Positions 1 through 25,521 of a DNA stretch of 25,521 nucleotides are shown piece by piece. Source of the stretch: a virus; the IMG/VR virus record IMGVR_UViG_3300024518_005604, positions 1-25,521 of that record, one strand, 5' to 3'. Positions within the stretch are counted from its first letter, which is position 1. Each line of letters begins with the position of its first letter. Below the pieces are notes generated by a model, which searched no databases, was not told the origin of the DNA, and worked only from the letters and a program-made list of their open reading frames with translations. Both the position numbers and the translations under genes were made by a program.

Positions 1-162
1 GCCTTCGCTGGCAAAAACATAAAAGATTGTGACGTGATAGATGGCCTGATAGTGCGAGGAGAGTCGTCCGGTCACTCGTTTATGTCCGTGTTGCTCTTCC
101 CACTTCTCCGCTTCCTCCGTCACCATCTGCTCGTCCTGCCCTACAAACGTTTTATATCTCAT
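1..162 (-). CDS. Hypothetical protein, truncated by window edge
   Basis: A minus-strand frame opens with ATG at 162 and stays open for 54 codons to the left edge, so the carboxyl end is missing. The visible part begins MRYKTFVGQDEQ, continues with a charged stretch rich in Glu, Lys and His, and ends in a more hydrophobic segment (IYHVTIFYVFASEG). A weak GGGA lies just upstream. It has the same orientation as the 318-residue gene at 211-1167 but begins only 13 bases after that gene's terminator, so it may need its own promoter or read-through. No family is recognised. The frame could be chance, although codon content and position look gene-like. Confidence 0.5.
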   Translation of the reverse strand, partial: MRYKTFVGQDEQMVTEEAEKWEEQHGHKRVTGRLSSHYQAIYHVTIFYVFASEG

Positions 163-174
163 CTGTTCCCATAC

Positions 175-198
175 AAAAGGGGCGACTCATGCCGCCCC
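175..198 (-). terminator. Rho-independent terminator after the coiled-coil gene
   Basis: On the minus strand GGGGCGGC pairs with GTCGCCCC (eight pairs, one G-U) around an ATGA loop and is followed by TTTT. It begins 13 bases after the stop codon of the 211-1167 gene, where an intrinsic terminator is expected. Confidence 0.75.
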
Positions 199-210
199 CA
201 TGTCGTCAGA

Positions 211-1167
211 TTATGCAGCCATTTTCATTGCCATTTCCCACCGTGATTCCGGCTGAGATGTGCATGTGGTCTCTTTGATGTCGCTCAGGTTGTCACACAA
301 AACTTTTCGCAGTGCCTTGAATCCCGGGGTCACTTCGCGGGTGTTGGTTTCGAGCCAAAAGAAGAAGGGGTCAGGAGCCAATTCACCCAGTCCCTCTCCG
401 CCTTCCTCAATTACCTCGTAGACGACACAGTATAAGTCGTCAGGGCTTAAATTATTACGTACCTCGTCAACATACTCGTCATGCGACAGAGAGTCGCACG
501 GGGTCACGTAGTCCTGAATTTGTGCTAAAATGGCATCGGCATTCTTTAGCGTCACCTCATCAAAAATCTGATCCCAGGGAAACGGCTGTGGCGACGGGAA
601 CGTTAAGACATTCGTGTGTTGAGATTCAGAGACAACCGGAGCGATCAGGGCTTCCACATCAGACATCAGATTGAGTACCGTCTCAATATCTTGCTCGACT
701 TTCCGTTCGTTGCTTCGGATGGCTTCAGCATTCCCACAAAAAAAGGCATGTTGTTTTTCTGCCCATGCGAGTGCGCTGCCGTCTGCTGATTCGCTGTCCT
801 CGACCATAAACCCATCACGTTTGATGCGTCTGATCCGTGTCTGGATTTTCGAGATATTAGTCATGTATAACTGACGACGTTTTTTGAGTGAGGCCAGTTC
901 CCCGCGAAGGGTTTTCAGTTCGATGTCAGCCGCATCAGAGAGCGAATGCAGGCTTCGTGTCGTCTCGCTGAGACGTTCCTCTTCAAGCGTCAGTTTATAT
1001 TCTGTCTGGTCGTTGGCACTCTGGTCACATCTGAGGGCGGCTTGCAGCAGGCCACAATTTCTGGTGAGTTCGGCGTGTTGGTTCATGGCGTTTTGAAAAA
1101 TAGTTGTAAATTTCATTTGACTTTGAAGAAGTGCTGACTTAATATGTGATGTAGCATCATATACCAA
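211..1167 (-). CDS. Hypothetical coiled-coil protein
   Basis: A 318-residue protein of unknown function. Residues about 55-175 are rich in Glu, Lys, Arg and Leu with heptad-like spacing (LRGELASLKKRRQLY, for example), so a long coiled coil is likely. The C-terminal third is acidic with aromatic residues (ALIAPVV, PFPWDQIFDEV, DPFFFWLETN) and may be a small globular domain. The start at 1167 is TTG; I chose it because GGAG lies eight bases upstream, whereas the first in-frame ATG (1116) has no ribosome binding site. There is no signal peptide or membrane segment. A strong minus-strand promoter lies about 80 bases upstream. Codon and base use look richer in GC than the genes to the right. It could be a regulatory or lysogeny-module protein, or a flanking host gene; the sequence does not decide. 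Confidence 0.75.
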   Translation of the reverse strand: MVYDATSHIKSALLQSQMKFTTIFQNAMNQHAELTRNCGLLQAALRCDQSANDQTEYKLTLEEERLSETTRSLHSLSDAADIELKTLRGELASLKKRRQLYMTNISKIQTRIRRIKRDGFMVEDSESADGSALAWAEKQHAFFCGNAEAIRSNERKVEQDIETVLNLMSDVEALIAPVVSESQHTNVLTFPSPQPFPWDQIFDEVTLKNADAILAQIQDYVTPCDSLSHDEYVDEVRNNLSPDDLYCVVYEVIEEGGEGLGELAPDPFFFWLETNTREVTPGFKALRKVLCDNLSDIKETTCTSQPESRWEMAMKMAA

Positions 1168-1251
1168 ATCAGTTTCTCCGGTATTCGGTGTTTCAATCCA
1201 TGAGGGGTTGTCGGCGTCAAACTTTCAATCCCTCTCTGACTTACAATTCAC

Positions 1252-1280
1252 AATATAGTAATTATTGTCAAATTTGTCAA
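1252..1280 (-). promoter_or_regulatory. Minus-strand promoter for the coiled-coil gene
   Basis: On the minus strand TTGACA (1280-1275), a 17-base spacer and TATATT (1257-1252) make a near-consensus sigma-70 promoter. Its spacer and -10 box contain ATTACT, the complement of the AGTAAT core repeated in the divergent operator region, so the protein encoded at 1441 may repress it. Confidence 0.75.
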
Positions 1281-1295
1281 GAAAAAAAGTTTCTT

Positions 1296-1310
1296 TTTTA
1301 GTAATTTTTT
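1296..1310 (+). promoter_or_regulatory. Operator-like repeat, third copy of TTTTAGTAATTTTTT
   Basis: This 15-base stretch is identical to part of the right arm of the inverted repeat at 1373-1415. It lies between the two divergent promoters, suggesting an auxiliary binding site for the same protein. Confidence 0.5.
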
Positions 1311-1372
1311 GGAATAAAAAGATTCTTTCCGTTGGAATTCATTTGAAATATGGGAAATTGAGGTAGTTATTG

Positions 1373-1415
1373 AAAAAATTACTAAAATAATTCTTGACTA
1401 TTTTAGTAATTTTTT
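1373..1415 (+). promoter_or_regulatory. Operator: perfect 17-bp inverted repeat
   Basis: AAAAAATTACTAAAATA (1373-1389) and its exact complement TATTTTAGTAATTTTTT (1399-1415) are separated by nine bases. The element straddles the -35 box and spacer of the plus-strand promoter in front of the HTH gene, the classic place for an autoregulated phage repressor or Cro operator. It is too AT-rich and badly placed to be a terminator. Confidence 0.7.
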
Positions 1416-1422
1416 ATAAATT
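1394..1422 (+). promoter_or_regulatory. Plus-strand promoter for the HTH-HNH operon
   Basis: TTGACT at 1394-1399 is followed by TATAAA at 1415-1420 (15-base spacer) or TAAATT at 1417-1422 (17-base spacer). It is overlapped by the inverted repeat and lies about 20 bases before the AGGAGG of the HTH gene. Confidence 0.6.
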
Positions 1423-1440
1423 AAATTTAGGAGGTGAGAA

Positions 1441-1689
1441 ATGATGACTTGGACAGAAGCAATATCATTAGTATTGAAAGATCGCATACAAAAAAAAGGA
1501 TTAAAAACGACAAAAGTCTCGCTAACCGCAGGCTACCAACGGAATTATCTTTCTAAGCTTTTCAGAGGAGGGAAAAAGTTCATCTCAAATGATGAACTTG
1601 AGCCAATTGCAGCAATTGTTGGATTGTCTGTTCTGGATATTAACCGAATGGCCTTGAAGAAAAAAAAAGTATTAGCTTCACACACGTAA
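1441..1689 (+). CDS. Small HTH DNA-binding protein (Cro/CI-like)
   Basis: An 82-residue protein whose residues about 25-65 fit a XRE-type helix-turn-helix: a helix around KVSLTAGY, a recognition helix around RNYLSKLFRG, then a segment (NDELEPIAAIVGLSVLDI) like the helix seen after the HTH in phage repressors. The C-terminal tail is lysine-rich. There is no cleavable repressor domain, so it resembles Cro or a minimal CI. The start is ATG ATG at 1441/1444 after a strong AGGAGGTG. A 17-bp perfect inverted repeat overlaps its promoter and related sites lie at the divergent promoter, so autoregulation and control of both transcription units is likely. It heads an operon with the HNH gene. Confidence 0.8.
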   Translation: MMTWTEAISLVLKDRIQKKGLKTTKVSLTAGYQRNYLSKLFRGGKKFISNDELEPIAAIVGLSVLDINRMALKKKKVLASHT

Positions 1690-1714
1690 CACTGCTACTT
1701 AAAGGTGCATACAA

Positions 1715-1999
1715 ATGAATGATTTACTTACGATGACTCATGCTCAGTATTGTCGTTCAAACCATTGGAAGCGTGTGTGTCTTTCTGCCTTCCGCCGCGA
1801 CGGAGGCCGTTGCCGAATCTGCAACCGGACGGCAGTGCAAGTGCATCACAGAAATTATGATCACAAAGGAGATTTTAAGAATGAGCTTCCTGATGTCATT
1901 TCGATTTGTAAGCGGTGCCATAGTAATTTTCATAATTCCTCCAAAATATCTCCTACAAAGTGGACTTTGGCCGATGTCGAAAACAAGAACAAGAAATGA
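1715..1999 (+). CDS. HNH endonuclease
   Basis: A 94-residue stand-alone HNH nuclease. Cys33-x2-Cys36 and Cys65-x2-Cys68 form the zinc-binding pairs, His44-His45 sit at the first catalytic position, and His69 and His73 complete the beta-beta-alpha-metal fold (ICKRCHSNFH). The length is typical of small phage HNH proteins. Such proteins nick or cut DNA and in many tailed phages assist terminase during packaging; here the gene is not adjacent to terminase but lies in the nearby early-looking operon. AAAGGTG seven bases before the ATG serves as ribosome binding site. Its stop overlaps the next start as ATGA. The alternatives are a homing-type or defence nuclease. Confidence 0.85.
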   Translation: MNDLLTMTHAQYCRSNHWKRVCLSAFRRDGGRCRICNRTAVQVHHRNYDHKGDFKNELPDVISICKRCHSNFHNSSKISPTKWTLADVENKNKK

Positions 2000-2160
2000 T
2001 AACTAAAATAACAGCGATTGAACTCATAATGATCTTGCTAATTATTGTGCTTAGTGAATATTGCTATCTTTTGGCTTTGGAGATAATCACAAGCACAATA
2101 AAAATTATAGCAATGATTCACATAAAACTGTTTCAGCACGAGTCTGAACGCCGTTCATGA
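1996..2160 (+). CDS. Small membrane protein
   Basis: A 54-residue protein starting at ATG 1996, which overlaps the HNH stop codon (ATGA), indicating translational coupling. Residues about 6-40 are almost entirely hydrophobic (IELIMILLIIVLSEYCYLLAL and beyond), giving one long or two short membrane helices, with a short charged C-terminal tail (HESERRS). A longer frame from 1960 is open but would run inside the HNH gene. Its stop codon lies in the loop of the terminator hairpin. No family is recognised; superinfection exclusion or a small toxin are possible jobs for such a gene in a regulatory operon, but nothing in the sequence proves either. Confidence 0.6.
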   Translation: MITKITAIELIMILLIIVLSEYCYLLALEIITSTIKIIAMIHIKLFQHESERRS

Positions 2161-2170
2161 ACGGCGTTTT
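2147..2170 (+). terminator. Rho-independent terminator of the HTH-HNH operon
   Basis: A perfect 22-base palindrome (2147-2168; arms AACGCCGTT, CATG-centred) is followed by a run of T. The stop codon of the small membrane protein (2158-2160) sits within the hairpin, so translation termination and transcription termination overlap. Confidence 0.8.
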
Positions 2171-2172
2171 GT

Positions 2173-2268
2173 GGTTCCAGGTACTCCGGGGTGGGAACTC
2201 TTTGAAGCCCGACTTCAGCCAAGCGTGAGACGCGAGAGATCACAAGTTCCTCGGCTCCACCTGGAACT
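2173..2268. ncRNA. Candidate structured RNA of unknown class
   Basis: This stretch folds into nested, long-range stems. The outer stem pairs GTTCCAGGT (2174-2182) with ACCTGGAAC (2259-2267), plus a G-T closing pair. Next come CCG/CGG (2186-2188 with 2252-2254) and GGAACT/AGTTCC (2194-2199 with 2245-2250). Inside are two hairpins: TGAAG/CTTCA with loop CCCGA (2203-2217) and GCGT/ACGC with loop GAG (2223-2233). CGGG (2187-2190) could alternatively pair with the loop CCCG (2208-2211) as a pseudoknot. It lies directly after a terminator, between convergent operons, with no coding frame. The strand is undetermined because the stems read on both. I do not recognise a known ribozyme, riboswitch or tRNA. 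A DNA-level role (packaging or attachment site) is an alternative. Confidence 0.5.
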
Positions 2269-2439
2269 GATTAAATGGTGTTAAGCCTCTTGGAGTAATT
2301 TATCGAGAGAGAGCAGAATGGTTGCTTTTTTGATTGCCCAAGGAGGTGATGACAAATAAGATTGGGAATAGGCAGAAAACAAAAAAAATGGAGGGGACGC
2401 AAAAAGACGCGCCCCGCGCTGGGAAAAGCAAGAAGAGCA
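2269..2439. other. Intergenic gap between convergent operons
   Basis: No convincing gene. It contains a perfect anti-Shine-Dalgarno complement AAGGAGGTGA at 2340-2349, but the ATG overlapping it is too close to be used well and opens only a 38-codon basic frame running into the opposite-strand gene. Confidence 0.5.
2401..2420 (-). terminator. Possible terminator of the terminase operon
   Basis: On the minus strand a short GC-only hairpin (CGCG, loop GGG, CGCG, extendable by a G-U pair) is followed by TCTTTTT, about 20 bases after the stop of the virion protein gene. The stem is short, so confidence is moderate. Confidence 0.4.
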
Positions 2440-3156
2440 TTATGATTGGTAGCCTTGTATCATAAGATCAATTATCATATCCTCACTTGATGAAAATTTT
2501 ATGCTTTCATCTGTTCCAGAATCAAAAGGCGTGACCAGAGACTGAGAAAATGAAAATTGTCTATTAGTGGTTACTGCAATATTCCCGCGAAACAGCCGAT
2601 GTCCCATTAAATCGTCTGTTCTAAAAATAGAAATTAAACCATCCTGCGTCCCCCCTACGATAATCGCAAAATCTGTAATATGAATATTTTTATTAATATC
2701 TGGTGCCCAAAGAGTGGTCGCTGTTTGGGACGTAGTAAAAGAAAAATCCTGTGATTCAGGCAAAAAACCAAAACGATGAGGCGGGGCGTTGAATTCAATG
2801 CCTTCTAAAGTACTGACAAATGGCGAAAATTGCCCAATTATTGTCCCCGGCGCACTCCCGGCTGTCAGCGTGCGGAATCGGATTAAACGCGACCCGGCTA
2901 TGCTCCCCTTAAAGTGTTCTTCAATGTCAACGGATTGTTTAAAAATATCATTAGTAGTACTGCGGAGAGAAAAATTTTCCCATGACTCACCATCAATACT
3001 TTCTTCAAAACCGACACTTCCGCCGAGGGGAGGCTCTATATGAAAAGAGATGGTATTAAAGACAGCATTATTGACACAGATGACCGCATCATCTGCTTCT
3101 TTTCCGATATTTCCCACACTACCAAAAAATTCACTATTCAAGAATACAATTCCCAT
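2440..3156 (-). CDS. Virion beta-sandwich protein (decoration or adhesin-like)
   Basis: A 238-residue protein downstream of terminase on the minus strand. The first half carries the pattern of phage virion beta-sandwiches with a mock measurement motif (VGFEESIDGESWENF, then RLIRFRTLTAG). The second half (LWAPDINKNIHITDF, then an alternating beta pattern ending DLMIQGY) resembles C-terminal domains of phage surface or tail proteins. I chose ATG 3156 because a purine-rich ribosome binding site (AGGAAACAGGGGG) precedes it; an upstream ATG at 3201 would overlap the terminase end and adds a basic, poorly structured leader. There is no signal peptide or membrane helix. Being co-transcribed with terminase rather than with the tail genes is unusual. 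Exact role (head fibre, decoration, adhesin) is inferred from pattern only. Confidence 0.6.
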   Translation of the reverse strand: MGIVFLNSEFFGSVGNIGKEADDAVICVNNAVFNTISFHIEPPLGGSVGFEESIDGESWENFSLRSTTNDIFKQSVDIEEHFKGSIAGSRLIRFRTLTAGSAPGTIIGQFSPFVSTLEGIEFNAPPHRFGFLPESQDFSFTTSQTATTLWAPDINKNIHITDFAIIVGGTQDGLISIFRTDDLMGHRLFRGNIAVTTNRQFSFSQSLVTPFDSGTDESIKFSSSEDMIIDLMIQGYQS

Positions 3157-3175
3157 AAAAACCCCCTGTTTCCTT

Positions 3176-4579
3176 TTAATTGTTATTATTGTAAGATACA
3201 CAGTCCTCTGCGGTTGCCGTGCTTGCGTTAAAATCCATCACATTTTTGAAAAAATATCTGCTCATATACATCAGAGGATCTACCCAATCATCATCTTCTT
3301 TGATAGCATCTTCTTTTTGATCGGTTCCGGATCTATTGGTCTTGTAGCGGTATATCGGGATCGTCCGAATAAGATCTGCACATCGCGGGTGTATAAGAAG
3401 ATCAGGCACATTGTGTGCATCTGGCATCATTAGCCGATTCAAAATTGATCTATTTAGTTCTCTGTCTTTTTGAGCCGGATCTGTCCAAATTCCGTAGTTT
3501 TCCAATTCAATTCGCGTCTGCCTCTCATGGTCACACAATCGGGTTTCTATTGGTCGATTGAATCTCGCGTCCCCCGAAAAATAAGAAATATCAGATTCTC
3601 TCTTGATGATTTCTTTGGCATGGATTTTTAGGAGTGTGTCAGTTGCCGAATATTCATCCCAAATATATAATTTTCCATCATGTTCGCCACCGAAAAGAGC
3701 AACGAAAGGATGCCGGGCTCCCAAATCAATACTTGTCACTTTTCGGATATTGACGGGGAGATTCTCGAAATGAGATGATTGTGCGCTCAGATCTTCTCTC
3801 CACTCCTTGAATACCGCGCCTGATAAAATCGTAAATAATCCATAAAATCTTCTTTCGATCTCATCTTTTGACATCCTCCCTTTTGCCTTCTCCTTTTGAT
3901 TAGTAGTGATATACTTGTTGTCCAGTAAGCTCACTGTCCATCTCGCGATGTCAGGATCGGGGGATTTATCGGCTCTATTTTGAGCATTGTAAAGATAAAT
4001 TCTTTGGTACATCCAATTTTTGCCCAATACGGGAGTCGCCCCCCCTAAGATGTAGCCATCACAATCAATGATGCGAGATAGACAATCGTTGTAAGTTTGT
4101 TCGGCGGCTGCCGACACCCTTTGTCCATCTTCATCTAATTGAATGATTGGTACGGAATCGGCAGAAAAACTTCCCGGCCCTGATTTCCACGTTTTATATT
4201 CTATTTTGCCCCCACATTGTAATTTTATAAATCGTGGGATTTCCTCTGTGACTCGCCAGTTGATATGCTTTATTTCCCAATTTGCTAAAAATTCTTTATG
4301 CCATCGCCAAATGGCTGATAATTTATCCTCCGTGAGTCCAACCGCCCAATAAAGCTTCCCTGGCAATTCCCTGATTTTGCTTATAAAGTCATAAGATACC
4401 GTTCCAGTCTTGCCCGCACGATCCCCCCCGAATAGAAATTTGATATGTTTTTTGCTTTGGTGGAAATCAGTAGCTTGTGTACTTGCAGGATTATAATTAG
4501 GATATGTCAATGAGTGCGGGATAATATTGGCGAAATGAAAATCACGTTTTTTTGCGCATAGCCGTCTCTTAGTGAGCAT
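3176..4579 (-). CDS. terL: Terminase large subunit
   Basis: The packaging motor that pumps DNA into the prohead and cuts it. From the ATG at 4579 it is 467 residues. Walker A is FGGDRAGKT (about residues 50-58 in this numbering), Walker B is VPIIQLDED about 90 residues later, and GGATP about 30 residues further is the coupling motif. The nuclease half shows TSIDLG with its Asp, then FSGDARF, and a final acidic cluster DDDWVDP, as expected for the RNase H-like fold. The frame also extends to a TTG at 4594, but the -10 box of a strong promoter lies on that extension, leaving the ATG as a leaderless start. The gene points away from the portal, and no small subunit gene is adjacent. The following virion gene starts 20 bases after its stop. 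Confidence 0.95.
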   Translation of the reverse strand: MLTKRRLCAKKRDFHFANIIPHSLTYPNYNPASTQATDFHQSKKHIKFLFGGDRAGKTGTVSYDFISKIRELPGKLYWAVGLTEDKLSAIWRWHKEFLANWEIKHINWRVTEEIPRFIKLQCGGKIEYKTWKSGPGSFSADSVPIIQLDEDGQRVSAAAEQTYNDCLSRIIDCDGYILGGATPVLGKNWMYQRIYLYNAQNRADKSPDPDIARWTVSLLDNKYITTNQKEKAKGRMSKDEIERRFYGLFTILSGAVFKEWREDLSAQSSHFENLPVNIRKVTSIDLGARHPFVALFGGEHDGKLYIWDEYSATDTLLKIHAKEIIKRESDISYFSGDARFNRPIETRLCDHERQTRIELENYGIWTDPAQKDRELNRSILNRLMMPDAHNVPDLLIHPRCADLIRTIPIYRYKTNRSGTDQKEDAIKEDDDWVDPLMYMSRYFFKNVMDFNASTATAEDCVSYNNNN

Positions 4580-4585
4580 AATGAT

Positions 4586-4614
4586 AATATACAAGAGTTC
4601 CCTTTTTTTGTCAA
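4586..4614 (-). promoter_or_regulatory. Strong terminase promoter, leaderless layout
   Basis: On the minus strand TTGACA (4614-4609), 17 bases, TATATT (4591-4586), then six bases and the ATG of terminase at 4579. Transcription starting about seven bases after the -10 box would begin at the ATG itself, so the mRNA would have no leader. Confidence 0.8.
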
Positions 4615-4662
4615 ATTTTATCTAAAATGATAAAAACTTATTGACAAATAATAAATTTTATC
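4613..4662. promoter_or_regulatory. Shared operator-like repeats between terminase and portal promoters
   Basis: AAATTTTATC occurs at 4613-4622 and again at 4653-4662, 40 bases apart (about four helical turns). The first copy also forms an inverted repeat with GATAAAA at 4629-4635 around a six-base spacer. One direct repeat touches the terminase -35 box and the other lies in the portal promoter spacer, so a single regulator could control both. Confidence 0.5.
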
Positions 4663-4669
4663 GTATATT
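4641..4669 (+). promoter_or_regulatory. Strong portal/head promoter, leaderless layout
   Basis: TTGACA (4641-4646), a 17-base spacer, TATATT (4664-4669), then six bases to the portal ATG at 4676. It has the same geometry and the same boxes as the divergent terminase promoter, and no Shine-Dalgarno sequence can fit between the start of transcription and the ATG. Confidence 0.8.
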
Positions 4670-4675
4670 TTCAAT

Positions 4676-6562
4676 ATGCCCGACAGGATAACGCAAGCAG
4701 ATAAAAAACGACTCACGAGACCCATCCTCTTTGACCCCTATGGCAGAGCGATTGACAGACAAGGGGGATGGGGAATTGATCATCTGCCTCACAATCCTGA
4801 CACCACTGATACTGATACAATCTTCGATATTTCTCAAAATCCCTATATTAAGGCAGGCTTGCAGTTCCGAGCCATACACTATCTATGGGTTTCTGCTGGC
4901 GGGTTGACGCAAAACAATGATGGGGTTGATTTCCCTGCGCAGCTTATTTGGCAGACAGCAGGCGACAAGAGTGATGAGCAGTATAATCTGCTTGCATATC
5001 AATACGATCAAAACTTCCGAGGGGGTTTTGGGGAAATATTGAAATCTTTAGAAGATCCCTGCAAAACGTATGGACGGGCTATTGGTGAAATTGATTATGA
5101 AAAAAAATTATATGGTGAATTCGCAGGCAAAATCCTCTCACCTTTTATCCATTCACGAGACCCTGAAGAATTTATCTTTGATCCAGCCGACGAAAAGCCC
5201 GGATTGTATCGAAAGGGTATGTATGGGGTTTTAAACCGTGTCGATCAAAATAAGTTCATCGCATTTCAGTACAACCCACTTTTTAATAATCCCTACGGGG
5301 AATCTATCAATCTCCCTCTTAAGCCCTGGGTTGAGACTTTTAACAAAATTTTCGGATATTGGCGACATGCTCTGGAAAAAGCGGGGCTTGGCTCATGGGT
5401 TGCCAAATATGGAAGGGAGGCAAGCGGGAATGATAATAGAGCAAAACAATTAAGAGAGCTTATTTTGTCTCAGGTCAAGGCCATCGCAGGCGGGACAGCT
5501 TCCATCTTCCCACAAGGGACTGAATTAGAAAATTATAAACTTCAGATGGATGCGCAAGCGTTTTTGGACTGGTACCAGAGTTTCATAAAAACCGTTTCTG
5601 TCATTTATACGGGCAACGCGGGAACATTCGGAGAGGAAGCTTTTGGATCTAAGGCCGCCAAAGAATCCACAAGTGTCCGGCAAGAGTCGCAGCTTGAACT
5701 CTCTGACTCAATGCTCATTAATCATCATTGGGATCAGTTTAATCGTCGTATTTTAGGACTTAATTTTCACCCGGAAAAAATAAAAGCAATTCCGCAACTT
5801 TGGATCATTTCGCCCGCGTATTTCACACCAACAACGCCAGCGGATCAGGAGCCGACAGACCAGGAGCCGACAGACCAGGAGCCTCCTGAAATGATGGCAG
5901 AATTACAAGATGAAAAAGATGGTATTTCGCAAGATTTCCCACGCGAGACGCCAACCCCTGAACCATATCAGGCCAAAAACATTATAGAGGCTGCTGAATT
6001 GTATCTATCAGAGATGCCTGTCAAACAGTATCAAGATTTTGTTGAGAGCGATGGGGGAAAAGTCTTTACCATCAAGGGACAACCGGGATTTATCCCATCC
6101 CTTACATTACTGGAAAGTCTCAAGGCTGAGATTATTCCTACCCTCAAATTAGATAGCGAAGGTGACGCATGGCAAGCATACGTAGCAACAGCAAAAGATA
6201 TTTTGGAGGACAATGGTATTCAGACGACAGAGATTCTGTTGAGAGATTTGAGCATTTCCTTCAGGCAAGCGCGTCAAACTGCGTTCTCGCGGGGGCTTAT
6301 CAATTTTGGCGTATCAGATAATGCGGCTGGTATCAGAATAAAAAATCTAAAAGACGGGCATATCATACGATTTATACACAAACAATGGGATGGGGTAGTT
6401 TTGGCTATGGGGGATCATCGCATTGAAACCGTTTTGCCGCCATCAGATTTCGGATGTGTTTGCTTTGCGGAATTGGTATATGATATTAATGCGTTGACCC
6501 CTGAAAATGAAATCCCAGTTCTTTTACCAGGGGAATCTTATAAACTTTATGCAGATGAATAA
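4676..6562 (+). CDS. Portal protein (DUF935-like) fused to a MuF-like domain
   Basis: A 628-residue two-domain protein. Residues about 1-385 fit the Mu gp29/DUF935 portal family: NPYGESI, the following KPWVETFNKIFGYWRHALEKAG segment in pieces, and a C-terminal portal region around GEEAFGSKAAKESTSVR. The portal forms the dodecameric DNA gate of the head and docks terminase. A linker of tandem DQEPT repeats (residues 390-403) leads to a helical domain ending in LPPSDFGCVC (587-596), a degenerate form of the P-x-H-x-x-C-x-C signature of MuF/gp30 head-morphogenesis proteins. In Mu these are two genes; here they are one frame. The ATG lies six bases after a -10 box, so it is probably translated without a leader. 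It overlaps the next gene by eight bases or more. Confidence 0.85.
   Translation: MPDRITQADKKRLTRPILFDPYGRAIDRQGGWGIDHLPHNPDTTDTDTIFDISQNPYIKAGLQFRAIHYLWVSAGGLTQNNDGVDFPAQLIWQTAGDKSDEQYNLLAYQYDQNFRGGFGEILKSLEDPCKTYGRAIGEIDYEKKLYGEFAGKILSPFIHSRDPEEFIFDPADEKPGLYRKGMYGVLNRVDQNKFIAFQYNPLFNNPYGESINLPLKPWVETFNKIFGYWRHALEKAGLGSWVAKYGREASGNDNRAKQLRELILSQVKAIAGGTASIFPQGTELENYKLQMDAQAFLDWYQSFIKTVSVIYTGNAGTFGEEAFGSKAAKESTSVRQESQLELSDSMLINHHWDQFNRRILGLNFHPEKIKAIPQLWIISPAYFTPTTPADQEPTDQEPTDQEPPEMMAELQDEKDGISQDFPRETPTPEPYQAKNIIEAAELYLSEMPVKQYQDFVESDGGKVFTIKGQPGFIPSLTLLESLKAEIIPTLKLDSEGDAWQAYVATAKDILEDNGIQTTEILLRDLSISFRQARQTAFSRGLINFGVSDNAAGIRIKNLKDGHIIRFIHKQWDGVVLAMGDHRIETVLPPSDFGCVCFAELVYDINALTPENEIPVLLPGESYKLYADE
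5843..5884 (+). repeat. Tandem 15-bp repeat encoding a DQEPT linker
   Basis: GATCAGGAGCCGACA, GACCAGGAGCCGACA and a partial GACCAGGAGCC follow each other in frame, encoding DQEPT-DQEPT-DQEP between the portal and MuF-like domains. Near-identity at the DNA level suggests recent slippage expansion, so linker length may vary between relatives. Confidence 0.9.
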
Positions 6563-7724
6563 AAACATGATTGAAATGGCAAGCATCATAAATGTTCCTG
6601 TTTTGACATCGGGGATTTTCCCAAGCAGTAATGCGGGGGAAATCGAGATTACGGAAGCTGACCTTGACGAAATCATTGAGGGATCTAATCTTCTCCAACC
6701 CCTCATTAAAACAGCGATTAAAACGGGAATTTATGAAGGCAATCCTGATGTCACAGAATTTATGCACAATCGAGGTAAGCCTATTTCAGGGTTGCTCAAT
6801 CTGAACCATCAAAAAACGCTCAAAGACCAGGTGAAAAATGCTGTATCTGATGTCACCGTCACTTTTGCGAAGGCTGTTATTGATGGGAAAAACTGGATTG
6901 TCAAGAGTTTTGAAAATGTTCCGAATGATGTTGCCGAAACTATAAAAAATCAATTTCAAAAGCGTTCCGTTGAGTTGTTATCTCTCAAAGATCCTAACAC
7001 GGGGAAACTTTGGCCCCACATAATCACAGCGACGGCATTTTTGGACAAACTCACCAGACCGGCAGTCTCAGGACAGTCTACAGATTTAATCGTTGAATTT
7101 ATGACGGATGAAAGCCCTTTAGTTGTGTTCATGATTGATCAACCATTTCAGGAGGAAAGCAATATGCCCGAAAAGACAGAAGAATTGGTAGTACTACAGG
7201 AGATGAAGCTTAATATCATTAAGCAAGACTCAAAAATCGTTGAGCAAGCCTCAAAAATCGTTGAGTTGGAGGGAATGGTAAGAGAAGCGAATTCGGCATC
7301 CGTAAAGAAGGATGAAATGATCATTAAACTTAAGGAAAAACAAGATGCTGTCGTAGTAACTCAAACTCTTGCTGAATTGTCCAGAATCCGCCAACATGAA
7401 GGGAAAGCTTACCAAGTAAGCCCGGCAGCCCTTGAAATTATTCATCCAATCATTGTAAAAGATGGAATTTTTGAGCTCGCTGAAGGCGAAACTGGACGTT
7501 CAAAGTGTGCAGAAGTTTTTAACTCCTTATTTGAAATGTCCTTAGCAGATAATCTGTTCGTATCCTTGTCGACACAAGGACAGAGCTCATTTGCACAACC
7601 AGATGCGAAGCCAAAAACGATGGCACAACGGGTGAATGAACTCGTTGAATCAGGGAAAAACATTTACGACGCCTCTCTACAGGCAGAAGCAGAGGGCTGT
7701 CAAGATATTTTGGAGGTAGCATAA
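6555..7724 (+). CDS. Prohead protease-scaffold protein (Mu gpI-like)
   Basis: A 389-residue protein between portal and capsid cement, the position of the Mu-type protease with C-terminal scaffold. The N-terminal domain (about residues 1-195) contains ITEADLDEIIEGSN, GLLNLNHQ and LWPHIITATAFLDKL, consistent with a herpes-type assemblin protease (a His and a Ser are present, but I cannot assign the triad). The C-terminal half has a coiled coil with a repeated SKIVE unit (IIKQDSKIVEQASKIVELEG) and then a helical tail, as in scaffolds. The start is uncertain: ATG at 6555 overlaps the portal stop (ATGAATAA), while 6549 and 6507 are also in frame and none has a strong ribosome binding site. A second start at 7164 probably yields free scaffold. 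Confidence 0.75.
   Translation: MNKNMIEMASIINVPVLTSGIFPSSNAGEIEITEADLDEIIEGSNLLQPLIKTAIKTGIYEGNPDVTEFMHNRGKPISGLLNLNHQKTLKDQVKNAVSDVTVTFAKAVIDGKNWIVKSFENVPNDVAETIKNQFQKRSVELLSLKDPNTGKLWPHIITATAFLDKLTRPAVSGQSTDLIVEFMTDESPLVVFMIDQPFQEESNMPEKTEELVVLQEMKLNIIKQDSKIVEQASKIVELEGMVREANSASVKKDEMIIKLKEKQDAVVVTQTLAELSRIRQHEGKAYQVSPAALEIIHPIIVKDGIFELAEGETGRSKCAEVFNSLFEMSLADNLFVSLSTQGQSSFAQPDAKPKTMAQRVNELVESGKNIYDASLQAEAEGCQDILEVA
7164..7724 (+). CDS. Nested scaffold protein from an internal start
   Basis: In frame within the protease gene, ATG 7164 is preceded at good spacing by AGGAGG, far stronger than any ribosome binding site at the gene's own start. It would yield a 186-residue protein that begins MPEKTEELVV and consists of the coiled coil and helical tail. 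Lambda C/Nu3 and Mu gpI/gpZ are known to make scaffold this way: protease plus an excess of the scaffold-only form. Scaffold lines the prohead and is removed before DNA entry. The interpretation rests on the ribosome binding site and domain boundary. Confidence 0.7.
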   Translation: MPEKTEELVVLQEMKLNIIKQDSKIVEQASKIVELEGMVREANSASVKKDEMIIKLKEKQDAVVVTQTLAELSRIRQHEGKAYQVSPAALEIIHPIIVKDGIFELAEGETGRSKCAEVFNSLFEMSLADNLFVSLSTQGQSSFAQPDAKPKTMAQRVNELVESGKNIYDASLQAEAEGCQDILEVA

Positions 7725-8107
7725 TGGCAAATTTAAGAGGATGGAAAGTTGATAGTAACACTAATATCGTCGCAACGTTTACGGAAGATATAGCTCCCGG
7801 ATTGGTCGTCAAATGGTCTTCTGATTCTATCGCCATCGCAGGTGCAGGTGATGTTCCTGAAGGGGTATGTTTTACAGCCGTTGATATTTCTGAGAATGAT
7901 GAAGGCGCGTTCATGACGTCAGGTGTTGCCAAAAGCGTATGTGCATCGGCTGTAACCGATTTAGCCCTGCCTCTTAAACCTGCGGCAGCGGGGACGGTGA
8001 CGCCGGCCACAACGACACTTGACGCTTGTATCGGGTGGCCTTTAAATCTCGCTGCGATTGGTGAGGAAGTTGCCTATCGTGTCCAAAAACTTTATTACGT
8101 AGTGTAG
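7724..8107 (+). CDS. Capsid cement/decoration protein (DUF2190-like)
   Basis: A 127-residue, beta-rich small protein immediately before the major capsid gene, where Mu-like phages keep DUF2190 cement proteins. It shows the family pattern: an early GLVVKW turn, PEGVCFTAVDISENDEGAFMTSG in pieces, and a glycine/alanine-rich middle followed by AACIGWPL-like and YRVQKLYYVV ends. Such trimers clamp the expanded capsid lattice. Its ATG overlaps the protease stop (TAATG) and follows GGAGG, so it is translated at high level and coupled. No catalytic residues are expected. The assignment depends on pattern and position. Confidence 0.75.
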   Translation: MANLRGWKVDSNTNIVATFTEDIAPGLVVKWSSDSIAIAGAGDVPEGVCFTAVDISENDEGAFMTSGVAKSVCASAVTDLALPLKPAAAGTVTPATTTLDACIGWPLNLAAIGEEVAYRVQKLYYVV

Positions 8108-8117
8108 GAGGTAAATC

Positions 8118-9119
8118 ATGCCGAACGCTTATGGAGCAACACCCTTTATTTATCGACCTGTAATGTCTCAATTGAGCTTTGCAGATGTTGACCCACTTTA
8201 TCTATCTGAGAGAAATCTTGCATTTCCTCCGATGGAAGTCAATGCCGAAACCGCTACATATTTCAAACACGATCTACAAGCCGCTTATGAACAAAAAGAG
8301 AACAAGTCTACAAAGTTCTCAACGCCTGAAAGTCACAACACAAGTGATGAATCGGCGACGTTCAGTATTCAGGCGATTTCGGACGCTTTTGAATTCTCGA
8401 ACGCTGATCTTTCGCAGGCATTGCAATTATATCACATGAGTCGTCAACAGATGGTTGAAGCTCAAAGATTCTTCACAACGATGCGTCAAAAGAAGGCGAA
8501 AGATCTCGCCTTTGACGCATTCGTTCAGGAGAATACAAATTATGAAAGTGCCTCACAGTATTTCAATGCTGGGGTGGCTTGGAGTAATGTAGGCTTATCT
8601 GATCCACTTGCAGACATCGAAGCAGCAAAAATCATCCAACCCAGGATTGATTCAATGATTATCAATAATACAATCCTGAGCTTTTTGAGACAAAATCAAA
8701 CTATCCAGGCCCGGACAACCATTACAAGTGAGAGTTTAGGTTCTCGTGTCGATCCATCGATCAATGTCGAATATCTGAAAAATTATTTCGGATTAAACAA
8801 TATCCACCTGATCAATGGTGAGGTGGAAACCAATTCAGCCGATCCTGCTGATACGTCTTTAGTGGACATCTGGACACCATCGGCTTTTCTGTATCAATCG
8901 ACACAACCATCTCAAAATAACCTCATGCAGGGGGCTTTCATGAAGCACATTTTTTGGAGACCTGAAAACATTGGCGAACCGGGAGAAGGATGGGCATGGA
9001 TTGAGAAGATGAAAGAAGGTGGTGTGGCTGGTGTCACAAAGTGGGAACTTTGGAACCATTACTCTTATCATAGTCACGATCCTCGCTTGGCTGTGCGGAT
9101 TGATGCTGTCGTTGTTTAA
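8118..9119 (+). CDS. Major capsid protein
   Basis: A 333-residue protein with the strongest translation signals in the window (TAGGAGG before ATG) and located after protease and cement genes. The N-terminal 100 residues are helical and polar, as in the N-arm and E-loop region; the middle has the helical P-domain spine (LSQALQLYHMSRQQMVEAQ); YLKNYFGLNNIHLINGEV (from about residue 219) matches the A-domain strand-helix typical of HK97-fold coat proteins. The C-terminal part ends in HDPRLAVRIDAVVV, a common capsid ending. There is no fused delta domain, so scaffold is supplied separately from the upstream gene. It would form the icosahedral shell. Confidence 0.85.
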   Translation: MPNAYGATPFIYRPVMSQLSFADVDPLYLSERNLAFPPMEVNAETATYFKHDLQAAYEQKENKSTKFSTPESHNTSDESATFSIQAISDAFEFSNADLSQALQLYHMSRQQMVEAQRFFTTMRQKKAKDLAFDAFVQENTNYESASQYFNAGVAWSNVGLSDPLADIEAAKIIQPRIDSMIINNTILSFLRQNQTIQARTTITSESLGSRVDPSINVEYLKNYFGLNNIHLINGEVETNSADPADTSLVDIWTPSAFLYQSTQPSQNNLMQGAFMKHIFWRPENIGEPGEGWAWIEKMKEGGVAGVTKWELWNHYSYHSHDPRLAVRIDAVVV

Positions 9120-9133
9120 GGAGGAGAATAAAT

Positions 9134-9337
9134 ATGTCCACCCAAAAGAAGACCGCTAAAAAAGACGTGATTATCATGAATATGATGTTAACTGATGGCT
9201 CTAAGCATGTTGTCACAGGGGACAACATGCTTGAAGTGTTGTCGTCGTCTGAGAGAATTTGTAAGGAACGAGGTTTAAATTTCAAAAACAAACAACATCT
9301 TGTAAGTTGGGAGAGGAGTCAAAATAATGAAAAATAA
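9134..9337 (+). CDS. Small basic hypothetical protein in the head module
   Basis: A 67-residue protein with an AAGGAGG ribosome binding site at good distance. It has a lysine-rich start (MSTQKKTAKKD), a predicted beta segment (VIIMNMMLTDGSKHVVTG), and a basic helical C-terminus (ERICKERGLNFKNKQ). It overlaps the next gene by 11 bases, so the two are likely coupled. No family is recognised. Its place between the capsid and connector genes suggests a minor head component or an accessory to the secreted-looking protein that follows. Confidence 0.65.
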   Translation: MSTQKKTAKKDVIIMNMMLTDGSKHVVTGDNMLEVLSSSERICKERGLNFKNKQHLVSWERSQNNEK

Positions 9338-9803
9338 AGTCCTAATCTCAGTCTTTTTTATTTCCGTTATGCTGTTGTCGGTTGTATTTTTTACGCCAGC
9401 CGCTCAACTGGTTTCTCAGATTCAAATTCCGGCATTTTTAGCGGGGGTATCGTCTAACAATGCCGGAACTGACACATTGAGAGTTGCAATTGTGTCTCAG
9501 GTTGGGGTTCAGGTATATACGCAGGCCACAATCCAGGGTGACGATGTGACCCCGGATATTTCAGGGGCATACTGGCTTACAACCTCAGCCAATGCAGGGG
9601 CAACAGCGATCACTGATTTAGACGGAGCAGTTTCAGGGCAGTCTCTCTGTATCATTGGAGGGAGTGCGACCTTTAGCAGCACAATAGCCGATTCAGGAAA
9701 TTTTGCATTGTCAGCGGCTTGGACTGCCGGTCTTGATGATGTGCTGTGTCTCTATGTACAAGCGGATAATGATTACATAGAAGTCAGTAGGGCAGACAAT
9801 TAA
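9327..9803 (+). CDS. Secreted beta-rich protein within the head module
   Basis: A 158-residue protein with a textbook signal peptide: MKNK, a hydrophobic core (VLISVFFISVMLLSVVFF) and a TPAAQ cleavage-like region near residues 24-28. The mature part is Gly, Ala, Ser and Thr rich with alternating beta pattern (ISGAYWLTTSANAGATAIT, then SCF-less turns, DNDYIEVSRADN at the end), and two or three cysteines. AGGAG lies eight bases before the ATG. Structural genes on either side encode cytoplasmic virion parts, so an exported product here is out of place. It might be an infection-stage surface or exclusion protein, or a virion protein whose N-terminus is a membrane anchor. No family is recognised. 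Confidence 0.7.
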   Translation: MKNKVLISVFFISVMLLSVVFFTPAAQLVSQIQIPAFLAGVSSNNAGTDTLRVAIVSQVGVQVYTQATIQGDDVTPDISGAYWLTTSANAGATAITDLDGAVSGQSLCIIGGSATFSSTIADSGNFALSAAWTAGLDDVLCLYVQADNDYIEVSRADN

Positions 9804-9805
9804 AA

Positions 9806-10300
9806 ATGGCAACATATAGTACACAGACAAGCGTAGAGGCTCGTATTTCAGCAACGCGCCTCACTGCCCTCACTGATTTTGATGGGGACACGATAGCAGA
9901 TCCGGCGACTATCGCAGCAGGGATAGCATTTGCGGGGGGGTTTATAGCTGGGAAACTCAAGCAGAGATATGGTCAAGACACCCTTGACTTGTGGTTGCTC
10001 CCTGATGATGTTCCCCCCCTTATCGCTTGGATTTCTGATACGTTGTGTATATGGGATTACAACATCAATAAGCCGGGATTATTCCCTGATGTGGAATCAA
10101 TTTTTAATTCTGCTCATGCAATGCTGATAGACTTGGCAGAGGGGACTATGGATCTTGATGATGTTAACATCCCAACGGGTACGGAATTTCAGACAGAAGC
10201 AGCAACCTCTGATTTTGAGGCAGGTGCATGTCCACAGGATGCAAGTGTCAAGCCGACATGGATTCTGCCCGATCCACGAGAAGAAACATGGCTGATATAG
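9806..10300 (+). CDS. Head-tail connector (DUF1320, Mu gp36-like)
   Basis: A 164-residue protein with the pattern of the DUF1320 family: a short N-terminal helix with ISATRLTALTDFDGDTIADPATI, then helices with AGGFIAGKLKQRYG, the RYG/RYP motif of the family, and PPLIAWISDTLCIWDY. In Mu-like heads gp36 forms part of the ring under the portal that joins head and tail. It begins two bases after the previous stop, without a good ribosome binding site, so coupling is likely. The last 45 residues are acidic and probably disordered. It overlaps the next gene by 13 bases. Confidence 0.75.
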   Translation: MATYSTQTSVEARISATRLTALTDFDGDTIADPATIAAGIAFAGGFIAGKLKQRYGQDTLDLWLLPDDVPPLIAWISDTLCIWDYNINKPGLFPDVESIFNSAHAMLIDLAEGTMDLDDVNIPTGTEFQTEAATSDFEAGACPQDASVKPTWILPDPREETWLI

Positions 10301-10749
10301 GGCGCGAGCTATTAGCAGCAATCGAAGCGATACTTATTACAGAGACGGCTTCAGGTGAGAGCTTGGAAGCCATAAAGTCTTTTTTCGTCCTATATTCCTC
10401 ATCTGAGTCTCCGCCCGAATACGCCACAGTTCCGCCAGTACTGAAGGTTGACATGCTTCCTATCATCGGTAAAACGATTACTTGTATCCCCCACATGATA
10501 GAAAAAGAATATCCGATCCGGTTTTCGTTCTGGAACGAAAACCAGGGGGAAACAAGGGATCAAACAGCAGCAATCATTTTAGACGCAGTTGAGGATATTT
10601 TTATTAATAATCGTATGGGAGTCTCCCAGACTGTCGATGCTCCTCAAAAAGATTATTCAATACCATCATCACCCCCGTTCGAGGCTCCTGTTAATGGGGG
10701 TTGGACAATGACGATCACTCACCGAGATGTTGACGTGAGAGCAAAATAG
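10288..10749 (+). CDS. Tail terminator/completion-like protein (Mu gp37-like)
   Basis: A 153-residue protein from ATG 10288, preceded by GAGAAG; a longer frame from 10228 would run inside the connector gene. It has an N-terminal helix (IGRELLAAIEAILI), a central region with a GKTITCIPHM beta strand, a segment PIRFSFWNENQGETRDQTAAIILDAVEDIFINN typical of tail-terminator proteins (a strand followed by a helix; quoted in pieces of the motif), and a C-terminal WTMTITHRDVDV strand. By position between the DUF1320 connector and the tail tube gene it should be the ring capping the tail tube. The family is inferred from order and secondary-structure pattern. Confidence 0.6.
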   Translation: MADIGRELLAAIEAILITETASGESLEAIKSFFVLYSSSESPPEYATVPPVLKVDMLPIIGKTITCIPHMIEKEYPIRFSFWNENQGETRDQTAAIILDAVEDIFINNRMGVSQTVDAPQKDYSIPSSPPFEAPVNGGWTMTITHRDVDVRAK

Positions 10750-10759
10750 GAGACAAATA

Positions 10760-12142
10760 ATGGCAGAAACTTTAACAGCTTTTCAAAACACAAAACAGGC
10801 TTTTATTGAAGAAACTACATTCGGAGTAGCTGCCACAGAGACGGCAGCCGGGGCGTTCCCATTGTCTGTTGATGGAAATGAGTTTAATCTTGAACGTGAA
10901 TTGCTTGAAGATCCGACCATTTCTGGCTCATTTTCAAAGCCTCCATCTCTACCAGGGATGTACTCAGAAGACATTGGCCCCACAGTCTCCACCCCATTGC
11001 GAGGCATCGGAACATTGTCAGAACCCGCATGGGCGGTCTTAATGAAGAGTATTATGGGGGCACAGGTAGAGGGGAGTGACGGAATATGTGGTTTAGGGTG
11101 TACTACAAGCGTGATACAAGTCAAGTCAGGGGCGGGCGATCTCGTCGCGGGGCAATTGATTTATTTCACCACACAAGACGAAATCCGTGCCATTGTGTCT
11201 GAGGCGGCAGGTGTGATCACCCTGGACATTCCACTCATAAGCACCCCTGCTGAAGATGATACGTTTCTTGCAGGCATCAATTTCATGCTGGCAAGCTCAG
11301 GGCACCCGAGTTTTACGTCCTACACGCATTTTGAGGGAGATAAAAGGATAGTCTACGCCGGATGTTTAGCAACTCAGATGACTTTGGAAATGGCTGTAGG
11401 GCAAATTGTCCCACTTACATTTGTTAACAAAGGCACCGTTGAGCCGGTGACGGATTATACCGCGCAAGTTGTAACCCCAATAATAGATACGATAACCAAA
11501 CCCATCAGGTGCCAAGGGACTACCGTATTTTCAAGATTTTCCGGGGTGGCTTCGGGAACACCAACCACCACAGAGACAATAATAACTACACCATCCTATG
11601 AGATCGCGATAGGTGATAAGATTCAGATCGATGTAGGGGCGGGGGTTTTTGAGACTGTTTTAATCACAAGCGTTTCAGGGGATGCTCTGACAAATACCAC
11701 ATTAGGACATGATGCTGTTTCGGTTGCCGCTTCAGGTGGGGACACGGTGTTTGTGTTAAGGATCGGATGCTCAAATAATCTTGGGGATACGATTGAGTTA
11801 ACAATTGAGATGGAAGACGAAACGGAAAAATGTATTTCTGCCACCTCCGGTTTTTCTGGACGCAAACCCCTCAATCGGACAGTGACATTTACGCCAACCC
11901 CGTATTTCAAAAGTTGGCAGGACTTACTGTTACGGGATGGAAGCATCGGGAGTGCATTACAGATAATTTTGGCCGATCTCGATGGAAATTATATTTGTGT
12001 GTACATTCGGAATAAAATAAACACAGAATTTTCGTTAGAAACAGACGCTCTTATGCGTACAGGAGTCACGAGTCAGGCGGCTAAAGATAATGTCATGGGC
12101 AATGATCATGAAATTGTTCTTGCCGTCTTCCAGACGTCATAA
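10760..12142 (+). CDS. Major tail tube protein with inserted beta-barrel domains
   Basis: A 460-residue protein after the terminator gene and before the tail chaperones, the place of the tail tube subunit. The N-terminal part has the tube pattern (KQAFIEETTFGVAA, then FSKPPSLPGMYSEDIGP, and TPLRGIGTLSEPAW). Two similar small beta domains are inserted, one around AGQLIYFTTQDEIRAIVSE and the other around IAIGDKIQIDVGAGVFETV, each followed by a D/T-rich strand pair. The C-terminal half (ELTIEMEDETEKC, VTFTPTPYFKSW, IVLAVFQTS) completes the tube fold. It is longer than most tube proteins because of the inserts. AGGAG precedes the ATG. No contractile sheath gene is present, which supports a siphovirus-like tail. 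Confidence 0.7.
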   Translation: MAETLTAFQNTKQAFIEETTFGVAATETAAGAFPLSVDGNEFNLERELLEDPTISGSFSKPPSLPGMYSEDIGPTVSTPLRGIGTLSEPAWAVLMKSIMGAQVEGSDGICGLGCTTSVIQVKSGAGDLVAGQLIYFTTQDEIRAIVSEAAGVITLDIPLISTPAEDDTFLAGINFMLASSGHPSFTSYTHFEGDKRIVYAGCLATQMTLEMAVGQIVPLTFVNKGTVEPVTDYTAQVVTPIIDTITKPIRCQGTTVFSRFSGVASGTPTTTETIITTPSYEIAIGDKIQIDVGAGVFETVLITSVSGDALTNTTLGHDAVSVAASGGDTVFVLRIGCSNNLGDTIELTIEMEDETEKCISATSGFSGRKPLNRTVTFTPTPYFKSWQDLLLRDGSIGSALQIILADLDGNYICVYIRNKINTEFSLETDALMRTGVTSQAAKDNVMGNDHEIVLAVFQTS

Positions 12143-12144
12143 TT

Positions 12145-12585
12145 ATGGCATTATTTAATGCGGCTGCGATATTAGCCGATGAAGTTCAGGAAAAAATTAT
12201 CCTCATAGAGGGGTTCAAAACTCAAACTCAAAGCTATGAACTGAATATCATCATAAAAAGTGATAAAAAGATCCGTAGGAAGGCAACTGAAGCAAAGGAG
12301 AAACATAACTCCGTCAAATATCTTGCAAATTTTAGGGGAAATGGGGAAAATAACGCTGAAATAATCCCTACGAATAACCCGACTGGATACTGCTTAGATT
12401 TACTTCCTTCCTGCTTTGTTAGTAGTAATGGTGATGTCTTGGATGAGCATTCTTTGTCAACGCTTCAAGGTCTTGTCGAAAGATTCCCGGCTTTCGCAAA
12501 AGAGCTTGCTTCTAAAATGTTTGAATTTTTTGAATCAGGTGATGTTTTTGACACATCACAGATGGAATCTTATAAAAAAAAATAA
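12145..12585 (+). CDS. Tail assembly chaperone, short form (gpG-like)
   Basis: A 146-residue protein directly after the tail tube gene (two bases between). It has a beta-rich, charged N-terminal half (YELNIIIKSDKKIRRKATE) and a helical C-terminal half (LVERFPAFAKELASKMFEFF). It ends at AAA AAA AAA TAA, a slippery run. In lambda-like tails gpG and its frameshift product gpGT coat the tape measure and recruit tube subunits in the cytoplasm, and neither is in the virion. Position (tube, this gene, tape measure) and the slippery end support the role. There is no clear ribosome binding site; it is probably coupled to the tube gene. Confidence 0.75.
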   Translation: MALFNAAAILADEVQEKIILIEGFKTQTQSYELNIIIKSDKKIRRKATEAKEKHNSVKYLANFRGNGENNAEIIPTNNPTGYCLDLLPSCFVSSNGDVLDEHSLSTLQGLVERFPAFAKELASKMFEFFESGDVFDTSQMESYKKK

Positions 12586-12923
12586 GACGTTATGCAATGT
12601 GGGATGGGGGGGATGAGTGTCAAGAGTGTCATAGGGAGGCACTCATACAAAAGATCCCTCCCCTCAAAATTCCCTCGTGTTGTCAAACATTGCCATGTAG
12701 CAAGCACGGGCATCCCGCATTTCTGCCACCTGAGCTTAACGCATGGCTCGATTTTTTTAATGCAGTAGTTTTGTACAATCACACAGAAAACACGCTTGAC
12801 CATGTACTTATCAGCAAGATTTGTAATGCCTATGGAATAGAGTTTTTAGTAGCTTTTGAGATGCTATCCATTATCAATGATGAGGTTGTACATGCCTATA
12901 GAGGGGTTAAAAAAAGCACGTGA
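12145..12923 (+). CDS. Tail assembly chaperone, -1 frameshift fusion (gpGT-like)
   Basis: A -1 shift on A_AAA_AAA (12576-12582) skips the TAA stop and continues in the frame that ends at 12923, giving a 259-residue fusion: 146 residues of the short form plus 113 residues starting IRRYAMWDGG. The added domain has a CQECH motif and a further CC and C, suggesting a small zinc knuckle, then an all-helical region (LNAWLDFFNAVVLY, IEFLVAFEMLSIINDEVV). The ATG at 12597 in this frame has no ribosome binding site, arguing that the region is reached only by frameshift. In the family a few percent fusion is needed for tail assembly. Confidence 0.75.
12576..12582 (+). promoter_or_regulatory. Programmed -1 frameshift site A_AAA_AAA
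   Basis: Nine consecutive A at the end of the short chaperone gene include the canonical heptamer in the correct frame. Downstream, a G run (12606-12612) can pair with CCCTCCCC (12656-12663) and ATGAGTG (12613-12619) with CACTCAT (12640-12646), forming a large stem-loop that begins 23 bases after the slip site and could stimulate shifting. Confidence 0.7.
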
Positions 12924-13299
12924 CGACATGAGAAAACGGAAGAGATTATTTTCCGGTCAAAATCCTAAGATGTATAACAAAATAGGAGAACAAATAGCCA
13001 GCAGCATTAAAAAAAATATTGATGACGGTGGACGCAATCCTAAATGGCAATCGCGTACAAGGCCATATACTTGGCCTATCCTGAACAAAACATCACGCAT
13101 GAAAAACAGAGCGGAAAGTACAGCCCGTGAATGGATACACACGGCGGGGATGCACATCAATAGGATCTTTTCCCCTCTATATGGAATTTATCACCAGTAC
13201 GGGACATCAAAAATGCCTATCAGAAAATATATAAAACTTATTCCTTCGGAAATCGAACGTGTCAAAAACACCGTCCGAAAGGCGTTTTTGACACCTTAA
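12892..13299 (+). CDS. Virion morphogenesis/tail completion protein (Mu gpG or HK97 gp10-like)
   Basis: A 135-residue protein from ATG 12892, preceded by GAGG at six bases; the longer frame from 12856 lacks a signal. Its pattern fits the phage virion morphogenesis family: a basic N-terminal helix (LKKARDDMRKRKRLF), a helix ending SIKKNIDDGG, the PKWQSRTRP loop with W and aromatic residues, and the conserved YGIYHQYGTSKMPIRKYI segment, which corresponds to the H-x-x-G-x-x-x-x-P-x-R end motif. These proteins join tail to head. It overlaps the end of the frameshift domain by 32 bases and lies between chaperone and tape measure, an unusual but compact position for this family. Confidence 0.75.
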   Translation: MPIEGLKKARDDMRKRKRLFSGQNPKMYNKIGEQIASSIKKNIDDGGRNPKWQSRTRPYTWPILNKTSRMKNRAESTAREWIHTAGMHINRIFSPLYGIYHQYGTSKMPIRKYIKLIPSEIERVKNTVRKAFLTP

Positions 13300-13305
13300 G
13301 GAACT

Positions 13306-15951
13306 ATGGCAACTACAACGGATACTCTTATTTTTGAGATAAAAGTTGATGATGACGCGGAGGCTGTATTTTCCGCTTGGGATAAGCACTTTGAGAGCCT
13401 GTTGAAAAGCTCAAAAGAACTTGATAAGATCCTCTTGATTATGTCGAAAACATTGCAAAGAATAGGAGCTACGGGTTCTCAGGTTTTTAGCGATCTGCAA
13501 AAGACAGTTACCGATCTTGCCCCCAAAATTAAAACTGTCAAAGATGCGTTGTCGGTATATGACAAGGCAACCCAGGAGGCAAAGGAAGCAACTAAAAGTT
13601 TGGCATCTCGTATTAAAGATTTTTACGCCAACGAATTACGAAAAATGCGGGATGCTGTTATTGAATCAATAGAATCGTTTGTATCGCTAAAAGAAAATAT
13701 TAAAGGGTTAGGGCGTGCTTTCGAGACAGGGTTTAAAATCGCAACGGCAGCGGTCACTGGTTTTGCGTCACTGGCGTTAGATGCTTTGACGGCTGTGTTT
13801 GACCTTGTGAAAAAAGTCGGTGGAGTACTTGTTGATGAATTTGATAAAGCCTTTAAAAGTTCCGTCTCGTTGGAAGATGCCTTGTCAGGGGCGAAAAGAA
13901 CAGGGAATTTAACGGAAGAGCAAATGACTGATTTAGCTAAATCGGTAAGAGATCTCTCTTCTGTACAATTACAAGGGGCAGTCACAGCCGAAGAATTAGG
14001 CGAAGTTTTAGAAGTCGCCGGGCGACGGGGAATCTTGTCAGGGGAAGATTTTGAGAAATCATCAAGACAAGCCCTTAAATTTACAGAAGATGTTGCGAAA
14101 GCTTCTGTGGCTCTTGATCTTTCCTTCGGAAAAACAGCCGATGCACTCGGTAAAATACAGGGAGCTTTTCCAGGGAGTCAGGCAACCATCGGTCAGTTGG
14201 GAAATGCTTTTAATATTTTAGCCGATTCGACAAGGGCTGCGGCTCCCTCTATGATAGAAATTGCCAAAAGAGCCGCGCCTGCCTTATCCGTATTTAAGCT
14301 ATCACAAGGAGATCTTATCGGATTTTCAGGGGCGATGGATGCTATGGGCGTTTCATCGTTCACGTCAGCAACAGCCCTTCAAAGCGCATTCAAAGCAATG
14401 ACAGGGAGCACAGATGAGTTTGCTACTACATTTGGGATCAATGTGGCAGCATTCAATAAATTGGTTCAAGAGGACATGGGGCAGGCTATGGTGGTCTTTT
14501 TACAACATGTCCAAAAAATGGCAACTGAAACGCCAGGCGGTGTCCAACAAGTATCAGCAGCCTTATCTGAATTGAAAATCTCCGGGGCGGGGGTATCAAC
14601 GGCTATATTGGGTTTAGCAAATTTAGGGACGGAGTTGGAGACAAAATTCTTAAACCCCGCCAATCAAGGCTTGACAAACATGAATTCGATCAATGCTGAA
14701 TTCATAAATTCAATCTCTCGTGTGTCTCAATTATGGCAAGCGTTAGGGACAATCTGGATCAATACCACAGGGCAATTGACTGATGCGATGTTGCCCGCGA
14801 TCAAAAGCTTTCTGAGCGTTGTCAACCAAACTGCAATGGATTTTCAGCAGTGGATCGGAGCTTCCGGGATCGCTGATCAGCTTCGAGCGTCCCTGGAATC
14901 GCTTGTGCAAACTGATATAATCCCTCTGGTGAATCAATTTGTTGAATGGATAAAGACGTCAGAGGCTCTACAAGACTTTTTCATGCATGGGATTCCAGAC
15001 GGGATTGAGTCAGCGAAACTTGCTATTATTAGTCTGATTTCAAAATTTGAAACCTTTACCGGAGCAATTCAGCATGGGATGAGTGTATGGGATTCGCTCG
15101 TGATGGTATTTCCAAAATTGAAACAGGCAGAAAATATTCTCCTTGATATTGTTGCAGCGATCAAGGAAGTTATGGGCTGGGTTGAAAAAGCTGGGGGGGC
15201 GGTTGATATTTTTCGGATCGCCTGGGAGACTATCCGCGACACTGCATCAGACATCGGAAGTGTTTTTGAGCCTTTTTTTGACATGCTGGTTTCTGGGTTT
15301 GAAACGTCAAAGACCGCGATACAGGGCTTTATTGAAATAGCACAAGGGTTATCTAAGATCTTTACAAGCCCTCTTGACAGCATTCAAAAGTTAGGCAGTG
15401 GAATCGAAAATGTCTTTTCCTCACTGGTTAAATTTGTGAATGACTCGATAGGTGCGGTGGGCAAGCTTGCAAGCGCAATTGGAAGCATTGTTGGCAAATT
15501 AAAAGATGTCGGGCAGGAAGCTTTCGGGAATAGTACTTTTCCTGATATGCAAGAGTGGATCGGAAAAAATATTGGGGCTGTTTCAAACCTCAATTCGGGA
15601 TTTGGTGCTTCAGTGTCCGCGTTGTCGGCGGTAGCGAAAGCCGGGAAAAATACGGGTCAAACCCTTTCCAACATGAACAGTCAAAGACTTGCCATTAGCC
15701 AATCTAATCTCCCCTCATCAATCAGGAAAGAACTACTTCAAGCTACACAACAACAAGCTACACAACAGCAGTTCAACACGAATCAAATTACAGGTCAATC
15801 CGCGCAGGACACGCAGAGACGCAGCCAGGCTGCGGGGGCAACAATTGTTTTCCAAGGGCAAAACATTGTGAACGACGCATCGCGGCAGCAATATATCAGA
15901 GAAACCAACAAAGGACTACAAAAACTCGAGCGAATGTCGATCCAAGGGTAA
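13306..15951 (+). CDS. Tail tape measure protein
   Basis: The largest helical protein of the tail module, 881 residues. It sets tail length and is ejected with the DNA. The N-terminal 110 residues are helical and charged; residues about 140-180 (FKIATAAVTGFASLALDAL and onward) are hydrophobic enough to insert in a membrane; residues about 185-460 resemble the TP901-1-type tape measure core (LSGEDFEKSSRQAL, GKIQGAFPGSQ, MGVSSFTSATALQSAFKAM). The C-terminal 70 residues are Gln and Asn rich (QQATQQQFNTNQITGQ). By the usual 1.5 angstrom per residue rule the tail would be about 130 nm, which is an inference. No lysozyme or peptidase motif was seen. AAGGA precedes the ATG. Confidence 0.85.
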   Translation: MATTTDTLIFEIKVDDDAEAVFSAWDKHFESLLKSSKELDKILLIMSKTLQRIGATGSQVFSDLQKTVTDLAPKIKTVKDALSVYDKATQEAKEATKSLASRIKDFYANELRKMRDAVIESIESFVSLKENIKGLGRAFETGFKIATAAVTGFASLALDALTAVFDLVKKVGGVLVDEFDKAFKSSVSLEDALSGAKRTGNLTEEQMTDLAKSVRDLSSVQLQGAVTAEELGEVLEVAGRRGILSGEDFEKSSRQALKFTEDVAKASVALDLSFGKTADALGKIQGAFPGSQATIGQLGNAFNILADSTRAAAPSMIEIAKRAAPALSVFKLSQGDLIGFSGAMDAMGVSSFTSATALQSAFKAMTGSTDEFATTFGINVAAFNKLVQEDMGQAMVVFLQHVQKMATETPGGVQQVSAALSELKISGAGVSTAILGLANLGTELETKFLNPANQGLTNMNSINAEFINSISRVSQLWQALGTIWINTTGQLTDAMLPAIKSFLSVVNQTAMDFQQWIGASGIADQLRASLESLVQTDIIPLVNQFVEWIKTSEALQDFFMHGIPDGIESAKLAIISLISKFETFTGAIQHGMSVWDSLVMVFPKLKQAENILLDIVAAIKEVMGWVEKAGGAVDIFRIAWETIRDTASDIGSVFEPFFDMLVSGFETSKTAIQGFIEIAQGLSKIFTSPLDSIQKLGSGIENVFSSLVKFVNDSIGAVGKLASAIGSIVGKLKDVGQEAFGNSTFPDMQEWIGKNIGAVSNLNSGFGASVSALSAVAKAGKNTGQTLSNMNSQRLAISQSNLPSSIRKELLQATQQQATQQQFNTNQITGQSAQDTQRRSQAAGATIVFQGQNIVNDASRQQYIRETNKGLQKLERMSIQG

Positions 15952-15956
15952 TTTCT

Positions 15957-17036
15957 ATGTATGGAACTCTAAAATTCTTATATGAGAATTTAGCTGAATC
16001 CGCAACAATTACGCTGTCATCCCAGGCCAACGGCAAATATAGTTACGCGGCAAAAGAGGGCAAGGGTGTCGCCTCTATGACTGTGGGAGGTGTGTATTCC
16101 GGCACAAACGACAGAACATATCTGGTTGAGTGTGACTCTGTTTCGGCTGGCAGTGAGATCGGTCAGGCGACGGTACGCTGGCGGTCTTCAGATACAGCCG
16201 GGGCATGGGAACAAACAGGGGTGGTCACAATGACAACCCCCGTGACAACGTTAGAGGATGGTTTGACAATTTCGTTTCAAGGAGGCACGGGGACTGATTT
16301 TGTCGTTGGTGATTCCTGGCAATTTTATGTCAAAGCAACTTATGGATTTGAAAGACTGCTTGATCGCAATCGAATGACGGGATGGAAGTCTACGGGAGAC
16401 ACATCGGAAAATATCGTAATAGACGCGGGGGGGGCTGTACAAAAACAAGCTCTAATCTTGCAAGATCACAATTTAACAGCATCGGCTACAGTAATATTTG
16501 AAGAGAATCCCTCTGATTCATGGGGGGCACCATCTTATACTTTCACATTCCCTACAATAACAGATCCGTTGATATTGTATTTCGATGAAATATATCAATA
16601 TTCTCGTATAAATATTGCAGATCCCTCTAATCCTGAAGCGGTGATCCGCATCAACAATTTGTTTTTAGGGACTGTCCTCTCTTTGGAAAGACTCAATGCT
16701 GAATGGGGGAGTTCACAGCAGGAAGGCTACATTTTGCAAAAAAACGAGAGCGAGGCAGGAGTCAGTAGACGCTATAAATATGCCGGTCAACGGACGCTTC
16801 ATCTAAATTTCGGGAATCTCTTAAGTAATGAGGACAAAGACGCTCTTGTCACGATGCAAAACGCTCTTGTTCTCGGTTCACAGGTTGCCCCTCTTTGGTG
16901 CCACCTGTTTTCTGATGAGCAAAGCGCACTCAATCTGATGACTTGGGATAACTTAGGGGAATGGACTTTTGAATATTTTAGGTATCTTCTCAATAGCGGG
17001 GTTGAAATGATTTTAGAGGAGGTTCCGAAGGTATGA
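15957..17036 (+). CDS. Distal tail protein-like, with an inserted beta domain
   Basis: A 359-residue protein immediately after the tape measure, where the distal tail (Dit) or baseplate-hub adaptor is usually encoded. Residues about 30-120 form a beta domain (GGVYSGTNDRTYLVECD, then RWRSSDTAGAWEQTG, ending GDSWQFYV) like those inserted in many phage tail proteins. The remainder includes a segment IVIDAGGAVQKQALIL, a sandwich region and DEQSALNLMTWDNLGEWTFEYF, consistent with a Dit-type ring. It would form the ring at the tube tip and hold the hub encoded next. Its stop overlaps the hub start as ATGA. The role is inferred mainly from order. Confidence 0.6.
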   Translation: MYGTLKFLYENLAESATITLSSQANGKYSYAAKEGKGVASMTVGGVYSGTNDRTYLVECDSVSAGSEIGQATVRWRSSDTAGAWEQTGVVTMTTPVTTLEDGLTISFQGGTGTDFVVGDSWQFYVKATYGFERLLDRNRMTGWKSTGDTSENIVIDAGGAVQKQALILQDHNLTASATVIFEENPSDSWGAPSYTFTFPTITDPLILYFDEIYQYSRINIADPSNPEAVIRINNLFLGTVLSLERLNAEWGSSQQEGYILQKNESEAGVSRRYKYAGQRTLHLNFGNLLSNEDKDALVTMQNALVLGSQVAPLWCHLFSDEQSALNLMTWDNLGEWTFEYFRYLLNSGVEMILEEVPKV

Positions 17037-20000
17037 GACGTTTCTCAGAAACATACAATGCTGCAAGAATGCGAGGCGACAAACCTTTTATTTTGGCATT
17101 CGTTTTTTCAAATCTTGGATGCCATGTGGTCGGTAAGGAGACGCCAACGGGAGACCATGTTACAGGAACACCATACAATATTATAGATTGGTCAGCGCGG
17201 GTTCTCTCATTCGGCACATTTCGGAAATCGTTATCTGAGAATTCAAATAATATCCTGCAAACTCTATCACAAACGGAAATGTCAAGCTATACTCTCACTT
17301 GTGACAATGCCGATGAATACTTTACTAATTTATTGGCGAGAGAAGAATTAATCGGACAACAATTGTTAATTTTTCAGGGGTATTTTGACTCATCTTTTGC
17401 TGATCTTCAGCCACTTTTTAACGGGATCATCCAAAGCGTAGAAATGTCAACGCTCTCTATCCAAATATCGGCGAATCAGGCTGTAAAAAACACCGAACCG
17501 GATGATCCAACCATTAATACAGAAACACTCTACTCAATGCGGAATCCAGGGATAGGAAATACTGGGGCTGAAGAAAGTTTTACCTATGCTGAACTTCAGG
17601 ATGCGTTTTATACCGAAGACTATTGGGTTCTCACGACAACTTTTGTCGTTGATGATCTTGGAGTTGATCAACACATCCTTGAAATCGAAAATGATGCCTA
17701 TGGAAATACACGGCTTCTTGTCGGCCTCGACAGTGATAACCATCCCTACATCTATTGGAATAGTGCCAGCCCATCGGCTCCACAAGACCTCAGAGCGATC
17801 ACTTTTGATGGCATTACCATCAATCAACAAGAACTCTCACAACTTACTTTCACGATGGATCCCGCGAGTGCTTCAATCACCTGTAGGGATTTCTACCTGA
17901 ATTCAGATGTACAACCCCTCCCCGCGTTACTTACTTTTAATTCAAAATATGGATCGCCTGGTTCAGGAAATGATAATTTAGATGATCCAACAGGGATTGT
18001 AATTTTAAATAATTTTTTGTATATTTGCGATTTTGGAAATAATCGTATCGTAAAAAGAGATACAGATCTTAATTTTGTAGCTCTCTATAATTTGACTGAT
18101 TTTACGGGTCAACTCCCGATAGATATCTGTACTGATGGTGATTATTTTTATGTGTATGAAGTTTATGAAGACACAATCAACAAAGTCAATATTGCTAAAT
18201 ACACTTTGACATTTACTTTGGTTGATAGCGTGTATCTTTTTGATGGGGTTACAGGGGGAGGAATTTGTACTGATGGTACTTTTCTTTATACCGCTGATAA
18301 CAATAATGATAAAATTCGGAAACATAATACATCCTTGACTTTTATAGATGATGTGGGAAGTTTTGGGAGTGGGGATGATCAATTTAATGCACCATTTGGC
18401 GTTGATACAGACGGGGTACATCTGTACATTGCAGATAGCGTAAACGACAGGGTAAACGTTCGAGATTTAGATCTTATTTTTGTCAAAAATATCAACATTG
18501 CAACAACGCCAGGCAATCTAATAAAGCAAATTAAATTGGCTCCCCTTTTTTTCTATGGTGGGTTTTCAACAGAGATAAGATATATCGGATATACAGGTCA
18601 AGAGTTGTATGAGTTTGGGACATCAGGGTCAGGTGATGGGCAATTCCAGGGAGTGCAAGGTATCGCCCTTGACAGCAACAATAAATTATACATTTGTGAT
18701 ACTGGAAATGATAGGATTCAAAAATTTAACCAAGATGTTTCTTTGATGAATACAGATGATGAAGGAAATGATACCTTAATAATCGGGAAAGACTTTGGAG
18801 GGGGGGGCTTGGGCGATGGTGGTGGAATTTACAAAATTATCACATCAACCCTTGCCGGAATACCTCTGTCCATTTTCCAAAATATTGATAACGACAATCT
18901 TTTAACAGATTTCCCTGAATTGATACAAGGGCTTGACACGGCTCTTGTTGATGGGGTATGGGAGGAATTCGGAGAAATTGAGGAAATAATAAGTACAACA
19001 TCAGTTGAAGATGGAGTCGAGGCTCTCACGGAGATTATCATGCCCACTGCCGGGAGATATGCTGATCCAGGTGAAAATCAACAAAATGTCAATCTGCCTC
19101 TCGTCTACGGAGATATGACCGAAAATTCCGATGAAGCCGTCTGGACTGCGCCAGGGATAGATACAGTCAATTTTGTTTATTGCGTTTCGGGGTGGCCTCT
19201 CCTATCGGTTGCTAATGGGAATGTCGTTACCGTTTACGTTGATGGTGTAGAAACGCCATCAGGTTGGGTTTTTGACGAATCCAATGACTATGAAAGTCAA
19301 GGAAACATTGCGATCCTTGACTTTGCCTCAGACCCTGGCGGTGTGGTGACTGTGAGATGTAAAGGAAAAGATGATGGGGGAACATTAATCACGAATCCGA
19401 TCTCGGTCATTGACGATTTCCTTGATTATGTTGCGACATTGCTTGATGTCACGTGGCAAAAAGGGCAGCGTTCCTTTTCTGACGCGACCAATGCGGCTGA
19501 TCAGAATGGCTATACCTGCGCCGGGATTATCCTATCAAATAATACATTAGGATATTGGCTGCAAAATATCCTCAATTCTTTTTTGGGATGGTTCAATTTT
19601 GCGGAGGATGGGACACTTGATGTATATTTGCGTCCACTGTCCATTACCCCGAAAATTGTTGAAGAAGTGCAAGAATATAATGCCATACATTACGATATTC
19701 AAAAATCAATCGCAAATGTGTGTAATCGGCTTATTATTGATTATGCGTTATCATCAGCCGACGTGGACAGACGATTTAAAAATAATGCCCTGACTTCCTA
19801 TTTCCGAACGGCTGATGAAGTGTCAGAAGGCCAAAGCGTAGGGATTTATGGGGATCGAAAATGGTCATTAGCTTTCGATTGGACACGCAACACAGCCACC
19901 GTTGACACAATTATAGCCGCGATTTTTGACTTTTATCGTTTTCCTGATTGGATACTCAACTATTCAGGCCAAGACACAAAATTTCTTATTTTAGATCTTT

Positions 20001-20224
20001 ATGATCATATAGAGGGTTCTTTTTCTCTGCTACGGGATAATAACGGGGAAGTACAGGAGAACACTATTTTTGAATTACGCGGCCTTGAAATAAATCTTGA
20101 TAATTTCCAGGCTCAATTACAATTATTAAGCCTCATCTCATTGTACGAAGTATTTTTCGAGTCAACCGGTTTGCTCTTCCTGACCAGCAATGAAGCAAAG
20201 ATTAACGTAAGGAGAGAATTTTGA
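17033..20224 (+). CDS. Tail hub/tip protein with LamG-like and NHL propeller insertions
   Basis: A 1063-residue protein. Residues 1-165 look like a tail hub N-domain (SYTLTCDNADEYFTNLLARE). Residues about 175-300 form a LamG/concanavalin-like beta sandwich (YWVLTTTFVVDDLG, HILEIENDAYG). Residues about 304-575 hold six NHL-type blades; the clearest are DPTGIVILNNFLYICDFGNN (from about 318), APFGVDTDGVHLYIADSVND (about 453) and QGIALDSNNKLYICDTGNDR (about 542). Residues about 650-1063 return to hub sequence (NPISVIDDFLDYVATLLDVT, ILNSFLGWFNFAEDGTLDVY). It caps the tail tube and contacts the cell. An uninterrupted frame and flanking hub halves argue against an assembly artefact. GGAGG lies ten bases upstream of the ATG, which overlaps the Dit stop. 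Confidence 0.75.
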   Translation: MRRFSETYNAARMRGDKPFILAFVFSNLGCHVVGKETPTGDHVTGTPYNIIDWSARVLSFGTFRKSLSENSNNILQTLSQTEMSSYTLTCDNADEYFTNLLAREELIGQQLLIFQGYFDSSFADLQPLFNGIIQSVEMSTLSIQISANQAVKNTEPDDPTINTETLYSMRNPGIGNTGAEESFTYAELQDAFYTEDYWVLTTTFVVDDLGVDQHILEIENDAYGNTRLLVGLDSDNHPYIYWNSASPSAPQDLRAITFDGITINQQELSQLTFTMDPASASITCRDFYLNSDVQPLPALLTFNSKYGSPGSGNDNLDDPTGIVILNNFLYICDFGNNRIVKRDTDLNFVALYNLTDFTGQLPIDICTDGDYFYVYEVYEDTINKVNIAKYTLTFTLVDSVYLFDGVTGGGICTDGTFLYTADNNNDKIRKHNTSLTFIDDVGSFGSGDDQFNAPFGVDTDGVHLYIADSVNDRVNVRDLDLIFVKNINIATTPGNLIKQIKLAPLFFYGGFSTEIRYIGYTGQELYEFGTSGSGDGQFQGVQGIALDSNNKLYICDTGNDRIQKFNQDVSLMNTDDEGNDTLIIGKDFGGGGLGDGGGIYKIITSTLAGIPLSIFQNIDNDNLLTDFPELIQGLDTALVDGVWEEFGEIEEIISTTSVEDGVEALTEIIMPTAGRYADPGENQQNVNLPLVYGDMTENSDEAVWTAPGIDTVNFVYCVSGWPLLSVANGNVVTVYVDGVETPSGWVFDESNDYESQGNIAILDFASDPGGVVTVRCKGKDDGGTLITNPISVIDDFLDYVATLLDVTWQKGQRSFSDATNAADQNGYTCAGIILSNNTLGYWLQNILNSFLGWFNFAEDGTLDVYLRPLSITPKIVEEVQEYNAIHYDIQKSIANVCNRLIIDYALSSADVDRRFKNNALTSYFRTADEVSEGQSVGIYGDRKWSLAFDWTRNTATVDTIIAAIFDFYRFPDWILNYSGQDTKFLILDLYDHIEGSFSLLRDNNGEVQENTIFELRGLEINLDNFQAQLQLLSLISLYEVFFESTGLLFLTSNEAKINVRREF

Positions 20225-20874
20225 GCTATACCTCAGCACACACAGGCGCCGACATAGATCTGTCTGTCACGCAGTCTCAAAGTGGAACACTTAGCGATGG
20301 AACAGACTCAACAACCGCGTCTGAACTACGCACATTTTTAGATGACCCTCCTACTGGGATCATTGGTGAGGTACGGTATGGTTTTTGGAGTTCCTCCCCT
20401 GATCCTGATCGATGGATTTTATGCTATGGGAGCATAGGGAGTGCATCCAGTGGGGCTGATAATGCCGCGTCAAAATATGAAGCCCTTTTTACACATCTTT
20501 GGGATACATTGTCTGACACATACGCTCCTGTTTCGACAGGCAGGGGGGCGAGTGCTGCGGCTGATTTTGCTGCCAACAAAACTCTGACAATGCCTGATTC
20601 CAGAGGCCGATCTCCAATGGGAGCCGGTACCGGTGGCGGTCTAACCGCCCGAACATTAGGTGATACAATTGGAGAAGAAGACCACGCGAATGCAGAGGCC
20701 GAAAACGCGACACATGATCACGATTATACGACTGGATCGGGTGGAGGAACTGATATTAATACGACAAGCCCGACGGCAGCATGGGACACACTTACAACGA
20801 CAACGTCAGGGAGCGGGTCTCCTCATAATACCGTGCAACCCTCTGTCATTGTCCAAGCCATCATACGTTATTAG
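20221..20874 (+). CDS. Tail collar-domain protein (receptor-binding/fibre tip)
   Basis: A 217-residue protein starting at TTG 20221, which overlaps the hub stop codon by four bases and follows GGAG. It carries the phage Collar pattern: GIIGEVRYGFWSSS, a Trp-x-Leu-Cys-x-Gly (WILCYGS), YEALFTHLW, then LTMPDSRGRSPMGAG and GEEDHANAE, and the typical ending HNTVQPSVIVQAIIRY. The domain occurs at tips of tail fibres and short-tail proteins, which bind cell surfaces. The N-terminal 40 residues are low complexity, Ser and Thr rich, and may attach the domain to the hub. It is small for a complete fibre, so it is probably a tip piece or needle. Confidence 0.85.
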   Translation: MSYTSAHTGADIDLSVTQSQSGTLSDGTDSTTASELRTFLDDPPTGIIGEVRYGFWSSSPDPDRWILCYGSIGSASSGADNAASKYEALFTHLWDTLSDTYAPVSTGRGASAAADFAANKTLTMPDSRGRSPMGAGTGGGLTARTLGDTIGEEDHANAEAENATHDHDYTTGSGGGTDINTTSPTAAWDTLTTTTSGSGSPHNTVQPSVIVQAIIRY

Positions 20875-20882
20875 GAGATCTT

Positions 20883-21554
20883 ATGTTTTCAGAAAGAAAC
20901 GGAAGAATCTACATAAAAAATAATGGAGACAAGTTTGAATGTCTGTCTGATGAATTTAAAGCATTCGAGCCGTCATATCAACCTATTTCGACCGGACAAA
21001 TTCGATATTGGAACACCAGGAAACAATATTTAAGTATAAATAATAATCAAGGGATTGACCCATTTTATACGCCTCAGCGATACTTAGAATATCAGAATAA
21101 AATTGATTATTATGTGAGCCTTTATGCGGAGGCGCACCCGATAGCTCCGGAACCTCCGGCATTGCCTGAAATGTATCTTAATTTATTACTGTCAGGAGGC
21201 GATGAAAAAGATCCGGTAGGCTGTTCTGATGAGATAGCAATGGCGATAAGTGGAGATATTCGCGGCGAACCAGACTCACCAGGACTCCCAGTGTTAATTT
21301 CCTCCGATTGGCGGGTCACGATCCGCAAGGTAATTTCTACAATTAATCCTATAGCAATAGATTCGAGGGTTTTAAGCGTATCAATTGTAGACAATGATTT
21401 GACACTCTTTAGTTTTCTCCCGATTGGCTGGGAATCAGGGACATATCAGATCTCTGAAGAGGATTTTGAATTGATTCAAGGCGACGTCTTTGGACTTCAG
21501 GGTGATTATCGTATTCGTTTACTCAATTCTCCACTTTTTTTCGAAGTTCTATAG
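20883..21554 (+). CDS. Hypothetical tail-tip accessory protein
   Basis: A 223-residue protein with AGGAGA before its ATG, eight bases after the collar gene. The N-terminal 100 residues are polar with many Tyr and Asn (RYWNTRKQYLSINNNQGIDP, YQNKIDYYVSLYAEA), followed by a proline-rich linker (APEPPALPEMY). The C-terminal part is beta-rich (LPVLISSDWRVTIRKVI, LLNSPLFFEVL). No enzymatic motif, signal peptide or membrane helix is visible. Given its neighbours (collar protein before, virion adhesin-like gene after), it is likely a tail-tip, chaperone or adhesin accessory protein, but no family is recognised. Confidence 0.65.
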   Translation: MFSERNGRIYIKNNGDKFECLSDEFKAFEPSYQPISTGQIRYWNTRKQYLSINNNQGIDPFYTPQRYLEYQNKIDYYVSLYAEAHPIAPEPPALPEMYLNLLLSGGDEKDPVGCSDEIAMAISGDIRGEPDSPGLPVLISSDWRVTIRKVISTINPIAIDSRVLSVSIVDNDLTLFSFLPIGWESGTYQISEEDFELIQGDVFGLQGDYRIRLLNSPLFFEVL

Positions 21555-21562
21555 GAGGCTCT

Positions 21563-22375
21563 ATGATTAATACACAAGGCTTGCCACTTGAACTTAGCGC
21601 ATTACTTAGCAATGGTTTCGCAGAAATCAGTACGGCCAATAAATTTGGACGGGCGCCTGACGGGATGCAAACGACTGTTACCGACGTATGGGATAGAGCA
21701 GACGCAGTACCCACTCAACAAATATGGCTGCCTCCCACAACAGCCAGATTACACGCGATTGTCAGTACGAGTCTTGCCGATAGCGACACGGGAGGGGTCA
21801 ACCCGCAAGGAGCGGGATGCCGAACTGTTGAGGTGTACGGTTTACAAACTTGGGCATCTTTGGAGACATCAGAGATCGTCACTCTGGATGGAACCACGCC
21901 AGTCAATACGATCAACTCTTATGTGATCATACATCGAGTTATTTGCAAGACATGGGGATCATCAGGCCCCAACGTAGGAATAATTACGATAACGGCTGAT
22001 GTTGATGGGACTGTTACAGCCCAAATAAACGTAAGTAAAGGTCAAACACAGATGGCAGTATATGGGATAGGTTCCGTGACAACAGCTTACATGACGAACT
22101 ATTACGCATCGTTGCATGATGCCAGAAACACCACTCAAAGTTCTTTTGTCGATATATGCTTACATATTAATCCATCCCCTGATATTGAGACAAATGTGTA
22201 CATCACGAAGCATACACAAGGGGTATCAAGTTTTGGGTCAAGCTATCTCCCCCATCGCTTTTCCCCATATTTTGAAATTGTAGGCCCGGCAATAATTAAA
22301 ATGCAAGGGACATCAAGTGATGCTGATAATGATCTATCATCGGGGTTTGATTTATACCTCTCCACAATAAAATAA
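21563..22375 (+). CDS. Virion surface protein of the tail-tip region
   Basis: A 270-residue beta-rich protein with AGGAGG before its ATG. NKFGRAPDG, VTDVWDRAD, TARLHAIVSTSLADSD and the strand ETSEIVTLDGTTPVNTINSY resemble a family of virion proteins found in many environmental tailed phages, in which a short N-terminal tail-attachment segment precedes a beta-sandwich. It ends in a strand DLSSGFDLYLSTIK. There is no catalytic signature. The role, surface decoration or adhesion, is inferred from pattern and from its place after the collar gene. It is similar in style to the minus-strand protein at 2440-3156, with which it may share origin or partner, though I saw no extended identity. Confidence 0.6.
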   Translation: MINTQGLPLELSALLSNGFAEISTANKFGRAPDGMQTTVTDVWDRADAVPTQQIWLPPTTARLHAIVSTSLADSDTGGVNPQGAGCRTVEVYGLQTWASLETSEIVTLDGTTPVNTINSYVIIHRVICKTWGSSGPNVGIITITADVDGTVTAQINVSKGQTQMAVYGIGSVTTAYMTNYYASLHDARNTTQSSFVDICLHINPSPDIETNVYITKHTQGVSSFGSSYLPHRFSPYFEIVGPAIIKMQGTSSDADNDLSSGFDLYLSTIK

Positions 22376-22377
22376 AA

Positions 22378-22800
22378 ATGAAAACAACCAGGGTCACGGA
22401 TTACGCACAATTTTTACGGAGTAGTGGGGTTAAAATCCCTGATATTTGCCGAAAGCTTGGGGTATCCCAGGCTTGGGTATACCGCAAAACCAGCAACGTC
22501 AAAGAGCCTGCTGTGACAAAGAGAGATGTAATCCTACTTCTTGTGTCCATTATTTTTAAATTGGCGCAGAACGCCAATGCGCATATTGATGAAATCGAAA
22601 CTTTCCAAGCATTCGTAAGCCCGATCTCAAAGATCGCATCGACAATTCGGAATTTGACCGAGGTTACGGAAACGACAGAGATATTAGATCGGGATGAGAT
22701 TTTAGTACAAATGATTACAGAAGCCGCCCGATCTGAAACTCCTGAAGAAGTCCTCATTTGGCTTCAAGAAAAGTATGACAGAAACAAGGAGGCTCTGTAA
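22378..22800 (+). CDS. HTH protein, candidate small terminase subunit
   Basis: A 140-residue protein beginning two bases after the previous stop, with no ribosome binding site. Residues about 11-32 form a clear helix-turn-helix (SSGVKIPDICRKLGVSQAWV), followed by an all-helical middle (DVILLLVSIIFKLAQNANAH) and acidic C-terminal helices. This arrangement, N-terminal DNA-binding HTH plus helical oligomerisation core, is that of small terminase subunits, and no other candidate lies near terL. The alternative is a late transcription regulator. It lies just before a small-gene cluster with its own promoter-like sequence. Confidence in a DNA-binding protein is good; in small terminase it is low. 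Confidence 0.65.
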   Translation: MKTTRVTDYAQFLRSSGVKIPDICRKLGVSQAWVYRKTSNVKEPAVTKRDVILLLVSIIFKLAQNANAHIDEIETFQAFVSPISKIASTIRNLTEVTETTEILDRDEILVQMITEAARSETPEEVLIWLQEKYDRNKEAL

Positions 22801-22821
22801 TGGGTTCACCACGTTAAAAAA

Positions 22822-22855
22822 ATTTGACTCAAATGGATCAAAACCATGCTAAATT
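22822..22855 (+). promoter_or_regulatory. Possible internal promoter with palindromic operator
   Basis: TTGACT (22824-22829) is embedded in a perfect 13-base odd palindrome ATTTGACTCAAAT (22822-22834). An extended -10 (TGCTAAATT, 22847-22855) follows, though the 20-base spacer is long. GGGGGAA and the ATG at 22865 come next. It lies in the only gap over 60 bases within the plus-strand run. Confidence 0.35.
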
Positions 22856-22864
22856 GGGGGAAAC

Positions 22865-23116
22865 ATGGACGCGAATAAAAAACAAGAGATACCAGCAGGA
22901 AACGGGCAAAAAGTCGTTGACATTGTGATCAATGATATAATACAGAGGGCAGAAGAAGGAAAAGAACATTACGGAATTTATTTGAGAACCATGAATGGGA
23001 AGGATGCACTCATTGAAGCCTATGAAGAAGCACTTGATCTTGTTATGTATTTACGCCAAGCAATTTTAGAAAGAGAAGAGGATCGAATCAGGGGGGAATG
23101 TGAAATACAAACTTGA
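22865..23116 (+). CDS. Small helical protein, possibly MazG-like
   Basis: An 83-residue protein with GGGGGAA before its ATG. The second half, YGIYLRTMNGKDALIEAYEEALDLVMYLRQ in outline, has an acidic helix pair (EAYEEALDLVMYLR) like the metal-binding E-x-x-E/D helices of MazG-type nucleotide pyrophosphohydrolases and of small phage homologues. The N-terminal half is charged and helical. If active it would hydrolyse noncanonical or alarmone nucleotides during infection; the second acidic pair is not obvious, so it may instead be a truncated or structural relative. It overlaps the next gene by 17 bases and probably belongs to the same small cluster. Confidence 0.55.
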   Translation: MDANKKQEIPAGNGQKVVDIVINDIIQRAEEGKEHYGIYLRTMNGKDALIEAYEEALDLVMYLRQAILEREEDRIRGECEIQT

Positions 23117-23336
23117 TGAAATTGTCGAAATTGTGACAGAAACACTTGAAGAGACGGCTAAAGATTTGCTTAATTTGGAAGACAGGCGACCTGCGATCCA
23201 TCTCACTATCAAATCAATGTACGCTCTTTTGAAATGTATCGAGGCTGATGAAATTGAAGAAACTCTCATGGCGAGAGGATTTGAGAACACTCACCAGATC
23301 ATTGCTGAGACAAGTTTTTGTAAATTACAGAAATAA
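23100..23336 (+). CDS. Small acidic helical hypothetical protein
   Basis: A 78-residue protein starting at GTG 23100 after AGGGGGGA and overlapping the upstream gene by 17 bases. It is almost entirely helical and acidic at the N-terminus (LDEIVEIVTETLEETAKDLL), with a conserved-looking RRPAIHLTIKSMYALL segment and a C-terminal TSFCKLQK. No motif or family is recognised. The strong ribosome binding site supports it as real despite its length. It could be a partner of the preceding MazG-like protein or a small host-takeover protein; nothing in it decides. Confidence 0.55.
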   Translation: MKYKLDEIVEIVTETLEETAKDLLNLEDRRPAIHLTIKSMYALLKCIEADEIEETLMARGFENTHQIIAETSFCKLQK

Positions 23337-23342
23337 GAAATA

Positions 23343-23756
23343 ATGCCAACGAAGGAAATTAAAGATTTAAAACAGAGTTCGCTATCTATATTTCTTCCGC
23401 TCCTTAATGGCCCTTATGCGTTGCCAGTAATAATGGGAGGGATACTCTGGTTCTTGTCTGGAATGACAGATGATCAAACAAATAGATTGAAAGAGGTTCT
23501 CCCCCTATTGAACAGCACACCAGGGATTGCTCTTGCTATAGTTATTGTGGTGTCCTATTTAGGCAATATCTTCGTCTCTCCTATCAGAGAGATGACGAAG
23601 GCTCTAAGTAATATTAATCATGCCATAGAGGACATGAGAGGAGAGATCCACAATAAGATCGAAAGATTTGATAAAAAAATAGAAATGGCAGCCAAGCAAC
23701 ACAGAGATATTCAAGAAGAAATAGAAAAGCTTGCAAAATTCTACCCGGGACATTAA
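23343..23756 (+). CDS. Holin-like membrane protein with coiled-coil tail
   Basis: A 137-residue protein with two membrane helices, about residues 24-42 (PYALPVIMGGILWFLSGM) and 60-80 (PGIALAIVIVVSYLGNIFV), separated by a short polar turn, followed by a long charged coiled coil (MRGEIHNKIERFDKKIEMAA). Size and two-helix layout fit class II holins or holin-associated proteins, although a cytoplasmic coiled coil of this length is atypical. No endolysin or spanin gene is found nearby. It lies at the end of the late run, where lysis genes are common. Alternatives are an exclusion protein or a membrane anchor for an assembly factor. Confidence 0.6.
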   Translation: MPTKEIKDLKQSSLSIFLPLLNGPYALPVIMGGILWFLSGMTDDQTNRLKEVLPLLNSTPGIALAIVIVVSYLGNIFVSPIREMTKALSNINHAIEDMRGEIHNKIERFDKKIEMAAKQHRDIQEEIEKLAKFYPGH

Positions 23757-23757
23757 C

Positions 23758-24129
23758 ATGAAAGAAGGGAAATTGACCTATAGTAATGATCCTATCAGAT
23801 ATTACATGATTGATCTCGATAAAATTGAACTCATGACCCTGAAAAATAAAAGATCGGGCATTATTCAATACCGTCCGACTCGATGGCGGAAATTTCTTTG
23901 CGGAATTTTGACATGCGGGCATAGAATGGGATTCGTTCGGCTCCCGGAATCTGTCATAAAAAATTTTCTTGATTATAGAGTCGCGGCGACAGCCGTAGGC
24001 TCAACAAAAGTAAAAATTAACGGATTCACAGCAATGATTGAACCCTGGAACATTGGGAATGTTTTCAAATTTTGTATTGAATCCTTCCAATTCGGTACCT
24101 TTTGGCGTTTTTGGAGGTGGAGGTGGTAA
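23758..24129 (+). CDS. Hypothetical basic protein, last gene of the plus-strand run
   Basis: A 123-residue protein from ATG 23758, one base after the previous stop. It shows DPIRYYMIDLDKIELMTLKN, a basic PTRWRKFLCGILTCGHRMGF segment and GSTKVKINGFTAMIEPWNIG. The C-terminus reads FWRFWRWRW, a tryptophan/arginine run encoded by GGAGGTGGAGGTGG-like sequence; it looks abnormal and may mark a junction where the true end was lost. No family is recognised. A weak ribosome binding site (CGGGAC) precedes the start. It converges on the minus-strand gene at 24185, 55 bases away, with no clear terminator between. Confidence 0.55.
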   Translation: MKEGKLTYSNDPIRYYMIDLDKIELMTLKNKRSGIIQYRPTRWRKFLCGILTCGHRMGFVRLPESVIKNFLDYRVAATAVGSTKVKINGFTAMIEPWNIGNVFKFCIESFQFGTFWRFWRWRW

Positions 24130-24143
24130 TTTAAAATCTCCCT

Positions 24144-24160
24144 CCGTCTGTTCTTTAAAT
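24144..24160 (-). repeat. 17-bp copy of the methyltransferase LKNRR region
   Basis: CCGTCTGTTCTTTAAAT here is identical to 24763-24779, which encodes the LKNRR motif near the end of the methyltransferase gene. On the minus strand this copy also reads DLKNRRREIL in one frame, in the same orientation, so it may be a degenerate fragment of a methyltransferase tail. Confidence 0.5.
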
Positions 24161-24172
24161 CTTTCCTGGTCA

Positions 24173-24183
24173 GCGCATTGTTA
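24173..24183 (-). repeat. attC-like motif, copy 1 (TAACAATGCGC)
   Basis: On the minus strand TAACAATGCGC begins one base after the stop of the 24185 gene. The wider sequence (GTCAG-CGCATTGTTA on the plus strand) matches copy 2 at 24674-24684. No pairing right half was found, so if it was an attC site it is truncated. Confidence 0.45.
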
Positions 24184-24184
24184 T

Positions 24185-24511
24185 CTATTCATTGATGTCT
24201 ATTTGGTCAATATCTTCAACGATTTTCAATGCCCTTAATTCACCAGGGTCAAATTCATCTTTCTTGTCTTCAAAATACAAAAGAATTTCTTCTTCTGTCT
24301 CAGCTTTGAATTTATCTCTTTCTAATTCTACGGGTTGCCACACTTTTTCTTTATTTTTTTCGAAATAATCGTTATATGCTAACTGTTGCAATGTATAGTA
24401 TGTACTCACGATTTTTTCTCCTGATAGATAACGCCCAGATTGAGCCGGTTTGAGGGGAAAACCGGAGTTTGACATGTCAACCAACGCCGCGCCCCTCAAA
24501 GTCGTTTCCAT
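24185..24511 (-). CDS. Hypothetical acidic protein
   Basis: A minus-strand protein of 108 residues from ATG 24511, or 96 from the in-frame ATG at 24475 (MSNSGFPLKPAQSGRYL). Neither start has a good ribosome binding site. The core is helical and rich in Glu, Lys and Tyr (STYYTLQQLAYNDYFEKNKE), the C-terminal third strongly acidic (ETEEEILLYFEDKKDEFDPG). No family is recognised. It lies downstream of the methyltransferase in the same orientation, 179 bases after it, and both genes are followed at once by the same TAACAATGCGC motif, which is how gene cassettes are arranged. It could alternatively be a fragment of a larger protein. Confidence 0.55.
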   Translation of the reverse strand: METTLRGAALVDMSNSGFPLKPAQSGRYLSGEKIVSTYYTLQQLAYNDYFEKNKEKVWQPVELERDKFKAETEEEILLYFEDKKDEFDPGELRALKIVEDIDQIDINE

Positions 24512-24556
24512 TCTGTTTTGTTGGCATTATTCGACATCATTTTCAACTGCGCCATT

Positions 24557-24578
24557 TGACGCATAGCGTTATGCGTCA
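24557..24578. repeat. Perfect hairpin TGACGCATA-GCGT-TATGCGTCA
   Basis: Nine-base perfect arms around a four-base loop in the gap between the two minus-strand genes. No T run follows on either strand, so it is not an ordinary terminator. It may be a protein-binding palindrome or part of a recombination-site fold. Confidence 0.5.
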
Positions 24579-24687
24579 GACGCCAAACACGCGCCTGTAC
24601 GCTGTTCATAGTGGCAACCAAACCTCTGCTTCCTTCTCATAATCTCATCTCCTGGCTTCGCGCTTGCAGTCAGGCGCATTGTTAGAC
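24579..24687. other. Putative degenerate attC recombination site (copy 2)
   Basis: The plus strand ends in GTTAGAC (24681-24687), a perfect GTTRRRY core, six bases from the methyltransferase stop. GCGCCTG (about 24591-24597) and CAGGCGC (24671-24677) are exact complements about 75 bases apart, which would form the base of a stem; the outer left box (GCCAAAC) departs from consensus. A length near 110 bases is within the attC range. There is no integrase in view and the middle pairs poorly, so this is tentative. A 23-codon minus-strand frame with AGGAG (24569-24640) also lies here. Confidence 0.35.
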
Positions 24688-24690
24688 ACC

Positions 24691-25479
24691 TTAGTTCATT
24701 TCCAGGTCAAACAGACTGATTTGCCGTCTGACCGGATCATAATTTGTAATCAAGATTTCCGCCCGTCTGTTCTTTAAATTACACCTTTCGCCTAATTCTG
24801 TGACGAATAAACCATGTTCTTCTGCCATGTCTATGACGAGAGGATTATTGAACTCCGACACGGCAAAACGAATGCCTGAACCTGTCAGGATAGAAAACAA
24901 ATCCCGTGTATCATCTTCTGTGAAACCTTCTGCGTAATTATTCGACGTTCCAATATATGGCGGATCTGCATAAATAAAAGCTCTATTCAAATCGAGTTCA
25001 TGCCTAAACGCTATTCTTTTTAAAATATCCCTGAAATCGTCATTTACAAACTGAACAAATGAAATCAAATCAAATGCGTCTTTAATTTTGTCGATCAGTA
25101 TGCGCTTAGAATTATTTTGCCCTAAATTAAGAGTATCTGAACGCCCTAAAAAACTAAAATTTGACAAAAATAAAAAGCGTGTCGCTTTCCAAACACAATC
25201 ATTCTCTTCTTGCTCTTTCCAGTATTGAAAGAGCTTGTCATGTACGGGCATCATACGGATTGCCTCTTCAAGTGCTTCCTTATGTTCCTTAAGCACCATG
25301 AACAAGTTAAACACATCTTCATCTTTGTCATTTGAAATGATGTACTTTGCCCGGTCAATCATCGCGAAGGTGACAGCCCCGCTTCCCATGAACATGTCAA
25401 TAAACGTCGTAATGTTTTCCGGGAATAACGGCAGCAGTTTGGGTAACAGATTCGTTTTCTTTCCTAACCTTCTCAACAT
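24691..25479 (-). CDS. DNA adenine N6-methyltransferase (D12 class, Dam-like)
   Basis: A 262-residue enzyme that transfers a methyl group from S-adenosylmethionine to adenine N6 in DNA. Motif I is DMFMGSGAVTF (about residues 28-38), motif IV is YADPPY (about 171-176), and NLKNRRAEILITNY near the C-terminus is typical of the D12 class. NDKDEDVFNLFMVL matches the conserved stretch after motif I. The family usually starts with M(Y/L)RR-x-G-x-K, matching ATG 25479, which has GGGA upstream; the frame is nonetheless open to the right edge (14 further codons). Phage methyltransferases of this type protect DNA from host restriction; no cognate nuclease is visible. It points away from the structural genes and is followed by an attC-like motif. 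Confidence 0.9.
   Translation of the reverse strand: MLRRLGKKTNLLPKLLPLFPENITTFIDMFMGSGAVTFAMIDRAKYIISNDKDEDVFNLFMVLKEHKEALEEAIRMMPVHDKLFQYWKEQEENDCVWKATRFLFLSNFSFLGRSDTLNLGQNNSKRILIDKIKDAFDLISFVQFVNDDFRDILKRIAFRHELDLNRAFIYADPPYIGTSNNYAEGFTEDDTRDLFSILTGSGIRFAVSEFNNPLVIDMAEEHGLFVTELGERCNLKNRRAEILITNYDPVRRQISLFDLEMN
24763..24779 (-). repeat. 17-bp repeat within the methyltransferase gene
   Basis: Partner of the identical sequence at 24144-24160; here it encodes LKNRR in the conserved C-terminal motif of the methyltransferase. Confidence 0.6.
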
Positions 25480-25521
25480 TTCGTACCATCCCGAACCGGC
25501 CTTTTGCGTCCGGTTGATGCC

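Follow-up and report, generated by a model that had tools for sequence, protein, structure and literature searches.

The terminase and portal genes of this phage diverge from an intergenic region that carries the same anatomy on both strands, TTGACA, 17 bases, TATATT, six bases and ATG, and the mRNAs of the two genes are probably leaderless, or nearly so, arising from a bidirectional promoter region of the sigma-70 type. The window, that is the whole stretch of DNA that was analysed, is a virus record of 25,521 bases with 42.7% G+C and a phage contig by its IMG/VR class. Features of the region, in window positions, are as follows.

3176..4579, minus strand: terminase large subunit gene (TerL), by its matches to phrog_5653 (E 2.5e-10) and, by tblastn, to 14 phage records of the phage collection at 22-26%.
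4576-4592 and 4663-4679, unstranded: inverted copies of 17 nt with 88% identity, from a repeat comparison.
4586..4614, minus strand: terminase promoter; TTGACA at 4614-4609, 17 bases, TATATT at 4591-4586.
4592..4594, minus strand: rival in-frame TTG start, five codons before the ATG, with a weak Shine-Dalgarno (SD) site, AAGGGA, inside the promoter spacer (-5.3 kcal/mol).
4616..4635, unstranded: small dyad TTTTATC-6-GATAAAA between the -35 boxes, read directly from the sequence.
4641..4669, plus strand: portal promoter; TTGACA at 4641-4646, 17 bases, TATATT at 4664-4669.
4676..6562, plus strand: portal gene, by its matches to Pfam Portal_Mu (E 4.3e-21) and phrog_113 (E 5.7e-12).

The six bases between TATATT and ATG are ATCATT on the terminase side (4585-4580, ATG at 4579, minus strand) and TTCAAT on the portal side (4670-4675, ATG at 4676, plus strand); a T precedes the A of ATG on both strands. 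The identity of the two arrangements had been claimed in a sequence-only reading, and its coordinates proved exact when checked. The two -35 boxes stand back to back with 26 bases between them. The inverted copies run from the base before the -10 box to the base after the ATG and hold the -10 box, the six bases and the ATG, so the resemblance of the two start segments extends outside the boxes. The dyad between the -35 boxes is a possible regulator site, and may also be a chance product of A+T-rich DNA; a further copy of TTTTATC lies at 4656-4662.

The profile matches by which the two genes are named are weak to moderate, and the identities are offered with moderate confidence; against Pfam Terminase_3, TerL reached 23.0 bits, just below the cut-off of 23.2. 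Counted from the ATG, the invariant Q of TerL is at position 35, and in six relatives it lies at residues 29-43, a position that would fit the ATG at 4579 and also the TTG start five residues longer. Over the first ten codons, codon statistics favoured the portal frame and not the TerL frame. A repressor switch of the lambda or PY54 type was considered and rejected, since the genes match terminase and portal families and not DNA-binding repressors.

On both strands the -10 box places the expected transcription start on the ATG, and neither ATG has an SD site: pairing with the anti-SD sequence was +0.9 kcal/mol at the terminase ATG and +0.6 kcal/mol at the portal ATG, and no SD was found within the 20 bases preceding the latter. 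With no usable SD at either ATG, the two mRNAs are best read as leaderless or nearly so. Across 24 gene-like starts of our own selection, taken from 26 rows after omission of the alternative TTG start and of one whose start was set wrongly, pairing was -7 kcal/mol or better at 13 and weaker than -2 at seven, these seven being terminase, portal and five others. The claim that most other genes here have strong AGGAGG sites is thus only roughly right. At the next genes (7724, 8118, 9134) the SD sites are strong, and several genes downstream of the portal gene have a strong SD of their own. The five other listed starts that lack an SD also lack such a promoter, so the absence of an SD is not diagnostic by itself.

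Under the preferred reading, the host's housekeeping RNA polymerase (sigma-70 type) would read the bidirectional promoter region; each promoter would set the start of transcription on the A of the ATG or at most two or three bases away; and translation would begin by recognition of a 5'-terminal AUG and not by SD pairing. We infer the exact start sites and the leaderless translation, as we do the use of sigma-70, which is an assumption. A different account takes the promoters as real and places the start of the main transcripts further upstream, or gives them a short leader; terminase would then be translated from the TTG at 4594 with AAGGGA, and portal from an mRNA that has a leader but no SD. 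The TTG is in frame, its anti-SD pairing reaches -5.3 kcal/mol, and the five other listed starts are likewise without SD; however, AAGGGA sits in the promoter spacer and hence needs a transcript from further upstream, while the sole minus-strand promoter-like site in 3500-6000 is the one at 4614-4586, and the 20 bases ahead of the portal ATG contain no SD. We regard this account as unlikely.

The leaderless reading of both genes was set against a survey of phage promoters in IMG/VR. Two samples were drawn of perfect -35/-10 promoters followed by ATG, with at least 120 stretches per scan; genes with fewer than 60 codons from the ATG were excluded, as were repeats identical in their first 12 residues, giving 156 distinct genes with an ATG within 40 bases. 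Among the matches listed, the ATG lay 0-4 bases after the -10 box in 7 genes, 5-8 in 40, 9-16 in 12 and 17-40 in 97, longer leaders being under-counted since the pattern allowed 0-30 bases. Within the 5-8 class of these listed matches, six bases were found in 20/156 and seven in 12/156. Random sites in the same loci gave 308/3000 at 5-8 bases and no peak. SD-like words at -20..-4, scored regardless of the promoter, so that part of this stretch is the -10 box itself in the 5-8 class, were present among the matches listed in 0/40 genes at 5-8 bases, 1/7 at 0-4, 4/12 at 9-16 and 70/97 at 17-40. The base before the ATG was a pyrimidine in 15 of the 20 six-base genes listed, as at both window sites. 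Leaderless and leadered genes should fall into two classes separated by a trough, as seen here, and leaders of 4 to 14 nt are reported to be lacking in a Lactococcus study (PMC10986495). Of the genes listed whose ATG is at most 40 bases from a perfect sigma-70-type promoter, about a quarter (40/156) are of this type. The earlier prediction of leaderless mRNAs lacking an SD is well supported by the place of each ATG at the expected transcription start, by the lack of SD pairing at either ATG and by the peak of ATGs 6-7 bases after the -10 box in the phage promoters listed.

Divergent pairs were examined for the same geometry. Besides the window, 47 distinct pairs with exact boxes on both sides were found, the two orientations merged. 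In 17/47 at least one of the two sides had an ATG at 5-8 bases, 13 of these 17 falling in one family of 64-65-residue genes, and in 1/47 (L017, 6 and 8 bases) both sides did; none of the 47 was a six/six pair like that of the window. Simple arithmetic from the sampled promoters listed, treating the two sides as independent, predicts six/six spacing in about 2% of pairs and leaderless starts on both sides in about 7%. When a looser second promoter was allowed, 104 stretches that had been picked because one side had six bases were scored on their other side alone, and 18 of them had an ATG at 5-8 bases there too; 13 were left after five with a second frame shorter than 20 codons were dropped, and these represent six gene families, some of the first frames being short or truncated. 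Pairs predicted to be leaderless on both sides therefore recur.

Ten genes with 5-8-base starts were run against PHROGs; three had no named function and the others were as follows.

L034, six bases: TerL (phrog_2, 1.6e-30).
L100, six bases: portal (phrog_156, 3.3e-55).
L023, six bases: gp55-like late sigma gene (phrog_234, 1.3e-62).
L007, six bases: NrdB (PHROGs).
L016, six bases: small DNA-binding protein (PHROGs).
L208, seven bases: primase (PHROGs).
L161, eight bases: DnaB-like (PHROGs).

The terminase gene of L034 (4861-6591) and the portal gene of L100 (4525-6630) each have the six-base geometry. A six-base start after a perfect promoter was also seen at gp55-like late sigma genes in L023, L043, L062, L086, L107 and L222; the profile match (phrog_234) is that of L023 only, and the other five are alike in their first residues. 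Many short phage genes are preceded by a promoter cassette, TTGACA-17-TATATTGTCAATATG, which looks like a repeated leaderless promoter family. The sequence NTCANT before ATG was found at at least 121 sites, including two in the window, with GTCAAT in 111/121 among the matches listed; as a marker of relatives this spacer was rejected, the sites being mostly short frames that begin MKD or MKG.

Two broader proposals bear on these genes. One holds that in some phages the packaging-vertex genes (terminase, portal) stand under paired or single leaderless promoters, with translation independent of SD and both genes timed by a common regulator acting at the dyad between the -35 boxes, L034 and L100 being further cases; we consider it a long shot. 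The other, put forward in the sequence-only reading, sees an adaptation in the two leaderless starts: at times when ribosomes or initiation factors are changed by infection, they would time or balance the synthesis of packaging motor and portal. The type of start is common to both genes while those at 7724, 8118 and 9134 have strong SD sites, and the unrelated TerL of L034 and the unrelated portal of L100 have the same six-base geometry; but starts of this class are not confined to packaging genes, being found at NrdB (L007), at a late sigma gene (L023) and at small DNA-binding proteins (L016), as well as at a primase (seven bases) and a DnaB-like gene (eight), and such a role seems highly improbable.

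Chance was assessed within the window. The string TTGACA-17-TATATT occurs three times in the whole window, whereas 300 dinucleotide shuffles gave a mean of 0.01. The third copy, on the minus strand from 1280, adjoins no listed start, so the six-base ATG geometry is not used at every promoter of the phage. A looser scan of 3500-6000 gave six promoter-like sites and the shuffles a mean of 5.1, which is no excess; only the terminase and portal promoters among the six match the boxes at 11 of 12 positions. That accidental promoter-like boxes in A+T-rich intergenic DNA explain the pair is next to impossible: the number of sites in 3500-6000 is no higher than in shuffles, but exact TTGACA-17-TATATT-6-ATG occurs twice in the whole window and in none of the 300 shuffles. 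Chance spacing was rejected on the shuffle counts and on the distribution of spacings in the phage promoter samples. The assertion that two identical geometries are unlikely by chance holds against random sequence and is weaker against phage promoters, where six bases (20/156) and 5-8 bases (40/156) are frequent among the matches listed.

Relatives spanning the terminase-portal intergenic region were sought in IMG/VR, the phage collection and genome_contigs with TerL, portal, major head protein and DnaB as queries, and none was found. In single-query searches of IMG/VR, TerL gave one match at 27% (L002) and portal one 100% fragment (L003, on contig G001); the major head protein gave G001 again and nothing else. 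This contig (IMG/VR 3300024520_000445) is 99.94% identical to the window over 19,676 bases (5846-25521) and starts inside the portal gene at 5846, so it is without the promoter region. It extends about 6.1 kb beyond the right end of the window, with frames that include a DnaB-like helicase and a winged-helix-like replication protein; in its early-gene region a 79-base stretch occurs twice at 98.7% identity (L004, 3254-3332 and 4842-4920). The phage collection held no match to portal or major head protein, and the matches there to DnaB and the D12 methylase were spread over many unlike phages; among the TerL relatives at 22-26%, TerL and portal lie on one strand in the three records with an annotated portal. 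In genome_contigs TerL had no match, and DnaB had one at 29% in a Bacteroidales MAG, which is of no use for naming a host. An alignment of seven TerL proteins was dropped as a scan query, being too divergent. Elsewhere in the window, a perfect 17-bp inverted repeat (1373-1415, arms 9 apart) surrounds a TTGACT box before a small HTH gene at 1441, and another complementary arm lies at 1296-1310; the repeat is likely an operator for self-repression.

Software for gene calling or expression that relies on an SD would misjudge phage genes of this type, provided that their transcripts are indeed leaderless. The terminase-portal pair is a neat test case for the leaderless expression of structural genes and opens no new mechanism alone.

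Several published systems resemble the pair in part. In the report on phage PY54, as far as its text on these transcripts goes, the cI and cro mRNAs are leaderless and start at the AUG, as mapped by RACE (PMC4488713); like the window genes, these are divergent phage genes with a leaderless mRNA from each AUG, but they are repressor genes and not structural ones, and their starts were mapped by RACE while those in the window are predicted. For the Cluster O mycobacteriophages, the part of the report dealing with PL1/PR2 gives a divergent pair predicted to be leaderless on both sides (PMC4351075), as in the window; these phages are mycobacterial, the text on their pair does not name its two genes, and their large terminase gene lies about 14 kbp from the end and the divergent pair at about 5 kbp. 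TA-led bacterial genes, in the account given in part of PMC3160421, have TANNNT about 10-12 bp upstream of the start codon and are taken as leaderless across bacteria; they share with the window a -10-like box close to the start codon, but belong to bacterial genomes in general, whereas the window is from a phage and has full -35 boxes. A passing remark in the AR9 paper states that phage transcripts are often leaderless (PMC5312081). Kasugamycin is reported to leave leaderless translation uninhibited (PMC5230787). The L034 and L100 loci carry TTGACA-17-TATATT-6-ATG before a terminase gene and a portal gene, respectively; they differ from the window in their protein families (phrog_2, phrog_156), in having one leaderless packaging gene each, and in that TerL and a portal-like or TerL-like neighbour lie on the same strand. 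The predicted leaderless pair described here is a real but recurring phage arrangement and not a new kind of system.

Follow-up and report, generated by a model that had tools for sequence, protein, structure and literature searches.

An NHL propeller in a putative tail hub protein of an uncultivated phage, a candidate acquired adhesion head

The NHL propeller is a binding domain known chiefly from proteins of animals and bacteria. Six-bladed examples comprise Drosophila Thin (6d69 and 6xg7), TRIM2, TRIM3, TRIM71, Brat, and the sensor of PknD, which are matched in sequence and fold (fold Z 31 to 23) by the propeller described here, although these come from animals or bacteria and in several cases bind RNA or proteins, while the present domain is acidic and lies in a putative phage tail protein. 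Among phages, insertion of carbohydrate-binding domains is established for tail hub, Tal, and Dit proteins (PMC7291167), and the tail-tip megatron of roseophage R4C contains an inserted carbohydrate-binding module (PMC10276861). The present locus resembles evolved Tal/Dit (PMC7291167) and the megatron (PMC10276861) in having a binding-type domain inserted in a hub-type tail-tip protein but differs from both in that the insert is an NHL propeller rather than a carbohydrate-binding module. The tail fibre NRS2_61 of Nitratiruptor phage NrS-2 has been described as containing an NHL domain of six repeats, and NrS-3 lacks three of these (PMC9723563). Despite the NHL name in that report, the repeats (L007:15820-18111) matched Pfam SBBP (E = 8e-23) and not NHL; like the present protein, it belongs to a phage tail and has a propeller of repeats that was described as NHL, but it is a separate tail fibre, no hub, and its repeats are SBBP by Pfam. 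A literature search, thin on subscription journals, retrieved no description of an NHL propeller in a tail hub and left the NrS-2 fibre as the sole precedent. A hub with an inserted binding domain is known; an NHL module in a hub appears to be new, none having been found described.

The window analyzed here is an uncultivated tailed-phage contig of 25,521 nucleotides, positions 1 to 25,521 of the IMG/VR virus record IMGVR_UViG_3300024518_005604. An open reading frame on its plus strand encodes a product of 1063 amino acids, the putative tail hub protein that carries the NHL propeller and the remainder of the insert. The gene, its parts, and its neighbors were:
13306-15951, plus strand: tail tape measure protein (phrog_28, E = 2.9e-21; PhageMin_Tail, E = 1.4e-15)
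15957-17036, plus strand: phrog_8610 protein adjoining the hub gene (E = 4.9e-6)
17033-20224, plus strand: putative tail hub protein with insertion, 1063 amino acids, weak phrog_8917 match, following the tape measure and phrog_8610 genes
17033-17521, plus strand: N-terminal hub-like domain, residues 1-163, from its hhalign pairing with the MinM1-type family
17522-17941, plus strand: upstream part of the insert, residues 164-303, no Pfam, PHROGs, or PDB sequence match
17942-18745, plus strand: six-bladed NHL propeller, residues 304-571 (working boundaries), from Pfam, phmmer, a blade HMM, and AlphaFold2
18746-19006, plus strand: acidic linker to the second hub domain, residues 572-658, from a charge count, containing a run of glycines
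19007-20224, plus strand: candidate C-terminal hub domains, residues 659-1063, from the weak phrog_8917 match and hhalign to the MinM1-type family
20221-20874, plus strand: collar- or fibre-type tail protein encoded after the hub gene (match to the tail protein family phrog_8763, E = 1.1e-19)

Residues ~304-571 hold a real six-bladed NHL propeller, as the original prediction had proposed for residues ~304-575, and Pfam, phmmer, the blade HMM, and the AlphaFold2 fold match agreed on this. Pfam NHL (PF01436) matched the full protein with E = 1.2e-11 (44.4 bits against a cut-off of 20), two single repeats lying above the cut-off. In phmmer searches of PDB sequences, NHL propellers ranked first, led by the Drosophila Thin NHL domain (2e-28 with the full protein), followed by TRIM71, TRIM2, TRIM3, and, lower down, PknD; the propeller segment alone gave 4.6e-35. 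A blade HMM built from 12 blades of only two proteins of another phage, and hence independent of the window protein, matched at residues 307, 361, 410, 441, and 528 with 32.3, 0.7, 14.7, 32.9, and 41.4 bits, compared with a maximum of 6.7 bits over 200 shuffles of the segment. Four blades were accordingly good (14.7 to 41.4 bits) and the one at residue 361 was weak, and the gap at residues 486-527 between matched blades has room for one more, the sixth. The blades were placed as follows:
17942-18091, plus strand: blade 1, from a blade HMM match and working blade limits
18092-18241, plus strand: blade 2, divergent and of low model confidence, from a weak blade HMM match and the AlphaFold2 model
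18242-18352, plus strand: blade 3, from a blade HMM match
18353-18487, plus strand: blade 4, from a blade HMM match
18488-18613, plus strand: blade 5, divergent, placed from spacing and the model only
18614-18745, plus strand: blade 6, the best NHL match of the six, from Pfam and the blade HMM

The segment was modeled with AlphaFold2 from an alignment with seven NHL rows taken from other loci. The underlying MAFFT alignment had blade 2 out of register and was retained because five of the six blades were in register. The resulting model was a propeller (pLDDT 71.6, pTM 0.75) with low confidence in blade 2 and part of blade 5. Foldseek and VIA-align ranked NHL propeller crystal structures first, matched end to end (Drosophila Thin NHL: Z 30.8, 2.4 Å, 257 aligned residues), and the structure check suggested with the original prediction therefore returned a propeller rather than an unclosed fold. 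The full chain modeled without relatives reached a pLDDT of 30, from which the hub fold of the flanks is unreadable. Enzymes were also among the fold neighbors, namely PAL, an amidating lyase, at Z 25.4 and a lactonase with a propeller fold at Z 23.2, in line with an enzyme that would act on the host surface as a lactonase, a lyase, or by cleaving glycans; such an activity is considered quite improbable, as NHL binding domains matched the model more closely than either enzyme (Z 26 to 31) and Pfam gave NHL only. RNA binding as in TRIM-NHL proteins was thought unlikely because the propeller is acidic (18 K+R vs. 36 D+E) and situated outside the cell.

The identification of the carrier as a phage tail hub is supported, if less strongly than the propeller, by synteny and weak homology. 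The gene order (tape measure, phrog_8610 protein, NHL-bearing gene, tail protein) corresponds to a tail-tip position, and the phrog_8610 protein is possibly Dit-like. The weak phrog_8917 match covered residues 705-863 (E = 0.0036), improving to E = 3.3e-4 once the insert was removed; the family itself has no annotated function. A Pfam search of the protein matched no hub family and only NHL. The flanks had originally been called hub-type, and this description draws on the weak phrog_8917 homology and the gene order.

Synechococcus phage MinM1 offered a point of comparison, as it encodes a clear phrog_8917 protein (E = 2e-77) beside a clear phrog_8610 protein (E = 7e-35). Given this adjacency, the two weak family matches of the window likewise fall on neighboring genes, with the order of the pair swapped between the two phages. 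The MinM1 phrog_8917 protein has 576 amino acids and no NHL domain, and the putative hub protein minus residues 164-658 has 568. A MinM1-type profile was built from relatives of the MinM1 protein, five retrieved from IMG/VR and a sixth found in Azospirillum phage Cd. In hhalign it scored 27.2 against the insert-free hub protein; the highest score among 200 shuffles was 23.4, and none of ten other proteins exceeded 18.8. The pairwise hhalign P was 0.016, indicating weak homology. The signal sits in the C-terminal part. The end of the N-terminal domain (GQQLLIFQGYFDSSFADLQPLFNGI) was paired with the same part of the MinM1-type family, but the score was independent of this pairing and unchanged when the parts were reordered, so that the N-terminal half of the comparison has no independent support. 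A HMMER search with a MinM1-type profile yielded no real match to the hub protein, the weak match being specific to hhalign, and the profile had no match in the PDB.

Approximately 495 residues, consisting of the upstream domain, the propeller, and the linker, appear to be inserted between two predicted hub domains, because the MinM1 protein lacks the domain and has nearly the length of the remaining core (576 vs. 568 amino acids). This sequence comparison lends moderate confidence to the insertion in the hub foreseen by the original prediction: the core is of normal length without the insert and the MinM1 protein lacks the domain, but the homology to MinM1 is weak. The linker region is strongly acidic (2 K+R vs. 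20 D+E in residues 573-665). The LamG-like sandwich initially placed before the propeller found no database support, since residues 160-305 matched nothing at all in Pfam, PHROGs, or the PDB sequences; an all-beta domain at residues 164-303 is plausible.

Closer relatives of the hub, with or without the domain, were not found in the collections searched. A tblastn search of 50,697 phage records gave nothing for either the full hub or its C-terminal part alone, and two scans of bacterial genomes returned no hub relatives. A search for phrog_8917 in four phage records had no match, and its control likewise had no match anywhere. Scans of IMG/VR with proteins of the window phage recovered only one nearly identical contig (3300024520_000445), apart from which the terminase scan detected only a single distant, unrelated phage.

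Base composition set the propeller apart from the rest of the gene. Its GC was 0.348 and its GC3 0.265, compared with 0.433 and 0.394 in the main ORFs, and none of 342 equal-sized windows in the main ORFs of the contig was as low in either. Given the protein sequence and the codon usage of the phage itself, the amino-acid-corrected GC of the propeller had a z of -4.15, while the remaining four parts of the hub gene were within ±1 standard deviation. The stretch is thus richer in A+T than its flanks, as had been suspected from the sequence by eye. The low G+C fits acquisition from an A+T-richer source, short of proof, and can also reflect local selection; an origin of the propeller by transfer is what we infer. 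Alternatively, the carrier could be a tail protein other than the hub, for instance part of the baseplate or a central fibre, in which the propeller is old and integral. The lack of a Pfam hub match, the weak homology to a family itself without known function, and the failure to find close relatives lacking the domain are in line with such a carrier, but its gene follows the tape measure beside a phrog_8610 protein as in MinM1, its core length matches that of the MinM1 protein, and the compositional break is limited to the propeller, making this alternative unlikely.

Scanning IMG/VR with blade 6 revealed NHL arrays in other viral contigs. In the uncultivated L031, a tape measure gene (phrog_8125, E = 1e-45), a Baseplate_J protein, and a gpI-like protein (by position) are followed by tandem NHL paralogues of 395 and 393 amino acids (L031:4309-6675), in both of which an N-terminal domain precedes a six-bladed NHL propeller, likely a duplicated tail-fibre receptor-binding protein. 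In L029, a frame of 909 codons containing NHL repeats lies after the tape measure, and L027 and L030, parts of one 159-kb contig of a large phage (3300005573_001166), encode several NHL-array proteins whose arrays are separated by long Ser-rich linkers (SSSSSSTSFSS...). The arrays of L026 and L028 occurred in secreted-looking, bacterial-looking proteins, and these genes may belong to a host. L031, L029, and L027/L030 thus show the NHL propeller to be a recurrent feature of phage tail genes, and the original view of the module as unusual for a tail tip therefore stands in part: none was found described in a hub, but other uncultivated phages do have such propellers in their tail genes. These cases resemble the window in having NHL arrays in phage genes, near the tape measure in L031 and L029, and differ in being stand-alone or fibre-like proteins, none inserted in a phrog_8917-type protein. 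Tentatively, and with the balance slightly against it, NHL propellers might form a mobile and so far undescribed class of receptor-binding heads across different phage tail carriers, namely the hub of the window, the P2/Mu-like tandem fibres of L031, the tape-measure neighbor of L029, and the Ser-rich multi-propeller proteins of L027/L030.

The preferred reading of the locus, with a probability of roughly 0.6, is a tail-tip hub equipped with an acquired adhesion head, which the insert of ~495 residues would form and whose propeller would bind a host surface molecule. On this view, the protein would serve an uncultivated tailed phage as its tail-tip hub, and a block comprising the uncharacterized N-terminal part, the NHL propeller, and the linker would have entered between the first and second hub domains. 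Hub copies would ring the tail tip with one propeller per copy pointing outward or downward, and the propeller faces could bind a glycan or exposed protein of the host surface, thereby aiding adsorption ahead of DNA delivery. We infer the hub copy number, the exposure of the propeller, and the receptor contact, and consider receptor binding by the propeller plausible. Propellers also commonly bind proteins, and a fibre-type gene (phrog_8763) directly follows the hub gene, such that the domain might instead serve as a docking platform within the virion, holding other tail proteins such as the collar-type fibre or stabilizing the hub with no host contact. However, the MinM1 protein manages without a propeller and the L031 propellers end proteins in a tail-fibre gene position, where host contact fits better; docking thus seems a doubtful explanation. 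Receptor-binding domains set phage host range and are hard to recognize. If NHL propellers do recur as adhesion heads of environmental phages, they would mark such proteins in a way that is simple to search for, and phage adsorption could be approached through a fold already studied in depth in designed Pizza proteins and TRIM-NHL domains.

The window and the nearly identical contig differed at 11 positions over 19.7 kb, with 0 in the hub gene. Ten of the 11 differences were downstream of the hub gene (window 21107-25142) and the tape measure gene held the other. Past the right end of the window, the partner contig carries a further ~6.1 kb of the genome (L011:1-6139), adding a DnaB-like helicase and a protein with a heptad tandem repeat (LAELNTS/P). 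Within the window, protein P0006 (21563-22375, phrog_8198) has relatives in cyanophages and beside portal genes of freshwater podovirus-like phages. The large terminase gene (3176-4594) is encoded on the minus strand, and the portal and structural genes after it run the other way.
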